Assembly (NCBI RefSeq): GCF_900112195.1
Contig: NZ_FOKR01000006.1
Location: forward strand, 124,001-188,000
Source: Butyrivibrio sp. YAB3001
Lineage (GTDB): Bacteria; Bacillota; Clostridia; Lachnospirales; Lachnospiraceae
Direction of reading: 5' to 3'
Length of the DNA: 64,000 nt
The notes under the pieces are model-generated. The model saw nothing but the letters and a program-made list of their open reading frames with translations, did no database searches and had not been told where the DNA came from. Position 1 is the first letter of the stretch. Every line of letters begins with the position of its first letter. The translations under genes were made by a program, and so were the position numbers. Below, piece by piece: positions 1 through 64,000 of the stretch.

Positions 1-989
1 TGATTCATAAGTCTTAAGCTGTTTAATCCCTTTTTCAGCTTAACTTGAAGTTCACAACTCCAGATAAAACTCTTTTCTTCGTCAGTTTCTTTTACAAAAT
101 CATCGTAGAAAACCTCTTCATCAACAGCAACCTGAAGCCAGCTTCCCACATTCTCTCTCTTGCCTGTCGCATATTCCACCTGAAGTGAAACTTCTTTATC
201 TGAATCGCTTTCAATCTCAAAAACAATCTCGCTGCTTCTAAGAGTTCTTGGTGTAGCATCAGGACCTGTCCCATCAAAGGTTCCTATTCCTGATACGTAG
301 TCTTCCTCAACAAAAGCTCTGCTTCCGGCCAGCTTTACATTCTTTACGTAAAAAGAACTTTCCCCTGTTTCAGCTTTATCATATGCTATTCCACAGGATA
401 GTTTCTCACCATCCTCCGGATTCTTTATTATCTTATACTCTTTGCCGTCAATCTTGACTGCTCTGATATTTGGAGCAAATGTATATCTTGCATTCTCAGG
501 ATTTGAAAAAGTTGCATTATCCCACAGATAATAACAGTTATCCACTTTAAGAAAATCTACGCCCCATCCAAGATAACTTGCCGCATCCTCAGCCTCATGT
601 CCGCACGTTCCAACCTCTGCACCTGCGCAAAGATTTGTGCCAATATCATTGTACATTCCAAATTTCAGATTCTTTTCATGGATATAATCTCCAAGCGCCT
701 TAAATCCACTGGGAAACTTAACCTCATCATTAGACAGTTTCCCAGTGGCTCTGCTGTCCTTATAGCATCCATCATCAAGAACTATATATTTGTATCCAAG
801 CTTATCAAGTCCCAGCTCAACAAACTTATCTGCCATTACTTTAGTCAACGCCTCTGTATTTCCACTTCCAAAAGCATTCCAGCTGTTCCATCCCATTGCC
901 GGCAAATGATTCTTCTTTTTCCCATAAAGAACTTCCCCATTATCAAAAGAATCAAATCTTCCTTCACTGCTCAACTTATCTGGTGTCAT
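1..989 (-). CDS. GH27 alpha-galactosidase, C-terminal part beyond window
   Basis: Hydrolyses terminal alpha-galactosides from galactomannan or galacto-oligosaccharides. There is no signal peptide, so it is probably cytoplasmic. The reading frame is open from an ATG at 989, preceded by GGGAGG and AGAGGA, to the left edge: 329 residues and no stop. It shows the GH27 hallmarks GWNSWN at residues 33-38, LDDG at 71-74 and KVDN at 148-151, with Asp150 the expected nucleophile. Directly after this motif the barrel sequence is interrupted. From about residue 160 to the edge it reads as a beta-sandwich, carbohydrate-binding-like insertion, so the rest of the barrel should lie outside the window. The family assignment is firm; the fold of the insertion is inference. 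Confidence 0.88.
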   Translation of the reverse strand, partial: MTPDKLSSEGRFDSFDNGEVLYGKKKNHLPAMGWNSWNAFGSGNTEALTKVMADKFVELGLDKLGYKYIVLDDGCYKDSRATGKLSNDEVKFPSGFKALGDYIHEKNLKFGMYNDIGTNLCAGAEVGTCGHEAEDAASYLGWGVDFLKVDNCYYLWDNATFSNPENARYTFAPNIRAVKIDGKEYKIIKNPEDGEKLSCGIAYDKAETGESSFYVKNVKLAGSRAFVEEDYVSGIGTFDGTGPDATPRTLRSSEIVFEIESDSDKEVSLQVEYATGKRENVGSWLQVAVDEEVFYDDFVKETDEEKSFIWSCELQVKLKKGLNSLRLMN

Positions 990-1396
990 TATCCTCTGCC
1001 TCCCATTATTTATTACACTTGTGTATTATCCTTGATTCATATGTAACCAACTATTTGGCAAAATACCACATTCGCAAGCAATACTATTATCAAAACGACT
1101 CTTTCACTTACTGATAACACAAATTGCTCCTATACAAGTAACTCATGCAAGCCTAAAACTCTTCATTGATAATATAATATGCAAATCCATTAATCCTACT
1201 ATAAACTGCCATTTCTTACTCAATTAGAGTTACCGCGTAGTTTCTTTACTCATGCTTAATTAACCAATCCTCACACTGCAACAAACTATTATGTAGACTT
1301 CTACATATATTCACACTCACTTCTCAACATACAGTTTTTCGCTTTGTAAGACAGCCCGGCGTCCTACAAGCAAAAAATCCCCCATTAACACAACGC
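990..1396. other. Non-coding stretch upstream of GH27 gene
   Basis: No credible gene. It must hold the promoter of the minus-strand GH27 gene, but I see no convincing -35/-10 pair. Two inverted repeats are visible: a perfect 7-bp palindrome with a CT loop at 1291-1306 (ATGTAGA / TCTACAT), a possible operator, and an imperfect hairpin around 1341-1370. The ORFs called here on the plus strand are antisense shadows. Confidence 0.5.
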
Positions 1397-1424
1397 AAAA
1401 GCGGCAGGTCTCCCTGCCGCCATA
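1397..1424 (-). terminator. Rho-independent terminator of tex
   Basis: Perfect 8-bp GC-rich stem (1401-1408 with 1413-1420) and a 4-base loop, followed on the minus strand by TTTT. It lies seven bases beyond the tex stop codon. Confidence 0.85.
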
Positions 1425-1427
1425 TCT

Positions 1428-4109
1428 TTATTCGTTTGCGTTACCCTTAAATATAACAATTCCCTTTTTCTTAAGCTTCTTAACCGGCTCAGCCTTCTTC
1501 TCTTCTGCCGGAGCTTTCTTCACGGCAGCATCACTCTTTGGTGCTTCTGCCTTCTTAGGTGTTTCAGTTTTCTTTGGCGCTGCAGGTTTCTTAGCCACAC
1601 CTGCTGCCTCTGCAACCTGCGCTACAACTGATGCTCTCTTTGGTGCAGCCTTCTTCTCTTCCTTCTCAGCCTTTGGAGTTGGACGAGTTGCTGCTTTAGC
1701 TGCTGCCTCTGCTGCAATCTTAGCAGGATCACCAAGCTTCATTGTAAGTGCTATTCTCTTTTTATCAAGTTCTACATCAAGAACCTGAACATCAACAATA
1801 TCGCCAACACTTACTGCCTCAAGCGGATGCTTGATGAACTTATCTGTGATATGAGAAATATGTACAAGTCCATCCTGATGCACACCTATATCAACAAAGC
1901 ATCCAAAGTCGATAACATTTCGAACTGTTCCCTTAAGGATCATTCCCGGCTTTAAATCCTTCATATCAAGGACATCGCTTCTAAGAATAGGCGCCGGCAT
2001 ATTCTCACGAGGATCTCTTGATGGCTTCTCAAGCTCGCTGAGAATATCTGTAAGTGTAATCTCACCAATTCCAAGTTCTTCGGAAAGTTTCTTCTTTTCA
2101 GCCTCTGTTACTTTTCTTGACAAGCTGCCTGATACAACGGACGTTTCTGCCTTTTTGTCTGCTTCAGGAGCTGTTTTCTTGGAACTGTCAGCTTTACCAT
2201 CATCAACAACTGCCAGGTTACTTCCTGCAAGCGCTGCTGCCAAAGCGGCTCCCATAGCTGTGCCTGTATTTCTGATAACAACCTGCTTCTGTTTCTTCTG
2301 TGGACGAGGCTTTTCTTCCTTTTTAGCAACAGGCTTTTCCAAAACTGCCTTAGCTGCATTCTTCTGAGCAGCACGTACATCGTCAAAAGTAATCCCCAGC
2401 TTATCCATAAGCTTAAGTGTTGCTTCATAGGATTCAGGATGAACGCTTGTTGCATCAAGAGGATTTTCTCCGTCAGCAATTCTAAGGAAACCTGCGCACT
2501 GTTCGTATGCTTTCGGTCCAAGCTTTGGAACATTCAAAAGCTCTGCTCTACTCTTAAATCTTCCGTTTTCCTCTCTATAATCCACGATATTCTTGGCAAT
2601 TGTCTTGCTGATACCTGAAATATACTGAAGAAGAGGAGCTGATGCTGTGTTAAGATCAACACCTACTTTATTAACACAGTCTTCTACAACACCCTCAAGT
2701 GTCTCGCCAAGCTTTTTCTGGTTCATGTCATGCTGATACTGGCCTACACCGATTGACTTAGGATCTATCTTAACCAGCTCAGCAAGCGGATCCTGTAATC
2801 TTCTTGCAATTGATGCAGCGCTTCTTTGTCCTACGTCAAACTGTGGGAATTCTTCTGTAGCAAGCTTACTTGCTGAATAAACTGATGCTCCCGCCTCGTT
2901 TACGATAACGTACTGCACCGGTCTCTCAAGTTCTTTTATCAGCTCAACAATTACCTGCTCAGACTCTCTTGATGCTGTACCGTTACCTACTGAAATAAGG
3001 TCAACATTGTATTTATCTATAAGTTTTTTAAGTTCAACTTTAGCTTCTTCTACTTTATTCTGTGGTGCTGTAGGGTAGATTACCTTGGTATCAAGCACCT
3101 TTCCTGTAGCATCCACAATGGCAAGCTTACATCCTGTTCTGAAAGCAGGATCCCATCCAAGTACAGTTTTTCCTGCGATAGGAGGCGCCATAAGAAGCTG
3201 TGTCAGATTCTTGCCAAATACTGTGATTGCGCCATCTTCAGCTTTTTCTGTAAGTTCATTTCTTATATCACGCTCAATCGCGGGTGCAATAAGTCTCTCA
3301 TACGCATCCTGATTGATCTCCTGAATAACAGGTGTTGTGATAGGGTTGTCATTTTTCAGCATCTTCTTATTAAGATACTGCAAAATCTGCTCCTCAGGAG
3401 CTTCAATCTTAACCACAAGGAATTTCTCAGCTTCACCTCTGTTAAGAGCAAGAATTCTATGTCCAAGAACTTTCTTTACAGGTTCCTCGTAGCCATAATA
3501 CATTTCATAAACACTCTGAGCTTTCTCATCCTTAGCCTTACTGGTAAGAATTCCCTGCTCCATTGTGGTCTCTCTTATATATGCTCTAAAGTCTGCATTG
3601 TCAGATACATCTTCAGCGATGATATCCATAGCTCCCTGAAGCGCCTGTGCTGCATCCTCAACTTCTTTTTCCGGATCAACAAAAGCTGCTGCTTCTTCCG
3701 CAAGTGGCTTTGTGGTCTCCTGCGCCAAAAGAATCTGTGCAAGTCCTTCAAGTCCCTTTTCTCTTGCAATGCTGGCTCTTGTCTTTCTCTTAGGTCTGTA
3801 TGGAAGATAAAGATCCTCGATAGCTACCATGGTCTCTGCTGCAATAATCTTAGCTCGAAGCTCATCTGTCATCTTACCCTGTTCTTCAATAGAATCCAGA
3901 ACCTGCTGTCTTCTCTCTTCAAGGCTTCTTAAATACTTAAGTCGTTCATCAAGGTTTCTTAGCTGCTCATCATTAAGTGAACCGGTAACTTCTTTTCTGT
4001 ATCGTGAAATAAATGGAATGGTATTGCCTTCATCAATAAGCTTAACTGCCGCTTCTACCTGCCACTTTTCAACACCGAGTTCTTCTTTGATCTTTAATAC
4101 TATGTCCAT
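1428..4109 (-). CDS. tex: Tex-family S1 RNA-binding transcription accessory protein, extended
   Basis: Tex is a cytoplasmic nucleic-acid-binding protein linked to transcription. The N-terminal helical Tex region is followed by a YqgF/RuvC-like domain (core GWDPAFRTG), helix-hairpin-helix segments (LLNVPKLGPKAYE) and an S1 domain at about residues 718-792 (GTVRNVIDFGCFVDIGVHQD). It has 893 residues, where family members usually have 720-780. The excess is an Ala/Lys-rich insert between the HhH region and S1, and a tail of about 100 residues rich in Lys, Ala, Pro and Glu. The ATG at 4109 is preceded by GAGGAAG. It is monocistronic with its own terminator. The domain calls are firm; the role of the charged tail (RNA or ribosome contacts) is a guess. 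Confidence 0.93.
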   Translation of the reverse strand: MDIVLKIKEELGVEKWQVEAAVKLIDEGNTIPFISRYRKEVTGSLNDEQLRNLDERLKYLRSLEERRQQVLDSIEEQGKMTDELRAKIIAAETMVAIEDLYLPYRPKRKTRASIAREKGLEGLAQILLAQETTKPLAEEAAAFVDPEKEVEDAAQALQGAMDIIAEDVSDNADFRAYIRETTMEQGILTSKAKDEKAQSVYEMYYGYEEPVKKVLGHRILALNRGEAEKFLVVKIEAPEEQILQYLNKKMLKNDNPITTPVIQEINQDAYERLIAPAIERDIRNELTEKAEDGAITVFGKNLTQLLMAPPIAGKTVLGWDPAFRTGCKLAIVDATGKVLDTKVIYPTAPQNKVEEAKVELKKLIDKYNVDLISVGNGTASRESEQVIVELIKELERPVQYVIVNEAGASVYSASKLATEEFPQFDVGQRSAASIARRLQDPLAELVKIDPKSIGVGQYQHDMNQKKLGETLEGVVEDCVNKVGVDLNTASAPLLQYISGISKTIAKNIVDYREENGRFKSRAELLNVPKLGPKAYEQCAGFLRIADGENPLDATSVHPESYEATLKLMDKLGITFDDVRAAQKNAAKAVLEKPVAKKEEKPRPQKKQKQVVIRNTGTAMGAALAAALAGSNLAVVDDGKADSSKKTAPEADKKAETSVVSGSLSRKVTEAEKKKLSEELGIGEITLTDILSELEKPSRDPRENMPAPILRSDVLDMKDLKPGMILKGTVRNVIDFGCFVDIGVHQDGLVHISHITDKFIKHPLEAVSVGDIVDVQVLDVELDKKRIALTMKLGDPAKIAAEAAAKAATRPTPKAEKEEKKAAPKRASVVAQVAEAAGVAKKPAAPKKTETPKKAEAPKSDAAVKKAPAEEKKAEPVKKLKKKGIVIFKGNANE

Positions 4110-4300
4110 ATCTTCCTCACCATAAAACTAAAATACTTAGAAATCCAATGGATAATCAAAAAGAAAATCCACCATATATCTACTGCCATTAATGAAAAAA
4201 TAATCCTAATTTTCAATTAACTTTTCATAAACAGCACACACTTATACATTATACCAAGCCTTTCACAAAGTTTTCAAGACTTTAGGAAAAGCCGTCAACA

Positions 4301-4329
4301 TTGTAAAAATGGCTCATTTATTGTAAAAT
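4301..4329 (+). promoter_or_regulatory. Promoter of the 4.4-8.1 kb operon
   Basis: TTGTAA at 4301-4306 and TAAAAT at 4324-4329 with a 17-base spacer, 38 bases before the first start codon. The same hexamer pair occurs upstream of the carbamate kinase-like gene and of clpX. Confidence 0.65.
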
Positions 4330-4366
4330 CTATAGTAAGAATCTGTATTTGTGAGGAATAGTATTG

Positions 4367-4777
4367 ATGGGTGAAAACGGGGACAATCAATATTTTTATA
4401 ATAACTACAACTACAACAAAGCTCATAACGAGCTTGACAAACACGTTCATTTAGCCACCATAGCCCTTGTACTGGCTCTTATTTCATTGCCTTTGTGTTT
4501 CTTTATGTACACAGGCATTATACTTGGTGGCGTAGCTATTGTTTTTGCAATTTTATCAAAGGGAAACGCGGATAGATTACTGCCTCAGGCGAAGAAGGCT
4601 CTGATATATGGTTCACTTGGAATAGTTCTTGGTTACGCTGTTGTTGTCACAAACATTCACGGTGTGATCACCAATCCCGAGTATCGTCAGAGATTAAATA
4701 AGATTTCAGAGCAGTACTACGGCGAAAGCTTTGATGACATGTTAAAAGAGATAGGTGCAAGTTTTGGCGAATTATAA
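4367..4777 (+). CDS. Small two-helix membrane protein
   Basis: Unrecognised 136-residue protein. A polar, Asn/Tyr-rich N-terminus of about 25 residues is followed by a long hydrophobic stretch (about residues 30-66), then a charged loop and a second membrane segment (about 76-100), and a polar C-terminus. This resembles DUF4190-type small membrane proteins, but I cannot assign it. I prefer the ATG at 4367 over the TTG at 4364 because GAGG (4353-4356) is better spaced from it. It is the first gene of a four-gene forward operon with gaps of about 35-42 bases. Confidence 0.75.
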   Translation: MGENGDNQYFYNNYNYNKAHNELDKHVHLATIALVLALISLPLCFFMYTGIILGGVAIVFAILSKGNADRLLPQAKKALIYGSLGIVLGYAVVVTNIHGVITNPEYRQRLNKISEQYYGESFDDMLKEIGASFGEL

Positions 4778-4806
4778 CTCCTTCTCTTTTACGTGTAGAA
4801 GGGAGT
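4776..4806 (+). promoter_or_regulatory. Stem-loop covering a ribosome site
   Basis: AACTCCTTCT (4776-4785) can pair with AGAAGGGAGT (4797-4806) around an 11-base loop, with one bulge. The right arm contains the GGGAG ribosome site of the gene starting at 4813. The structure may lower its translation or couple it to the preceding gene, whose stop codon lies in the left arm. Confidence 0.45.
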
Positions 4807-4812
4807 ATGCCT

Positions 4813-5325
4813 ATGAGTCTCATTGGTGCGATAGGAAGCGCATACAGCGCTTACAATACATATCCTAATTTTGATATACCCGGAGTAACCGCTCCAAGTG
4901 AAGCCAAACCTATACTTAATCCTAACGAATCCACTCAGAAAGTTCAGGGAAAGCGTTCATCACCTGCTGAGTGTGAGACCTGCAGGAACAGGAAATATCA
5001 GGATGGTTCCGATGAAATGGTTTCGTTTAAAAGTGCTCAGCACATCAGTCCTGAGTCTGCTGCTGCGCGTGTACGCGGACATGAACAGGAACATGTAAGC
5101 AATGCCTACAAGGACGCAGCCATGAACAATGGAAAGGTACTTCAGGCATCAGTTTCGATCAAAACAGCCATTTGTCCTGAATGTGGTCGTTCTTATATAT
5201 GTGGCGGTGAAACTGCTACTATGATCAAATATAGCGAAGAAGGAAAAGACAATCCATATCAGAAAGAGCGCAAAGCCCTTGATAGACAGGCAGTTTTAGG
5301 GGCCAATATGGATGAGGATTTTTAA
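4813..5325 (+). CDS. SprA-related putative zinc metallopeptidase with CxxC motifs
   Basis: A 170-residue protein with an HExxH motif, His90-Glu91-x-x-His94 (GHEQEHV), in a context (AARVRGHEQEHV) like the SprA-related family of putative metallopeptidases. Flanking Cys54-x-x-Cys57 and Cys121-x-x-Cys124, plus Cys130, could form a zinc ribbon around the motif. The N-terminus is Gly/Ala/Tyr-rich without a clear signal peptide. The ATG at 4813 is chosen over the ATG at 4807 because GGGAG (4801-4805) is too close to the latter. It is the second gene of the operon, followed after 34 bases by a DUF975 membrane protein. Peptidase activity is inferred from the motif only. Confidence 0.7.
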   Translation: MSLIGAIGSAYSAYNTYPNFDIPGVTAPSEAKPILNPNESTQKVQGKRSSPAECETCRNRKYQDGSDEMVSFKSAQHISPESAAARVRGHEQEHVSNAYKDAAMNNGKVLQASVSIKTAICPECGRSYICGGETATMIKYSEEGKDNPYQKERKALDRQAVLGANMDEDF

Positions 5326-5359
5326 GAAATATTAGTATTGTTGGGGAGTATTTTTTTAT

Positions 5360-6088
5360 ATGTCTAATTCAGTTTCAGCAGCTCAGTTAAAAGCTACAGC
5401 CAGAGAAAGGTCTCTGGATAAGTATGGCACTTTGATACTTGCAAATATCATGATCTTTGTGATTCAGGTTTTTATTTCCGGGATTACTACAGTTGCCACT
5501 TCAGGCAGTCTTATAATTCTTATCATAAATCAGCTCATCACTTTAATAGTTAATATACTTTTGGGTGTGCTTGTTTCAGGTAAAGCTTACCTCTATCTTA
5601 ATCTGGTTTATTCGCAGACTATATCTGCTTCTGATATTTTCTTTGGTTTAAAACAGCATCCGGAAAAAGCCGTGATAATTCAGTCAGTATTTGTTCTTGT
5701 TGATTTTTTAGTCAGCCTTCCGGCTTCTCTTTTACTGTTTTTCCTTCATCAGAATACATCGCTTAATCTTATCCTAGGATTGACAGTTGCTCTGATCATT
5801 GGACTTATTATTGATCTATACATAATACTCACTTATTCACAAGCGTTTTTCCTGCTACATGATTTTCCAGACCGCTCTGCCAGGAACCTTTTAGCCACCA
5901 GCAGAAATCTCATGAAAGGAAATCGCATCAGACTTCTTTGTCTGTACCTGAGTTTTATTCCCATGTACCTCTTAGGCATCGTAACGCTTTTCATTCCACT
6001 ATTGTGGATAAGCGTATACAGATACGCCACTGTAACATCTTTTTATCAGGATCTCATATCAAAAGCAGGAAATAATGCATCTAACTGA
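5360..6088 (+). CDS. DUF975-family integral membrane protein
   Basis: A 242-residue polytopic membrane protein, with about five or six hydrophobic segments. The N-terminal region (RSLDKYGTLILANIMIF) and the central YLNLV...FFGLK segment fit the DUF975 family, whose function is unknown. GGGGAG lies about 12 bases upstream of the ATG, a long spacing. It is the third gene of the operon, between the HExxH protein and a cytoplasmic GH2 enzyme. Pairing with a putative metallopeptidase and another small membrane protein hints at an envelope function, but nothing in the sequence fixes it. Confidence 0.75.
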   Translation: MSNSVSAAQLKATARERSLDKYGTLILANIMIFVIQVFISGITTVATSGSLIILIINQLITLIVNILLGVLVSGKAYLYLNLVYSQTISASDIFFGLKQHPEKAVIIQSVFVLVDFLVSLPASLLLFFLHQNTSLNLILGLTVALIIGLIIDLYIILTYSQAFFLLHDFPDRSARNLLATSRNLMKGNRIRLLCLYLSFIPMYLLGIVTLFIPLLWISVYRYATVTSFYQDLISKAGNNASN

Positions 6089-6130
6089 CAATTATTTAAT
6101 AAAAAATCATTGTATTAAGGAAGGATGATT

Positions 6131-8059
6131 ATGGACTTAATTGATGCAATACGTGCAATCGATAAGCCACACGAAGATGATATTTTAAACAGACTATATA
6201 CCGTTTGGGGCGAACACCTTGATAAAAACAAGGTGTTAAAAGAGTACCCAAGACCACAATTTCAGAGAGACAGCTATTATAACTTAAACGGCGAATGGGA
6301 GTACTGCATCGTTTCATCTGAAGGAAACGATCTCATTCCCGATAAAATGGATGGGACCATTCTTGTCCCTTTTTCACCCGAATCAATTCTCTCAGGTGTT
6401 GAAAGACGACTTGAGCCCTACCAGTATCTTTGGTATAAAAAATCCCTTCCAAGTTTGACAAGACAGTCTTCTGATTCGAGATTTCTACTGCATTTCGGCG
6501 CAGTTGACCAATTTGCAGAGATTTACATAAACTCCGAGTATATTTGTTCACATAGTGGCGGGTATCTTCCATTTACTATTGATATTACAGACCACCTTGT
6601 TTATTATGCTCGCAGTTCAACTACCGCTCACAACACTCTTCATGTTAGAGTAAAAGACACTACGGATTCATCCTTCCACAGCAGAGGCAAGCAAACGCTT
6701 AAGCGCGGTGGAATGTATTATACTGCTCAAAGCGGCATATGGCAGACCGTCTGGATTGAAGAAGTTCCGGCAACTTACATCAGAGAAATCAAGATTACTC
6801 CTGAATCAGACCTCAAAACTGTTTCAATTGAAGTCTCAACCAATCAGCCTACTAAGGTTACTGTAAAAATACCGGGGCACGAAATGGTAAAATGCCCTTC
6901 GTCATTTACGCCCAAAGCTGCATTTTCAGGAGATGGTCAATTTTCTTCTGACACATATCCATCCAATGAAACAAGTACCCAAAACGATCCTTGTTTCTAC
7001 CAATTTAAGTTTTCAATAGATGCGCCACATCTTTGGAGCCCGGAGAATCCATATCTTTATCCGTTACAGATAGATACAGATGATGATCATGTTCGCTCAT
7101 ATTTTGCAATGCGTTATTATTCTATTGAAAAAGATTCTTCAGGAATAAGCCGCTTTTGCTTAAATCATAAACCATATTTTCTTATGGGAGTTCTTGATCA
7201 GGGCTACTGGCCTGACGGATTATATACTGCTCCATCCGATGATGCGCTTATTTTTGATATAACTGAAATGAAAAGACTTCATTTTAATATGCTTAGAAAA
7301 CATATTAAAGTGGAAGCAGCACGTTGGTACTATCACTGCGACAGACTCGGAATGATAGTATGGCAGGATATGGTCAGCGGCGGTTCCTCTTATGCGAAAC
7401 CAGTCGTTTCATATCTCCCAACTCTTTTCCCAAATGTATTTGGCAGAATGCCTGATGGGCCTGCAACCTACAAAACCTTCTCAAGAGGCTCTGCTGAAGG
7501 CCGCAAAGAGTGGATACAGGAAATGAAGAATACCATACGTTATTTATATAATGTACCAAGTATTGCTTCCTGGGTTCTATTTAACGAAGGCTGGGGACAG
7601 TTCAATGCTGCAAGTGCCACGATTGTCGCAAGAGAACTTGATGACACAAGACCAATTGATCAGGCGAGCGGATGGTTTGATGAGGGCAGTGGAGATTATC
7701 GAAGTGTCCACAATTACTTTAGACCTCTTTCGGTTGAGATAGATAAAAATGACAGAGCCTTTGTCATTTCAGAATATGGCGGCTTTACACTTCATATGGA
7801 TGGTCACAGCAGTGTCGACAGAGTTTATGGTTATAAAAAATATGATACCCTTGACGAGCTTGGAAGAGCTTACTATAACCTAATAAACGGCTCCATTAAG
7901 CCTCTTATTTCCAAAGGACTTGCAGGTGCCGTCTATACTCAGCTTAGCGATGTAGAGGAAGAAGTCAATGGACTTATAACCTACGACAGGCGTATAACCA
8001 AGATAAATCCTGACCTCGACCCAAACATGCTGCAAAATATGCACAATGAATTGTCATAA
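6131..8059 (+). CDS. Glycoside hydrolase family 2, short cytoplasmic form
   Basis: Retaining exo-glycosidase of the beta-galactosidase/glucuronidase/mannosidase superfamily. It has 642 residues and no signal peptide, so it should act on imported oligosaccharides. It has an N-terminal jelly roll (about 40-215, with SGIWQTVW near 201), an immunoglobulin-like domain (about 216-330) and a TIM barrel. The predicted acid/base is Glu486 (FNEGWGQ) and the nucleophile Glu548 (SEYGG). The ATG at 6131 fits AGGAAGG at 6118-6124 better than the ATG at 6125, which abuts it. It is the last gene of the four-gene operon and is followed by a hairpin-rich repeat and a terminator. Sugar specificity cannot be read from the motifs. 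Confidence 0.88.
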   Translation: MDLIDAIRAIDKPHEDDILNRLYTVWGEHLDKNKVLKEYPRPQFQRDSYYNLNGEWEYCIVSSEGNDLIPDKMDGTILVPFSPESILSGVERRLEPYQYLWYKKSLPSLTRQSSDSRFLLHFGAVDQFAEIYINSEYICSHSGGYLPFTIDITDHLVYYARSSTTAHNTLHVRVKDTTDSSFHSRGKQTLKRGGMYYTAQSGIWQTVWIEEVPATYIREIKITPESDLKTVSIEVSTNQPTKVTVKIPGHEMVKCPSSFTPKAAFSGDGQFSSDTYPSNETSTQNDPCFYQFKFSIDAPHLWSPENPYLYPLQIDTDDDHVRSYFAMRYYSIEKDSSGISRFCLNHKPYFLMGVLDQGYWPDGLYTAPSDDALIFDITEMKRLHFNMLRKHIKVEAARWYYHCDRLGMIVWQDMVSGGSSYAKPVVSYLPTLFPNVFGRMPDGPATYKTFSRGSAEGRKEWIQEMKNTIRYLYNVPSIASWVLFNEGWGQFNAASATIVARELDDTRPIDQASGWFDEGSGDYRSVHNYFRPLSVEIDKNDRAFVISEYGGFTLHMDGHSSVDRVYGYKKYDTLDELGRAYYNLINGSIKPLISKGLAGAVYTQLSDVEEEVNGLITYDRRITKINPDLDPNMLQNMHNELS

Positions 8060-8083
8060 CATATAGCTATAATTAATCAAATC

Positions 8084-8280
8084 TGCGCATCAGTCACATC
8101 CATAGCGGAGAGTTTTCTATTTCATAGGATACCGAATTTCCTCAGAAATACGGTATCCGTACTGGACTAGGCTTCACCTTTAGGTGAAGGCGTATCTGCC
8201 AAAGGCAGATTTCCGAACGATTTTTCCTTGTTATCGTTCGGAAAGTCATAGGAATGCGAATCAATTTACAATGAAATAAA
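8084..8280. repeat. Dispersed hairpin-cluster repeat, copy 1 with 116-bp insert
   Basis: The ends match a second copy at 16186-16257. The left part (8084-8129) and right part (8252-8280) read almost as the continuous second copy, sharing GCGCATCAGTC, CATCCATAGCGGAG, TCATAGGA and ATGAAATAAAA. Between them sits a 116-bp insert (8130-8245) bounded by the 8-bp direct repeat TCATAGGA (8122-8129 and 8246-8253). The insert region folds as four consecutive hairpins: 8127-8134 with 8151-8158, 8172-8178 with 8183-8189, 8194-8200 with 8204-8210, and a perfect 12-bp stem 8210-8221 with 8233-8244. No coding potential. Confidence 0.75.
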
Positions 8281-8284
8281 ATAT

Positions 8285-8343
8285 ACTCCGGCTAGTATAC
8301 ATCACTATTTTTCATTTAAATAGTGATATTTACTTGCCGGAGT
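8285..8343. terminator. Bidirectional terminator-like double stem between convergent genes
   Basis: Outer 8-bp stem ACTCCGGC (8285-8292) with GCCGGAGT (8336-8343) enclosing a 10-bp stem ATCACTATTT (8301-8310) with AAATAGTGAT (8318-8327). It separates the GH2 gene from the convergent MATE gene. Confidence 0.7.
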
Positions 8344-8351
8344 ATTATCAA

Positions 8352-9722
8352 TTAATACACCTCAACCTGCCCGTTAAATATCTTTTGCAGGCGATTTCTG
8401 ACTATAATAAATGCCGGAATAAGAAATGCATCCGCAAGTATCCACGCCATTGGACTTGCAAGACAGATTGCAGTAAATCCAAGCTTGGGAACAAGGAGTG
8501 TTGCAACAAGTGATCTGCCTATCATTTCCATAACTCCCGCCAAAACTGCAAACATTGAATAACCCATTCCCTGAATTAGGAACCTCACAATGTTTACAAG
8601 TGCCAGCGGAATGTAGAACAAGCTGTTATAAATAAGGAAAAGATGTGCATTATCCAAACATGTTACTTCATTTGCACTCAGGAAGATCATAGCAAAATTT
8701 CTTCCAAAGAAGCTGAGGATAATAAATGCAAGCACTGAATAGATACTTCCAATTTTAATCGCAGCTCTAAGTCCCTGTGTAAGGTGATCAAGATTTTTAG
8801 CTCCAACATTCTGCCCACCGTATGTAGCCATTGTAGAACCAAGGGCATCAAACGGAATACAGAAGAACATTGCCACTTTGCTCGCTGTTGTTACAGCAGT
8901 TACTGCATCCTCACCAAGACCGTTTATCGCTGTCTGTAAAATAACGCTACCAATGGCAGTTATTGAATACTGAAGTCCCATCGGAACTCCCATATTCAAA
9001 AGGATGAAGAAATGTGATCTGTCAATCTCCCAATCCTGCTTAGAAAGTTTTAAGAGCTCTATCTTTTTCCTTATAAAAAGAAGGCACTGTATTCCTGTTA
9101 CAAGCTGTGAGATAACAGTTGCAAAGGCTGCTCCAAAAATACCCCAGTGGAAAACCAGAATAAAAATAAGGTCAAGAATAATATTTAAAATAGAACCAAC
9201 TATCAAAAACTGAACCGGGTGTTTACTATCACCAAGTGCTCTTATCGTAGCTGACAGAAGGTTATACATGTAAGTAACCGGAATTCCCAGGAAAATTACT
9301 ATTATATATTTATACGCATATTCTATGAGAGAATCCGGTGTCTTCATGGCAACAAGTATCGGTCTGCAAAATGCGCTTACTATTATCGTCATGACAATAG
9401 CAAATATAGAGCACAAAATAATAGCGTGAGTATAGAACCTCCTCATGCTCTTATAATCTTTTGCTCCAAATCTCTGTGCTATAGGAATTGCAAATCCATT
9501 ACAAACTCCCATGCAAAAGCCCATTATCAGAAAGTTGACAGCTCCTGTAGAACCCATACCGGAATATGCTTCTTTTCCCAAGGTCCAGGAAACAATCGCT
9601 GTATCGATAATATTGTACAGCTGCTGAAACAACATTCCCCACAAAAGCGAAACCGCAAATCCCATGATGAGTCCCATAGGATTTCCAACTGTAAGGTCCT
9701 TTATACTTCCATTCTTCTGCAT
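8352..9722 (-). CDS. MATE-family multidrug/Na+ antiporter
   Basis: A 456-residue inner-membrane efflux protein with about 12 hydrophobic segments in two homologous halves, the usual MATE length. The N-terminus (GNPMGLIMGFAVSLLWGMLF, then QQLYNIIDTAIV) matches the signature of the DinF/MepA branch. It probably exports cationic compounds using an ion gradient. The ATG at 9722 lies just after GGTGAT; the ribosome site is weak. It is monocistronic, diverges from the carbamate kinase-like gene and converges on the GH2 operon. The substrate is not predictable. Confidence 0.92.
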   Translation of the reverse strand: MQKNGSIKDLTVGNPMGLIMGFAVSLLWGMLFQQLYNIIDTAIVSWTLGKEAYSGMGSTGAVNFLIMGFCMGVCNGFAIPIAQRFGAKDYKSMRRFYTHAIILCSIFAIVMTIIVSAFCRPILVAMKTPDSLIEYAYKYIIVIFLGIPVTYMYNLLSATIRALGDSKHPVQFLIVGSILNIILDLIFILVFHWGIFGAAFATVISQLVTGIQCLLFIRKKIELLKLSKQDWEIDRSHFFILLNMGVPMGLQYSITAIGSVILQTAINGLGEDAVTAVTTASKVAMFFCIPFDALGSTMATYGGQNVGAKNLDHLTQGLRAAIKIGSIYSVLAFIILSFFGRNFAMIFLSANEVTCLDNAHLFLIYNSLFYIPLALVNIVRFLIQGMGYSMFAVLAGVMEMIGRSLVATLLVPKLGFTAICLASPMAWILADAFLIPAFIIVRNRLQKIFNGQVEVY

Positions 9723-9833
9723 ATTAAATCACCTATCAAAATAGTCCTAACCAATAAGCAACCTTCACATTAATAATGAATGATTTGCAACCAATAATCA
9801 ACGAAGTTTAATACTACATCAAACTCATGGATA

Positions 9834-9862
9834 TTGTAAAGTAGATATTATTTTTGTAAAAT
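9834..9862 (+). promoter_or_regulatory. Promoter of the carbamate kinase-like gene
   Basis: TTGTAA (9834-9839), 17 bases, TAAAAT (9857-9862). This leaves an AT-rich leader of about 80 bases before the ATG at 9948, in which I see no riboswitch-like structure. Confidence 0.65.
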
Positions 9863-9947
9863 AACTTTAACTATTTATTTACAAATTATATTAGAAAATG
9901 TTACAGATTCATCTTTTTCTGATCATTTTCCAAGGAATGGGGACGAA

Positions 9948-10886
9948 ATGAATAATACTAAGGCAGTTGTATCTCTTGGCCATGACGCTCTTGGTGTAAA
10001 CACAAATGAGCAGATGAATGCCACCAAAGTCACAGCGAAAGCCCTTGCCGATCTTGTCGAAGCAGGTTTTCAGCTTACAATAACTCACAGTAACGGGCCT
10101 CAGGTCAGCATGATTCACAAGGCCATGACTGAACTTCATAGAATTTATATTGACTATACCGCTGCTCCAATGTGTGTGTGCAGTGCCATGAGTCAGGGAT
10201 ATGTAGGCTATGACATACAGAATTCCCTTAAGGCTGAGCTTACCGGACGAGGAATTTCTACTCCTGTCAGCACTATTCTTACTCAGGTTACAGTTGACCC
10301 CTATGATGAAGCTTTCTATGCTCCAACTAAAGCCATCGGTCGTTTCATGGCAAAAGAGGATGCTGAAACAGAGATCAAAAAAGGCAACTTCGTAAAAGAA
10401 GTCCCCGGAAAAGGCTTTATGAGAATCATTGCTGCTCCCAAGCCAATTGATATCGTTGAACTCGATGCGATCAAAGCCCTTGTAGATGCCGGACAGATTG
10501 TTATCGCATGCGGCGGTGGCGGAATCCCCGTAATTCAGCAGGGGCACGTATTAAAGGGTGCTTCAGCTGTTATCGAAAAAGATGCAATTGCCGGAAAACT
10601 TGCTGCAGAGCTTAATTCTGATCAACTTATCATATTAACCTCTGTACCATATGTTTATACCAATTTTGAAAAAGATGATCAGGCTCCGATTTTAAATATG
10701 ACAGTAGATGAAGCCAACAAATACATAGAAGCCGGAGAATTCGGAGAAGTAAATATGCTTCCTAAGATTGAAGCTGCTATAGAATTCCTTCAGGCTAATA
10801 ATGAAGGCTCTGTACTCATCACTTCATTAGATTCCGTAAGCGATGCTCTAAAGGGCAAGGCAGGAACAAGAATTGTATTCAAATAA
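9948..10886 (+). CDS. arcC: Carbamate kinase-like amino-acid-kinase-family protein
   Basis: Carbamate kinases interconvert carbamoyl phosphate plus ADP with carbamate plus ATP. The 312 residues match the family in length and in the blocks SNGPQV (53-58), the KAIGRFM region and VIACGGGGIPVI. The first phosphate loop, usually GGNA, reads GHDA here (VVSLGHDALG), and HGNGPQV reads HSNGPQV. This may mark a divergent clade with altered chemistry. No arginine deiminase, ornithine carbamoyltransferase or purine/allantoin gene is adjacent, so the pathway is open. ATG with GGGGA upstream; monocistronic with its own promoter and terminator. Confidence 0.82.
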   Translation: MNNTKAVVSLGHDALGVNTNEQMNATKVTAKALADLVEAGFQLTITHSNGPQVSMIHKAMTELHRIYIDYTAAPMCVCSAMSQGYVGYDIQNSLKAELTGRGISTPVSTILTQVTVDPYDEAFYAPTKAIGRFMAKEDAETEIKKGNFVKEVPGKGFMRIIAAPKPIDIVELDAIKALVDAGQIVIACGGGGIPVIQQGHVLKGASAVIEKDAIAGKLAAELNSDQLIILTSVPYVYTNFEKDDQAPILNMTVDEANKYIEAGEFGEVNMLPKIEAAIEFLQANNEGSVLITSLDSVSDALKGKAGTRIVFK

Positions 10887-10900
10887 AATATCTATAAAAG

Positions 10901-10934
10901 AAAAGGTGCGAACATTTTGTCCGCACCTTTTTTA
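10901..10934. terminator. Bidirectional terminator between arcC and clpX
   Basis: AAAAGGTGCG (10901-10910) pairs with CGCACCTTTT (10922-10931). T-runs follow on both strands, serving two convergent genes. Confidence 0.85.
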
Positions 10935-10944
10935 GTACATATGA

Positions 10945-12564
10945 TCAGCTAGTAGCTGTCTCCGTGTTAAACTGTGGAAGCTTAGGCTGTACTGCCTCGC
11001 CCCTTATCTCAATGAGTGGAGAAGCCTTTCCTTCAATATAGTCTCTTGTTATAGTAACTCTTCCTATATTCTCATCCTTAGGTATCTCATACATAATATC
11101 AAGCATAAACTCTTCTATAATTGCACGAAGAGCTCTTGCTCCTGTCTCTTTTTCCAGCGCCTTATCTGCAATTGCTTCAAGCGCACTGTCATCAAACTGA
11201 AGGTCTACTTCATCAAGCGCAAGCAGCTTTTGATACTGTTTTAAAATAGCATTCTTAGGTTCCTTCAAGATCTTGACAAGCATATCCTTCGTAAGCGCCT
11301 GCAAAGAACAGATAATAGGAAGTCTTCCCAAAAATTCAGGAATCATTCCAAACTTCTTTAAGTCTTCAACAGTTACATTTGTAAGGAGATTTGGATCATC
11401 CTCGTATTTGTCTTTAAGGTCAGCATCAAATCCAATCGAAGTCTGTTTATTAAGTCTCTGAGTGATTATCTCCTCAAGATCAGGGAAGGCTCCACCACAG
11501 ATAAAAAGAATATTTCTTGTATTAACTGTAGCAAGGGGAACCATCGCATTCTTACTTCCGGCGCCAACAGGTACTTCAACATTTGAGCCTTCAAGGAGCT
11601 TTAACATTCCCTGCTGAACAGATTCTCCGCTTACATCTCTGGATGTGGTATTCTTTTTCTTTGCAATCTTATCAATTTCGTCTATGAAAATAATACCGTG
11701 CTCTGTCTTCTCAACATCGTTTCCTGCTGCCGCAAGGAGCTTACTTACAACGCTTTCAATATCATCACCAATATATCCTGCCTCAGTAAGTGAAGTTGCA
11801 TCTGCAATTGCAAGCGGCACATCCAATAGCTTAGCAAGTGTCTTAACTAGATAAGTCTTACCGCTTCCTGTAGGTCCAAGCAAAAGAATATTGGATTTCT
11901 CAATCTCTATTTCATCCATAGTATCTGTTGCAACTCTCTTATAGTGGTTGTAAACAGCTACTGACATAACCTTTTTGGCCTGATTCTGTCCAATTACATA
12001 CTCATCAAGCTTAGCCTTAATCTTGTGAGGAGCAGGAATATTTTTGATATCAAATGCCGGTTTTACGCCATTTTCCTGCTTCTTTTTAATCTTCTGTTTA
12101 TTAGGAATTCCTCCGCCCATATTAAAATTATTATTGGACATGTCTCCCATATTAAAAAAGCCTATATTAGGAAAGCCGGAATTCTTATTAAGTTCATTCA
12201 TCAGACCAGGGTTATTTAACATATTCTGATAGTCAAACTGACTCACTGCATCCATAGTCTTATGCATACAATCATTACAGATGCAGATATTGTTTGGAAG
12301 ATGGAACATCTTTCCGGCCTTACTCTCAGGTCTGCGGCAAACAAAGCAAACATCTTCATATTCATTTTTCTTTTCATCAGAATTATTTGAAGAGTTCTCT
12401 GTGCCATTCTTATCATTATCAGATGTATTCACCACTTCACTTTTACTTTCATCGCCATCATGCGCGCTTTTTTCCATTGATGATACATCCACATCTTCAA
12501 TATTTACATTTTCATCATCAGTAACTTCTCGAAAATCAAAATTATCATTTCTGTTATCTGTCAT
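10945..12564 (-). CDS. clpX: ClpX-type AAA+ unfoldase with long acidic N-terminus
   Basis: ATP-dependent unfoldase that feeds ClpP. It has a zinc-binding domain with Cys73, Cys76, Cys96 and Cys99, Walker A GPTGSGKT, Walker B IIFIDEIDK, a pore loop GYIG (usually GYVG), an IGF ClpP-docking loop (TSIGFDAD) and a C-terminal sensor-2 region. It has 539 residues against about 420 for ordinary ClpX. The first 70 residues are an acidic, Asn/Ser-rich disordered extension, and an Asn/Gly/Met-rich linker separates the zinc domain from the AAA+ module. No clpP or tig is adjacent, so it may be a second ClpX. The ATG is preceded by AAGGAG about 10 bases upstream. Confidence 0.9.
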   Translation of the reverse strand: MTDNRNDNFDFREVTDDENVNIEDVDVSSMEKSAHDGDESKSEVVNTSDNDKNGTENSSNNSDEKKNEYEDVCFVCRRPESKAGKMFHLPNNICICNDCMHKTMDAVSQFDYQNMLNNPGLMNELNKNSGFPNIGFFNMGDMSNNNFNMGGGIPNKQKIKKKQENGVKPAFDIKNIPAPHKIKAKLDEYVIGQNQAKKVMSVAVYNHYKRVATDTMDEIEIEKSNILLLGPTGSGKTYLVKTLAKLLDVPLAIADATSLTEAGYIGDDIESVVSKLLAAAGNDVEKTEHGIIFIDEIDKIAKKKNTTSRDVSGESVQQGMLKLLEGSNVEVPVGAGSKNAMVPLATVNTRNILFICGGAFPDLEEIITQRLNKQTSIGFDADLKDKYEDDPNLLTNVTVEDLKKFGMIPEFLGRLPIICSLQALTKDMLVKILKEPKNAILKQYQKLLALDEVDLQFDDSALEAIADKALEKETGARALRAIIEEFMLDIMYEIPKDENIGRVTITRDYIEGKASPLIEIRGEAVQPKLPQFNTETATS

Positions 12565-12608
12565 TAATTCCTACTCCTTAAAATTACAAAAAACAAGATA
12601 CTTACACA

Positions 12609-12637
12609 ATTTTACGTCAAATACGCCTCACTTACAA
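12609..12637 (-). promoter_or_regulatory. Promoter of clpX
   Basis: Read on the minus strand: TTGTAA (12637-12632), 17 bases, TAAAAT (12614-12609), about 45 bases before the clpX start. Same hexamers as the promoters at 4301 and 9834. Confidence 0.6.
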
Positions 12638-12655
12638 GAAACGTTTGTATATATA

Positions 12656-12693
12656 GAAAAAGCTATGGATGACATTTTAAGCCACCCATAGCT
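12656..12693 (-). terminator. Terminator of htrA
   Basis: AGCTATGG (12661-12668) pairs with CCATAGCT (12686-12693). On the minus strand the stem is followed by TTTTT, 17 bases after the htrA stop. Confidence 0.75.
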
Positions 12694-12709
12694 ATAATCT
12701 CAAAAAAGC

Positions 12710-14329
12710 TTAATGACCGCCCTGGCTTGAAGAATTACCATTATCTCTGTCTTCAGGCTTTCCTGGCGCCTGTTTTCCATCATACTGGCCAACATTTCCT
12801 TCATCTGAAGCTTCTGCCTCACTTCCATTATTTGAAGCTGCGCCTCCAAGTGTTACATCCATGACTATTTCCTCATACTCAGAACCATTTTGTCTAAGTA
12901 CTGTAACCTGGACTGTTGTGCCAATAGCATAATACTGAAGTTTAGTCTGAAGGTCTTCCATTGATGTGATCTCAGCATCCTCAAAACCTACAATAACATC
13001 TCCCTTTGCAATACCTGCATTATCAGCGCCGCCACCATTTGCTACTTCCGCAACATATACGCCCTGTGGAAGTCCATATACCTGAGATACTTCTGATGTA
13101 ACAGTAACACCGGAAATACCAATATATCCTCTATTTTCCTCAGAAACTCTAATCATTGTTTCCTCGTTCATGAGTTCTTCGATGATAGGTTTTGCATCTG
13201 AGATTGGAATAGCATATCCCATTCCTTCAACTGTTGTACCACCAAGCTTGTTGGAATTGATTCCAACTACTTCACCCTGAAGATTAAGAAGCGCGCCACC
13301 TGAGTTGCCCGGGTTAATAGCTGCATCTGTCTGGATAAATGTTCTCTCTGATCCATCCTCTAACTCGATTGTACGATTCAACGCTGAAATAACACCTGTT
13401 GTTACTGACTGTCCATATCCAAGTGCATTACCTATAGCTATTGCAGGTTCGCCAAGAACAAGACCATCGCTGTCCCCAAGAGTTGCAACTTTAATAGTAT
13501 CTAATGTATCTGATGAAAGGTCATCCTTTAATACTGCTATAACAGCAAGGTCGATATCTGAGTTAGAACCCTTGACGAAGGCTTCTACAGTTGTCTCATC
13601 ATTAAAGATTACTTCAAGTGAATCTGCGCCTTCAATAACATGATGATTAGTTGCGATCAAAAGCTCTGTATCATTCTCTCCGACGATAACTCCACTTCCT
13701 GATGCTGTAGCTTCCTGTGTCTGCTTAAATCCAAAATAGTTTACTGACTGTGTATAGTTATTATGGATAATAACCATCGCAGGCATAACTTCCTGAACTA
13801 CTGCTGTTACATCAGTTACAACTGCTTTGGTCTCTGCAGTCACTGTTGTTGTCTTTACCTGCTTTTCAGTTTCTGCTTCTGCAACTTCATTATCAGCTTC
13901 TTTCTCATCATTTTCTTCTACCGCAAGTTGCTGACTATCTTCTTTATCAAAAATATGATTGGATATCGCATAGTAAGAAGCTCCCACACCGCCTACTATC
14001 AATGCGACTATCACAAGTGCTGCAACAACAATCCCTGCTGTATGTTTCTTTTTAACAGGTCCCTGTGCAGAATCAACATTGTCTGCCATACCATACTGAT
14101 ATGTTCCATAGGTCTGACCGCCTTGTGGATTATTGTATGAATAATTATTACCGCCATTTCCATAATTATATCCACTCTGCTGCTGACCATTTCCGTATGA
14201 ATACGGGTTACCATATGAATAGTTGTTATTCCCCGACTGTCCATTTCCATAAGAGTTGTTATTACTCTGTGAATTCAAATAAGAATTATAATTAACACCA
14301 CCCTGCTCCCGCTTATCATCTTCGTACAT
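12710..14329 (-). CDS. HtrA/DegP-type membrane-anchored serine protease
   Basis: Envelope quality-control protease. Layout: a cytoplasmic N-terminus of about 90 residues made almost entirely of Asn, Tyr, Gly, Ser and Gln; one transmembrane helix at about 98-122; an acidic linker; a trypsin-like domain with catalytic His230 (TNHHV), Asp260 (SDIDLAV) and Ser343 (GNSGG); a PDZ domain at about 425-505; and an acidic/Asn-rich tail. The 539 residues exceed most Firmicute HtrA proteins because of the low-complexity ends. ATG at 14329 after a GGAAGAAGG-like site. It stands alone with an AT-rich upstream region (14330-14501) in which I see no clear promoter. Confidence 0.92.
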   Translation of the reverse strand: MYEDDKREQGGVNYNSYLNSQSNNNSYGNGQSGNNNYSYGNPYSYGNGQQQSGYNYGNGGNNYSYNNPQGGQTYGTYQYGMADNVDSAQGPVKKKHTAGIVVAALVIVALIVGGVGASYYAISNHIFDKEDSQQLAVEENDEKEADNEVAEAETEKQVKTTTVTAETKAVVTDVTAVVQEVMPAMVIIHNNYTQSVNYFGFKQTQEATASGSGVIVGENDTELLIATNHHVIEGADSLEVIFNDETTVEAFVKGSNSDIDLAVIAVLKDDLSSDTLDTIKVATLGDSDGLVLGEPAIAIGNALGYGQSVTTGVISALNRTIELEDGSERTFIQTDAAINPGNSGGALLNLQGEVVGINSNKLGGTTVEGMGYAIPISDAKPIIEELMNEETMIRVSEENRGYIGISGVTVTSEVSQVYGLPQGVYVAEVANGGGADNAGIAKGDVIVGFEDAEITSMEDLQTKLQYYAIGTTVQVTVLRQNGSEYEEIVMDVTLGGAASNNGSEAEASDEGNVGQYDGKQAPGKPEDRDNGNSSSQGGH

Positions 14330-14501
14330 GTTAAATACCTTCTTCCTTTCTGAATATGGCTTAAGTATAAAGCGATTCTGTGACAGAATTGTGTTTTAAT
14401 TCTTATAAAAAAATAATATATTAATTTATAATAGTTTATAAAAATTTTATAATTTCATAAGGCTATTTTTAGTTTGGTTTTAAATACACGTTTAAACTGC
14501 T

Positions 14502-14771
14502 TCACCAGTCTTCTTCGATTATTTGAATCTCCATGTAATCAAACGAAATCTGATCAATAAATGCATCTTTGGTGAACCTGCATTTAGAGTGCCTCTGGAA
14601 ATCTTTTACAATATTATCAAGCCATATCGGCTTTGACAGATCAAACTCATAACAGGCTTTTTCAATTGCATTCATAACCTTATGCGTTCTTGTATCATTT
14701 GTATCATCACAAACAACCATGTCTTTAATAAGATGGTTATTGTCGATCAGTTTTACCCACAACCTGAACAT
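14502..14771 (-). CDS. Small conserved-looking cytoplasmic protein, unknown
   Basis: An 89-residue soluble, mildly acidic protein with aromatic residues (MFRLWVKLIDNNH..., ending EIQIIEEDW). No recognised motif. The ATG at 14771 is preceded by TATAGGAGTAATAG, a good ribosome site, and the codon use looks like the neighbours', so I believe it is real. It lies downstream of galE in the same direction but behind a terminator hairpin. Confidence 0.65.
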   Translation of the reverse strand: MFRLWVKLIDNNHLIKDMVVCDDTNDTRTHKVMNAIEKACYEFDLSKPIWLDNIVKDFQRHSKCRFTKDAFIDQISFDYMEIQIIEEDW

Positions 14772-14784
14772 CTATTACTCCTAT

Positions 14785-14826
14785 AAAAGCCCACTTTCTG
14801 AGAAAAGAAAAGTGGGCTTTTTTTAA
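14785..14826. terminator. Terminator between galE and the 89-residue gene
   Basis: AAAAGCCCACTTT (14785-14797) pairs with AAAGTGGGCTTTT (14809-14821). There is a T7 run on the plus strand and TTTT on the minus strand. The minus-strand stem ends 12 bases before the start of the 89-residue gene, so it could also attenuate that gene. Confidence 0.75.
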
Positions 14827-14956
14827 TGAATTCTTTTTTAACAATCTAATACAACAACAATGCAACTAACAAATTGATAGCAATGATCCATTCTATTTCA
14901 AGATGCTGTACTAGATCGAATCGCACTCATGACATTTGCGTGCATTCCATAAAATA

Positions 14957-15973
14957 TCAATCCTCGTAACCGTTAGGGTTCTGGCTCTGCCATCTCCAGG
15001 AATCTGCGCACATCTCTTTGATTCCATTCTGTGCCTTCCAGCCAAGCTCTTTTTCTGCCTTGTCAGCATTTGAGTAGCAGGTAGCAATATCGCCAGGTCT
15101 TCTCTCTCTGATCACATAAGGAATCTTAACCCCGGTTGCTTCTTCAAAGTTCTTAACAATATCAAGAACGCTGTATCCAACACCTGTTCCAAGGTTGTAG
15201 ATATTAAGTCCGCTACCTTTCTCAAGCTTCTTGAGAGCCTTAACATGTCCCACAGCAAGGTCAACTACGTGAATATAATCTCTCACGCCTGTGCCGTCAT
15301 GGGTATCATAGTCATTACCAAAGACATTAAGCTCAGGAAGCTTACCAACAGCAACCTGTGTAATATAAGGCATAAGATTGTTAGGAATGCCGTTAGGATT
15401 CTCACCAATAGTTCCGCTCTTGTGTGCTCCGATCGGATTAAAGTATCTCAGAAGAACTACATTCCATTCAGGATCAGCTTTCTGAATATCTGTAAGAACC
15501 TGCTCTAGCATTGACTTAGTCCATCCATAAGGGTTTGTGCATGTTCCCTTAGGGCATTCCTCAGTGATTGGAATAAATGCAGGATTTCCATAAACTGTCG
15601 CTGATGATGAGAAAATAATGTTCTTGCAATTATGTTTTCTCATTACATCAACAAGAGTTAATGTTCCTGCGATATTGTTTTCATAATATTCCCATGGCTT
15701 CTGAACAGATTCTCCTACAGCCTTAAGTCCTGCGAAATGTATTACGCTGTCAATTTGCTCAGTTGAAAAAATCTTCTCTAGTCCTTCTCTGTCTCTTATA
15801 TCAGTCTCATAGAATGGAACCTTTTTGCCTGTGAGCGCTTCTACTCTGCCAATTACTTTCTTACTGGCATTTGCAAGATTATCCATAACAACTACGTCAT
15901 AACCCGCATTCTGCAGCTCAACTACTGTATGTGATCCAATATATCCTGCTCCACCTGTTACAAGAATAGCCAT
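14957..15973 (-). CDS. galE: UDP-glucose 4-epimerase
   Basis: Interconverts UDP-glucose and UDP-galactose (possibly the N-acetyl forms) in the cytoplasm. The NAD-binding GGAGYIGSH lies at the N-terminus. The catalytic Ser is in SSSATVYG and the Tyr-x-x-x-Lys pair in NPYGWTK. At 338 residues it has normal GalE length. The frame is open further upstream to 16003, but the ATG at 15973 has GAGG at the right distance and starts directly at the Rossmann strand. Its neighbour is a UDP-sugar pyrophosphorylase, which suggests nucleotide-sugar supply for envelope polymers or the Leloir pathway. Confidence 0.95.
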
Positions 15974-16123
15974 AATCAACCTCTTTTCTGTTAACGTTAT
16001 CATTAACTAGCATACAATTTGTTCTGTTAGAAATACATTTTAAACGCAAATTCATCATTTAACAACACTAAATTGTTATGACAAGCTGTCAATATGTTAA
16101 ATAAGAATGTTTATACCAAGAAC

Positions 16124-16257
16124 AAAGAGTTGCATTGCAACTCTTTGCGCGCTGATGCGCGCAAGCGTTAGCTTGCATATACATTTGCGCATCAGTCGCA
16201 TCCATAGCGGAGCGTTTTTTTTCATAGGAATGTGAAGCAATTTACTATGAAATAAAA
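16124..16257. repeat. Dispersed hairpin-cluster repeat, copy 2
   Basis: Three consecutive hairpins (11-bp stem with 1-base loop 16124-16146; GCGCGC stem 16147-16162; GCAAGC stem 16161-16176) precede the unit shared with 8084-8280 (16186-16257). The shared unit ends in an inverted pair TTTCATAG (16220-16227) and CTATGAAA (16245-16252). This copy lacks the 116-bp insert of copy 1. It lies between galE and the pyrophosphorylase terminator. Confidence 0.75.
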
Positions 16258-16260
16258 AAC

Positions 16261-16300
16261 ACGGCATAGCCCATTCAACACAAGCTATGCCGTTATTTTT
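16261..16300 (-). terminator. Terminator of the UDP-sugar pyrophosphorylase gene
   Basis: ACGGCATAGC (16261-16270) pairs with GCTATGCCGT (16284-16293). The minus strand continues GTGTTTTTTATTT. It abuts repeat copy 2. Confidence 0.8.
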
Positions 16301-16315
16301 ATTCAATAAGAAATA

Positions 16316-17545
16316 TCAAAGCTCAATGCCATTTAACTTGCAAAGCTCTCTTGCTGATTCAACAGAATCAATTCCCTCTTTATTCTTGATAGGCGCAAAC
16401 TCATGCTCTCTTACAACTTCATAAGGAAGACATGTGTCAAGCTCATGGATCATATCAAGAACAAGCTGTTCAAACTTGCAGCCATTTGGAGCTTCCGGCT
16501 TGATAAGGTTTGCGTTCTCATCGATGTAAGGAATCTTCTTCTCAACTACGTGGAGAGGAAGTGTGTTCTTTGCAATCTCATTAAGAGCCTTTTCATTGAA
16601 AAGATAATTAAGGATAACACCAAAATTATATGCAGGATCGCCATTTGCATCCTTGGCATCCATCATTTCCTGTGAAAGCTCATAATACTCAACAATAGAA
16701 GGTCTGCCATCCTCAAGACACATAACTCCAACCTTCTCATCAGGAGCATTTTTTCTGACAACCTTAGCTCCGCAGGAAACCTTAGCATTGACTGTTGCGC
16801 CAACAAAGCAAGGATCTGCAATTCTCTGAAGGACATTGTCAACAGCAAAAATATCAATCCACTCAATGCCTTCTTTTAACAGAACATCACGAAGTCCTGC
16901 CTTGAGCATTGAAGAATACCATCCTGCATTACCGTTTGGAGAAGTTGAGATTCTGCCCTTGCCCTCCATATAAACCTTTCCGTTATAGTCAGAAGCAGGA
17001 GCCATATCCTGTTTGAAGAATGTGATCTTATCCTCTGGATAACCAAAGAAATTATGCTCCTTAAGGAAGCTTATTGTAGCATCATTATTCTTTTCACTTG
17101 TCATGATAAAGAGATGGATGTACGCGCCATCTGCCTGCTTTACAGTATCAATAAGATTCTCGATGATTCTCTGGAAGATATAAACCTTCTTTGTAAGACC
17201 AATATCATACATTCCCTTAGGGTTATCAGAACCAAGTCTTGTTCCCATTCCACCGGCTAAAAGAACTGCTGCAACCTTTCCAGCCTTGATTGTCTCAACA
17301 CCAATCTTAGTAAATTCCTCTTTTCTCTTCTCAATCTCATCAACCTGCATAGCTGCCAGAGGTTCGAATTTGCCACGTCCTTCACTCTTGCCAAGATTCT
17401 TACAATTCTCAAGAACTGCAAAATCCGTCTCATCAATCTGAGTAAGAAGTTCCTGCTTTTCAGCATCCGTAAGTTCATCATAATATTTCAGAACGTGTTC
17501 CTGTCCGAACTGTTCAAGTTTTTTCTTTGCTTCTTCTAAAGTCAT
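16316..17545 (-). CDS. UDPGP-type UTP-sugar-1-phosphate uridylyltransferase
   Basis: Makes UDP-sugars (UDP-glucose, UDP-GlcNAc or UDP-GalNAc) from UTP and sugar-1-phosphate. The 409 residues belong to the eukaryote-like UDPGP family and not to the shorter bacterial GalU type. The nucleotide loop LAGGMGTRLGSDNPKGMYDI is clear and PNGNAGWYSS corresponds to the sugar-binding loop. The start is the ATG at 17545 with GAGG 7 bases upstream; the GTG at 17551 is too close to that site. It precedes galE in the same direction but has its own terminator. GlcNAc versus Glc specificity is not decidable by eye. Confidence 0.88.
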   Translation of the reverse strand: MTLEEAKKKLEQFGQEHVLKYYDELTDAEKQELLTQIDETDFAVLENCKNLGKSEGRGKFEPLAAMQVDEIEKRKEEFTKIGVETIKAGKVAAVLLAGGMGTRLGSDNPKGMYDIGLTKKVYIFQRIIENLIDTVKQADGAYIHLFIMTSEKNNDATISFLKEHNFFGYPEDKITFFKQDMAPASDYNGKVYMEGKGRISTSPNGNAGWYSSMLKAGLRDVLLKEGIEWIDIFAVDNVLQRIADPCFVGATVNAKVSCGAKVVRKNAPDEKVGVMCLEDGRPSIVEYYELSQEMMDAKDANGDPAYNFGVILNYLFNEKALNEIAKNTLPLHVVEKKIPYIDENANLIKPEAPNGCKFEQLVLDMIHELDTCLPYEVVREHEFAPIKNKEGIDSVESARELCKLNGIEL

Positions 17546-17626
17546 TTCCACACCTCATTTACAAATGTTTAATTATTCCTTCAATATCATACTACAAAAC
17601 TGCGTATGAAAATATAAATCTTTTCA

Positions 17627-17670
17627 AAATAAGTCTGTATAAAGTTTTCCAGCTTCATACAGACTTTATC
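17627..17670 (-). terminator. Terminator of the lysozyme gene
   Basis: AAGTCTGTAT (17631-17640) pairs with ATACAGACTT (17657-17666), followed on the minus strand by ATTTTG. It lies about 20 bases past the stop. Confidence 0.65.
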
Positions 17671-17687
17671 ATTTTTGTATTTCTTAT

Positions 17688-19409
17688 TTACTGCACTGCT
17701 GCATTTGCCTGAGCAGGCGCTGCTTCTGTAACTGCCGGTGCTGCCTCAGCAGGAGTCTGTGCCGCCGGTAAAGGTGTACCAGGCGCCCATCCTGCAGGTG
17801 TTGTCAGAAGTCCATTTTTATCAAATGTGCATTCCACATTATCAAGAACAGCTGTTGTCTTAGCAAGCATTTTACCATTGTTGGCATCAAAGTATCTCCA
17901 GCCATCAGGAAGCTGAACCCAACCTACAACCATATGTCCATCTGTAGGATCAAGATAATAAACGCCTTCCTTGAGACTTGCTAAACCTGATACCATATTT
18001 CCATCCGCGCCAAAATAAAATGCCTTACCATCTATCGCATTCCAACCTGTTACCATTCTGCCATCAGCTGCAAAATAGTACTTTGATCCGGCTTCGCCTG
18101 TCCAACCTGTGAACATAACGCCATCAGCGCCAAATAAATAAACAGAATTTTCAATTGTCTGAAGTCCTACATATGCCTTGTGGTCTGCGCCAAAGAAGTA
18201 CTTCTGTCCCTTTTCGTCTGCATACCATCCTGAAACCGCTGTTCCGTCAGGCGCAAACATATATTTTCCAATCTCAAATGCAAGCATTCCTGTCTGCATT
18301 ACACCATTTTCATTGAAGAAATAGAGGTTATCGCCAACCTGAGTAAGTCCTATATGCATCAGATACTGATCATCAAAATAATGAACTCCGTCATTAAGAG
18401 GGATAAGCCCCTTCTGGCAGACACCATCCTCATTTGCATAACAAACGGCGCCACCAACATCTATAAGTCCGGTCCTTCTTACACCATTTCCATCAAAATA
18501 GTATCTTGCTCCATCGATGTCTGCAAATCCAACCTTAGCAAGTCCGCCCTGCGCAGGGTCAAGATAGTAGATACCAGTTTCATCCTGGAACCATCCGGCA
18601 TTAATCACACCGTTTGCATCTGCATGATATCTTCCATTAGATAAGTTGAGCCATCCATACATCTTTTTATAATTATGATAGTAATAAATATTGCCGCCAT
18701 AACTATTAAAGCCCTCTGGAATAAGTCTGCTGAAATAATCTGTGTAAAGATGATTGACGTCAACTCTTGAAGGTACTCCGGCAACTGAACCATGGCTGGT
18801 TGACTGCCACATCGCGTAATCTCCTGCATATTCACAGGAGGAACTGTACTGCGCCACCCACTTAGCCGCAGATACAACAGGCATTCTACCTGTAAACCAG
18901 TTCTTGCTGGCATAAACCATTGGCTCATATCCGTTAGCTGAGATTATGCTGCAGAATGTATCTGCAATCGCCTGAAGCTGCGCCGCATTTAGTCCTTTCT
19001 GGCTTGAATCCTCAATATCTATTGCAATAGGAAAAGAAACTGTATATGGTCCAATCCATGCCAAAACCTGATTTGCCTCTGCCGCTGCCTGTTCAGGAGT
19101 AGTCGCATAGGAATAAATGTAAACTCCTGCTCTCACACCTGCTGCATTTGCTCCAACAATATTATTTACAAACTGCTCGTCGATACCCTTTTTAGTAGTA
19201 CCAACTCTTATCATTGCAAACTGCACACCGGAATTTTTAACCTGCTGCCAATTGATAGCTCCCTGATACTTAGAAACGTCAATACCCATAGCAATTTCGG
19301 GTCCTCTCGCTTCTACATTAACACTCGCAATCGGCGATAAAGATAGGAACGCTATTGCCGCAGCAAGCGCACCTAAAGAACATAATGCTCCCTTGAACTT
19401 TTTAAACAT
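17688..19409 (-). CDS. Secreted GH25 lysozyme with C-terminal cell-wall-binding repeats
   Basis: Muramidase acting on peptidoglycan outside the membrane. The signal peptide covers about residues 1-34 (MFKKFKGALC..., cleavage near EARG). The GH25 domain spans about 40-230 with GIDVSKYQG and catalytic Asp/Glu in IAIDIED. It is followed by about 14 aromatic/Gly repeats of the choline-binding type (YYLDP, YYFDGNG, KYYFAADGRMVTGW) and a short Ala/Pro tail. The ATG at 19409 has GAGGGAGAGG upstream; the earlier in-frame TTG at 19436 lacks a site. The 573 residues suggest a wall-anchored autolysin or remodelling enzyme. Own promoter and terminator. Confidence 0.93.
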   Translation of the reverse strand: MFKKFKGALCSLGALAAAIAFLSLSPIASVNVEARGPEIAMGIDVSKYQGAINWQQVKNSGVQFAMIRVGTTKKGIDEQFVNNIVGANAAGVRAGVYIYSYATTPEQAAAEANQVLAWIGPYTVSFPIAIDIEDSSQKGLNAAQLQAIADTFCSIISANGYEPMVYASKNWFTGRMPVVSAAKWVAQYSSSCEYAGDYAMWQSTSHGSVAGVPSRVDVNHLYTDYFSRLIPEGFNSYGGNIYYYHNYKKMYGWLNLSNGRYHADANGVINAGWFQDETGIYYLDPAQGGLAKVGFADIDGARYYFDGNGVRRTGLIDVGGAVCYANEDGVCQKGLIPLNDGVHYFDDQYLMHIGLTQVGDNLYFFNENGVMQTGMLAFEIGKYMFAPDGTAVSGWYADEKGQKYFFGADHKAYVGLQTIENSVYLFGADGVMFTGWTGEAGSKYYFAADGRMVTGWNAIDGKAFYFGADGNMVSGLASLKEGVYYLDPTDGHMVVGWVQLPDGWRYFDANNGKMLAKTTAVLDNVECTFDKNGLLTTPAGWAPGTPLPAAQTPAEAAPAVTEAAPAQANAAVQ

Positions 19410-19553
19410 ACCCTCTCCCTCAAAAAATAATTTCAACTAAATCAGTAACCAAAGCGCAATTCCATCATTATTTTTTACATGAAAAATACATTGCATCTCT
19501 ATTGTTACAGTTTCCAAGAAAAAATGGTTATCAGAACGATAATCCAATGAATG

Positions 19554-19570
19554 GTTACATTTTTTGTAAC
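19554..19570. promoter_or_regulatory. Operator-like palindrome at the lysozyme promoter
   Basis: GTTACA-N5-TGTAAC, a perfect inverted repeat, lies just downstream of the -10 box and would overlap the transcription start. A further GTTACAG occurs at about 19504. The binding protein is unknown; the adjacent TetR protein is one candidate. Confidence 0.45.
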
Positions 19571-19576
19571 AATTGA

Positions 19577-19605
19577 ATTATACAAAAAAATAGTGGTTCT
19601 GACAA
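19577..19605 (-). promoter_or_regulatory. Promoter of the lysozyme gene
   Basis: On the minus strand TTGTCA (19605-19600), 17 bases, TATAAT (19582-19577): close to consensus. The leader would be about 160 bases long. Confidence 0.75.
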
Positions 19606-19697
19606 GCAAAACCGCGCAATAGACGGCGTAAATTTACTGTAGGATTTGAAAGGGTAGATTGCCCCTGTGATCAGTTCAGATGTTCAAACCTTGCTCA

Positions 19698-20159
19698 TTA
19701 TAATTCACTGGTAAACTGAACTGTTCCAAGTATATACAAACGAATGCACATTTCGGTCATTTTATCGATTTTGTGTTCACCCTCCGCTTTCTGCATCATG
19801 TCCATCAGGCACCTATAATTTGCCTCCTGCATATATGTGCTAAAAGCTTCAAGTCCACTGGTATGAAGAAAAAGATTTGCGAGATACTTCTTTCTCTCCT
19901 CTAAAAACATAGCAACAGATTTCAGCGTATTCGTCCACGCCTCCCTGGTCCCGTCTACTCCACACAGAATATTGTCCACTTCCCTTGTGTAATCCCAGGC
20001 AATAAGATCATACTTATCGCTAAACAGCCTGTAAAACGTGGCCGGCGAATATCCACAGTTATCCGTAATATCTTTTACCGTGATCTTATCTATGTTCTTA
20101 TTCTCAGCTACTTCCCTAAATGATTCGGCTAAAATTTCTTTCGAAGTTTTTCTTTTCAT
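19698..20159 (-). CDS. Short TetR-family regulator
   Basis: A 153-residue protein with an N-terminal TetR helix-turn-helix (ITVKDITDNCGYSPATFYRLF at about 25-45, then SDKYDL) of the DhaS-like branch, and a helical ligand-binding region. It ends at LYILGTVQFTSEL, where relatives usually continue with one or two more helices. I see no continuation in other frames, so this is a truncated or naturally short form. The ATG at 20159 is preceded by GAGGGG about 10 bases upstream. Its leader is the 35-bp tandem repeat array. The target is unknown. Confidence 0.8.
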   Translation of the reverse strand: MKRKTSKEILAESFREVAENKNIDKITVKDITDNCGYSPATFYRLFSDKYDLIAWDYTREVDNILCGVDGTREAWTNTLKSVAMFLEERKKYLANLFLHTSGLEAFSTYMQEANYRCLMDMMQKAEGEHKIDKMTEMCIRLYILGTVQFTSEL

Positions 20160-20187
20160 TCATGTCCCCTCGTTGTATGTTATACCG

Positions 20188-20328
20188 CAATTTGTTCCAG
20201 TAGGGCTTAGGATTTATTTGTCTCAATTTGCTCTAGTAGGCTTAGGATTTATCTGTCTCAATTTGCTCAAGTAGGGCTTGGACTTACTTGCCTCTATTTT
20301 TTCTAGTAGGTCTATGATTTACTTGCCT
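20188..20328. repeat. Four tandem copies of a 35-bp unit
   Basis: Imperfect head-to-tail copies at 20188-20223 (36 bases), 20224-20258, 20259-20293 and 20294-20328. The common core is AGTAGGGCTTAGGATTTA. The last copy overlaps the 3' end and stop codon of the DedA-like gene (stop at 20319), so the array probably arose by repeated duplication of that gene end. It separates the DedA-like gene from tetR, both on the minus strand. Confidence 0.8.
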
Positions 20329-20978
20329 CTTTTTCGCTTCAGGACTATGGCAACGCCAAGGTAGACAACTGCGGCAATTGCAACGCCGACTAGCAGCACT
20401 CCATATTGGTTAGAAACAAGTTTTTCGCCTCCGAATGTATAGATAAAAATATGTGGAAAGCGAGCAATAAATGTTATCAAAATCCATTTGATAAGGTTCT
20501 CGCCCGAATAAAATCCCAGCCATGCGTATGTATCTTTTGGAAGCGGAAGCAGCATAAAAAGAACATGGATCAGCGTCGGATTTCCCATGTCTATGATTTC
20601 TTCAACTTTCTTGAGCTTATCTTCCGGGAAAAGAGAAGTCAGAAAGTTTCTGCCAAATTTTTTTCCAATTAAAAAGGCGATGGTATTTCCTATAGTCGCG
20701 AACGCATCGCACAAAAGAGCTCCCTTCACACCTCCAAGCACATAGCCCGCCGCCAGATAAAAAGGCAGCCCAGGAATGCATGTCGAAAGTGTCTGCACCG
20801 CGACAAACGCGCCGAAGACCAATAAAGCTACAATCCCCTTCTCGTTAAGGTAGTCCTGGAATTTCTCAGCATCTCCAAGGAACGCAATCATCGGCCTGCC
20901 AATTACATAGTAGACCAGGACTAGGAAAAGGGTGATTGCTGCAATTGTGATTATAAGTCTTAATGTTTTTTTCTTCAT
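20319..20978 (-). CDS. TVP38/TMEM64 (DedA-like) membrane protein
   Basis: Polytopic membrane protein of the VTT/DedA superfamily; family members are implicated in lipid scrambling and membrane homeostasis. It has 219 residues from MKKKTLRL, with about five or six hydrophobic segments. The core (PGLPFYLAAGYVLGGVKGAL, then GNTIAFLIGKKFGRNF) is typical. The frame is open to 21056. I chose the ATG at 20978 because it gives a normal N-terminal helix, but its nearest GGGGAG is about 20 bases away, so the start is uncertain. The stop codon lies inside the fourth copy of the tandem array. Confidence 0.83.
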   Translation of the reverse strand: MKKKTLRLIITIAAITLFLVLVYYVIGRPMIAFLGDAEKFQDYLNEKGIVALLVFGAFVAVQTLSTCIPGLPFYLAAGYVLGGVKGALLCDAFATIGNTIAFLIGKKFGRNFLTSLFPEDKLKKVEEIIDMGNPTLIHVLFMLLPLPKDTYAWLGFYSGENLIKWILITFIARFPHIFIYTFGGEKLVSNQYGVLLVGVAIAAVVYLGVAIVLKRKRGK

Positions 20979-21063
20979 ATCTATATTATATGACAAAAAA
21001 CTCCCCGGAAGGAGATTTTGGAGATCCGCGCAATAATTCAACAATAATTCAATCATAATTCAT

Positions 21064-21290
21064 TTATATTAATGTCTGAACCATAGATAACGCAAGAGTT
21101 TTCCCAAATCGTCCGGGTCTGTTAAAAAGAGTCACCTTCCCGCCTTGTCTGATAACATCACGAATAAGCAATGTTTTATCAACATAGTACAGATTATTAT
21201 CTCTAAAATCTTTATATTTTTCATACCCAATTCCGATTTTTTCATAAAAGAAAGCCCTCCATTCATCTATGTTAAACGAATAGAGAGCTT
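21064..21290 (-). pseudogene. N-terminal remnant of an AAA-ATPase-like/DUF1703 protein
   Basis: Reading the minus strand between two stops gives about 75 residues that match the start of the AAA-ATPase-like plus PD-(D/E)XK nuclease family: IGIGYEKYKDFRDNN, LYYVDKTLLIRDVI and LFNRPGRFGKTLALSM (family form: RPRRFGKT, a Walker-A-like loop). The frame then stops (TAA at 21064-21066), where intact members run to about 500 residues. No start codon is evident at the 5' end. These proteins are commonly expanded in anaerobic gut bacteria; this is a dead fragment. Confidence 0.7.
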
Positions 21291-21352
21291 TTTACAATTT
21301 ATCAAAAGACTAAAAAAACCTTATGAATGCAAACAATCAGACACTATAATAC

Positions 21353-22072
21353 TCAATACCTGATTATCCCATAAGCCGCTGTGCCGGCATGGGCATAAAA
21401 TGTAACAGTATTTGGATCAACATCAATATCCGGAAGGACTTCATAGTTTCCACCTTCTCTGACACACACAATCGCGAAAGTAGCATTTTCATCCCTAAAG
21501 CTATGCGGAATCTCGATTGTTGTTCCTACCTGTAGACCATCATTTTCATAATCATAAACCTTATTGGAAAAGAGTCTGCTGACTGTCATCTGGAAGGCTC
21601 CGCCATATGATGCCCCCATTGAATCAGCGACGATATGCATTGTATCTACTGCAAGCGGCGCTGTATTGATATCAATATCCCAGGTTTTCACAAAGAAATA
21701 CTCAAGCACAATAAAGTTTGCCTGTCTCTGGAGATCTGCAAGTGGCGTGATAACTGCAAGTCCCGGAACGTTATGTGCATAATAATAACCTTCAAGAGTC
21801 GACGTTAATGTCTGCCCAAGATATGTAACTTTGTTGTTCGGTTCAACCTGTTCCTGAACCTCTTCCTCAGTTTCAACAGTCGCATCAGCTTCTTCAGTAA
21901 TAACCTCGGCATTTTCCGTACTTTCATAAGAAGCGGAGGACTCTTCATTTACAAGTTCTGTTTCATCCGTAGATTCTGCCGCATAAACTGTTATTGTCTG
22001 TGAATTAGCACCAATAGTAATCGTTGCAGCTGAAATCACACATAATAAAGCACTTATTATTCTCTTTTTCAA
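21353..22072 (-). CDS. Secreted protein of unknown function
   Basis: A 239-residue exported protein. It has a signal peptide (about 1-31, ending VYAA), an acidic Thr/Glu/Val-rich linker (about 32-80) and a globular C-terminal domain of about 155 residues beginning NKVTYLGQTL. No known motif and no wall anchor. It starts with TTG at 22072, supported by AGGAGG 6 bases upstream, and no ATG lies nearby in frame. It is downstream of the 2-hydroxyacid dehydrogenase with a 33-base gap, so co-transcription is likely. Confidence 0.72.
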   Translation of the reverse strand: MKKRIISALLCVISAATITIGANSQTITVYAAESTDETELVNEESSASYESTENAEVITEEADATVETEEEVQEQVEPNNKVTYLGQTLTSTLEGYYYAHNVPGLAVITPLADLQRQANFIVLEYFFVKTWDIDINTAPLAVDTMHIVADSMGASYGGAFQMTVSRLFSNKVYDYENDGLQVGTTIEIPHSFRDENATFAIVCVREGGNYEVLPDIDVDPNTVTFYAHAGTAAYGIIRY

Positions 22073-22105
22073 CTTTGCCTCCTACGAGCAAAACACTCAC
22101 ATCAC

Positions 22106-23068
22106 TCAGTTCACAATATTCCTTGGCTGTCCATTTTGCCAAGCTTCAACATTTTTCTTTACTTCTTCAAGGCATCTTCGGCGCGCTTCTGTACTTGCCC
22201 AGGCAAGATGAGGTGTAACGATCAGTTTTCCACTATCCTGTATTTTAAGAAGTGGGGAATCCTTTGCCATAGGTTCAGGATTAAGTACATCGAGACCGGC
22301 AGCCTGTATTTTTCCTTTGATAAGCGCATCAGCCAGATCCTGCTCGCTGACAACCGCGCCACGTGCTACATTAATTAGTATAGCAGTCTCTTTCATCTTG
22401 TCAAAAGCTTCTTTATCAAAAAGGTTTCTTGTTTTATCACTTAACGGGCAATGAATAGATATAATATCAGAACGCATAAGCAGTTCATCAAAAGAAACTC
22501 TCTCATAATCTGTACATGTGCTGTTTCCGGAAGCAGAGTAAAAAATAACTTTTGCGCCAAAAGCTGTTGCAATCTGCGCAACTTTTCTTCCTATATTTCC
22601 CATTCCCACTATTCCATAGGTCATTCCATCAAGCTCATGGAAAGGAATATCAAGGCAGCAAAAATGAGACTGATTTGCATAACTACCATTTTTAACAAAT
22701 TCATCATAATGGCGAAGATTTTCCATCACATAAAATAATAGCGCAAATGTATGCTGCGCCACTGAAGCAGTAGAATAATTGACAACATTTGCAACCTTTA
22801 CTCCATGTCTGTTGCATGCCGGAATATTTGCATTATCAAATCCTGTTGCAAACTCACATATAAGTTCAAGGTCAGGCGCATCATCAAGAATCTTATCTGT
22901 AATTGCGCTCTTATTTATCATAAGAACCTTCGCGCCCTTAAGCCTCTCGGCTGCATTTTCTTCAGTTATTTTATCGTCATAATATGTCACTTCCCCAAGT
23001 GAATCATACAAACTATAATCCATATCTGATCCAACACTATCTTTATCGGCAACTACAATCTTCATCAT
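22106..23068 (-). CDS. D-isomer-specific 2-hydroxyacid dehydrogenase
   Basis: NAD(P)-dependent reductase of 2-keto acids; the sequence looks nearest to hydroxypyruvate/glyoxylate reductases. 320 residues. The Rossmann motif GIVGMGNIGRKVA, the catalytic Arg (NVARGAV), Glu (LNPEP) and His (TPHLAWAS) are all present. GGAGAAGTA precedes two consecutive ATG codons (23068 and 23065), either of which may be used. It may form an operon with the upstream 580-residue membrane protein (gap 39 bases) and the downstream secreted protein. The substrate is not resolved. Confidence 0.9.
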   Translation of the reverse strand: MMKIVVADKDSVGSDMDYSLYDSLGEVTYYDDKITEENAAERLKGAKVLMINKSAITDKILDDAPDLELICEFATGFDNANIPACNRHGVKVANVVNYSTASVAQHTFALLFYVMENLRHYDEFVKNGSYANQSHFCCLDIPFHELDGMTYGIVGMGNIGRKVAQIATAFGAKVIFYSASGNSTCTDYERVSFDELLMRSDIISIHCPLSDKTRNLFDKEAFDKMKETAILINVARGAVVSEQDLADALIKGKIQAAGLDVLNPEPMAKDSPLLKIQDSGKLIVTPHLAWASTEARRRCLEEVKKNVEAWQNGQPRNIVN

Positions 23069-23107
23069 TACTTCTCCATTCCATTTAAATTTATTGCTAT
23101 CTCAAAA

Positions 23108-24850
23108 CTATTCTCTATAATATTTCCACGCGGTGAATCCGTCAAATTCCACATTTTTCACTTGTATTCCCGGACCATATTTTTCATTCAAATATGCATA
23201 AAGATATCCCATATGCTCTCCTCCACCATAATAATACATGTCTTCACGGTCAGAAAGATTTTGAAATACATTTGATATTCCATTTTGATAAGCATAATAC
23301 ATACCTATAGGCGAAGGGATTATCCATCCTCCCACAGGAATTATATGTGAATAAAAGCCCTCATATTTTCTATCAATATCAAAGATATTTCTGGCTCCAC
23401 ATAATGTTCCAAACATATCATCAATGCTCATAACAAAAAGGCAATCTGATTCATCCATCTTTGTGAAAATGCTATATCGTTCTTCATCATTATTCTGAAA
23501 AGAAGTACATGTAAAATACAGATATGTCTTTTGCCAGAAAAACAAAAGAACTATCACTACAGGAATAGAAATCCAACATATAACGCGCGAATACATATTG
23601 TTACTTTCACCCCGGCTCTTAATCATATTCTTAAGAAGCGGAATCAAAACAACGGAAGTAATAAAAATAATTCCCGAAAACCATATGCCATACTCTACGC
23701 GCCAGACAGTACGCCTGATACACAATAAATAATATATTTCCCCCAGAGTAATATCTCCAAAAAGCAATGTATATAAAGTCCTTCGAATATCTTTTCTGAT
23801 AATACTTAAAATTAAAGAAAAAATCGTCAAAACAAAAAACACTAGCGGAAGAACACTTACTTTTACTGATTCCTCAATCTTTTTAATTGTCTGGGAAAGC
23901 AGTTCCTTACTTACCCTAAACCTATTCATTTTCTGACCAGAGCCTATTTCTGTCATAAGTTTTAGCTTATCTAGAGTGAAATTATCAGTATCATTCCACA
24001 TCCACTCTTCCATCAGGCGAAAATCCCACTCCGTAAATCCATTCACCAGATACTCATCCTTATTCCAGTCAAAATAATAGTTTCCATAGTCCCGTTTTTG
24101 AACCATTATCTTATCCCACTGATAATAATAGTTCCAATCCGGATTCATATCGAATGCAAAATAATCTGCAATTATGCAAAGGATACATCCAATTATCGGA
24201 ATCAAAAGATATAATACCCACTTTTCTTTTTTATCTACCACGATATCAAATAGCAAGATAGCAATAAATGGAATCACCAAAATCATGCATTCTTTTCTTA
24301 CAAGAAATCCTATAACAATATAAAAAGAAGCCAGCATAAGCAAAAATGTGTTTCTTCTATTATGTAAAATCCAAAACCAAAGCGCACAACCAGTTAAAAT
24401 ATATATTGTCGCACACTTAGTATATTGCAAGTTGATATAGTAGTCTTTTGCCAAAAATAGATTTATCAAGATTGCAAAGCATGCTGTTTCAAAGAACTCA
24501 ACAGCCGCCTGGCCTGTACCTCCCCCGATTTTTTTAGCGCCAAAAGCTAGCACAATTCCCTCATTAAAGACCATAGTAATAATGATTGTTGAAAATAGAT
24601 TTAGGATTAAAAATGTCCACAAATAGCAATTAATATGAGGCAGTAAAAAATACAAACCTTTTATCAAATATCCAAAAAAGATCCCGCTATGCACGATGTA
24701 CTGTGATGCTTCACCATAAGCGCCTGCTGCAATCATATTCTGAATGGCATCATCATTAGTTTCATAAGATGGATTCCCAAACGCAACTGATAACGCAAAT
24801 ACAATTACTGATATCAATATGACTTCAACACATTTATAGAACTTCCTCAT
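23108..24850 (-). CDS. Polytopic membrane protein, GT-C-like
   Basis: 580 residues with about 11-12 hydrophobic segments. The first extracytoplasmic loop carries ETNDDAIQNMIAAGAYGE, resembling the acidic first loop of GT-C glycosyltransferases that use lipid-linked sugars. A large soluble segment follows the last membrane span (about 455-580). I cannot name a family. It could be a cell-wall polysaccharide or protein glycosyltransferase; that is inference from topology and the acidic loop. The ATG at 24850 follows GAGGGGAGTAAGGGGA. No polysaccharide genes flank it apart from the dehydrogenase. Confidence 0.7.
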   Translation of the reverse strand: MRKFYKCVEVILISVIVFALSVAFGNPSYETNDDAIQNMIAAGAYGEASQYIVHSGIFFGYLIKGLYFLLPHINCYLWTFLILNLFSTIIITMVFNEGIVLAFGAKKIGGGTGQAAVEFFETACFAILINLFLAKDYYINLQYTKCATIYILTGCALWFWILHNRRNTFLLMLASFYIVIGFLVRKECMILVIPFIAILLFDIVVDKKEKWVLYLLIPIIGCILCIIADYFAFDMNPDWNYYYQWDKIMVQKRDYGNYYFDWNKDEYLVNGFTEWDFRLMEEWMWNDTDNFTLDKLKLMTEIGSGQKMNRFRVSKELLSQTIKKIEESVKVSVLPLVFFVLTIFSLILSIIRKDIRRTLYTLLFGDITLGEIYYLLCIRRTVWRVEYGIWFSGIIFITSVVLIPLLKNMIKSRGESNNMYSRVICWISIPVVIVLLFFWQKTYLYFTCTSFQNNDEERYSIFTKMDESDCLFVMSIDDMFGTLCGARNIFDIDRKYEGFYSHIIPVGGWIIPSPIGMYYAYQNGISNVFQNLSDREDMYYYGGGEHMGYLYAYLNEKYGPGIQVKNVEFDGFTAWKYYRE

Positions 24851-24944
24851 TCCCCTTACTCCCCTCGTTTACAGCAATAATCCTTTTTATCTTACCATAG
24901 TAAATAAGAATTAGACCGTAAAATTCATCATTACCTTAATAAGA

Positions 24945-24973
24945 TTGACTAATGGATATATTTTGGATATTAT
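24945..24973 (+). promoter_or_regulatory. Promoter of the HTH-Uma2 gene
   Basis: TTGACT (24945-24950), 17 bases, TATTAT (24968-24973), about 40 bases before the start codon. Confidence 0.65.
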
Positions 24974-25012
24974 ATGGGTAGAAAATGATATTTTATGTCA
25001 TAGGAGGTATCC

Positions 25013-25828
25013 ATGAATAGACAAAATCCTGAAATAATGTCGATTGATGAAATGAACGAAATCAAGAAGACCCGTGGGTATAGCTATGAAATGATTGCCA
25101 GAAAGTCTAACCTTCCGATTGGAACAGTACAAAAGGTTCTTGGTGGCATTACCAAGAATCCAAGGCACACAACTCTATGTGCTCTGCAAAAGGCATTTAT
25201 ACTGGATGCCAACAGTTATTCTATTGGCAATATTGTTCAGGAAGAAGCAGTTAAATATGGAAATTTCCCGACCAAAAAGCCTGGTGACTACACTGTGGAT
25301 GATTATGAAGAAATTCCTGAAGACCAACGCTACGAACTCATCGATGGCTGTCTTATTAAAATGGATTCTCCAACTTCCACTCATCAGCTTATTGCAGGGC
25401 AGCTTCATAGCAAGCTCCTTACATATATATCAGCGAATAAAGGAAAGTGTATTCCTTTTGTCGCACCCACCGATGTTCAGTTAGATAAAGACGATAAAAC
25501 AATGGTTGTCCCGGATGTTTTCGTTGTATGTGACAGAGATAAAATTACACCCAAAAGAATATTCGGTGCTCCTGATCTAATAATTGAAATTCTATCCGAC
25601 TCCACCAAAAGCAAAGATATGAAAACAAAGCTTGCAAAGTATATGAATGCAGGTGTCAGAGAATACTGGATGATAGACCTGGACAAACAAAAAGTTATAG
25701 TACACGATTTTGCAAATGAAGATATTTCTATCTACGCCTTCGATGATTCAATTCCAGTAATGATATTTGACGGAAAATGTACCATTGATTTCTCAGAAAT
25801 CAAAAATTATATTGCATTTCTACTCTAA
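25013..25828 (+). CDS. HTH-Uma2 (DUF820) nuclease-fold fusion protein
   Basis: 271 residues. Residues 10-65 form an XRE-like helix-turn-helix (SYEMIARKSNLPIGTVQKVL). Residues about 90-265 are a Uma2/DUF820 domain of the PD-(D/E)XK nuclease fold: RYELIDGCLIKM, VVPDVFVV (Asp of the PD motif) and DLIIEILSDSTKSKD (Glu of the ExK-like motif), then EYWMID. Uma2 proteins are abundant in cyanobacteria and Firmicutes and their role is poorly known. AGGAGGT is perfectly spaced before the ATG. It is monocistronic, surrounded by unrelated genes. DNA cleavage or autoregulation is inference. Confidence 0.85.
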   Translation: MNRQNPEIMSIDEMNEIKKTRGYSYEMIARKSNLPIGTVQKVLGGITKNPRHTTLCALQKAFILDANSYSIGNIVQEEAVKYGNFPTKKPGDYTVDDYEEIPEDQRYELIDGCLIKMDSPTSTHQLIAGQLHSKLLTYISANKGKCIPFVAPTDVQLDKDDKTMVVPDVFVVCDRDKITPKRIFGAPDLIIEILSDSTKSKDMKTKLAKYMNAGVREYWMIDLDKQKVIVHDFANEDISIYAFDDSIPVMIFDGKCTIDFSEIKNYIAFLL

Positions 25829-25856
25829 AATAATAATTCTTAATAAATACCGTAAA

Positions 25857-25884
25857 AAGGGGAACTGCCAAGGCAGTTCCCCTT
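25857..25884 (-). terminator. Terminator of the sugar isomerase gene
   Basis: Perfect 13-bp stem AAGGGGAACTGCC (25857-25869) with 25872-25884. The minus strand continues with TTTTT. It also faces the convergent HTH-Uma2 gene. Confidence 0.9.
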
Positions 25885-25906
25885 ACAATTATGATTCTTA
25901 ATCTTA

Positions 25907-27385
25907 TTAAGCAAATGGATTTTCTGTAGGATATGGAAGAGATGCTGGCTGGTTGTAGCCGATAACTTCTGCTCCTGCATACTTAAATACTTCGTAAAGA
26001 GCCTTTCCGAAGTGTCCGAACGCAACTGCACCATGGTGAGGGAAGTTGTGCTGGATAAGGATATGTCTGTAGAATCTTCCCATTTCAGGAATAGCGAATA
26101 CACCGATTCCACCGAATGACTGTGTAGCAACAGGAAGAACTTCACCCTGTGCAACATATGCCTTAAGATGGTTGTCTGATGTGCTCTGTAATCTGTAGAA
26201 TGTGATATCTCCAGGAACGATATCTCCTTCAAGTGTTCCCTGCGTAACTTCTTCAGGAAGGTTTCTAGCCATGATTCTCTGGAACTTCATCTCGCAGCTT
26301 GAAAGCTTGCTTGTGCATGTGTTTCCGCAGTGGAAGCCCATGAATGTATCTGTGTGCTTGTAATCGAACTTGCCCTTGATTGACTGCTCATACATATCAG
26401 CAGGTACAGAGTTGTTGATATCAAGAAGTGTAACAGCGTCATTAGAAATACATGTTCCGATGAACTCACTGATTGCACCATAAATATCTACTTCGCAAGA
26501 TACAGGAATTCCGCGTCCTGTAAGTCTTGAGTTTACATAGCAAGGAACGAAACCAAACTGTGTCTGGAATGCAGGCCAGCACTTACCAGCGATTGCAACA
26601 TACTTCTTGCCACCTCTGTGTCCTTCGATCCAGTCAAGAAGTGTAAGCTCGTACTGAGCAAGCTTCTCAAGGATTTCAGGCTTCTTGTTACCAGCGCCAA
26701 GATCTTTTTCCATATCAGCCTTAACTTCTGCAATTCTAGGATCTCCAGCGTGCTTGTTGAATGATTCGAAAAGATCAAGCTCTGAGTTCTCTTCGATTTC
26801 AGCGCCAAGGTTGTAGATCTGCTGAATAGGTGCATTACAAGCAAGGAAGTTCATAGGACGAGGACCAAAAGAGATAACCTTAAGGTTTGCAAGTCCATCA
26901 AGTGCTCTTGCGATCGGAACGAACTCGTTGATCATCTTAGCGCACTCTTCTGCTGTTCCAACAGGATACTCAGGAATATAAGCCTTTACTCCACGAAGGT
27001 GAAGGTTGTAGCTTGCGTTAAGCATACCGCAGTATGCATCGCCTCTTCCATCGATAAGGTCACCCTGTGACTCTTCTGCTGCTGCACAGAACATAACAGG
27101 TCCATCAAACTTCTGAGCAAGAAGTGTCTCTGAAATTTCAGGTCCAAAGTTTCCAAGATATACGCAAAGAGCGTTACATCCAGCCTTCTTAACATCCTCA
27201 AGAGCCTCAAGTGTCTGTGTCTCGCTCTCGATGATGCAAACTGGGCACTCGTAAACGTCCTTATCATTGTAGTTCTTCTTATAAGCCTCTACTAAAGCTT
27301 TTCTTCTGTTTACAGCAAGTGATGCTGGGAAGCAGTCACGGCTTACTGCAACAAGACCAATTTTAACTTCTGGAATGTTAATCAT
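25907..27385 (-). CDS. L-fucose/L-arabinose isomerase superfamily protein
   Basis: Cytoplasmic aldose-ketose isomerase fold, 492 residues, no signal peptide. The N-terminal Rossmann-like domain begins IPEVKIGLVAVSRDCFPA. The C-terminal region contains FMGFHCGNTCTSKL and the His/Asp-rich metal-site segments HNFPHHGAVAFGH. It resembles the FucI-related proteins of unknown exact substrate more than true FucI or AraA. The ATG at 27385 is chosen because AAGGGGA is well spaced; the frame extends to 27412 without a site. It lies downstream of GH3 within the xylan locus, which hints at a pentose or uronate-linked role, but xylose isomerase proper is a different family. Confidence 0.78.
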   Translation of the reverse strand: MINIPEVKIGLVAVSRDCFPASLAVNRRKALVEAYKKNYNDKDVYECPVCIIESETQTLEALEDVKKAGCNALCVYLGNFGPEISETLLAQKFDGPVMFCAAAEESQGDLIDGRGDAYCGMLNASYNLHLRGVKAYIPEYPVGTAEECAKMINEFVPIARALDGLANLKVISFGPRPMNFLACNAPIQQIYNLGAEIEENSELDLFESFNKHAGDPRIAEVKADMEKDLGAGNKKPEILEKLAQYELTLLDWIEGHRGGKKYVAIAGKCWPAFQTQFGFVPCYVNSRLTGRGIPVSCEVDIYGAISEFIGTCISNDAVTLLDINNSVPADMYEQSIKGKFDYKHTDTFMGFHCGNTCTSKLSSCEMKFQRIMARNLPEEVTQGTLEGDIVPGDITFYRLQSTSDNHLKAYVAQGEVLPVATQSFGGIGVFAIPEMGRFYRHILIQHNFPHHGAVAFGHFGKALYEVFKYAGAEVIGYNQPASLPYPTENPFA

Positions 27386-27522
27386 AAAAAATCCCCTTTC
27401 TGCGCATATCACGCATTTAAAACTTTCTTTAAATATCCCAAGAGTATCAAATACTCTTATCGATCATTTCATTCAGCATAGCTTTTGCCTTTTTCTTTGC
27501 TGAACTGTCTGTGTTCAAAACA

Positions 27523-27676
27523 ATACAACTTACAACTTGTATCATTTTCTCGACGTCTATTATTATCTGTCATACTTATTCAAAATACAAGCTATCAAAG
27601 TGTCAAAAATTCAAGTGAAAAATTATACAAATTGCTTTTAAGTTGTATTGTCTAAAATACATTTTTGATACAACTT
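27523..27676 (-). promoter_or_regulatory. Repeated AAGTTGTAT operator-like motifs and promoter of the isomerase gene
   Basis: AAGTTGTAT (27640-27648) and its inverse ATACAACTT (27668-27676) form a 9-bp inverted repeat. A third copy (ATACAACTT at 27523-27531, followed by TTGTAT at 27537-27542) lies nearer the gene. A TATAAT-like -10 (minus strand, 27627-27622) sits just below the first pair, so a bound protein would cover the -35 region. A small hairpin AAGAGTAT/ATACTCTT lies at 27440-27458. A 32-codon ORF (minus strand, about 27460-27560) reads plausibly but has no good ribosome site. Nothing else is seen in this 295-base gap. Confidence 0.5.
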
Positions 27677-27680
27677 ATTT

Positions 27681-29801
27681 TTATAACTGAACACCTATTG
27701 CAACACACTTATGTCCTGTAAGTTCAGCTGAACGTGCATCCGGCTGCTGTGTTCCGACAAACACTTTGAAATTCTTTCCAAATACGTCTCTTACACCATC
27801 TTCATTTACAGATGTAAACGCCTTGGCATCTAACACAATCTTAACCTCTGTCTTACCACCTGCGGGAACATGTACTCTCTTAAATCCGCAAAGACTTGGA
27901 TTAACAGAAGCAAATGAAGAATCCATATCCTTAATGTAAACCTGAACAACTTCATCAGTATCGAACTTGCCATCATTAACTACATTCACTGTAACTTCCG
28001 CGCCTGCAAGCTCAGCATTTTCATGCTTAAGAGTAAAGTTGCAATCCTCTTCTACGTGGCAGTCACCATATGTAAGACCATATCCAAACGGATAAAGTGG
28101 TGTTCCTGTAAAGAACTTATATGTTCTGTTCTTCATTGAATAATCCTTAAAGTCAGGAAGATCATCAGCTGACTTATAGAAAGTTACAGGAAGTTTTCCT
28201 GAAGGTGACAGATCTCCGAAAAGAATATCTGCAACATCAGCTCCACCTCTTGCTCCCGGATACCATGCCTGGATTACAGCATTTGCATCGTCCTGTGCCT
28301 TTGAAAGGTCAATTGCACTACCAGCCATATTGATAACTATAGTTGGCTTTCCTGACTCAAGCGCAGCATAAAGAACCTGTCTCTGAGGAAGTGGAAGATT
28401 AAGATTTATCTTATCTCCAGATGCAAACTGGTTTCCTGCATCTCCCTCTTCACCCTCAAGATTCTCATCAAGACCAACTACTACAACTACAACATCTGAA
28501 TAGTCTGCAACAGTCTTAACCTCTGACAATCTGTCAGGAAGGTTAGGATCAGCAAGGTTACTGATGTTATTCTTGAAGATATCGCATCCCTCTGAATAAA
28601 GGACTCTGACATCATCTCCGACTTTATCCTGGATTCCTTCAAGAACTGTAATGTATCTTGAAGATGTTCCGTGATAGTTACCAATAAGTGAAAGTCTTGA
28701 GTTAGCATTAGGTCCAACCACACCGATAGTCTTGATCTTGCTCTTATCAAGAGGAAGAAGTCCATCATTTTTCAAAAGAACTATAGACTCTCTTGCAGCT
28801 CTTTTTGCAACATCAAGATGTTCTTTGCATTCAACAACATCAAAAGGTATATTGTCATATTCTGTCTTATCAAACATTCCAAGAAGATATCTTGTTGTGA
28901 ACAGTCTCTCACAAGATGTTGTGATAAGTTCCTCGTCAAGGATACCTGCTCTGTATGCGTTCATGATTACCTGATATGTACATCCGCAGTTAAGATCGCA
29001 TCCCATCTCAAGAGCAAGCTTAGCAGACTCCTCAGGGCTTGATGTAACCTTGTGATTTTCATGGAAATCCTTGATTGCCCAGCAATCTGAAACAAAATGT
29101 CCCTCAAATCCCCACTTACCTCTAAGTGTATCAACCATAAGAGGCTTATTTGCACAGCAAGGCTCTCCGTTTGTTCTGTTGTAAGCACCCATTATAGCTT
29201 CAACACCAGCCTCTTTTACACATGCTTCAAATGCAGGAAGATATGTCTCTTCCAGATCCTTCTTAGAAGCTTTTGCATCAAAGAAATGTCTTTCACCCTC
29301 AGGACCAGAATGAACAGCAAAGTGCTTTGCACAAGCTGCTACCTTCATATATTCGCCATCTCCCTGCATTCCCTTTACAAAAGGAACTGCAAGTCTGCTT
29401 GTAAGGAAAGGATCTTCACCATAAGTCTCATGTCCTCTTCCCCATCTTGGATCTCTGAAAATATTTACGTTAGGAGCCCAGAATGTAAGTCCCTTGTAAA
29501 TATCTCTGTCCTCACGCTTTGACTGCTCGTTGTATTTAGCTCGAGCTTCAATAGCAACTATTTCTCCGATTGCCCCCATCAGCTCTTCATCAAAAGCTGC
29601 TGCAAGGCCAATTGCCTGTGGAAACATTGTAGCTGTGCCCGCTCTTGCGACACCATGAAGTGCCTCATTCCACCAGTTGTACGCAGGAATGCCCAATCTG
29701 TCGATAGCCGGCGCATCATATCTAAGCTGAGACGCCTTCTCCTCAACTGTCATTTTGCTGACCAGTTCCTTGGCACGCTTTCTTGCTTCTTCTCTGTTCA
29801 T
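27681..29801 (-). CDS. Glycoside hydrolase family 3, beta-xylosidase/beta-glucosidase type
   Basis: Retaining exo-beta-glycosidase, 706 residues. It lacks a signal peptide, so it acts on imported xylo- or cello-oligosaccharides. The N-terminal segment YNWWNEALHGVARAG is typical of the xylosidase branch of GH3. The nucleophile is Asp239 (FVSDCWAI). An alpha/beta sandwich follows (about 330-570) and the C-terminal fibronectin-III-like domain (about 610-690) is present. The ATG at 29801 has AAAGGGGATAAAT upstream. It lies downstream of the xylan transporter operon, separated by a 437-base gap with a very large inverted repeat. Xylosidase activity fits the neighbouring GH115/GH67 genes. Confidence 0.9.
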   Translation of the reverse strand: MNREEARKRAKELVSKMTVEEKASQLRYDAPAIDRLGIPAYNWWNEALHGVARAGTATMFPQAIGLAAAFDEELMGAIGEIVAIEARAKYNEQSKREDRDIYKGLTFWAPNVNIFRDPRWGRGHETYGEDPFLTSRLAVPFVKGMQGDGEYMKVAACAKHFAVHSGPEGERHFFDAKASKKDLEETYLPAFEACVKEAGVEAIMGAYNRTNGEPCCANKPLMVDTLRGKWGFEGHFVSDCWAIKDFHENHKVTSSPEESAKLALEMGCDLNCGCTYQVIMNAYRAGILDEELITTSCERLFTTRYLLGMFDKTEYDNIPFDVVECKEHLDVAKRAARESIVLLKNDGLLPLDKSKIKTIGVVGPNANSRLSLIGNYHGTSSRYITVLEGIQDKVGDDVRVLYSEGCDIFKNNISNLADPNLPDRLSEVKTVADYSDVVVVVVGLDENLEGEEGDAGNQFASGDKINLNLPLPQRQVLYAALESGKPTIVINMAGSAIDLSKAQDDANAVIQAWYPGARGGADVADILFGDLSPSGKLPVTFYKSADDLPDFKDYSMKNRTYKFFTGTPLYPFGYGLTYGDCHVEEDCNFTLKHENAELAGAEVTVNVVNDGKFDTDEVVQVYIKDMDSSFASVNPSLCGFKRVHVPAGGKTEVKIVLDAKAFTSVNEDGVRDVFGKNFKVFVGTQQPDARSAELTGHKCVAIGVQL

Positions 29802-30018
29802 ATTTATCCCCTTTTATATTTCTTACTCATAGCAATAATTGATAAGCCCTTATTTATCCGCTACTTCTCGCTTATTGCCATATTCTCATTCTCAAGCATT
29901 TTATATTTTCACATACATAAGGGGGCTTTTTCCTACCAAATTTTGCCTTCAACATCTTAATATTTGCGACCTAAAAACCAAGCGATGCTAATGCACACTT
30001 TAGCTTAAGAAAGTGAAA

Positions 30019-30220
30019 GTATGATGTCAGGCGCATGTAACAGTCTGAAAATGTACAGTTCTCGGACGAAGAGATGATTTGTAAAACAAAAAAATCGAAA
30101 GAAGGTCGACTGCTATGAACAGCGCTGAAAGGAGACCTTCTTTCGATTTTAAGTTTTAACAAATCACGACGCAGACGAAAGCAATCATTTTCAGACTGTT
30201 ATTTGTGTCTGACATCATAC
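30019..30220. repeat. 202-bp nested inverted repeat
   Basis: Four pairs of arms are nested around one centre: GTATGATGTCAG (30019-30030) with 30209-30220, perfect 12 bp; TAACAGTCTGAAAATG (30038-30053) with 30186-30201, perfect 16 bp; TGATTTG(T)TAAAAC (30075-30087) with 30153-30166, one-base difference; AAAATCGAAAGAAGGTC (30091-30107) with 30134-30150, perfect 17 bp. The loop is 26 bases. On the minus strand the innermost stem is followed by seven Ts, so it also works as a terminator for the binding-protein gene that stops at 30239. No ORF fits it. The rest of the 29802-30238 gap holds the GH3 upstream region without a clear promoter. Confidence 0.85.
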
Positions 30221-30238
30221 GTACCCATTTCAGAAATA

Positions 30239-31972
30239 TTAAGGAAGCATATCAGCATCGCCGAAGTATTCTGCCCACTTCTCTGCACGCTCATCCATGA
30301 TAGCCTGGCCACCTGCTGAGAGGTAATCTGAAATGTAGCTATCCCATGTAGAATCAAAATCAGCTACTGCAGCAACAACTGCGTTGTCGTAAACCTGATC
30401 TCTCTTTGAAGAAAGAGTATCACCAACACCTGCTTCTGCTGCGATCTCACCAACGTTTACGTTCTTTGGCTCAAGACCATCTGCGCGAGAGATTACATCA
30501 GCTGCGCTTACAAGCTCAGGATCAGCTTCTGCATAACCATATGCAAGTGAAAGAGCTGCAAGTTTCTCATCGCCAAAATATGTTCCGTTACATGTGATTG
30601 TGTAGTCAATGTTCTTACCTGAGTTCTGGATTGCATCACCTGTTGCTGCAATGATCTGGATTGCTCCGCTATCAAGAACTTCGTGTGTAACACCTTCATC
30701 ACCTGCCTGGAGGTACTTGATTGTCTCAGGCTTTGAAATGAAATCAAGGTAAAGAAGTGATGCAAGAGGCTCAGTGTTTGTTGTAGGGAAGAAGAGCTTT
30801 CTGTCGCCTGCTGAGCTGTAAAGCCACTTAGCATACTTTCCATCTGAGTTCTGGAAGCAGTCAACTGCTACAAACTTAGCATCTTCGCCAACGTTTCTCT
30901 TAAGGTTTGCATTGATGCTGTCTTCACCGTTTCTGAATACATAATCCCAGTTGTGCTGGATTGCGCCAACGTAACCTGCCTTGATCATATCATCTTCTGT
31001 AGTATCTCCGCTTCCATAAAGAGCGAAATCTTTCCACATAAGACCATCGTTGTACCACTTGTTAAGAAGTCTTACAGCTTCCTTTGTTGAAGTCTGTGTA
31101 ACCATTCTGTCATCAAATCCGTTGATGTAGTACTCTTTGTCAGAAATCTTAGGATCCATGAATGATGTGATGATGTTTGATGCTCTCCAACCGATATCAT
31201 AGCTTGTTGAGAAAGGAACCATCTTAGAAGCATCTTTTCCAAGAAGAGTCTCTGCATTATCTCTGAATGCCACAAGCATATCTTCAAATTCCTGAGTTGT
31301 TGTAGGAGCCTTAAGTCCAAGCTTATCAAGCCAGTCCTGACGAACAAAGGTTACGATTCTCTGCTGCTCAGCACGTTTTCCTTCAAGTGCCCATACAGAA
31401 CCTGTCTTAGGATCTTTGTCCCAAAGCATGTTTGTATCGCCAAGCCATCCCCAAAGATTTGGAAGATCAGCCTTGTAAGTCTCGATGGCTTCGCTAAGAT
31501 CGATAACACCGCCCATCTGAGCGTATGTAAGAACTGTAGGATAGCTGTAAGTTACGCAGATATCTGGTGCTTCGCCTGCTGCAAGAAGGTTGTTGATATC
31601 ATCAACCTCTGTCCATCTTGGAACCTTCTTGAAAGTAACTTCTACATTGTGCTCTTCAAGCATTCCCTTCTTGATGTACTCTGTGTACATGTTGTTTTCA
31701 GGATCTGAACCGCCGTCATTTCCTCTGTCGTAGATTTCTACTGTAATCTTTCTTGTGTCAGCAAACTTACCATCTGTAAGTTCTGATGCTGTCTGAGGCT
31801 CAGCCTCGCTTGTCTCAGTAGTAGCTGCTGCTGTGTCGCTACTTGTCTCCTGCTTAGGAGTAGCATCATTTGTTGTTGTCTGGGTGTCAACGCCCTCGTT
31901 TGATGATCCGCAGGCAACTACTGAAAGTGCCATTGCTGATGCAAGAAACATAGACAATACTTTTTTCTTCAT
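30239..31972 (-). CDS. Extracellular sugar-binding lipoprotein of aldouronate-type ABC importer
   Basis: Captures oligosaccharides outside the membrane and hands them to the two permeases encoded upstream. It has 577 residues, a lipoprotein signal with Cys in VVACGSS (about residue 21), then a Thr/Glu-rich linker and a long family-1-type binding domain as in LplA/LipO proteins. The context (GH115, GH67, two LplBC-type permeases) suggests aldouronic acids or xylo-oligosaccharides. The ATG at 31972 has GGAGGT upstream. Last gene of the permease-permease-binding-protein operon. As is usual for this class, no dedicated ATPase is present, so a shared MsmK-like ATPase elsewhere is expected. Confidence 0.9.
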   Translation of the reverse strand: MKKKVLSMFLASAMALSVVACGSSNEGVDTQTTTNDATPKQETSSDTAAATTETSEAEPQTASELTDGKFADTRKITVEIYDRGNDGGSDPENNMYTEYIKKGMLEEHNVEVTFKKVPRWTEVDDINNLLAAGEAPDICVTYSYPTVLTYAQMGGVIDLSEAIETYKADLPNLWGWLGDTNMLWDKDPKTGSVWALEGKRAEQQRIVTFVRQDWLDKLGLKAPTTTQEFEDMLVAFRDNAETLLGKDASKMVPFSTSYDIGWRASNIITSFMDPKISDKEYYINGFDDRMVTQTSTKEAVRLLNKWYNDGLMWKDFALYGSGDTTEDDMIKAGYVGAIQHNWDYVFRNGEDSINANLKRNVGEDAKFVAVDCFQNSDGKYAKWLYSSAGDRKLFFPTTNTEPLASLLYLDFISKPETIKYLQAGDEGVTHEVLDSGAIQIIAATGDAIQNSGKNIDYTITCNGTYFGDEKLAALSLAYGYAEADPELVSAADVISRADGLEPKNVNVGEIAAEAGVGDTLSSKRDQVYDNAVVAAVADFDSTWDSYISDYLSAGGQAIMDERAEKWAEYFGDADMLP

Positions 31973-32028
31973 AACTATACCTCCGTTTTATTATGTGTAA
32001 TCCCTTTGTGGGTTGTTACCTATACTAT

Positions 32029-32901
32029 TTACTCCTTAACTGCTCCAAGAGTAACTCCGTGAATGAAGTACTTTTGAAGGAATGGGTAGATGCACAGAAT
32101 CGGCACTGTTGAAAACATTACAATTGCAGCCTTCAGTGATTCTGATAAGCCCGGCGCCGAAAATCCTTCCTGAGTAGCCACTTCTACCTGGTTAATATTA
32201 TTGATGATGTTGTACAAAAGAAGCTGCAACGGATAAAACTTAGTATCTCTCATGTACATAAGTGCATCCGAGTAGCTGTTCCATCTTCCAACTGCATAGA
32301 AAAGAGCCAGTGTAGCCATAACAGGCTTTGAAAGTGGAAGATAGATCATAACCAGAATCTCAAAAAATGTTGCTCCGTCAATCTCTGCAGATTCTCTCAA
32401 ACTGTCAGGTATTCCGTAAAAGAAACTTCTCATGATGATCATGTTGTAAACACTCATAACACCCGGAAGAATCAAAACAAGCGGATTACTAAGAAGATGA
32501 AGCTTTTGCATAAGCAGGTAGTTTGGTATTGTACCCGCATTAAAAAACATTGTAATTGTAATAAAGATATTGATCAGCTTTCTTCCCTTGAGGTTCTCAA
32601 ATATAAGAGGGAACGCGCAAAGGGTTGTCATTGTCAATGAAAGAATCGTGCATACAACTGTAAGAAATACAGTCCACACAAATGCCCTTATGTACTTTGG
32701 ATCCTTAAGCACTGTTGAGTATGCATTAAAATTCAATCCTTTTGGAATAATGTACACTTCGTTTCTTACCAGGAAATCCGTTCCACTAAGTGACTTGGCA
32801 AGAAGATTTAACATTGGGATAATGCACATTGCACTTACTAAGAGACAAAAGATAACAAACACAATATCCCAGACTTTATCAGCTCTTGATTTTACTTTCA
32901 T
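32029..32901 (-). CDS. Carbohydrate ABC permease, LplC/MalG type
   Basis: 290-residue inner-membrane permease of the CUT1 class, with six predicted spans and an EAA loop (ESAEIDGATFFEILVMIYLP) that contacts the ATPase. The N-terminus (KSRADKVWDIVFVIFCLLVS) and C-terminus (YFIHGVTLGAVKE) are typical of YtcP/LplC partners. The ATG at 32901 is preceded by GGGGGAAT. It lies 12 bases after the other permease gene and 56 before the binding protein, clearly one operon. Confidence 0.93.
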   Translation of the reverse strand: MKVKSRADKVWDIVFVIFCLLVSAMCIIPMLNLLAKSLSGTDFLVRNEVYIIPKGLNFNAYSTVLKDPKYIRAFVWTVFLTVVCTILSLTMTTLCAFPLIFENLKGRKLINIFITITMFFNAGTIPNYLLMQKLHLLSNPLVLILPGVMSVYNMIIMRSFFYGIPDSLRESAEIDGATFFEILVMIYLPLSKPVMATLALFYAVGRWNSYSDALMYMRDTKFYPLQLLLYNIINNINQVEVATQEGFSAPGLSESLKAAIVMFSTVPILCIYPFLQKYFIHGVTLGAVKE

Positions 32902-32913
32902 TTCTATTCCCCC

Positions 32914-33861
32914 TTACCAGATTCCTCTCTCACCAAGTTTACGTGAGATGAAGTTAGCCATCAGCAGGAAGAATACTCCAACCACTGACTGGAACAGTCC
33001 CACTGCAGTAGTAAGTGAGAACTGCAAGCCCTTGATACCTACTCTATATACGAATGTTGCGATAACATCAGCAACTCTCATTACCAGGTTGTTCTGGAAT
33101 GCAAATGGTCTGTCAAATCCACCACCAAGGATATTTCCAAGGCTCATTATCAAAAGAACTACGATCGTAGGCTTAATTCCCGGCAGTGTGATATGCCACA
33201 TTTTGCGGAATCTTCCAGCTCCGTCAACAGCTGCCGCCTCATAAAGCTCAGGGTTAATTCCTGCAATAGCAGCAAGATAAACAATTGATCCCCATCCAAA
33301 GTTCTGCCATATACCAAAGCTTATATAACTTCCAATCCAGTGACTTTCATCATTAAGGAAAGGAATTGCTTCTCCGCCAAGATCCTTGATGACCATGTTA
33401 ATAAGTCCGGCATTAGGAGCAAGAAGCTGAAGTGCCAAGCTGTAAATAATTACCCATGAAAGGAAGTGAGGCATATACGCAATTGTCTGCACAACCTTTT
33501 TGTATCTCTTAAAGCAAAGTTCATTAAGTATCAGCGCAAAAATAATCGGTGCCGGGAAACCAAAGATCAGATCAAGAAGATTAAGTGTCAATGTATTTCT
33601 AAGCGCATACTTAAAATCATTGTTCTTAAATGCCTTGATAAAAAACTCAAATCCATGGTTATCTGCCAGTGGCAATTCCCAAATGCTCTTTACAAGACTG
33701 TACTTTTTAAATGCTATCTGTACATAGATCATCGGAGCATATTTAAATACTGCCAGATAAGTCAGTGGCAGAAGCAGCATGGCGTATAGCTGCCAGTATC
33801 TTTTCATGTAAACGCCAAATGACTTTGATTTGCCCCCTTTAGGAGCAGGTGTTTTCCCCAT
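32914..33861 (-). CDS. Carbohydrate ABC permease, LplB type
   Basis: 315-residue CUT1 permease with six spans and an EAA loop (YEAAAVDGAGRFRKMWHITLP). It is the partner of the LplC-type protein. A Lys/Gly-rich cytoplasmic N-terminus precedes the first span. The ATG at 33861 has AGAGGAGAT upstream. It starts 114 bases after the GH115 stop; I see no strong promoter in the gap, so transcription probably continues from GH115. The gene order GH115, lplB, lplC, binding protein is what one expects of a glucuronoxylan uptake unit. Confidence 0.93.
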   Translation of the reverse strand: MGKTPAPKGGKSKSFGVYMKRYWQLYAMLLLPLTYLAVFKYAPMIYVQIAFKKYSLVKSIWELPLADNHGFEFFIKAFKNNDFKYALRNTLTLNLLDLIFGFPAPIIFALILNELCFKRYKKVVQTIAYMPHFLSWVIIYSLALQLLAPNAGLINMVIKDLGGEAIPFLNDESHWIGSYISFGIWQNFGWGSIVYLAAIAGINPELYEAAAVDGAGRFRKMWHITLPGIKPTIVVLLIMSLGNILGGGFDRPFAFQNNLVMRVADVIATFVYRVGIKGLQFSLTTAVGLFQSVVGVFFLLMANFISRKLGERGIW

Positions 33862-33975
33862 TTTTTCATCTCCTCTTTTGTTACTCTAAAACTTTTCTGT
33901 ATTTCTTTGCCATCACAAGCCACATCAAAAATTACTTATGATAGTTTATCCACAAAGATACATCTCATTCATTTC

Positions 33976-36861
33976 TCAATAATAGAAACTCTCTTTCGGT
34001 CCCAGGTAAGATTCTGGTATTTCCGTATCATTTCTTCTTATAATTATTCTTTCAAGAACAATTGCCGGGCTCATCCCATAAAACTTAAGAACATTCACAC
34101 CCTTGACGCAATGGATGGTTTCTTCTACTTTTTTTACGTTATCCTTACATTCCTCTTCCCACTGAGCACTTAAGAAAAAAGGTATTTCAGGCTGTTTTAC
34201 TGTATTGACCACTTGTATATCTTCATTATTAATTGAATATCCGATATAATGCTTTCTCTCAAAAACTGTCGGCGTCGTAGGCGCCAGTTCAAAGCATACT
34301 CTGTAATCGTCATCAGCTTCAGCAATGAACCGGTATTCTGTAAATGGCCTTTCTTTTTCATCTACAAAATCTGCCGTCGCAGGAAACACTCTTATGGCGC
34401 TTCCACTTCTTCCATATGGTAAAAGAACTTTAAACTGCCCTTTAGGAGTATCTTTCTTGCCACTGAAATGCTCAGCCTCCATACAGATATATCCATCGTT
34501 TTCTGCAAACAAATACTCATTATCCACAGATTTTTTTACATTTTCAGTTTTTTGCGGTGAAGCCTCAACAGAGACTGTCACCTTGCTATATCCGATACAT
34601 TCTACAGTAAATGTTCCTGTTATCTTTTCCTTCAAAAGAGCCTTATCTGCAACAAGTTTTATTCGCTCTGTTACCTTTACTTCGCCTTCAGTCTTGCTAA
34701 AAGACATCCATCTGCAATCAGTTGTGATCTTATACTCAAATGGTTTATCACTTCCATTTATAAGATCAAACTCGATGGAATCCACATCAGGTCTTAACAT
34801 ATCCTTCCAGGTCTGTTTCTTATCACACCACTCAAGGCCTGTCATGTAATTCTCATCATCTTTTCTTGAAACAAGCATTCTTGGACTGTTTGCGCCATAG
34901 ACAAGATGCCTTAAAGGATATTTATTATCCTCGTCGTTCCAATTCACAAATCCAATATGCTCCGAACGACCAAACCCTTTGTAATAGCCATTATCAACTG
35001 TCTCATACTCATCAATAAGCGCTGCATCCTCTTTTACACAGGAATCTATCAAAGCCGCAAGCTCATTTGCTTCAATCCTGTTCTGCTTTGCGAATAGTTC
35101 ATTTCTGCCTGCAAGGATCCACATCTTCATCAGATTCGCAGTTCCGCATGCCGGATAATATAAAAGAGATATAAACGCCGATAAATCTTTTTCTTCTATT
35201 TTCTTTTTCAAGCAGGCGGCATCCCTCAATATTTCTTCAGATGTATCTAAAACCTGCTGTGCTTCTCCGAAATGAAGCGGATGATATACATGAGCATTCA
35301 TTATCTCATGACGTCTTTTTTCCAAAAGTCCTGTATAATCCCACATCATCCTGACAACTTTATTTCGCAGAGATTGTGTCATCATCGCGCCAAACTGTCT
35401 GTCAACCCACTGTTTGGTATATTCAAGTGTGATTCCGCAATCATCACCACCCCACTTATCAATGTCATAAGCAAGATCAAGAAAGAACGAAAGCCCAAAT
35501 TCCTGAGTTCCAATATCACCAACGTTCGTAACCCAAATCTCTCGGACGCCAAACTCATACGCCTGTGTCATCTGCTCCCATACTCTTGGAAGATATGTGC
35601 CTCCAATCCATTGATAGGAGTACGGCCCTCCGTGCATATCCATGTGATAATACATCCCAAAACCGCCCTTATGGCTTCTAATCTCTTCGCCTGGAAGTGT
35701 CCTGGTGTATCCACAATTATTGTCACTAAGCATGAGAGTCACGCCCTCAAGCTCAGGATCATCCATAAGTCCCTTTGTCTTTTCATCTCCGTAAAAGAAC
35801 TCTTCCACTTCGGTAAAAAGAACTATCTGTCTCGGAACTTTATCCATATCTTCATCGATTATTTCTTTTATAAGTCCATTCTGAGTTTTAAGTACATCCC
35901 TAAGAAGATCTATATTCTCCTTAAGAGTAGAATCTTCCCCTAAAATCCTCGAATCTCTTTCACCTCTCATTCCGAGAGTTATCACATTTTCAAACTGTTT
36001 ATTTCTTACAAGGCCGTCCCGCCAAAATCTGGTTACGCCTTCTTTGTTAGCTCTAAAGTCCCAGGCATCACCATAGATTGAATCTTTACCTCTTAGCAGA
36101 CCGTATTCCTCTCCTGCTCTCATGCACGGCTCATGGTGAGAAGTGCTCATCACAACTCCGTATTCATCTGCGAGTCTTGCGCTTTCAAGTCCTGGACCAT
36201 CCATGCTGAAGTTGGATCTCCACATAGCAGGCCAGAGGTAATTTCCTTTTAGCCTAAGCAGCAATTCAAAAATCCGCTCATAGCACCTGGCATTTATTCC
36301 GCCAAAGTGCTCCGTTGCCCAATTTCCAAAAGCGGGCCACTCATCGTTTATAAAAAATCCTCTATATTTTACTGAAGGTTCTTTGCTTACAAAATTGACT
36401 TCATCTGTCAAAGTTACATTTTTTCTTTTTCTGGGAAAAACATGATTCCAGTTAACAAGGGGAGATACCCCAAGAAGTTCTGAAAGGTGGAACAACCCGT
36501 AGATTGTTCCCCTCTTATCGCTTCCGGCAATAACCAGGGCATGGTCTACTCCATCCATCGGATCATCAATCACCTGAAAGCTATAACTCTCCCACTTACC
36601 TCGAATATCAGATAGCTTCACTAATCCTCGCTCATCCAAGTCCTCAAGAAAATCGCTCTTGTCCACCGTCCCAAACACAACCAGATTTTTGCATTTGCTT
36701 CCTTTGGAATACTCCCCTGCTCGAAATCCGGTTACCAAAAAAATATCTTCTCTAACAAGCTCCGCTATCTTATTTACTCCGGGAAAGGCTTTGGCTTCAT
36801 AGGTAAACATTATCCTGTTGTCAAAGCAAACTTTTGCCACTTGAACCCCCAATGTAATCAT
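33976..36861 (-). CDS. GH115 alpha-glucuronidase
   Basis: Removes (4-O-methyl-)glucuronic acid from internal as well as terminal xylose residues of xylan. 961 residues, the usual GH115 size, with the family core RGFFINDEWPAFGNWATEHF (about 159-178), YLWPAMW, GMRGERD and a C-terminal beta domain. No signal peptide is apparent, so as written it is cytoplasmic, which is not universal for this family. ATG 36861 is taken as start (GGGGAAG about 10 bases upstream). ATG 36810 (residue 18) is an alternative that still keeps the family's first strand. The start codon sits in a long hairpin. Divergent from an araC gene. Confidence 0.9.
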   Translation of the reverse strand: MITLGVQVAKVCFDNRIMFTYEAKAFPGVNKIAELVREDIFLVTGFRAGEYSKGSKCKNLVVFGTVDKSDFLEDLDERGLVKLSDIRGKWESYSFQVIDDPMDGVDHALVIAGSDKRGTIYGLFHLSELLGVSPLVNWNHVFPRKRKNVTLTDEVNFVSKEPSVKYRGFFINDEWPAFGNWATEHFGGINARCYERIFELLLRLKGNYLWPAMWRSNFSMDGPGLESARLADEYGVVMSTSHHEPCMRAGEEYGLLRGKDSIYGDAWDFRANKEGVTRFWRDGLVRNKQFENVITLGMRGERDSRILGEDSTLKENIDLLRDVLKTQNGLIKEIIDEDMDKVPRQIVLFTEVEEFFYGDEKTKGLMDDPELEGVTLMLSDNNCGYTRTLPGEEIRSHKGGFGMYYHMDMHGGPYSYQWIGGTYLPRVWEQMTQAYEFGVREIWVTNVGDIGTQEFGLSFFLDLAYDIDKWGGDDCGITLEYTKQWVDRQFGAMMTQSLRNKVVRMMWDYTGLLEKRRHEIMNAHVYHPLHFGEAQQVLDTSEEILRDAACLKKKIEEKDLSAFISLLYYPACGTANLMKMWILAGRNELFAKQNRIEANELAALIDSCVKEDAALIDEYETVDNGYYKGFGRSEHIGFVNWNDEDNKYPLRHLVYGANSPRMLVSRKDDENYMTGLEWCDKKQTWKDMLRPDVDSIEFDLINGSDKPFEYKITTDCRWMSFSKTEGEVKVTERIKLVADKALLKEKITGTFTVECIGYSKVTVSVEASPQKTENVKKSVDNEYLFAENDGYICMEAEHFSGKKDTPKGQFKVLLPYGRSGSAIRVFPATADFVDEKERPFTEYRFIAEADDDYRVCFELAPTTPTVFERKHYIGYSINNEDIQVVNTVKQPEIPFFLSAQWEEECKDNVKKVEETIHCVKGVNVLKFYGMSPAIVLERIIIRRNDTEIPESYLGPKESFYY

Positions 36862-36903
36862 TCATGTCAGACTTCCCCAAGTCTTCCCTGACATGAATGA
36901 TTA
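36855..36903 (-). promoter_or_regulatory. 16-bp stem enclosing the GH115 ribosome site and start codon
   Basis: CTGACATGAATGATTA (36888-36903) is the exact inverse of 36855-36870. In the minus-strand transcript the 3' arm includes the GH115 ATG and the 17-base loop carries GGGGAAG. Upstream lies a 9-bp inverted repeat ATATAAATC/GATTTATAT around 36930-36960, between the divergent GH115 and araC genes, a possible AraC-protein site. Confidence 0.6.
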
Positions 36904-37076
36904 CCAATACATTTTTCCTAACCCCATATAAATCATATAATCTAGGATTTATATAGAAATACACAAAAAGATAGATAATTTTTGCATTTTCCGATATAAT
37001 ATTGCACAAAGGTATATGAGTTTGTGAAATTTTATTTATAGACATTGCACAGTGAGGGGATTGCGATTAAATAAGT

Positions 37077-37940
37077 ATGAGAAAAGCGCTGGATTGTCCG
37101 TATAGTCTTATCGACAGGGATATAATATGTGAGCACAAAACTGCGAGGGTTACGCCTTCGGATATCAAAACAGTTCATAACCATGACGGATATGAGATTG
37201 TATTCTTTTTGAGGGGAGACGTTAATATTATGATTGAGCCTGATATGGTCAAGATGAAGCGGGGTGACATGTTTTTTATAAGTCCGCTGGTTTTTCATGG
37301 GCTTGATCTGGAAGATATAAACGGATACGAACGTGTCGTTATCAATATTCAATACGAAACGTTAAAAGAACTTGGTGATGAAGAAACCGACTTTTCTACT
37401 CTTTTTAGAAGCGATGTTTCTCCAAATATGAATCATCTTAGAATCCCGGAGGAAGGGCTTTCCGAATTTGTTCAAATTGCCGAAAAACTCCAGGAATGCA
37501 TAGAAAGCACAGAATTTGGACATGCCGTTTTGTCCAAAGCTCTTTTAGTGGAATTTCTACTTCTTTCCTGTAAATATTCCGCGCTTGTAACTCAGCAAAA
37601 GAAAAACAGCCTTATGCCTCAGGTTGTCTCTACCATATTTGATTACATCGACTCTCACATTTCAGAAGACATTACAATTAACACAATGGCTTCAGACCTG
37701 CATTACAGCAGTGACCATCTAAGCCGTGTATTTAGCGAAGCCACCGGCGATTCGCTCAAGCATTACATTAATGCCAAAAAAATAGTTCTGGCGCAAAAAC
37801 TATTACTCCAGAACTATTCTCCTTATGATGTATGTTTTATGGCAGGTTACAATAATTATTCAAGTTTTTCCCGACGCTTCTCCAAACAGATTGGGATGTC
37901 TCCCAAGCAGTATCAGCTCGCAAACGTCCTGCCAAAGTAA
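37077..37940 (+). CDS. AraC-family regulator with cupin sensor domain
   Basis: 287 residues. The N-terminal cupin covers about 20-110 (HDGYEIVFFLRGDVNIMIEP, then RGDMFFISPLVFHGLDL). Two C-terminal HTH motifs lie at about 195-285, ending GYNNYSSFSRRFSKQIGMSP. It probably activates the divergent GH115-transporter operon in response to a xylan-derived sugar; this is inferred from position. An in-frame stop nine bases upstream fixes the ATG at 37077, although GAGGGG is about 18 bases away, so translation may be weak or structure-dependent. It converges on GH67 with only 2 bases between the stops. Confidence 0.9.
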   Translation: MRKALDCPYSLIDRDIICEHKTARVTPSDIKTVHNHDGYEIVFFLRGDVNIMIEPDMVKMKRGDMFFISPLVFHGLDLEDINGYERVVINIQYETLKELGDEETDFSTLFRSDVSPNMNHLRIPEEGLSEFVQIAEKLQECIESTEFGHAVLSKALLVEFLLLSCKYSALVTQQKKNSLMPQVVSTIFDYIDSHISEDITINTMASDLHYSSDHLSRVFSEATGDSLKHYINAKKIVLAQKLLLQNYSPYDVCFMAGYNNYSSFSRRFSKQIGMSPKQYQLANVLPK

Positions 37941-37942
37941 AA

Positions 37943-39910
37943 TCAATAAATCGGCCTGTGCTGCTGGTCTTCAATTCCACTCTTTCTATAGAAGTAAGAG
38001 TTCACCTGATCGCACCACTCACGGGCATTTGCAACCTGCATCTCAAATCTGTGAGATACACAGTTGTATGTATTCTGCGGAACTTTTCCTTCAAAACTCT
38101 TCCATGAAGCTGCAAGTTCTTTTGCCTCATCATAGCCCTCAAAATGGCTGTCATAAATATACTGGATAAGTGTCTGTCCGCTCTTAAGTTTCCAATCATA
38201 ATTAATATGATGGAAGAAAAGAAGGAGATTCTCAGGGCAAGTCTTGGGATCATTGTACATCACTGCATTCTTCTCATAATACTGCTGCGCATATCCGGTT
38301 CCCTTATCTGTTCTGTCAACTCCAAGTCCAAGGTGATCTGCTCTGTGATATGTCCCCCATCTTGAATACTCATATCCGTCAACGCTTGGTCCATAGTGGT
38401 CAGCAGGAGTAACCATCCAGCCAATTCCAAGAGGACTTGTATACTTTTCATAGATTTCTCTTGATCTAAGAAGCATATCTACAAGCTTGTCCTCAAGTTC
38501 TTTTTCCAGGTTAAAGGTAAGTCTTACCCATTCCCTTGCAATCTCCTCAGATGAAAGTTCTGTATCAAAGGCAAGTCTTCCAAATCCATAAAGATTTGCT
38601 GCTGCAAGGTCATTTCCTGTCCAGTTAAAGTCATTACCTGTGTTGATAACTGCTGCCATACCGGCAAGCTTATTGCCAAAAGCTCTTCCGCTCACAACAT
38701 CAGCAACAGTGTCATTCTCAACCTGGCAATAGGTCTTGAATCCAAGGATTTCCTTGAACATAGGCATTAGATAGCAAAGATCGATCTGATGTCCTGTGTA
38801 TTCCTGTGCAATCTGAACCTCAAGCATCTGATTAGTCCTGGTAAGTCCTCCAAGAAGAGGTGAAATCGGCTCTCTTATCTGGAAGTCCATAGGACCGTTC
38901 TTGATCTGGAGGATTACATTATCATGATACTGTCCGTCAAGATCTTTGAAATAATCATAACCGGCTCTTGCTCTGTCAGTCTTGGTATCGCGCCAGTCCT
39001 GAGTGCAGTTGTAAACAAAGCATCTCCAGATGATAATTCCGCCATAAGGAGCTATAACATCTCCAAGCATATTTGCGCCATCTGCCTGAGTTCTGCCATA
39101 GGTAAATGGTCCAGGTCTTCCCTCAGAGTCTGCCTTTACAAGGAATCCGCCAAGGTTTGGAAGTCTGTCGTAAACTTCTTTTATCTTGCCCTCCCACCAG
39201 GTTATTACTGCCTTATCAAGCGGGTCACACACTGCAAGTCCGCCAAGTTCAATAGGCGAAGCAAAGTTAAGTGAAAGGTAAAGCTTAATTCCATAGTCAG
39301 CAAAAATATCAGAAAGCTCAGATAATTTGTCAAAGTATCTATCTGTGATAAGGTCTGTCGCTGCGCCTCTCACATTTACATTATTGATAACTACGCCGTT
39401 TATTCCAACACTTGCCATAAATCTTGCATAGTCAACTGTTCTTTCATTGATTATTATCTCTTCACCGGTGAAAAAGAATGATCTGCCCGAATAGCCACGC
39501 TCAATGCTGCCATCCATGTTATCCCAGTGGTTCATCATTCGAAGAGGGTTTGAAGGAGCTTTTTTAACATTAAGCTCTGCTAAATTCTCACCCATTATCA
39601 CACTTCTGATGATATGAAATGCACCGTAAAGGGCACCGTTTTCATCCGAAGCTTCTACCAAAAGACTTTCTTTCCCCTCAAAAGTGCCTTCGCTCTTTAC
39701 AAGATATTCCTCTTTTGATAAAGATGCGTTTTTCTTAACGTCTACCTTTATATTCCTATCTGCAAGCGCTCTCTTAAGCTCTTTTCCCAAAGTCTTAATA
39801 ACACGATTATCAGAATCAAAATCTGAAATTTCTACAACACACTTACTATTATCAATATTGTTATCAAGGATTTTGTTAAGCCACAATCCTGACCACTTTC
39901 TTTCCTCCAT
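37943..39910 (-). CDS. aguA: GH67 alpha-glucuronidase
   Basis: Cleaves (4-O-methyl-)glucuronic acid from the non-reducing terminal xylose of short aldouronic acids. 655 residues, cytoplasmic, with family-typical segments MNHWDNMDGSIERGYSG, LVKADSEGRPGP, LDGQYHDNV and IKNGPMDFQIREP. Glu263 is the likely acid and Asp319 with Glu347 the base pair, by comparison with the characterised Geobacillus enzyme. The ATG at 39910 has AAAGGAA 7 bases upstream; the in-frame TTG at 39916 does not. It complements GH115: fragments are imported by the LplBC-type transporter, deglucuronidated here and then trimmed by GH3. Confidence 0.95.
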   Translation of the reverse strand: MEERKWSGLWLNKILDNNIDNSKCVVEISDFDSDNRVIKTLGKELKRALADRNIKVDVKKNASLSKEEYLVKSEGTFEGKESLLVEASDENGALYGAFHIIRSVIMGENLAELNVKKAPSNPLRMMNHWDNMDGSIERGYSGRSFFFTGEEIIINERTVDYARFMASVGINGVVINNVNVRGAATDLITDRYFDKLSELSDIFADYGIKLYLSLNFASPIELGGLAVCDPLDKAVITWWEGKIKEVYDRLPNLGGFLVKADSEGRPGPFTYGRTQADGANMLGDVIAPYGGIIIWRCFVYNCTQDWRDTKTDRARAGYDYFKDLDGQYHDNVILQIKNGPMDFQIREPISPLLGGLTRTNQMLEVQIAQEYTGHQIDLCYLMPMFKEILGFKTYCQVENDTVADVVSGRAFGNKLAGMAAVINTGNDFNWTGNDLAAANLYGFGRLAFDTELSSEEIAREWVRLTFNLEKELEDKLVDMLLRSREIYEKYTSPLGIGWMVTPADHYGPSVDGYEYSRWGTYHRADHLGLGVDRTDKGTGYAQQYYEKNAVMYNDPKTCPENLLLFFHHINYDWKLKSGQTLIQYIYDSHFEGYDEAKELAASWKSFEGKVPQNTYNCVSHRFEMQVANAREWCDQVNSYFYRKSGIEDQQHRPIY

Positions 39911-40270
39911 GATCAATTCCTTTCCGCATATTTTCTATTTTATGTTAGAATGGTTCTATCGTTACTGTGAGCAAAAAAGAATGTCGCAAGTGAGATTCTC
40001 ACACCTAATGCGGTTGCATCTATGCAACATATTCCTAACTCATAATAATAACTGGGGAAGAGATTATTACCTTTTATAATAAAGTAAACGATACTAATCC
40101 TTAAAAAGCATATTATATTATAAAAAAATAGTCTAACCAATTTATGACATATTCTTATTATTTGATGTTGGTTTTGAACAATGTATATGAATCCCCCAAG
40201 TAAACAATCGGGTTAATTATGTACATGTCCGAGCATAACATCTTAACTTTCTCAAAGGAATTTTTACATT
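39911..40270. other. Intergenic region with two small palindromes between GH67 and araC
   Basis: 360 bases between divergent genes. GTGAGA-T-TCTCAC (39990-40002) and GTTGCAT-CT-ATGCAAC (40013-40028) are perfect palindromes 10 bases apart, good operator candidates for GH67 control. The rest is AT-rich. I see no unambiguous promoter and no ORF with a ribosome site. Confidence 0.5.
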
Positions 40271-41158
40271 ATGATTGATGATATTAACGCCAATTCAAGA
40301 GAACATATTTTTTATGATACATTAAAGGGAGTGCTGCTCTACCACAATGCCCTTGCAAATTATCCGCTGCACTGGCACAACGAGGTAGAACTTATACTTA
40401 TCCTGTCCGGTTCACTTAAAGTAAAATTTCATAATGACGCTTCTTCAGTAATAGACTGTATTCCCGGTGACATAATCATGATTGCTCCGGGCACACTACA
40501 TGAATACATTACAGAATCCGTGGGCGGAGAAAAACTTATACTTCTTTTTGATATTGCAGGCTACTCACAGGTTTCATCACTTGTACCGCTGCTTAAAACT
40601 CTGCCTCCTTATACTCACATTCGTCAGAGCGAATATCCTGTTGAGAGCGCAAGACTTCAGAATTACTTCTGGGAAATCGACAGGCTTTATGGTCAGCAGG
40701 ATGAATTCCTTCAGATATCTGTTTACTCACTGGTTTCGCTTATTCTTGCCCAGATTGGAAGCATGCACCTTAATGTCATTCCGGCTGAAGCAGAGTCTGC
40801 CGACTCACAGCGCAAAAATATAGATAAACTTGTGGAAGTCACAAACTACATCGACTCCCACCGCTCAGACGACCTAACAGTTGAACAGTTAGCTGATCTT
40901 GCAGGTTTCTCCAAGTTTCATTTTGAAAGACTCTTCAAATCTTACATGGGTATTTCCTGCTATCAGTACATCACAAAGCGCCGCGTACTAATGGCTCAGG
41001 AACTTCTGGGAGATACAGATCTGTCTGTAATGGACATTGCCCTCCAGTCAGGTTTCTTTAGCCTTTCAACCTTCAACCGCGTGTTCAAGGACATCAACAA
41101 ATGCTCACCGACAGAATACAGAAAGCTGTACAGAACCGGCGCGGATTCGAAGGTGTGA
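40271..41158 (+). CDS. AraC-family regulator with cupin sensor domain
   Basis: 295 residues. The cupin domain covers about 25-105 (ALANYPLHWHNEVELILILS, then PGDIIMIAPGTLHEYI). The double HTH covers about 190-290 (LTVEQLADLAGFSKFHFERL and ALQSGFFSLSTFNRVFKD). It diverges from GH67, so it is the natural candidate regulator of that gene and perhaps of the xylan locus. The ATG is preceded by AAAGGAAT 9 bases upstream. A strong hairpin terminator follows at 41232. It shares only the general family architecture with the other AraC protein here, so the two probably sense different signals. Confidence 0.9.
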   Translation: MIDDINANSREHIFYDTLKGVLLYHNALANYPLHWHNEVELILILSGSLKVKFHNDASSVIDCIPGDIIMIAPGTLHEYITESVGGEKLILLFDIAGYSQVSSLVPLLKTLPPYTHIRQSEYPVESARLQNYFWEIDRLYGQQDEFLQISVYSLVSLILAQIGSMHLNVIPAEAESADSQRKNIDKLVEVTNYIDSHRSDDLTVEQLADLAGFSKFHFERLFKSYMGISCYQYITKRRVLMAQELLGDTDLSVMDIALQSGFFSLSTFNRVFKDINKCSPTEYRKLYRTGADSKV

Positions 41159-41231
41159 TGGAATAGATATTCATATATAATGCTTTTCATTTACTAAATC
41201 AGTAGTGAACTATATACTCTCGTCAACAATC

Positions 41232-41277
41232 AAAAAGTCTTCTATGATAATTCAGTTTTTGTCATAGAAGACTTTTT
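41232..41277 (+). terminator. Terminator-like 16-bp hairpin after araC
   Basis: AAAAAGTCTTCTATGA (41232-41247) pairs perfectly with 41262-41277, ending in TTTTT. It lies 74 bases past the araC stop. Confidence 0.75.
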
Positions 41278-41282
41278 AATCG

Positions 41283-41351
41283 TTTTGAAAATAACAAGGG
41301 ACAGAATTGTAAAATTAATTTTCCAATTCTGTCCCTTGTTGACGTTCAAAA
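41283..41351. repeat. Near-perfect 69-bp palindrome upstream of an exporter ATPase gene
   Basis: TTTTGAA (41283-41289) pairs with TTCAAAA (41345-41351). AACAAGGGACAGAATTG (41293-41309) pairs perfectly with 41324-41340, and the centre AAAATTAATTTT is itself self-complementary. There is almost no loop, unlike a normal terminator. It may be a miniature mobile element or a cruciform-forming site. Confidence 0.65.
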
Positions 41352-41422
41352 TTTTCATGATAATAAGAACATCAGAACACGGAGCTGCTTTAAAGCATAA
41401 AGTAAAAAAAGGAGTATGAGCT

Positions 41423-42370
41423 ATGACACCGGTATTAAATGTTGAAAACATTTGCAAGAAATATGTTACTAAGAATGGGGTTGTATGTGCTAATGATAAT
41501 ATCAGCTTTAGCCTCGGGCAAAATGAGATACTGGCAGTTCTTGGACCAAATGGAGCGGGGAAAAGCACGTTGATAAAGCAGATCATCGGTTATGTTTCTC
41601 CGGATAGTGGAAAAATAGAGATCAATGGTGTAGAAACCGGTAGTAAGTCAAAAATGCTATCTGAAATTAGCTATATGATGCAAAGCAGATTTGAACATTG
41701 GGATCATCTGACTGTTTATGATGCAATTTATTATTCTGCCAGACTAAAGAAAATGAGCAAGGCGGACACTAAGCGCGAGATTGAATATCTTGCTGCGGAA
41801 TTGGATTTGAAAAAAGAAATGAGAAAGCTGTTAAAAAACCTGAGCGGTGGAAAAAAACAGGCAGCTGCTCTTGCATGTGCAGTAGTTGCCAATCCGAAAA
41901 TCCTTATTCTGGATGAACCTACAACAGGATTGGATCCGGAAAAGAAAGTGCTGTTTTGGAATTTTTTAAGAAAGATCCAGAAAGAAAAGGAAACTTCGAT
42001 TTTGCTCATTACCCACAATGTGGCAGAAGTTGAGGAAATAGTAGACAGGGTAATTATTGTTTCCAGAGGAAAGATAATTGAAAAAGGAACTCCTGAAAGT
42101 CTTCATAAGCAGGTTCAGGATGAGATCAGAATAGAAATAACATTAAAAGAAAAAGTTGATGAGAAGGTAGTTGAAAATGTATTAGAGGGCTATTCCTACA
42201 AGTTATTAGAAAAAAAGATAATTGTATATATCAGAGAAGAGAATCTGGTATCAGGAATTTCAAAGATCTTCGATGATAAAGAACTAAAAGATTATATTGA
42301 TGATTTCAGAGTAGTAAGACCATCACTTGAAGATGTGTACATAAAACTGATGGGTGAAAAAATAGCTTAA
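41423..42370 (+). CDS. ABC-2-type exporter ATPase, orphaned
   Basis: 315 residues. Walker A GPNGAGKST, Q-loop SYMMQS, signature LSGGKKQ, Walker B ILILDEPTTGLDP and H-loop LLITHN, followed by a C-terminal extension of about 90 residues as in CcmA/NatA-like exporters. The ATG is preceded by AAAGGAG. The gene directly downstream should encode its permease but is only 23 codons long, so this ATPase now lacks a partner next to it. The strand is visibly purine-rich compared with the neighbours, which may point to separate origin. Confidence 0.9.
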   Translation: MTPVLNVENICKKYVTKNGVVCANDNISFSLGQNEILAVLGPNGAGKSTLIKQIIGYVSPDSGKIEINGVETGSKSKMLSEISYMMQSRFEHWDHLTVYDAIYYSARLKKMSKADTKREIEYLAAELDLKKEMRKLLKNLSGGKKQAAALACAVVANPKILILDEPTTGLDPEKKVLFWNFLRKIQKEKETSILLITHNVAEVEEIVDRVIIVSRGKIIEKGTPESLHKQVQDEIRIEITLKEKVDEKVVENVLEGYSYKLLEKKIIVYIREENLVSGISKIFDDKELKDYIDDFRVVRPSLEDVYIKLMGEKIA

Positions 42371-42400
42371 TAAGATGGATATTAAAAGGTGGGGAAAAAT

Positions 42401-42472
42401 ATGAAGAGTATCAGGAGTTTTCTAAAGGAAATATGGATCTATTTGTGTATTGGAGTTAAGCAGCAAAAATGA
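42401..42472 (+). pseudogene. Truncated ABC-2 permease gene
   Basis: A well-placed AGGTGGGG site and ATG open a frame of 23 codons (MKSIRSFLKEIWIYLCIGVK, then QQK) that looks like the cytoplasmic N-terminus and start of the first span of an ABC permease. The TGA stop is formed at the junction with the palindrome beginning at 42471, and no permease sequence resumes afterwards. It is read as a gene cut by insertion and deletion. Confidence 0.65.
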
Positions 42473-42535
42473 CTATGTAAAATAAAGTGTGTAAGTTAAG
42501 TAACCACTAACTTACGCACTTTATTTTACATAGTC
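42471..42535. mobile_element. 65-bp palindrome, possible MITE or fused IS ends
   Basis: A 28-base arm (42471-42498, beginning GACTATGTAAAATAAAGTG) pairs with 42508-42535 with one G/T wobble and a 9-base loop. The arm ends (GACTATGTAAAAT / ATTTTACATAGTC) look like transposon terminal inverted repeats, and the element marks the exact point where the permease gene ends. No transposase. No target duplication is visible, as the right flank is a terminator and not permease sequence. Confidence 0.55.
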
Positions 42536-42570
42536 CGGTAAGGTGATATCATCATCACTTTACCGCTTTT
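42536..42570. terminator. Terminator at the 3' end of the sensor kinase gene
   Basis: CGGTAAGGTGAT (42536-42547) pairs with ATCACTTTACCG (42554-42565), one mismatch, followed by TTTT on the plus strand. It lies next to the kinase stop codon at 42573. Confidence 0.6.
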
Positions 42571-42572
42571 AA

Positions 42573-43871
42573 TTATATAGGCAATATTACATCCGCAATA
42601 AACATATTGTCCTTTTTTTCAATTTTAATTCTTCCATGCTCTTTTTCTACAGTTCGCTTTATATTCCCAAGACCAATTCCATGATTTCTAATATCATTCT
42701 TAGATGTTGGGGTGTTTATTCCCAAAAATGTCGCATTTTCGCGCATAGTATTTTTGATGCTAATGCTAAAAAATTCTTCACCAGCCTTAAAGTCAATAAA
42801 TAATTTCAAATTATTTGTTCCACTTTCTTTAAGTCGTTGCAATTCTTCTATAGCATTTTTTACAAGATTTGAATATATCGTACAGATGCTAACCTCATCA
42901 GCTTTTACATCTACAGGTATACTCCCTCTTACTTTAACATCGACAAAATCATAAACTACAGGAAGATAATAATTTGAAATTGCATCTATGACCGAATTTC
43001 CCGTAACATAGCGTTTGGCCCGTAGTGTTCCAAATTCTTCTTTAAGATTTCCAAGATACTCTTTGAGATCGTCAATACTATTGTCATTCAAAAGAGCATT
43101 CATTACCATCAGATGATTCGTCATATCATGCCGGTACTTCCTGGTTTCATCTTCTCTTTCCAGTAAAGATTGATAATACTCCTTTTGAGTAGAATGCAAT
43201 ATACGTTCTTCCTTTATCAATTCCTTCATTCGGGTATTCATATCCAAAACAACCCATATCTGACTTCCAAGAAAAGCAACACCGAGGTACGATAGTAAAC
43301 CTATGATGTAATAACTTCTTTTGTCTGACAACTCACTTGTAATGATAGTAGCATTTAAGCATTGAAAAAAACCGCAAATAATAAATGAACTCTGTGCAAA
43401 TGCATTATAAAAGATCTCGCTTTTATCCTTAAAAAGCTTATTAATGAAATACTTAATCAAAAATATGACCAGTAAAGTAAAAAAAGTGCACAAATCAGTG
43501 ACTATTGTTTGTATTTCAAACTCAGCATCTGTAAGCACACCTAGTCTATCAATAATATTTCCATTCACACTATCAATTGAACTTATACAAAAAATCAGAA
43601 TAATTGTTTGCCATATCTTACTCCGAATTGGCACATCCATGATCCATACAAATCCAATTATCACACTCACATAAAGCACCATATAAACATCTAGATCTGA
43701 CCCCTTATCCAGTTTATAGATAATTACCGGGATAAGAAGCAAAATAGCTTCTATAATCGCCCATGAGCGTTTTAGTCTTATCGATATTTCTTTTTTACTA
43801 ATAAAATATCCTGTAAAATATTTACACAATTCCAAAAACAGGATAGCTTCCAATTCAATCAGCCGAATCAT
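42573..43871 (-). CDS. AgrC-like GHKL sensor histidine kinase
   Basis: 432 residues. Six or so N-terminal membrane helices (about 1-200), a short coiled coil, then a phospho-acceptor His in KYRHDMTNHL (about 245) and a GHKL ATPase domain (LVKNAIEEL as N box; HGIGLGNIKRTVEKEHG as G box). This is the class that senses peptides. The ATG at 43871 is 3 bases past the response-regulator stop, with AGGAGG overlapping the end of that gene: translationally coupled. It probably controls the adjacent ABC exporter in response to a peptide or antibiotic. I see no AgrB/AgrD-like genes. Confidence 0.92.
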   Translation of the reverse strand: MIRLIELEAILFLELCKYFTGYFISKKEISIRLKRSWAIIEAILLLIPVIIYKLDKGSDLDVYMVLYVSVIIGFVWIMDVPIRSKIWQTIILIFCISSIDSVNGNIIDRLGVLTDAEFEIQTIVTDLCTFFTLLVIFLIKYFINKLFKDKSEIFYNAFAQSSFIICGFFQCLNATIITSELSDKRSYYIIGLLSYLGVAFLGSQIWVVLDMNTRMKELIKEERILHSTQKEYYQSLLEREDETRKYRHDMTNHLMVMNALLNDNSIDDLKEYLGNLKEEFGTLRAKRYVTGNSVIDAISNYYLPVVYDFVDVKVRGSIPVDVKADEVSICTIYSNLVKNAIEELQRLKESGTNNLKLFIDFKAGEEFFSISIKNTMRENATFLGINTPTSKNDIRNHGIGLGNIKRTVEKEHGRIKIEKKDNMFIADVILPI

Positions 43872-43874
43872 GCA

Positions 43875-44591
43875 TCAGCCTCCTAACCTGTAATTAAGGT
43901 CATACTCTGTATACTGACACATAAAATCTGTCTGACGCCTCTTCGATATTGGTAGCGTTTCATTTTTAATAGTAACACTATCTTTTTTATACGAATCAAC
44001 ATACTTAAGATTAACAAGATATTGTCTATGTATTCTACAAAACAAACGCTTATCCAGCGTTTCTTCCAACGCATCAAGCGATGTATCTTTTCTGTAAACA
44101 CCCTTTCCGGCAATTATTTCTACATAACCATTGAATGCTCGAATATATTTGATATCTTTTTCTTTAACCTTATAGCAAACTCTGTTTAAAAACATCTCTA
44201 CTGTATGTTCTCCAACAGACATGTCCAGAGAAGCACATAAAGCATCTCGTATTTCATCTCTATCATATGGTTTTGTTATAAAGCGAAGTGCATGAATTCG
44301 AAAACCATCTTTAAACCGATCTATACGAGATGTAGCCAAAATAATCTTACATGAAGGATTCAGCTCTCTTACTCTTTCTCCTGCCTCAATTCCATCCAAT
44401 TCAGGCATTTCTATATCCAAAAAAAGAATACTTAAATCTTTAACTTCCTCTAGCATTTTAAACGGAGATGTAAAAACTCTAATCTCCCAATGTATGCCAT
44501 TTAATTCGCTTTTCAAAGAAGCAATCTGTTCCTGTAAAATAAGGGCGGACACTCGTTGATCATCACACACCCCTATAATAGTTTTTGACAT
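43875..44591 (-). CDS. LytTR-type response regulator
   Basis: 238 residues. Receiver domain (about 1-120) with an acidic pocket at CDDQR and phospho-acceptor Asp in LSILFLDIEMPELDG, then a LytTR DNA-binding domain (about 135-235) with YIRAFNGYVEII and FCRIHRQYLVNLKYV. It binds direct repeats upstream of its targets. The ATG at 44591 has GGAGGAATT upstream; the longer frame to 44642 has no site. It lies between the exporter permease and the kinase in one operon. Confidence 0.93.
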   Translation of the reverse strand: MSKTIIGVCDDQRVSALILQEQIASLKSELNGIHWEIRVFTSPFKMLEEVKDLSILFLDIEMPELDGIEAGERVRELNPSCKIILATSRIDRFKDGFRIHALRFITKPYDRDEIRDALCASLDMSVGEHTVEMFLNRVCYKVKEKDIKYIRAFNGYVEIIAGKGVYRKDTSLDALEETLDKRLFCRIHRQYLVNLKYVDSYKKDSVTIKNETLPISKRRQTDFMCQYTEYDLNYRLGG

Positions 44592-44761
44592 GTAACTAAA
44601 TTCCTCCAAATATAACCCAAATCCGTAATCAATATGTAACATTTTTTTACGTTTTTTTCAAGTTATTTGAAGATCAAAAATCTAAAAAGTAATAGCCCTT
44701 AATCTACAGTTTTTAATGCTGTTATGTATTTTTATTCAATTCCATATCCTTAACCTGTCAT

Positions 44762-45622
44762 TTACTTTGTCTTTTTGAAAAATGTAATTCTAATAAGTGA
44801 TAACAGATAAAACAAAACGGCTGAACCAATGATAAATGCCAAATGGATACCTGGTGTACATTTGGTATCACCGATTTTAATAATGATCCCCAATTCTTCA
44901 CGAAATCCCTGAATAAACTCCGCCGGATAGTCTTTCATTCCTGTTTCAATAGCAGTTTCTGTCATAATCTGCCTAAGAAGTGCTGCAGAATGTGTACAAG
45001 GAAGAAATGACATTACCTTTTGAACTGTGTCAGGAAGATGGCCTATCGGAACATATGCCCCAACAAGGAAACCGATTGAAGCGCCAATCAAGATTGAACA
45101 TCCTGAAAAAGCCTGGGATGATCTTAGAAATGTACAAACAAATCCAACAATAGAACTTGAAGATAAAACTGTCAGTAAGATAACTCCGATTACCTTAAGT
45201 GCCTGCTCAGTAGTAAGCAATTCTCCTTCATTTGCAACAATATATATCTCTGCAAGTGCAAATGTCACAAGTGTCATGATTACGCCAATTGCGATTGAGT
45301 TAAGCATATAAGCACCAATAATCTTAGATTTCTTAACTGGAGATGTATAGAAATCCCTATAGTTTTTGTTTGATTCATCATTTACCATTACACCATAGGC
45401 TCCCATACCTGTTGTCATAGTAGCTGCAGCAATCAGTCCTCCCATCACCCAGCTATTCATGATGAACGCTCCATTTATATCCATCTGAATTGAATCAGTC
45501 ATTGTGTCACCAAGGAAAAGTGCATAGAGTACAATTATAAGCAGAGCCCCAAACAGAGAGAAAAACACTGCTGTCTTGTCTCGAAAATAAATACTCAGAT
45601 TTCTTTTTAACATTCCTCTCAT
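44762..45622 (-). CDS. ABC-2-type exporter permease
   Basis: 286 residues and six predicted spans, with an N-terminal segment LSIYFRDKTAVFFSLFGALL characteristic of DrrB-like permeases. The start overlaps the ATPase stop by 4 bases (ATGA), so the two are translationally coupled. With the ATPase it would export or confer resistance to a peptide or drug. A 170-base gap of AT-rich sequence separates it from the response regulator; no LytTR-box pair is evident there. Confidence 0.9.
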   Translation of the reverse strand: MRGMLKRNLSIYFRDKTAVFFSLFGALLIIVLYALFLGDTMTDSIQMDINGAFIMNSWVMGGLIAAATMTTGMGAYGVMVNDESNKNYRDFYTSPVKKSKIIGAYMLNSIAIGVIMTLVTFALAEIYIVANEGELLTTEQALKVIGVILLTVLSSSSIVGFVCTFLRSSQAFSGCSILIGASIGFLVGAYVPIGHLPDTVQKVMSFLPCTHSAALLRQIMTETAIETGMKDYPAEFIQGFREELGIIIKIGDTKCTPGIHLAFIIGSAVLFYLLSLIRITFFKKTK

Positions 45623-46533
45623 TCTCTTATCTCCTTACCTGTAACATTTAAAAACACATCATCCATAGTTCCGTGAAGTACCTCAAAGCTATCAAGGACA
45701 TCATTAACTTTATTAAGTATCGGGATAGCATCCTTTGTATTTTTTAACTTGACGTAATACGCCTGACCGTTTTTCTCGTAATCTGCTGAAGAGTCTTCAA
45801 GAAGTTTTTCCATACCTTCATCATCATTTGCAGATATCTTTAATACTTCCGCACTATATTTCTCTTTTAACTCCAAAGGTGTTCCCTGAACCGCAATCTT
45901 TCCACCATCAATGATAACTACTTCATCAGCATCTTTAGACTCTTCCATATAGTGTGTAGTAAGGAAGATCGTCATATCTTTTTCCTTCTGGAGTTTTAAG
46001 ACAGTTTCCCATACATTCTTTCTTGTCTGAGGATCAAGTCCTGTCGTTGGCTCATCCAAAAAAAGAATTTTGGGAGTATTAAGAAGCGCTCTTGCAATAT
46101 CCGCTCTTCTTCTCTGTCCTCCGGAAAGCTTACCGTAAGGTCTGTCTATAAAATCAACAATATCTGCTGCCTGCGCAGCTTTCTCAATAGCTTCATTTAT
46201 CTCTGCCTTATCTGAGTAATAAAACCCTGCTCTTACTCTTAAATTCTCTCTAACAGTAAGTATTGGATCCAGAAGACTGTCCTGAAATACAACCCCTATA
46301 CTGTCACGAATTTTCTCCGGCTTTTTGTTCAGATCATAACCATTGATAGTTACTTCTCCTTCACTCGGAGATAACAAAGTACATAGCATATTAATGGTAG
46401 TTGATTTCCCTGCTCCGTTTGGTCCTAAGAACGCAAACAGTTGACCTTTTTTCACAGAGAAATCGATTCCTTTTACCGCCTGAAAATCTCCATATTTTTT
46501 CTTTAGTCCCTTAACCGATATGATATCGCTCAT
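45619..46533 (-). CDS. DrrA-like ABC exporter ATPase
   Basis: 304 residues. Walker A GPNGAGKST, Q-loop VFQDS, signature LSGGQRRR, Walker B KILFLDEPTTGLDP, H-loop TTHYMEES, and the DrrA-type C-terminal domain. The ATG at 46533 is preferred (AAAGGAG 8 bases upstream) over the TTG at 46539. It follows the small ORF (29-base overlap with the longer annotation) and the flavodoxin-like gene. Its partner is the permease directly after it. Confidence 0.93.
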   Translation of the reverse strand: MSDIISVKGLKKKYGDFQAVKGIDFSVKKGQLFAFLGPNGAGKSTTINMLCTLLSPSEGEVTINGYDLNKKPEKIRDSIGVVFQDSLLDPILTVRENLRVRAGFYYSDKAEINEAIEKAAQAADIVDFIDRPYGKLSGGQRRRADIARALLNTPKILFLDEPTTGLDPQTRKNVWETVLKLQKEKDMTIFLTTHYMEESKDADEVVIIDGGKIAVQGTPLELKEKYSAEVLKISANDDEGMEKLLEDSSADYEKNGQAYYVKLKNTKDAIPILNKVNDVLDSFEVLHGTMDDVFLNVTGKEIRE

Positions 46534-46696
46534 CCTCAAAGCTCCTTTCTTCTTTTAAATCCGCTCCCGCTGCCAAAATCACTGCCTGTGCGCCTTCTGG
46601 CTCAAACCTATTAACAAGCCTTTGTACATCTGATGCATTTGATTCGTCTTTACCGCCTTTGATATATTTGTAAATTGCATCTGTTATGCTTTCCAA
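46511..46696 (-). CDS. Small ORF of 61 codons, unknown
   Basis: A TTG start at 46696 with AAGGA 7 bases upstream opens MESITDAIYKYIKGGKDESN..., ending SFEDERYHIG inside the start of the ATPase gene. The central part, FEPEGAQAVILAAGADL, faintly recalls the C-terminus of Asp/Glu racemase-type proteins (GAxxVILGCTEL), so it may be a gene remnant. Otherwise it may be a small operon member whose overlap couples translation to the ATPase. I cannot decide between these. Confidence 0.4.
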   Translation of the reverse strand: MESITDAIYKYIKGGKDESNASDVQRLVNRFEPEGAQAVILAAGADLKEERSFEDERYHIG

Positions 46697-46708
46697 AACG
46701 AGTCCTTA

Positions 46709-47377
46709 TCAACTTACATAATTACTATCAAATAGGCATTGAAAATCTTTTGCTTCCAAGTACCTATTCTTTTGCCAATATTGCTTGATCTCATTGGTAT
46801 CTTCTAATTTACCTATTATCTTTTGATTGATTTCAAAATTGGCTTTCTGCGCTTCCGATACCTTAAAGACGCCTTTATCACATTTTTCTTTTATTCTATC
46901 CGCTATTTGTCTGATTTGTTCTTCCAAATCCTTATTGGTATCTATCCCATCTCTTAAAACAATTTTTCCTATGACGCCACTTCCCCAGGATGATAGCAAT
47001 TTCCCCAAATAGTTAGAAGTAATCAACAATTTCTTTTCGTTACATACAGTAACCAGAATTCCTAACTTTCCAACCATAGGCATCGTATAACACCAAATTG
47101 AAACTTTTTGAAAAAAGGCATTCAAATTTTCATCTATATCACTGCCCTTTTCTTCTGTAATAAACAGTATGATCGATGATTCTTTTAAAGTATCATCTAA
47201 TTCGTCGTTTTTGCCATCGCACGCGGCTTCTATATCCTTTTGTGAAAAAACCTTATGCCCCCCAATTATTTGTTCATTTGTAAACTCATTTACAAATTCA
47301 TCCAATACCTCAGCAAAAACACTCTGATACTTACTAGTTTCCCCCATGCATACAAACATTTTTTGGTTCTTATCCAT
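46709..47377 (-). CDS. Flavodoxin-fold protein, NAD(P)H/FMN-oxidoreductase-like
   Basis: 222 residues. The N-terminal strand-loop MFVCMGETSKYQSVFAEVLDE resembles the phosphate-binding loop of FMN reductases but lacks the usual Gly/Ser-rich sequence. The middle GKLGILVTVCNEKK and LLSSWGSGVIGKIVLRDG fit the later strands of the fold. The FMN site is therefore doubtful. First gene of an operon with the small ORF, the exporter and the two-component system. The role is unclear: perhaps modification or sensing linked to the exported compound. Confidence 0.55.
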   Translation of the reverse strand: MDKNQKMFVCMGETSKYQSVFAEVLDEFVNEFTNEQIIGGHKVFSQKDIEAACDGKNDELDDTLKESSIILFITEEKGSDIDENLNAFFQKVSIWCYTMPMVGKLGILVTVCNEKKLLITSNYLGKLLSSWGSGVIGKIVLRDGIDTNKDLEEQIRQIADRIKEKCDKGVFKVSEAQKANFEINQKIIGKLEDTNEIKQYWQKNRYLEAKDFQCLFDSNYVS

Positions 47378-47500
47378 TTTTACCTCACAAAAAAGAATAT
47401 TACCATTTAACAGTACATTATGGTTTGAATAAAATTCATCAATAACTCCATTAATGACTTCTAAACTTTTTAAATGGATAGCATGATAAACACCAAAGAA

Positions 47501-48454
47501 TTAAAGATTATCCAAAAACTGTTCTACGCCTTCCATGTAACCTTTTGCATCATCAATAACGCCTTCTACATGTGCGCTGTCTACATGCATGATTTCTTTT
47601 TTCTCACTTCCAACATTTTCATAAACCTGCTCAACATACTTGGGTGGGCAGACTTCATCTTTATCAGAAACAATGATCATGGTTGGAAGCTGATCTTTTG
47701 CAACCAGCTTTATAGTGTCACCGTCATCATACTTTATCTTTTTTACTAAGCCCATATATGCCTTACTTGTATCAATAAGATAGTTTGTAAACGCTGAATG
47801 AGCGCCTTCTTCTCCATCTCCAAACATAAGTCTTAGTAAGAGTTCCATTCCCGGAACAGGGCTATCACATATTACTGCATCTGCTGCCTGAACAGTTCCC
47901 GGTGTTACACTGGATGCATAAAGAGCTACTGTCTGGCCTCCCATTGACTGGCCATGAACATAAACTTTATCTTTGCCCAGGTCCTGCCTTGCATATTCAA
48001 CCATAGCCTTAACATCACGCAATTCATGAATTCCAAAAGTGACCTTTTCATCAGGATTTGCTCCATGTCCTCTTTGATCATAGATGATCACATCATAACC
48101 ATCATCAAGATACTGCTCCGCCAGAGGAACCATACAAACCCTGTCTCCTCCTGCGCCATGAACTAAAACAACACATTTATCGCTTCCATTTTCAAAATAA
48201 GTTCCGGGAGCCTCGTTTCCATCCTCAGCAGTAGCAACAAAGTCTTTTCCCTTATACTTTGAATAGAATGAATCAACATCATATTCCCAGGTTTCAAGCT
48301 GTTTCAAACTGGCAGCCACAGTATCTTTTTCCCTATTCTGATATAATATCTGATCCGTGACAAATGCGCCCATTGCAACAGAACCAATTATTGCGATTCC
48401 GGCTACAACACCTAATATAATCCCCGTAACCTTAAATAGCTTATTCTTTTTCAT
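47501..48454 (-). CDS. Membrane-anchored alpha/beta hydrolase
   Basis: 317 residues. An N-terminal membrane helix (about 6-30) anchors a hydrolase domain outside the membrane. Oxyanion segment VLVHGAGGDRV, nucleophile Ser in GQSMGGQ, acid Asp in VSDKDEVCPP, His in DSAHVEG. The substrate is unknown; related proteins are serine aminopeptidase/lysophospholipase-like. The ATG at 48454 is chosen because AGAGG is about 11 bases upstream; the TTG at 48463 is too close to it. Same strand as its neighbours but separated from them by about 120-200 bases. Confidence 0.88.
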   Translation of the reverse strand: MKKNKLFKVTGIILGVVAGIAIIGSVAMGAFVTDQILYQNREKDTVAASLKQLETWEYDVDSFYSKYKGKDFVATAEDGNEAPGTYFENGSDKCVVLVHGAGGDRVCMVPLAEQYLDDGYDVIIYDQRGHGANPDEKVTFGIHELRDVKAMVEYARQDLGKDKVYVHGQSMGGQTVALYASSVTPGTVQAADAVICDSPVPGMELLLRLMFGDGEEGAHSAFTNYLIDTSKAYMGLVKKIKYDDGDTIKLVAKDQLPTMIIVSDKDEVCPPKYVEQVYENVGSEKKEIMHVDSAHVEGVIDDAKGYMEGVEQFLDNL

Positions 48455-48607
48455 AATAATCAATACCTCTTTTCATAACATTAGCCTTTGCGCTTTATTC
48501 TCGATATTATCGCTAATATCAACGATACCGTATAACAAAAAGTATACTTAAAAAGAAGATACAATTCGCCCCAAAGTCCTTAAACGCTTCTTTAAATCCT
48601 TTAACGC

Positions 48608-48650
48608 AAAACTACCGCAAGACAGTTTTTCTGTCTTGCGGTAGTTTTTT
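48608..48650. terminator. Strong bidirectional terminator after the cooS homologue
   Basis: An 18-bp perfect stem, AAAACTACCGCAAGACAG (48608-48625) with 48631-48648, and a TTTTT loop. U-runs on both strands. Confidence 0.92.
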
Positions 48651-48659
48651 ACTTGATTA

Positions 48660-50774
48660 TTATTCCCAGCCTAATGCCTTGCGCTTAGCTTTCATATCTT
48701 CCACGATGAGATTTCCAAGCGCTACCGGGTCTGTATTAACATTCATTGTTGAGCCAAGGAGTTCTTTAGTTCCATATTTCAAAAACTCAATAACATTTTT
48801 TGAGCCATAAATCTGAGCCTCTACGCAGTGATAGGAACTGATTCCGTTAAGTCTAAAGCCAAGGGCTGCATCTATGCCTTTTTCGTTGCCCCACTCGGGA
48901 GAAGCAAAGGCAAATGGAAGCTCATATAGATTTTTTCCAAGGACGCCTGCTACACCGGCAAATATTCCTGTTGAGCGGGTGTTATCAATACACTCACCAA
49001 CATGCCATACCGGTGGAAGATCCGGCTCTAAGAATTCGCGCAGAGATTCGCCTGCTTTTTCTTTTCCCGAAATTGCGCAGTAACCCAGTTTCATAAGAGG
49101 GAAGGATGCGCAGCCATTTGTGATGATAAGAACATTGTTCTTAAGAAGTACATCTGCAACATCTATAATGCACTTTTCATAGAGAACCTTTGGATTGTTG
49201 CAGCCAACCATGTTTACAATGCCAAGTATCTGGCCTGATTTTATGGCTTCTGCCAAAGGTTTCATGCTTCCAAATCTCTTGTGGATATACTCAACAGAAA
49301 ATCCAACTTCTGCCTCAACCTCATATGGAGGAATGTAAACAGGGATTCCTTTCCTGTTTTCAAAGCTTTCAATCGCACGGCGGACTATCTTTTCTGCAAG
49401 TTCCTGAGTTTGGCTTAAGTTGCTGTGATGATGGTCATATTCATAGCGCTCCGCGCCGGGAAGGCGAGCTGATTCACTGGTGGTAACAACCACAGTCTTA
49501 AAGCAATGCGCAACATCCATAATTGAAGGAAAAACATCCTGCACATCAGCAACCCACAGATCCAGTGCGCCTGTTCCAAGAACAAGTTCTGCTGATACCG
49601 CATTTGAAAGAGGAATAACACCACTATCACGATACATGGCAGAAAGTCCCGAACAGCAAATACCATAAAATCTGATTCCCTTTGCACCTTTCTCTTTTGC
49701 CAGGGAAATAAGGTCTTCTCTCTTACCTGCTGCCACAATCTGACTGACAAGAAGTGGAAGATGTCCATGAACAGCTATATTAACATAGCCTTTTTCAAGT
49801 GCACCGATATTTACCTTTGACGTAACTCTGTCACCAACTCCAAATAAAGCATCAGTAGCAAGGCTTGCTCCTACAACTCCTGAGAAAGTAAACGCTAGTC
49901 CGCAGCGCAAGAACTGCTGCATTATGCTTTTCCAGTCGCCATCTGTTGCGCAGCCACTCTTGTGATATGCTTCAAAAACCTCATGATAAGCACTGATTGG
50001 AAGGATATCCAACTCTTCCCAGGTCTTTTGTCTTTCCGGGAGTGCACAGGCCTTGATTGTCTTATACTCACCAGGAACAGTTCTTGATAAATCCTCAAGA
50101 AGTACATCAGCAAGATCTTTAGCGACATTCTTAAGCTGTCGATTTTTCTCTTTTATCCCAAAAGCCTGCGCAGTGCTTCTTATTTTTTGCTCACCTAAAA
50201 TTGGTATATCAAGCTCTCCCTCTGCAACTTTTTTAAGCGCAAGCATGACTTCTCTTGCATGCATTCCATGCTGTGAAGCTCCCGCAGCTGCTGAGCGAAG
50301 AAGATTTCTTGCAACAATCAAGTCTGCGTCTGCGCCGCATACACCCTTCGGTGCTTTCGCAGTAATACGGCAGGGTCCCATATTGCAGATCTTACAACAG
50401 GTTCCGCTAAGTCCAAAATTACACTGGGGCTTTTGAGCATCAAAACGGTCAAAAGTTGTGTCAATTCCAAGCTGTTCCATGCGAAGAAGCATCTCTCTGA
50501 CTGCCGGATCAGGCGTTTGTTCTATCACATCCTGCTTTGAAGGAAATGTCTTTCTATATTCTGAAACAGCATTCATATAATCTTTGGTAAAATCTTCCGG
50601 ACTGCTATCACCGCCGTGATCACTGGCTTTGAGCGTTACTGTCGGAATTCCATGCTCATCAAACCCAATAAGATTTCTGTGGGAATGGATATGCTCCAGC
50701 CCTTTGTGACCATGTGAATGACCATGTTCATGGTCATGCTCATGATCATCAATGTGATTGTGTGAGTGACTCAT
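48660..50774 (-). CDS. CooS-family (CO-dehydrogenase-like) protein with His-rich N-terminus and altered active site
   Basis: 704 residues. The CODH scaffold is clear: Cys118 and Cys126 (D-cluster), Cys127, Cys130, Cys135 and Cys146 (B-cluster). C-cluster positions include the HGH at 336-338, Cys373/374 (GICCSG), Cys525 (VGCNNP), Cys555 (NGCAS) and Cys595 (GECIDN). The remaining C-cluster cysteine (Cys333 in Carboxydothermus CODH-II, usually DVQCIMPS) is Asp413 (DVQDVFPS). Lys632 and the His pair 169/172 are kept. CooS-V of C. hydrogenoformans, also lacking one canonical Cys, holds an Fe/S/O hybrid cluster and does not oxidise CO; this protein may be similar. Residues 1-32 include 13 His. No cooC, cooF or acs genes are adjacent. 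Confidence 0.9.
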   Translation of the reverse strand: MSHSHNHIDDHEHDHEHGHSHGHKGLEHIHSHRNLIGFDEHGIPTVTLKASDHGGDSSPEDFTKDYMNAVSEYRKTFPSKQDVIEQTPDPAVREMLLRMEQLGIDTTFDRFDAQKPQCNFGLSGTCCKICNMGPCRITAKAPKGVCGADADLIVARNLLRSAAAGASQHGMHAREVMLALKKVAEGELDIPILGEQKIRSTAQAFGIKEKNRQLKNVAKDLADVLLEDLSRTVPGEYKTIKACALPERQKTWEELDILPISAYHEVFEAYHKSGCATDGDWKSIMQQFLRCGLAFTFSGVVGASLATDALFGVGDRVTSKVNIGALEKGYVNIAVHGHLPLLVSQIVAAGKREDLISLAKEKGAKGIRFYGICCSGLSAMYRDSGVIPLSNAVSAELVLGTGALDLWVADVQDVFPSIMDVAHCFKTVVVTTSESARLPGAERYEYDHHHSNLSQTQELAEKIVRRAIESFENRKGIPVYIPPYEVEAEVGFSVEYIHKRFGSMKPLAEAIKSGQILGIVNMVGCNNPKVLYEKCIIDVADVLLKNNVLIITNGCASFPLMKLGYCAISGKEKAGESLREFLEPDLPPVWHVGECIDNTRSTGIFAGVAGVLGKNLYELPFAFASPEWGNEKGIDAALGFRLNGISSYHCVEAQIYGSKNVIEFLKYGTKELLGSTMNVNTDPVALGNLIVEDMKAKRKALGWE

Positions 50775-50823
50775 ACTAACAATTCTCCCCTAAATTATTT
50801 TTATTTATTACAACTATAACGAT

Positions 50824-50855
50824 GTCACAGATTGTTTCGCGCAATGCGCGTCACA
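50824..50855 (-). promoter_or_regulatory. Candidate control site upstream of the cooS homologue
   Basis: In the 104-base gap before cooS, a 6-bp palindrome CGCGCA-A-TGCGCG (50838-50850) is flanked by direct copies of GTCACA (50824-50829 and 50850-50855; TGTGAC on the minus strand) 26 bases apart. TGTGA-type half sites are typical of CRP/FNR-family proteins, but here they are direct, not inverted. No clear -10 box. Confidence 0.4.
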
Positions 50856-50878
50856 ATTCTATGTACATTTAGAAATCA

Positions 50879-51652
50879 TCAAATTGTGTATTCAATAGTT
50901 TCCTCTATCTTCATATTCAGAAGGTCAAATATCTTATCTCTAACAAGCAAAAAATCTCCGCTTGTCCTGTCCCTGAAATGATGAAGCGGAACTGTAATAA
51001 TTCCCTTTACTGTACCGGGATTAGGTGTCATCACAACAATCCTGTCTGCAAGATAAACTGCTTCTTCTATATCATGGGTAACAAATATGATCGTTTTCTT
51101 TTCATTCTTACAAATATCCAGAATGTCATCCTGAAGCTTCATTCTGGTAATTGCATCAAGCGCTCCAAATGGCTCATCCATGAAAATAATATCAGGTTCA
51201 ACCGCAAGCGCTCTTGCAATTGCAACTCTCTGCTTCATTCCTCCTGAGAGCTGCCTTGGAAAACTATTGGCAAAGTTATCAAGCTTCACCATTTTCAAAT
51301 ATTTCACTGCCTGTTCTCTTCGCGCAGCCTTATCTTTAACCTTTGCTTCAAGTCCAAGCTCAACATTTTTAATAACAGTGCGCCATGGCAATAGTCCGTA
51401 GTTCTGGAAAATGGTAACGTTCTTGGTACTTGGCGCTGTAACCTCTTTTCCATCAATCTTGATACTGCCATGATTTGCAAGATCAAACCCTGCAATAGCA
51501 TTTAAAAGAGTACTCTTCCCGCACCCTGATGGCCCCAAAAGGCAGATAAACTCACCCTTTTCAATATCAAGGTTTACATTTGCTAAGGATGTGAACTCCA
51601 CGCCATTTTCACTGAATGTTTTTCCGGCATTTTCTATGTGAATATATGACAT
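50879..51652 (-). CDS. SsuB/NrtD/TauB-type ABC importer ATPase
   Basis: 257 residues. Walker A GPSGCGKST, Q-loop FQNYGLLPW, signature LSGGMKQR, Walker B DIIFMDEPFGALD, H-loop VTHDIEEA. This subfamily drives import of nitrate, sulfonates, taurine and similar small anions. Its start overlaps the permease stop (TGATG), so it is coupled to it. Downstream, after 104 bases, is the cooS homologue, which may be co-transcribed. Confidence 0.92.
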   Translation of the reverse strand: MSYIHIENAGKTFSENGVEFTSLANVNLDIEKGEFICLLGPSGCGKSTLLNAIAGFDLANHGSIKIDGKEVTAPSTKNVTIFQNYGLLPWRTVIKNVELGLEAKVKDKAARREQAVKYLKMVKLDNFANSFPRQLSGGMKQRVAIARALAVEPDIIFMDEPFGALDAITRMKLQDDILDICKNEKKTIIFVTHDIEEAVYLADRIVVMTPNPGTVKGIITVPLHHFRDRTSGDFLLVRDKIFDLLNMKIEETIEYTI

Positions 51653-52413
51653 CAGTTTTCACCTCCCCAAGCTCTTAGAATTCTCTTTTCCAAAAGTCCG
51701 ATCAAAAAATCAAGAAGCAGTCCAATAAAGCCAATCACAAAGATAGTAGCCAAAAGGATGTCTGCCCTAATATTGTTTCTCGCATCAATGATCTGGTATC
51801 CAAGTCCTGACTGAGCGCCCACCATCTCGCCAGCCACAAGGAATATCCACGCACTTCCAAGTGCCAGGTGTATTGCATTTGCAATCTGCGGAAATGCAGC
51901 AGGCAGTATCACTTTCCACATTAAAGCCGGCTGCTTTATTCCAAAATTATCAGACACTCTGAAATAAATATCATCGATTTTGTTCACTGCGGAAACGGTT
52001 GATAACAGAACCGGAAAAAAAGCTGAAATAAAAATGATAACTATCGCAGGAAGATTTCCAATTCCAAAAAGCAAAACCACAAAGGGCATCCATGCTGTAG
52101 GAGATATCGGTCTTAAAAGCTGCAAAGTTGGATTTACATAGTTAAAAACTTTAGGAAGACTCCCAAGAATCAATCCAAGAAATACCGCTATGATCACCGA
52201 TAGCCCATATCCGATCACAAATCTGTACATACTGGCACCAATGGATGCGATCAGTGTTCCATCCTGTATCATTTCAACAAGCGCCTGCAAAGCCATAAAT
52301 GGCGAAGGAAACAGCGCAGGGCTGTAGGTGCTTACAGTAAAGGCAAGCTGCCATATAGCTATCAGGATTAAGATTGATACGATCACATATCTAATTGATG
52401 CTAGTTTCTTCAT
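51652..52413 (-). CDS. SsuC/TauC-type ABC importer permease
   Basis: 253 residues, about six spans, with LLRPISPTAWMPFVVLLFGI and the conserved C-terminal loop AGEMVGAQSGLGYQIIDARN typical of the sulfonate/nitrate class. The ATG at 52413 follows AAAGGGACAATAAT. It lies 30 bases downstream of the binding-protein gene and overlaps the ATPase gene. Confidence 0.92.
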   Translation of the reverse strand: MKKLASIRYVIVSILILIAIWQLAFTVSTYSPALFPSPFMALQALVEMIQDGTLIASIGASMYRFVIGYGLSVIIAVFLGLILGSLPKVFNYVNPTLQLLRPISPTAWMPFVVLLFGIGNLPAIVIIFISAFFPVLLSTVSAVNKIDDIYFRVSDNFGIKQPALMWKVILPAAFPQIANAIHLALGSAWIFLVAGEMVGAQSGLGYQIIDARNNIRADILLATIFVIGFIGLLLDFLIGLLEKRILRAWGGEN

Positions 52414-52443
52414 GGTATTATTGTCCCTTTGTGGATATATTTT

Positions 52444-53373
52444 TTAAAAATCGTTTATTACAAAATCAGCATATGCCGGTGGATTATCGGATAATCCATA
52501 AGCCTTAACCTTCTTAGCCAACTCATTGTACTGCTCTTCAGTAATTGCAAGATCATCATAAGAAATCCATTTAAGAGAAATATCCAATACTTCTTCATCT
52601 TTCTGATTCAGATATTTCTTGGCAACAGCTTTGGTTGTCTCAGGATCAAGATTATTTCCTGCTGTTTTATACCCTTCTACAAAAGCCTTTGCGGTATCAG
52701 GATGATTCTCAATAAACTTATCTGTCAGTACAAGAGCGCAGCAAACTGAGTTTTCCCAAAGTTCTTCCGAAGTATAAAGAACTTTTCCTGCACCGATTGA
52801 AACTCCCATAGCGCCAAAAGGTTCAGCCACACAGTAACCATCAATCGTTCCTGCTGCAAGAGCAGATGGCATTTCTGTAGGAGCAAGCTCAACTACATTG
52901 ATATCAGAGGTAGTAAGACCATTCCTTGAAAGGGCATCATTGACAAGAATGTTATGTGAGGACTGGCGATGAGGAATCGCAATTGTTCTTCCCTTTAAAT
53001 CCGCCCCATCTTTAACATCATTTGAAACAACAATAACATTTCCATCCTTATGTCCAAGTGCAACTGCCTTGATTCCAACACCCTCAGCCTTCGACTTCAT
53101 CGCAAGCTCAATAAGAACTGATGCTCCATCTACCTGTCCTGAATTAAGTGCATCTAAAAGCTCCGGCCATGAACCATACTTAACAAGTTCAATTCCTATC
53201 TGGTCATTTCCCTCAAATTCATCTGCTTCCTCTAATGCTGCAAGTGAATGGGTTATTGGAAGATACGCAATCTTCACTGTTTCTTTTGGCTCTTTTGCAT
53301 TTGCACTTCCGCAGCCTGCAAGAGCAAGTGCTGTAACAATTAGTAACGATAGCAATAATAAATGTTTTTTCAT
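52444..53373 (-). CDS. SsuA/NrtA/TauA-type substrate-binding lipoprotein
   Basis: 309 residues. A lipoprotein signal with LALAGC, then a two-lobed binding domain: VKIAYLPITHSLAALEEADE at the start, GRTIAIPHRQSSHNILVNDA and GTIDGYCVAEPFGA at the hinge. The ligand is likely a small sulfur or nitrogen oxyanion or sulfonate; the family does not settle which. The ATG at 53373 has GGAGG 9 bases upstream; the in-frame ATG at 53391 precedes that site and is rejected. First gene of the transporter operon leading to the cooS homologue. Confidence 0.9.
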   Translation of the reverse strand: MKKHLLLLSLLIVTALALAGCGSANAKEPKETVKIAYLPITHSLAALEEADEFEGNDQIGIELVKYGSWPELLDALNSGQVDGASVLIELAMKSKAEGVGIKAVALGHKDGNVIVVSNDVKDGADLKGRTIAIPHRQSSHNILVNDALSRNGLTTSDINVVELAPTEMPSALAAGTIDGYCVAEPFGAMGVSIGAGKVLYTSEELWENSVCCALVLTDKFIENHPDTAKAFVEGYKTAGNNLDPETTKAVAKKYLNQKDEEVLDISLKWISYDDLAITEEQYNELAKKVKAYGLSDNPPAYADFVINDF

Positions 53374-53564
53374 AACTTCTATCCTCCGCATAGGTAAATA
53401 GGTTTTATATATATGATGTTACTAATGTTAGCATCCACCTACTGTTTTGAAAATATAATTGATTTTATAGTCTGCAATAAGGAAATTCTATGGAAAACGA
53501 AAATGAAGATAACTATTTGTTTTCATTATCGCGTTAATACTTTAACTCATTAAATCAGCATACT

Positions 53565-53605
53565 AAAAAAGTCTACTATACATTTCCTTATATAGCAAGA
53601 CTTTT
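53565..53605 (-). terminator. Terminator of the rrf2 gene
   Basis: AAAAGTCT (53567-53574) pairs with AGACTTTT (53598-53605), followed by TTTTTT on the minus strand. It separates rrf2 from the transporter operon. Confidence 0.65.
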
Positions 53606-53639
53606 ATTTGAACATTTATATACTTGTATCACATCTTCC

Positions 53640-54080
53640 TTAGATCACATACATATCCCAACCACTTGACATTCTTTCCCTGCAATGCTGCAAAAAATCT
53701 TCAAGCGTCATATTCGTTGCAAAATCAGACATGAATGAATTTATCTTTCCCCACAGGCAAAAATCCACAGCATCTCTAAGTGAACCGCTACTATCAGAGG
53801 ATTCCATTTCTTCTAAAACAGTTGTATCCAGAGCATTTATCACATCCGCAACTGTTATTTCACTCTCTGACTTATTAAGCGTATACCCACCTGTCTTTCC
53901 CTTTTGAGCTTTGATGAGCCCTGCCTGACGAAGAAGCGGCAATATCAGTTCCAAATACTTTTTAGATATCCCCTGTCTTTGCGCAATTTCAAGCGTAGAG
54001 ACGCTCTCACCTTTTTCTGAATTCATAGCTATATCCGCAAGTGCAATAACACCATACTCTACTCTTGTCGAAACCCTCAT
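53640..54080 (-). CDS. Rrf2-family transcription regulator
   Basis: 146 residues. The N-terminal winged helix (RVSTRVEYGVIALADIAM, EIAQRQGISKKYLELIL, KGKTGGYTL) is typical of Rrf2. The C-terminal half contains only two cysteines (in DFCLW and QHCRE), not the three-cysteine cluster motif of IscR/NsrR, so Fe-S sensing is doubtful; CymR-type cysteine regulators also lack it. It sits between a sulfonate/nitrate-type importer and a Met/polar-amino-acid importer, so control of sulfur uptake is a reasonable inference. The ATG at 54080 with AAAGGGGA is chosen over the TTG at 54095. Confidence 0.88.
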   Translation of the reverse strand: MRVSTRVEYGVIALADIAMNSEKGESVSTLEIAQRQGISKKYLELILPLLRQAGLIKAQKGKTGGYTLNKSESEITVADVINALDTTVLEEMESSDSSGSLRDAVDFCLWGKINSFMSDFATNMTLEDFLQHCRERMSSGWDMYVI

Positions 54081-54168
54081 TTTATCCCCTTTCAAGCATC
54101 ATTAGCAGCCTTCGTTCTCTGCCTTCCCCATTGTCCACAGGCTAAAAACCCTGGAACAATCTTGGCAT

Positions 54169-54909
54169 TTAATCTCCATAAGTAAACGTCTGCAAGAATT
54201 TCTTTAGTCTCTCCGTCTTGGGATTTTCAAAGAACTCCTTTGGCGCCCCCTCTTCAACAATCTTCCCGCCATCTATAAATATCATTCTGTCAGAGACCGC
54301 GCGGGCAAACTGCATTTCATGGGTTACTATGAGCATTGTTCTTCCTTCCTTTGCAAGAGAAAGAACCACATCCAACACCTCTTTTACCATCTCAGGGTCA
54401 AGAGCCGCTGTAATCTCATCAAGAAGCAAAATCTCAGGATGCATTATAAGAGCCCTGACTATGGCAACTCTCTGCTTCTGACCTCCCGACAGCTGCCTCG
54501 GATAATTATCCTTCTTAGACAAAAGACCTACTCTTTCAAGAAGCTCTAATGCTTCTTTTTGTACTTCCTTTTTGTCACGCTTTTTTACCTTGGTCGGCGC
54601 AAGCATAAGATTTTGCAGAACAGTAAGATGCGGAAAAAGATCATAACTTTGAAAAACCATCCCTATCTTTTCACGTATTTTACTAAGATCCTTATTTCCT
54701 GAATTAACAACCTCGCCATCAAGCAAAATTTCTCCATCCTGTATATCCTCAAGAGCATTTAGGCAGCGTAAAAAAGTACTTTTTCCACAGCCTGACGGGC
54801 CAACTATAACAACCACTTCTCCTTTTTTTACGGAAAGATTCAAGTCCTGAAAAACTGTTATGTCCTCATATCTTTTGCTTATATTCTTTACAGTTAAGAT
54901 TTCTTCCAT
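54169..54909 (-). CDS. GlnQ-type polar amino acid ABC ATPase
   Basis: 246 residues. Walker A GPSGCGKST, Q-loop VFQSYDLFPH, signature LSGGQKQR, Walker B EILLLDEITAALDPE, H-loop VTHEM. The DEITAALD form (usually DEPTSALD) has Ile-Thr after the catalytic Asp-Glu, which remain intact. It begins 1 base after the permease stop and is the last gene of the 54.2-59.9 kb operon. It would energise the two HisM-type permeases. Confidence 0.93.
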   Translation of the reverse strand: MEEILTVKNISKRYEDITVFQDLNLSVKKGEVVVIVGPSGCGKSTFLRCLNALEDIQDGEILLDGEVVNSGNKDLSKIREKIGMVFQSYDLFPHLTVLQNLMLAPTKVKKRDKKEVQKEALELLERVGLLSKKDNYPRQLSGGQKQRVAIVRALIMHPEILLLDEITAALDPEMVKEVLDVVLSLAKEGRTMLIVTHEMQFARAVSDRMIFIDGGKIVEEGAPKEFFENPKTERLKKFLQTFTYGD

Positions 54910-54910
54910 G

Positions 54911-55579
54911 TCAGTTCTCCCACTTCTTTTCCAAATATCTTGAAAGCATGCTTATCGGCCAGCACGCCAGAAAATACATCAAAAATATCACAAGAAATAT
55001 TCCAAAAGCAGCATTGGGTGAAGATTTTCTGTTAGCTTCTATTATCTGCTGCCCAACCTTTAACACTTCAACTATACCTATCATCATCACAAGACTGGTT
55101 GTCTTTATCATTCTGGTAATGAGATTTATTGATAGCGGGATCATTCTCCTTATAATCTGCGGAACTATCACATATCGGTATGTCTGAAATTTATCAAGCC
55201 CCAGCGACATGCTGCTCTCATATTGAATAACCGGAATGCTTCCCAGGGCTCCTCTCACAAGATCTGCCATTTCAGCAGTTCCCCAAAATGAAAAGACTAT
55301 GATTGATGCAGCCTCTGCAGATAAATTGATTAAAAGCGCCTTTGTGCTTCCGAAATAAACAATAAATAAAAGCACCATCTGTGGCATTATCCTTACTATC
55401 TCAAGATAAACTCTTGAAACTACTGTTATCACAGGATTCTTAAGTGCCATCAAAATTCCAAGCACAACGCCAAGTACAATGCTTATCACCACTGAAACAA
55501 GGCTTATTTTAAGAGCTACCGAAAGTCCCAATAGAAGTCTTATAAAATTGTTACCTTTAAGTAAAACCTCAAGTCCCAT
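54911..55579 (-). CDS. Polar amino acid ABC permease, HisM type (second)
   Basis: 222 residues, about five spans, with the EAA loop at ESSMSLGLDKFQTYRYVIVP and the RIMPQMVLLFIVYFG segment typical of amino-acid permeases. It follows the other HisM-type gene after 95 bases. The two probably form a heterodimeric channel. Downstream is the GlnQ-type ATPase. Confidence 0.92.
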   Translation of the reverse strand: MGLEVLLKGNNFIRLLLGLSVALKISLVSVVISIVLGVVLGILMALKNPVITVVSRVYLEIVRIMPQMVLLFIVYFGSTKALLINLSAEAASIIVFSFWGTAEMADLVRGALGSIPVIQYESSMSLGLDKFQTYRYVIVPQIIRRMIPLSINLITRMIKTTSLVMMIGIVEVLKVGQQIIEANRKSSPNAAFGIFLVIFLMYFLACWPISMLSRYLEKKWEN

Positions 55580-55674
55580 TATTCAAAACTCCAATATTAT
55601 ATGAATTATCGAATGATATTTCAGAAATGCGCACTACACTGCGGTTTCATGCAACAATGAATGCGAATTATGGT

Positions 55675-56328
55675 TTAGTGTCCAAACACTACCAATTTCT
55701 TCTCAATTATGCTTCCAAGAACTGACACAGGAAGAAGCATGATTATATAAAACACCACCAGCAAAAACAGCGCTTCTGTCGTATTGTAGTAAAGCCCTAT
55801 AAGGTCTTTTGCTGTAAACATAAGGTCCATGAGGCTTATTGCTGAAAAAACGCTTGTCTCTTTTAAAAGAAAAATCACATTTGCAACAACTCCGGGAACA
55901 CTTAGTGATAATGCCTGCGGAAAAATAACGTAAAAAAACAACTGTCTTTTACTAAGTCCAAGCGCCAGCGCGCTTTCTGTTTGTGAAGCAGCCACTCCAT
56001 CAAGTCCGCTTCTAAACACTTCCGACATGTAACTTCCGCCCAAAAGTCCAAGTCCCACTGCGCCGCAGGTATCTGCTTTAACAGAGATTCCAATCTTGGG
56101 TAACGCAAAGTAAATAAAAAATAACTGTACAAGAAGCGGTGTATTTCTAAAAAGTTCAACATATACCTTGGAAACAGCAGACAACACCGGCACTTTAAAA
56201 TGCAGTACAAATGCGGTAAAAATGCCAATGACAATCGAAAGGGCAATTCCTATCCAGCCAATCCTGATTGTGAGCCAAAATGCCTCTATGTACTTTGGTA
56301 TATACGAACTTATAACTTCAAAATCCAT
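55675..56328 (-). CDS. Polar amino acid ABC permease, HisM type (first)
   Basis: 217 residues, about five spans, FRNTPLLVQLFFIYFALPKI and EAA loop ESALALGLSKRQLFFYVIFP, as in cystine, glutamine or histidine transporters. It lies 12 bases after metI. Its expected binding protein is not a separate gene here; the N-terminal half of the fusion lipoprotein at the head of the operon is the obvious partner. Confidence 0.92.
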   Translation of the reverse strand: MDFEVISSYIPKYIEAFWLTIRIGWIGIALSIVIGIFTAFVLHFKVPVLSAVSKVYVELFRNTPLLVQLFFIYFALPKIGISVKADTCGAVGLGLLGGSYMSEVFRSGLDGVAASQTESALALGLSKRQLFFYVIFPQALSLSVPGVVANVIFLLKETSVFSAISLMDLMFTAKDLIGLYYNTTEALFLLVVFYIIMLLPVSVLGSIIEKKLVVFGH

Positions 56329-56340
56329 AATAAAAACCTA

Positions 56341-57000
56341 TCAGCGCTTTCTATGATCTGCCTTAAGTGAAATCTTTGTTCCCACATTCTGAATGATCTG
56401 GAAAATAATGATAAGAAGGATTACCGTAACAAACATGATATCCGTCTGCCATCTGTAGTAACCATACCTTACTGCAATGTCGCCAAGTCCGCCGCCACCG
56501 ACAGTTCCTGACATTGCCGAATATCCCAAAAGAAGTCCTGTAGTAATCGTAAATCCTGTCAAAAGTGACGTTCTTGCTTCTACAAGAAGCACCTTTGTAA
56601 TAATCTGGAAGTTACTAGCTCCCATTGACTTTGCCGCCTCAATAACTCCTGCATCCACCTCGTTTAGTGATGACTCAACCACACGGGCTATATAAGGCGC
56701 AGCACATATTACAAGCGGAACAATGGTTGCTGTTGAACCATAGCTTTGTCCAACTATAAGTCTCGTAAAAGGAATAAGAAGTATCAAAAGAATAAGAAAT
56801 GGAATACTTCTTATAATGTTGCAGACAAAATCAAAAACATGATAAATAACCTTGTTTGGTCTAAGGCCCTTTTCACTTGATACATAAAGCAGTATTCCAA
56901 GGGGAAGCCCAACTGCATATCCGATGATTACCGACCCGAAAGTCATATATAAAGTATCTTTAATGCCCTCAAGAAGCATCTTTATAACCTGTTCATTCAT
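56341..57000 (-). CDS. metI: Methionine ABC transporter permease
   Basis: 219 residues, five spans, with the MetI hallmarks RSIPFLILLILLIPFTRLIVG (first 20 residues shared) and AGVIEAAKSMGASNFQI-type EAA loop, and SAMSGTVGGGGLGDIAVRYG. The ATG at 57000 overlaps the metN stop by 8 bases and has GGAGG 9 bases upstream. It pairs with MetN to import methionine or related compounds. Confidence 0.94.
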   Translation of the reverse strand: MNEQVIKMLLEGIKDTLYMTFGSVIIGYAVGLPLGILLYVSSEKGLRPNKVIYHVFDFVCNIIRSIPFLILLILLIPFTRLIVGQSYGSTATIVPLVICAAPYIARVVESSLNEVDAGVIEAAKSMGASNFQIITKVLLVEARTSLLTGFTITTGLLLGYSAMSGTVGGGGLGDIAVRYGYYRWQTDIMFVTVILLIIIFQIIQNVGTKISLKADHRKR

Positions 57001-58006
57001 TCTCGCCGACCTCCGCAACAAACAATCCTGAATTTTGTAAATGTTCTATGATACTGTTTTGTAATTCCTCACCCTCAGGAAGTCCAAGTATCATTTCACC
57101 GATTGCTTTGCCGTTTACATTTCTTGTATCAGCTCTCAGGATGTTTACCGGAGCCTGAAGCTTTAGAATCGTATTTGCAATCACAGGCTCATAAGCTGAA
57201 TTTTCCTGGAAAACAATCCTGATTCTTTTCACATCATTTAAAATCTGAACAGGTGTATAGCGGATCTCTTTTCCTGAAATAAGCTCTTTGGCAGCATCTG
57301 ATTCAGGATTTTCGAATATCTTCTCCACATCACCGACTTCAACCAGTCTTCCGCTGTCAATTATCGCAACCTTATTGCACACTTCCGTTACAACCGACAT
57401 CTGATGGGTGATTATCACAATTGTTATTCCAAGATCAGCGTTAATCTTTTTTAATAGACCAAGAATAGAAGCTGTTGTCTGAGGATCAAGAGCGCTGGTT
57501 GCCTCATCACACAAAAGAATCTGAGGATTTGTAGAAAGAGCTCTCGCAATAGCAACTCTCTGCTTTTGACCTCCGGATAACTGCGAAGGGTAAGCCTTTT
57601 CTTTTTCCTCAAGTCCGACAAGTTTTAAAAGATCTTTTGCTTTCTGACGGGCTTCTTTTTTCTTAACACCTGAGATTTCAAGTGGAAAACATACATTGTC
57701 AATTACATTTTTCTGCTCAAGAAGATTGAAATTCTGGAATATCATTCCTATCTGGCTTCGTTTCTTTCGAAGTTCTTTTTCAGATAGTTCTTCAAGATTA
57801 ACGCCATCTATAAGAACATGTCCCTCTGTTGGCTTTTCCAGATAATTTATAGACCGCACCAAAGTGCTCTTTCCTGCCCCTGACATTCCGATTATTCCGA
57901 AAATATCACCCTTTTCAACAGAAAGATTTATACCGCTAAGCGCAGTTACTGTATGCCCTTCAACTTCAAATTTTTTTGTCAGATTCTTAATCTCTATAAC
58001 GCTCAT
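56993..58006 (-). CDS. metN: Methionine ABC transporter ATPase with NIL domain
   Basis: 337 residues. Walker A GMSGAGKST, signature LSGGQKQR, Walker B ILLCDEATSALDP, H-loop ITHQM, and a C-terminal NIL regulatory domain (about 260-335) that in known MetN proteins binds methionine and inhibits transport. I place the start at the ATG at 58006 (GGAG upstream; sequence begins MSVIEIKNLTKKF) and reject the longer frame to 58183, whose extra residues come from a structured intergenic RNA. It lies after the fusion lipoprotein gene and overlaps metI. Confidence 0.95.
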   Translation of the reverse strand: MSVIEIKNLTKKFEVEGHTVTALSGINLSVEKGDIFGIIGMSGAGKSTLVRSINYLEKPTEGHVLIDGVNLEELSEKELRKKRSQIGMIFQNFNLLEQKNVIDNVCFPLEISGVKKKEARQKAKDLLKLVGLEEKEKAYPSQLSGGQKQRVAIARALSTNPQILLCDEATSALDPQTTASILGLLKKINADLGITIVIITHQMSVVTEVCNKVAIIDSGRLVEVGDVEKIFENPESDAAKELISGKEIRYTPVQILNDVKRIRIVFQENSAYEPVIANTILKLQAPVNILRADTRNVNGKAIGEMILGLPEGEELQNSIIEHLQNSGLFVAEVGENE

Positions 58007-58020
58007 ATCTGCTCCATTAA

Positions 58021-58118
58021 TTACGGGAGAGCCCTTTTGGTATTGCCCGGATATATATGATAATGCCTGCAATGCCATGGAAACACGAATGAAATGTTTC
58101 CATAAGACTCTCCCGTAA
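58021..58118 (-). ncRNA. Three-way-junction RNA element in the metN leader
   Basis: P1: TTACGGGAGAG (58021-58031) with 58108-58118, perfect 11 bp. P3: ATGGAAACA (58077-58085) with 58095-58103, perfect 9 bp. P2: GGTATTGC (58039-58046) with GCAATGCC (58069-58076), one wobble pair. P2 and P3 abut without a gap, as in coaxially stacked riboswitch junctions. In the transcript P1 closes 4 bases before GGAG of metN, so it could affect initiation. It does not match the SAM (S-box) or T-box consensus that I know. It may also simply protect the upstream binding-protein mRNA. Confidence 0.6.
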
Positions 58119-58151
58119 ATCAATTCTTTATAATCATTTGTTCTTAAATCT

Positions 58152-59864
58152 TCAGCTCTCGAAGAAAATAACTGCTCCGTCATAAGTATCTTCGATGAAT
58201 TTCTTGATATCAGCAGATCTGAGAACTGTTACAAGAGCTTTGATCTTGTCTGAATTCTCGTTTCCATCAAGTACACCGATGATATTTACATAAGTCTTAG
58301 CTGCAACTGAATCGCTTGACTCATATGCAATTGAATCTTTTCCGACAGAGTATCCTGCCTCAAGTGCATAGTTTCCATTAAGTACAACATATGAAACTTC
58401 ATTTACTACTCTTGCTACCTGTGCAGCTTCAAGTTCAACAAATTCGATGTTATAAGGGTTTTCTACGATATCATTAACTGTTACCTTAAGGTCTGCGCCA
58501 TCCTTTAATTTAAGAAGGCCATTATCCTGAAGTAAAAGAAGTGCTCTTGCTTCGTTTGTTGTATCATTAGGAATTGCAATCTTATCGCCATCTGCTACTT
58601 CATCAAGGCTCTTTTTCTTTCCAGGGTAAATTCCAAATGGCTCATAGTGGATGTCACCTGCATCAACAATATGTGTACCCTGCTCTTCGTTGAAGCTGTT
58701 AAGATATGGAACATGCTCCATGTAGTTTGCATCAAACTCACCTGACTCTACTACAAGGTTTGGCTGAACATAATCTTCAAATTCAACAATATCAAGGTTG
58801 TATCCATAATCTTTAAGGATGTCAGCTGCTTTTGCAAGGATCTCTGCGTGTGGAACAGGTGAAGCTGCAATCTTGATTGTCTCGCCGTTTCCAGGAACTA
58901 TATCAAGCGCTGCTGCGTCTGAAGCTGTGCCTGCAGCTGCTGTTTCTGTAGAACCTGCAACCTTGCCACCTTCTACTACAAGTGTTTCTTCGTAATCTTT
59001 ACCATAAGTATCAATAAGTGTTGCTTCATAATCTGCGTGGAAGAAATTCTCTCCGCCAAGGCTTACAATTTCATTGTTGAGCCAGTCAAGAAGTGTGCTG
59101 TTGCCCTTTGAAACTGCAGGAGCGATTGTATCCTGGCTTCCAAGTGAAGGAATACCTACTACATATCCATGATTTTCAATTGCATATGCGATAACTTCTG
59201 TATTATCATTTGCCCATGCAACTCCTGTTCCATTTTCAAAAGAAGTCTTTGCTGTTGCATATGTATCAAATTTCTGAAGCTTGATGTCAGGATAATTCTT
59301 TTCAAGATATGTCTCAGCAGTTGTTCCGGAAATAACGATAACCTGATCATCAGCTGAAATCTGGCTAAGGTCTTCGATCACATTATCCTCATGTGAAACA
59401 ACTCCAAGTGCTACATTCATGTATGGAAGTGCGAAATCAACCTTCTGTGCTCTCTCTTCAGTTACTGTGAAGTTTGCAAGAACTATGTCGACCTTACCTG
59501 TCTCAAGATACTCAACTCTGCTTGCTGCCTCAGTTGAAACATAGTTTATTTCAACACCAAGGTCCTTACCGATTCTCTCAGCAAAGTAAACATCATATCC
59601 CTGATATGCGCCATTCTCATCAACATATCCAAATGGGTTCTTATCAGAAAATACTCCGATGTTAACCTTTCCGCTCTCCTTGATTTCATCAAGAGTTCTA
59701 TAAATCTTATTCTCATCTCCAGTCTGTGCTGAAGCTTCTGATGCAGTTGAATCTGCCTTTGCAGCAGGCTGCTCACTTGATGAACCGCATCCTGCAAGTG
59801 CAGCAACACCTAATGCTGCAGCTGAAACACTTGCCACTACTTTCTTAAATAATTTCTTTTTCAT
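58152..59864 (-). CDS. Double-headed lipoprotein: polar-amino-acid-binding domain fused to MetQ domain
   Basis: 570 residues. A lipoprotein signal with Cys26 (AALAGC) and a Ser/Ala-rich linker precede a family-3 solute-binding domain at about 60-293 (GKVNIGVFSDKNPFGYVDEN, DIVLANFTVTEERAQKVDF, ISGTTAE). A Thr/Ala linker follows (about 294-325), then a complete NlpA/MetQ domain at about 327-570 (IKIAASPVPHAEILAKAADI, YMEHVPYLNSFNE, IPNDTTNEARALLLL). There is no second signal peptide, so both heads hang from one anchor. The operon downstream supplies MetNI plus a HisM-type transporter, one for each head. The first domain most resembles cystine/glutamate binders. ATG with GAGGAGAGGAGAAAG. Confidence 0.92.
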   Translation of the reverse strand: MKKKLFKKVVASVSAAALGVAALAGCGSSSEQPAAKADSTASEASAQTGDENKIYRTLDEIKESGKVNIGVFSDKNPFGYVDENGAYQGYDVYFAERIGKDLGVEINYVSTEAASRVEYLETGKVDIVLANFTVTEERAQKVDFALPYMNVALGVVSHEDNVIEDLSQISADDQVIVISGTTAETYLEKNYPDIKLQKFDTYATAKTSFENGTGVAWANDNTEVIAYAIENHGYVVGIPSLGSQDTIAPAVSKGNSTLLDWLNNEIVSLGGENFFHADYEATLIDTYGKDYEETLVVEGGKVAGSTETAAAGTASDAAALDIVPGNGETIKIAASPVPHAEILAKAADILKDYGYNLDIVEFEDYVQPNLVVESGEFDANYMEHVPYLNSFNEEQGTHIVDAGDIHYEPFGIYPGKKKSLDEVADGDKIAIPNDTTNEARALLLLQDNGLLKLKDGADLKVTVNDIVENPYNIEFVELEAAQVARVVNEVSYVVLNGNYALEAGYSVGKDSIAYESSDSVAAKTYVNIIGVLDGNENSDKIKALVTVLRSADIKKFIEDTYDGAVIFFES

Positions 59865-59961
59865 AACTTTCTCCTCTCCTCAAATATCTGTGTGTTGTTT
59901 GTTGCACTATAGCTCGAAATAAACTCTATTATCTCTGCCTCTGTGCTACTTGTTGAATCTT

Positions 59962-59996
59962 ATGTTAAATCTATTTACCTATTATGTCAATAGGTA
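59962..59996 (-). promoter_or_regulatory. Promoter and operator of the dual amino acid import operon
   Basis: On the minus strand TTGACA (59990-59985), 17 bases, TAACAT (59967-59962). An 8-bp inverted repeat, TACCTATT (59976-59983) and AATAGGTA (59989-59996) spaced by 5, overlaps the -35 box. This is the right size for an Rrf2-type operator; the rrf2 gene lies at the other end of the cluster. Confidence 0.7.
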
Positions 59997-60020
59997 TATA
60001 GAAAAATATTTTTTATATGC

Positions 60021-60043
60021 AAAAAGGAGCCTTTCGGCTCCTC
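60021..60043 (-). terminator. Terminator of the large GH2 gene
   Basis: AGGAGCC (60025-60031) pairs with GGCTCCT (60036-60042), followed by TTTTT on the minus strand, 18 bases past the stop. Confidence 0.85.
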
Positions 60044-60060
60044 TGTGCAACATCTATATC

Positions 60061-63000
60061 TTATTTCTCAAATCTGAAACTCTTGAAATCGAAATTACTT
60101 CCGGGAAGAAATACAAATGAAATATCCCAATTTCCTTTCTTCTCACCAATTTCAAATGTAACTTCACTGTATTCATCAGTCTGTGGAAACTCTAAAATTT
60201 CCTTCACTTCATCGAGTGTTTCAATCGAATCCACAGCTTCTGCATTTATTCCCTCTAAACTCTTTTTCTTCATCCTAAGATGAATTGTATTAGCTGCTGC
60301 CTTTGCTCTTCCGCAGATAGTAATCTGTTTTGTTCCGCTCTCGCCAAAGTTATAGTCGTCAAAAGCAATGGTTACATTATTTCCGATACCTTCCACAGCT
60401 CCATCCGTCTTGGTAAAAGTATCACCATAGATTGAATCCGCATCCAAAGCCCGTACATCCACAAATGCCCTGTTCTGTCTGGCAAAAGAGAATCCTTTGA
60501 TATGATACTTATTAAACAGCCTAAGGCTTATGGTCTGAAGTCCGGTTAAGCGCTCAGATAATTTCCAGGTATCTTCCTGATAAGTATTCCATATGGATTT
60601 TTTCTGGTAAAAAGCTTCTTTTAAAAGCTTAGAACCCTCTTCTCCCGGTATGCCTTTCCAGATTTCAAATCTGTATTCATCATCATTTAGGGTAAAAATA
60701 GGTATGGTTATTTCATCAGAACCATCTTTTCCAAAATCAATCCCGCTATAGCTTACAACAGTCTCGCCATCTTTTGCAGATGCCACGCCGTGTTCGTTGC
60801 CGTTACCTATTTTGCCGATAAAGGAAGTATACAAACTTCCCGGTATGAATCCGTACGGATCAAGGAATGCCGCTCCCATTCCGGAAACTTTGAATTCCAG
60901 ATTTGACATTACAGCCACAACTTCTCTGCCACTTTTAGCTTCACACCTTATAACAAAGTCTCCATCGCCCATAGCTTCAATCTCGCAAGTATTCCCTTCT
61001 GCATGGAACTTTGCGATATTTGTGTCTGTACCATTTCTGTTGAGTGCTCTAAATACCACTTCCTTATCTGTGGCATCTTCAGGATAAACCTTTGCAACCA
61101 CCTTAACTTTTGGATGTTCTGAAGTTAATATGTTAAGGTTTTCTGCTAAATCATCGCAAGGCTGTACCTCAAGTTTAATGCTTCTTACAGGAACCTTATC
61201 CGCTCTGGAAACTTCTACCTTTACACTGTCAGGATCACCAGTGCACTTCACTATCGCAAGAAGTTTACCGTTAAAGAGCTTTCGGCAGGAACTCTGATAA
61301 CTGTCATAATCTGTGCTATCTCCGTTATCAAGTCCTATAAGCTGCCCATCTCCGCTGACACTTACATTTACATAGTCAGAAGCATTCTCTACAGGATTGC
61401 CCTCTTTATCCAAAGCGCTTATTTCAGCAAAGATCAGATCCCTCTCACCATATTTATCAAGCTTGTGATCAATATCAACTACAAATCTGTCTGTATCACC
61501 AAAAGATTTATGTGAATCTTCCGCTATGACATTTCCTGCTGTATCATATGCAACAGCCTTGATCTCACCCGGCTCATAAATTACCGAGTAATCAGCAAAA
61601 ATCTTATCTCCACTATGCGGTGCATGAGTAAGCTGCTGCCTTCCCAGGCTCTTACCATTTAGGAACAGCTCAACCTCATCAGCATTACTGCAAACACGCA
61701 CATCTATCTGCTGCCCTTCATTGAAATCCCAATATGGGAAAACATGAACAAAAGGATCTTTTTCAGCACTCACCCAGGCTGACTTCCACGCATAAAAAGC
61801 GTCCTTATAAAAACCTGCTGTATCAATAAGACCAAAATAGGAATTCTTGGTCTGGTAAGGCGTCGGCTCACCGATATAGTCATAGCCCGTCCAAATGAAC
61901 TGTCCCATGGAAAATTCCATATCCCTGTCCTTACAGATACAAGCCTCTATGCTGTCTGCGCCCCAACTTGTAGTGCTGTTTCCAAGGGATGAGCACTGCT
62001 GATCTGATTCACATAGAGTCGGTACAGCCAGAGGAAAATGATAAACTCCCCTACTCTGCACAATAGAATAAGTCTCACTTCCATAAATGATCCAGTCAGG
62101 ATGTGCCTTATGATGCTCTTTATAATAATTTTCAGCGTAGTTATATCCTGCAACTTTCAGGATATCTGCGCATCTCTGAGCTCTTTCCCAAGGCATATAG
62201 TTGGATCCGATCGTAGCTCTGGCATTCTTTAAAGGATCAAAAGTCTCCACAAGATTCTTTAAATCTCTGGTGATATCTTCTCCCTTCTCATTTGAGTGAG
62301 TATCATAAATCTCGTTTCCTATGCTCCACATGATAACTGAAGGATGATTTCTGTCGCGTCTTACCCAGCTCTCAACATCTCTTGCATGCCACTTAGGGAA
62401 AAATCTTGCATAGTCAAACTCAGTCTTTGACCCAACCCACATATCAAAACTCTCAGAAATCAGCATAAATCCCATTTCATCTGCAAGTCTGATAACATCA
62501 GGGTCATACATATTGTGAGTAAGTCTTATGGCATTAACACCCATTTCTTTTAACTGAATAAGTCTTCTTCGCATGGCAGTATGGTTATATGCCGAGCCAA
62601 GTGCACCAAGATCATGGTGAATGCAAACTCCGTTGAGTTTTATATTTTTTCCATTAAGGAAAAAGCCATGTTCAGGATTAAACTCTGTAGTCCTGAAGCC
62701 AACTGTTGTTTTCTCTTCCTGTAGAATAACACCATTAGAAGTAGCGTCTTTCGCCGCATCTTTCTCTAATTCCTTGCTATTTCCAGCAGCCTTAACACCT
62801 TCGACATCAGACGACCCGTCATATAACTTAGTCAAAAGAGAATACAAAACAGGATTTTCCACATCCCATTCATTTACGTTTTCTACAAGATATGCTTTCT
62901 CAACATATCTTGCATCAGCCCTTGAAGGAAGACATGTTAATTTTCTCTCATCTGACGTAACATCTTCTGAAACATTATTGCTGTCAAAAGAATTAACGCC

Positions 63001-63642
63001 ATAAGTTACTTCTTTTACCTCTGACAAAGGCACACTGATAAGAGGGATTTTATTTCCCTCTGTATCAAACAGTTCATGAGTGACATTGCTATTTCCACTC
63101 ACATCACCACATATTTCAGTATTCACATAAAGGTAATAGTCATGACCACTACCATTTGAATTCTTTTTTACTGAATGAACATAAATCCCATTTTCCGGAA
63201 TGAATATATCATTATAATCGCAGATCCAGACATTTCTATAGATTCCTGCTCCGGAATACCACCTGGTATTAGGAAATTTGTTTCTCGCAGCCACCGCAAG
63301 ATGATTTTCACCCTCAGTCAAAAAAGCTGTTATATCCAGCACAAACTGAGAATAGCCATACTTCCACTCACCGGCAGCTTTGCCATTTACATAGACAATA
63401 CTGTCCATATAGATGCCATCAAATATCAGATATATCTTTTTCTTAATATCATCCGATGATAAAGAAAAATCCTTTACATACCAGCCTGTGCTGTCCTTAT
63501 AAAGATTTGCTGTATCATGGATGAGATAGTCATGAGGAATATCCACCTGTTTAAATTCAGGCAGATGTTCCATAGCTGTCTCATAGCTTGTTCCAAACTC
63601 CGCTTCCCAAAATTTCCATCCTTCAGTAAAAAGTTTTTTCAC
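60061..63642 (-). CDS. Large GH2 beta-galactosidase-type enzyme
   Basis: 1193 residues, no signal peptide. N-terminal jelly roll (about 1-145, TRWYSGAGIYRNVWI), an immunoglobulin-like domain with a Ser/Asp-rich insertion (about 210-310), TIM barrel with acid/base Glu444 (SIGNEIYD) and nucleophile Glu523 (YGSETYS), then accessory domains: DUF4982-like (about 620-700), Ig-like/Big-like segments (about 700-960) and a C-terminal beta domain with several KTDG..IGNN..AFDDYNFG features. This layout is common in gut GH2 enzymes. It starts with GTG at 63642, one base after the stop of the upstream gene, with AAAGGA: translationally coupled. Galactosidase versus other beta-glycosidase is not settled. 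Confidence 0.9.
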   Translation of the reverse strand: MKKLFTEGWKFWEAEFGTSYETAMEHLPEFKQVDIPHDYLIHDTANLYKDSTGWYVKDFSLSSDDIKKKIYLIFDGIYMDSIVYVNGKAAGEWKYGYSQFVLDITAFLTEGENHLAVAARNKFPNTRWYSGAGIYRNVWICDYNDIFIPENGIYVHSVKKNSNGSGHDYYLYVNTEICGDVSGNSNVTHELFDTEGNKIPLISVPLSEVKEVTYGVNSFDSNNVSEDVTSDERKLTCLPSRADARYVEKAYLVENVNEWDVENPVLYSLLTKLYDGSSDVEGVKAAGNSKELEKDAAKDATSNGVILQEEKTTVGFRTTEFNPEHGFFLNGKNIKLNGVCIHHDLGALGSAYNHTAMRRRLIQLKEMGVNAIRLTHNMYDPDVIRLADEMGFMLISESFDMWVGSKTEFDYARFFPKWHARDVESWVRRDRNHPSVIMWSIGNEIYDTHSNEKGEDITRDLKNLVETFDPLKNARATIGSNYMPWERAQRCADILKVAGYNYAENYYKEHHKAHPDWIIYGSETYSIVQSRGVYHFPLAVPTLCESDQQCSSLGNSTTSWGADSIEACICKDRDMEFSMGQFIWTGYDYIGEPTPYQTKNSYFGLIDTAGFYKDAFYAWKSAWVSAEKDPFVHVFPYWDFNEGQQIDVRVCSNADEVELFLNGKSLGRQQLTHAPHSGDKIFADYSVIYEPGEIKAVAYDTAGNVIAEDSHKSFGDTDRFVVDIDHKLDKYGERDLIFAEISALDKEGNPVENASDYVNVSVSGDGQLIGLDNGDSTDYDSYQSSCRKLFNGKLLAIVKCTGDPDSVKVEVSRADKVPVRSIKLEVQPCDDLAENLNILTSEHPKVKVVAKVYPEDATDKEVVFRALNRNGTDTNIAKFHAEGNTCEIEAMGDGDFVIRCEAKSGREVVAVMSNLEFKVSGMGAAFLDPYGFIPGSLYTSFIGKIGNGNEHGVASAKDGETVVSYSGIDFGKDGSDEITIPIFTLNDDEYRFEIWKGIPGEEGSKLLKEAFYQKKSIWNTYQEDTWKLSERLTGLQTISLRLFNKYHIKGFSFARQNRAFVDVRALDADSIYGDTFTKTDGAVEGIGNNVTIAFDDYNFGESGTKQITICGRAKAAANTIHLRMKKKSLEGINAEAVDSIETLDEVKEILEFPQTDEYSEVTFEIGEKKGNWDISFVFLPGSNFDFKSFRFEK

Positions 63643-63643
63643 T

Positions 63644-64000
63644 TTACATCCTTTCTGTTATCGGAAGTTCAAATGGTGACATCGGAATACCGGTCTCATT
63701 GGTAATAAGGCCGCCCTGATATGTGTTTCTGCAGCACCACTGCACCTTAGATGCACTTCCTGCACATTCATCACATTCAAGTTCAAGTGTATATTTCTTC
63801 CTGATCTTTGCATTACCAGCTATCTGCTCAGATTCCTTCTCTGACCCATCTTCAAATGATGCATGCCCGTCTTCTGTATTTTCGCAGATAGTCACCTTTG
63901 CCTGATGCTTAACACCATTATCATCCACAATATACATGTCCTTAATCTCAGTTCCCTTGCCGGCATTTAAAACACTTACTTCATCAGCATGGTCAAGAGT
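63644..64000 (-). CDS. C-terminal end of an unrecognised protein
   Basis: The frame is open from the right edge to the stop at 63644-63646, giving the last 118 residues (TLDHADEVSVLNAGKGTEIK... ending PFELPITERM). A polar, acidic segment contains cysteines in CDECAG and WCCRN. No domain recognised. It is coupled to the GH2 gene downstream, so a carbohydrate-related enzyme is likely, possibly another glycosidase whose C-terminal beta domain this is. Confidence 0.6.
   Translation of the reverse strand, partial: TLDHADEVSVLNAGKGTEIKDMYIVDDNGVKHQAKVTICENTEDGHASFEDGSEKESEQIAGNAKIRKKYTLELECDECAGSASKVQWCCRNTYQGGLITNETGIPMSPFELPITERM

Follow-up and report, generated by a model that had tools for sequence, protein, structure and literature searches.

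The window analysed here, a stretch of 64,000 nucleotides from Butyrivibrio sp. YAB3001, carries on its reverse strand a gene for a homologue of the carbon monoxide dehydrogenase (CODH) protein CooS. Upstream of it and on the same strand lie an ABC transporter cassette, an Rrf2-family regulator gene and a further group of importer genes, as follows:

48660..50774, (-): cooS homologue of the Asp type of clade B, 704 aa (TIGR01702, 487 bits, and ligand table)
49536..49538, (-): codon GAT of Asp413, at the second C-cluster cysteine position (Cys333 of CODH-II in the numbering that we assume)
48993..48995, (-): Glu594, the residue preceding Cys595, the equivalent of the Ni-ligand cysteine (row alignment)
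50679..50768, (-): His-rich N-terminal tail, residues 3-32 (translation)
50879..51652, (-): ATPase of a NitT/TauT-type ABC transporter, best NCBIfam match the ntrCD subfamily, below cut-off; part of the conserved cassette
51652..52413, (-): ABC transporter permease, best matches SaoP, TauC and NtrB, below cut-offs
52444..53391, (-): SsuA-like ABC substrate-binding protein (TIGR01728 below cut-off; NMT1_2)
53640..54095, (-): Rrf2-family regulator (TIGR00738 over cut-off; IscR and CymR models below cut-off)
54169..59864, (-): adjacent importer genes, namely a GlnQ/TcyN-like ATPase, three permeases, a MetN-like ATPase with NIL domain and a fused binding protein

The match of the reading frame to TIGR01702, the CooS model, is narrow (487 bits against a curated cut-off of 478). 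In the ligand alignment the D-cluster cysteines C118 and C126, the B-cluster cysteines C127, C130, C135 and C146, the C-cluster positions H338, C374, C525, C555 and C595 and the acid-base pair H169/K632 are all retained, with cluster assignments that follow a CODH-II numbering which we take to be correct. The full C-cluster set of one His and five Cys is incomplete at one position, where Asp413 (GAT) falls opposite the cysteine of the DVQC/DYQC-IMP motif, with no gap nearby, in three CODHs of the PDB for which alignments were printed. The spacings 413-525 and 413-555 are one residue shorter than those between the CODH-II cysteines, which we assume to be 333/446/476. An earlier note on this DNA had claimed an Asp in place of a C-cluster cysteine, all D- and B-cluster cysteines and most C-cluster ligands in place and a spacing within one residue of CODH-II, and on these points it was right. 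An AlphaFold2 model built from 24 close sequences had a mean pLDDT of 57, with values below 50 at 412-415 and 594-597, and was too poor for use.

To see how the altered site is distributed, we consider an alignment of 156 CooS rows, consisting of 98 Asp-type rows (window included; 94 distinct, as four loci were entered twice), 12 rows of a Cys type that keeps all cysteines, and 46 other CODHs. Of the 98 Asp-type rows, 97 have Asp at position 413 and L177 has Glu, and all 58 rows outside the Asp type have Cys there; over the distinct Asp-type proteins, window and hold-out included, the counts are Asp 113/114 and Glu 1/114. At position 594, Glu is found in 98/98 Asp-type rows and Ser, Gly or Ala in the 58 others. 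The hold-out consists of 20 Asp-type loci of another class, taken from about 50 strong matches listed and chosen for spread over genera and long contigs, and each of the 20 has both Asp413 and Glu594. The two residues are thus conserved together, as paired acidic changes near the cluster, and the altered active site is common to the close relatives of the window CooS and not a matter of chance. A sequencing error at residue 413 was considered and rejected, since two bases would have to change to give a Cys codon and Asp recurs in nearly all distinct relatives.

The 88-row tree contains 30 Asp-type and 12 Cys-type rows. Each of the two types forms one branch with SH-aLRT 100, and with a midpoint root they are sister groups with a support of 99, for which the tree program warned that both branches are long and may join falsely. 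The likeness of the transporter genes, with Cys-type ATPases 49-59% identical to the window ATPase, argues that the kinship is real. The best relatives bear the phylum labels Bacillota, Campylobacterota and Planctomycetota, and many of them are metagenome-assembled genomes (MAGs). Several sequences of 79-83% identity (L127, L132, L147 and others), whose MAG labels are planctomycete, Thermoguttaceae or Campylobacter, branch among Bacillota sequences, for which gene transfer in the rumen is the likely explanation unless MAG binning errors are responsible. Another Asp-type cooS, with its ABC genes, is carried by pRUMAL02, a plasmid of Ruminococcus albus 7 that is predicted to be conjugative (NC_014825.1, 60210-62348; L304); genes for a flavodoxin and of the methionine synthase type are found 6-9 kb downstream.

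The earlier note had further suggested that the protein may belong with CooS-V of Carboxydothermus, with which it shares the CODH scaffold and the replacement of one C-cluster cysteine by an acid. That placement is contradicted by the ligand that is changed, by the acid-base residue and by the tree. In CooS-V, Glu replaces Cys295, which binds the iron that lies outside the cubane (PMC9311411), and its structural group, D-1, carries Tyr where the acid-base His would stand, according to the available text of PMC6344411. The window CooS, in contrast, retains both the Cys295 equivalent (C374) and the acid-base H169 and is changed at the Cys333 equivalent. It differs in the same way from the hybrid cluster protein (HCP), whose Glu we take to correspond to the Cys295 position of CODH, where the window CooS keeps Cys. 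The PDB chain 7b7q, presumably CooS-V, is the weakest CooS-type PDB match to the window CooS (271 bits against 418 for the best). In the tree CooS-V was represented by two stand-ins in place of its own sequence, L268 (532 bits to 7b7q; matched best by 6t7j, with 539 bits) and L262; these group together, and a 99% branch separates them from the window protein. It is most improbable that the protein is an Fe/S/O hybrid-cluster enzyme like CooS-V, as the earlier note suggested, or like HCP, with hydroxylamine or another compound of nitrogen stress as its substrate: the carboxylates near the cluster, the HCP-family scaffold and the slight hydroxylamine reductase activity gained by C295 variants of CODH-II (PMC9311411) speak for it, but the ligand changed is a different one, the acid-base His is kept, and among those neighbours that could be identified, a part of all neighbours, no nitrogen-stress genes were recognised.

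By its description, the window CooS fits group B-1 of clade B as published by Inoue et al. in 2019. The available text of that study (PMC6344411) already gives for this group an Asp/Glu variant at the second C-cluster Cys, a His-rich N-terminal region, the His/Lys pair and NitT/TauT ABC transporter genes beside cooS, all of which the window shows. The Cys type may be their group B-4, again by description only. According to the part of PMC13056359 available, clade B still awaits biochemical characterisation and its function is not deducible from genomic environment.

Concerning gene context, only the Rrf2 regulator and MetN/MetQ-like importer genes stand beside the window cassette; no cysK is present at the locus, CysK genes lie elsewhere in the genome, and the window gave no Rfam match at the gathering threshold. 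The importer genes at 54169..59864 are probably for sulfur amino acid import, as judged from their sequence similarities. A single ORF among them (58152-59864) fuses SBP_bac_3 and NlpA/MetQ-type domains, in an importer that has both GlnQ-like and MetN-like ATPases.

The loci of relatives are richer in sulfur genes. The named Asp-type loci are the best 80 of 499 relatives; none of them falls below 79% identity, and they are hence not independent. In 73/80 an ABC binding-protein gene accompanies cooS, and CysK, MetY or CysE is found within about 10 kb in 27/80, the other 53 of these close kin having none of the three in that range. On the cassette strand and within 3.5 kb, CysK or MetY is present in 18 of the best 80, in 15 gene orders such as CysK-MetY-Rrf2-SBP-permease-ATPase-CooS (L114) and MetY-SBP-permease-ATPase-CooS-PatB-CysK-MetQ (L120); such variety is more suggestive of selection for proximity than of descent from a single operon. 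The sister group is uniform: in 12/12 Cys-type loci cysK is the nearest identified same-strand gene upstream of cooS, with hit-to-hit gaps of 23-188 bases. By the same method, CysK, MetY or CysE was found in 0/45 other CODH loci, three stretches without a CooS hit being left out, and in 0/20 random 20-kb stretches from 12 genomes carrying the cooS gene. Examples of cysK, cysE and MetY scored over the NCBIfam cut-offs. Two Asp-type samples bear on the breadth of the association: in a diverse set, 2/13 new loci, both of one genus, have CysK, MetY or CysE (2/17 when four loci repeating named ones are counted), and in the hold-out class the count is 0/20, so that the adjacency was not replicated there. 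The Fisher values, which ignore kinship, are 1e-12 (Cys type), 8e-7 (named Asp type) and 0.07 (diverse set, 2/17). The sulfur link is thus strong for the Cys type, repeated in Asp-type loci of the gut and unseen in the hold-out class. ABC genes occur in 8/20 hold-out loci, where many cooS genes are solitary, and a wider search for the Cys type by class returned three genomes in the class, all already covered.

An Rrf2 gene within about 10 kb is found in the window, in 10/80 of the named loci (best 80 of 499), in 1/12 Cys-type loci and in 1/20 of the hold-out (L300), where it adjoins cooS. Several further neighbours were observed. Two small membrane-type proteins of about 130 and 103 aa, with no Pfam match, lie beside cooS in 28/81 and 25/81 of the clustered loci, mostly in Ruminococcus (for example L094:8020-8412 and L106:12439-12750). 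An arylsulfotransferase gene follows the ABC genes in L186 and L187, and MnmA and MetE genes lie downstream in L192, which is the L147 locus.

RNA control elements were searched with Rfam in 24 clade B loci, namely the window and 23 others (12 Asp-type, 11 Cys-type). In L182 and L183, two Asp-type loci of one genus, a T-box leader precedes cysE-cysK-cooS, and its specifier region has TGC after GAA, which we read as a cysteine codon. In the Cys-type L201, a SAM riboswitch (5468-5576) stands directly before PLP-PLP-cysK-cooS-SBP-permease-ATPase, closely spaced genes on one strand. These three are the only loci of the 24 with either element; the window and the 20 others showed neither. In L199 a selenocysteine tRNA gene (2950-3042) was noted about 5 kb before the cysK-cooS operon.

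This context bears on the question whether the protein handles CO at all. Inoue et al. proposed that the ABC transporter imports Ni and the His-rich tail loads it; the available text of their paper (PMC6344411) holds no sulfur role and no mention of Glu594. A working Ni,Fe-CODH whose C-cluster has Asp as a ligand, supplied with Ni in this manner and oxidising traces of CO, would agree with the retention of the Ni ligand, the exo-iron ligands and the acid-base His/Lys, with the CooC-like gene that immediately precedes cooS in two loci of one family, L184 and L185, and with the binding protein, whose nearest solved structure, 3un6 (E 1e-61), is called metal-binding by Inoue et al. We nevertheless hold it unlikely, as the surroundings are those of cysK, cysE, the T-box and the SAM riboswitch, and CooC matches number 0/80 in the named loci (best 80 of 499), 0/12 in the Cys type and 0/20 in the hold-out, against 22/48 in the other-CODH sets. 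The cooS product is the only Prismane-family protein found in the window genome, so neither a second CODH nor an HCP was found there, and no acetyl-CoA synthase gene is present among the annotated window proteins outside positions 1-40000. The statement of the earlier note that the protein is probably no ordinary CODH of CO metabolism can be upheld by inference, as distinct from its suggested link to CooS-V. What the genes around some of the close relatives suggest is that a protein of the window type helps anaerobes to get sulfur for cysteine and methionine, and not to handle carbon monoxide.

NitT/TauT systems also carry sulfonates and taurine. The sulfur link could then be the ABC transporter's alone, with CooS as a metal store, a chaperone or a redox partner, and the frequency of the binding-protein gene beside cooS among the best 80 relatives would agree with it. 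We give this very little weight, since L182 and L183 have T-box-cysE-cysK-cooS without a transporter nearby, cysK adjoins cooS in every Cys-type locus, and the cluster ligands are nearly invariant. Taking cysK adjacency, cysteine T-box, SAM control and a small-anion transporter together, the simplest account is an enzyme that supplies sulfur to CysK and MetY; that the clade B CooS proteins, the Asp type included, are reductases of sulfur assimilation seems to us somewhat better supported than not.

Our best reading, a prediction from sequence and gene context, is a low-potential reductase that acts on a small sulfur anion taken up by the cell and frees its sulfur in a form that can be assimilated. 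The NitT/TauT-type transporter would import such an anion. Two Asp-type loci have a gene for a SLAC1/TehA-family anion channel adjoining cooS, with no ABC genes found nearby (L177:8092-9105 and L178:9220-10131), and here the channel probably replaces the ABC transporter. NitT/TauT systems and SLAC1-type channels both carry small anions, which makes sulfite, thiosulfate, thiocyanate and small sulfonates the candidate substrates. Electrons at ferredoxin potential, from a presumed donor, would flow, by analogy with CODH, by way of the D and B clusters and reach a C-cluster-like centre. There the carboxylate of Asp413 is predicted to serve as one cubane ligand, and that of Glu594 would lie adjacent; as the exo-iron ligands His338 and Cys374 and the Ni-ligand position Cys595 are kept, Ni may still be present. 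This centre would cleave the substrate and free sulfide or a thiol, to be fixed by CysK and MetY into cysteine and homocysteine/methionine.

Siroheme sulfite reductase is relevant to the product. Its domain PF01077 was not found in the window genome, and it is absent from 20/40 clade B genomes, that is from 20/30 of the Asp type and 0/10 of the Cys type; in genomes without the enzyme, CooS would need to yield either sulfide or a thiol. Sulfite reductase is rare in the window genus either way, being present in 1/11 genomes with the cooS gene and 7/50 without, and its lack as a specific correlate of the cooS gene is unsupported within the genus. A fuller proposal is that the clade B CODH-like proteins form a separate class of assimilatory sulfur reductases, with a Ni/Fe-S or Fe-S centre that is carboxylate-modified in the Asp type, making sulfide for CysK/MetY in anaerobes and possibly acting as siroheme-free sulfite, thiosulfate or thiocyanate reductases where siroheme sulfite reductase is absent. 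For this we would put the chances slightly short of even.

The protein group itself is already published, and the new lead is the functional link to sulfur. In titles and the beginnings of abstracts of the open-access literature, with most subscription papers outside this scope, no link of clade B or cooS to sulfur assimilation was recognised. For gut cooS genes the available text of PMC11338639 gives the contexts 'ABC transporter' and, separately, 'cysteine synthase', not joined to sulfur use; no sulfur link of cooS is reported in the available parts of PMC7835215 and PMC5640608, and the subject of PMC7000372, from what is available of it, is another protein. If the proposal is true, some 'CO utiliser' calls in the gut are wrong, a well-studied metalloenzyme scaffold gains new chemistry, and a third metallocluster route into organic sulfur stands beside the siroheme enzymes and the nitrogenase-like reductases, as a route shared across gut phyla and once carried on a predicted conjugative plasmid.

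Two known systems are comparable to the one proposed. In SsuABC/SsuD a transporter of the same superfamily stands beside a sulfur-releasing enzyme, as would be the case here if CooS releases sulfur; SsuD, however, is an O2-dependent flavin enzyme, whereas CooS is an anaerobic Fe-S protein. The other comparison is with methylthio-alkane reductase and nitrogenase-like sulfur salvage, in which, as proposed for CooS, a family of low-potential reductases with metalloclusters serves to acquire sulfur (PMC12552129, available part), although protein family and cofactor are unrelated to CooS. The window genome has a nitrogenase-like cluster of its own (L281, contig C35, ~8216-19654), where NifH is over the TIGR01287 cut-off and NifD/NifK-like and NifB-like genes are below cut-offs. 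It looks like a nitrogenase-like sulfur salvage system, and its partners, NitT/TauT-type ABC genes, CysK and a MetY-like PLP gene, are of the kind that clade B cooS has.
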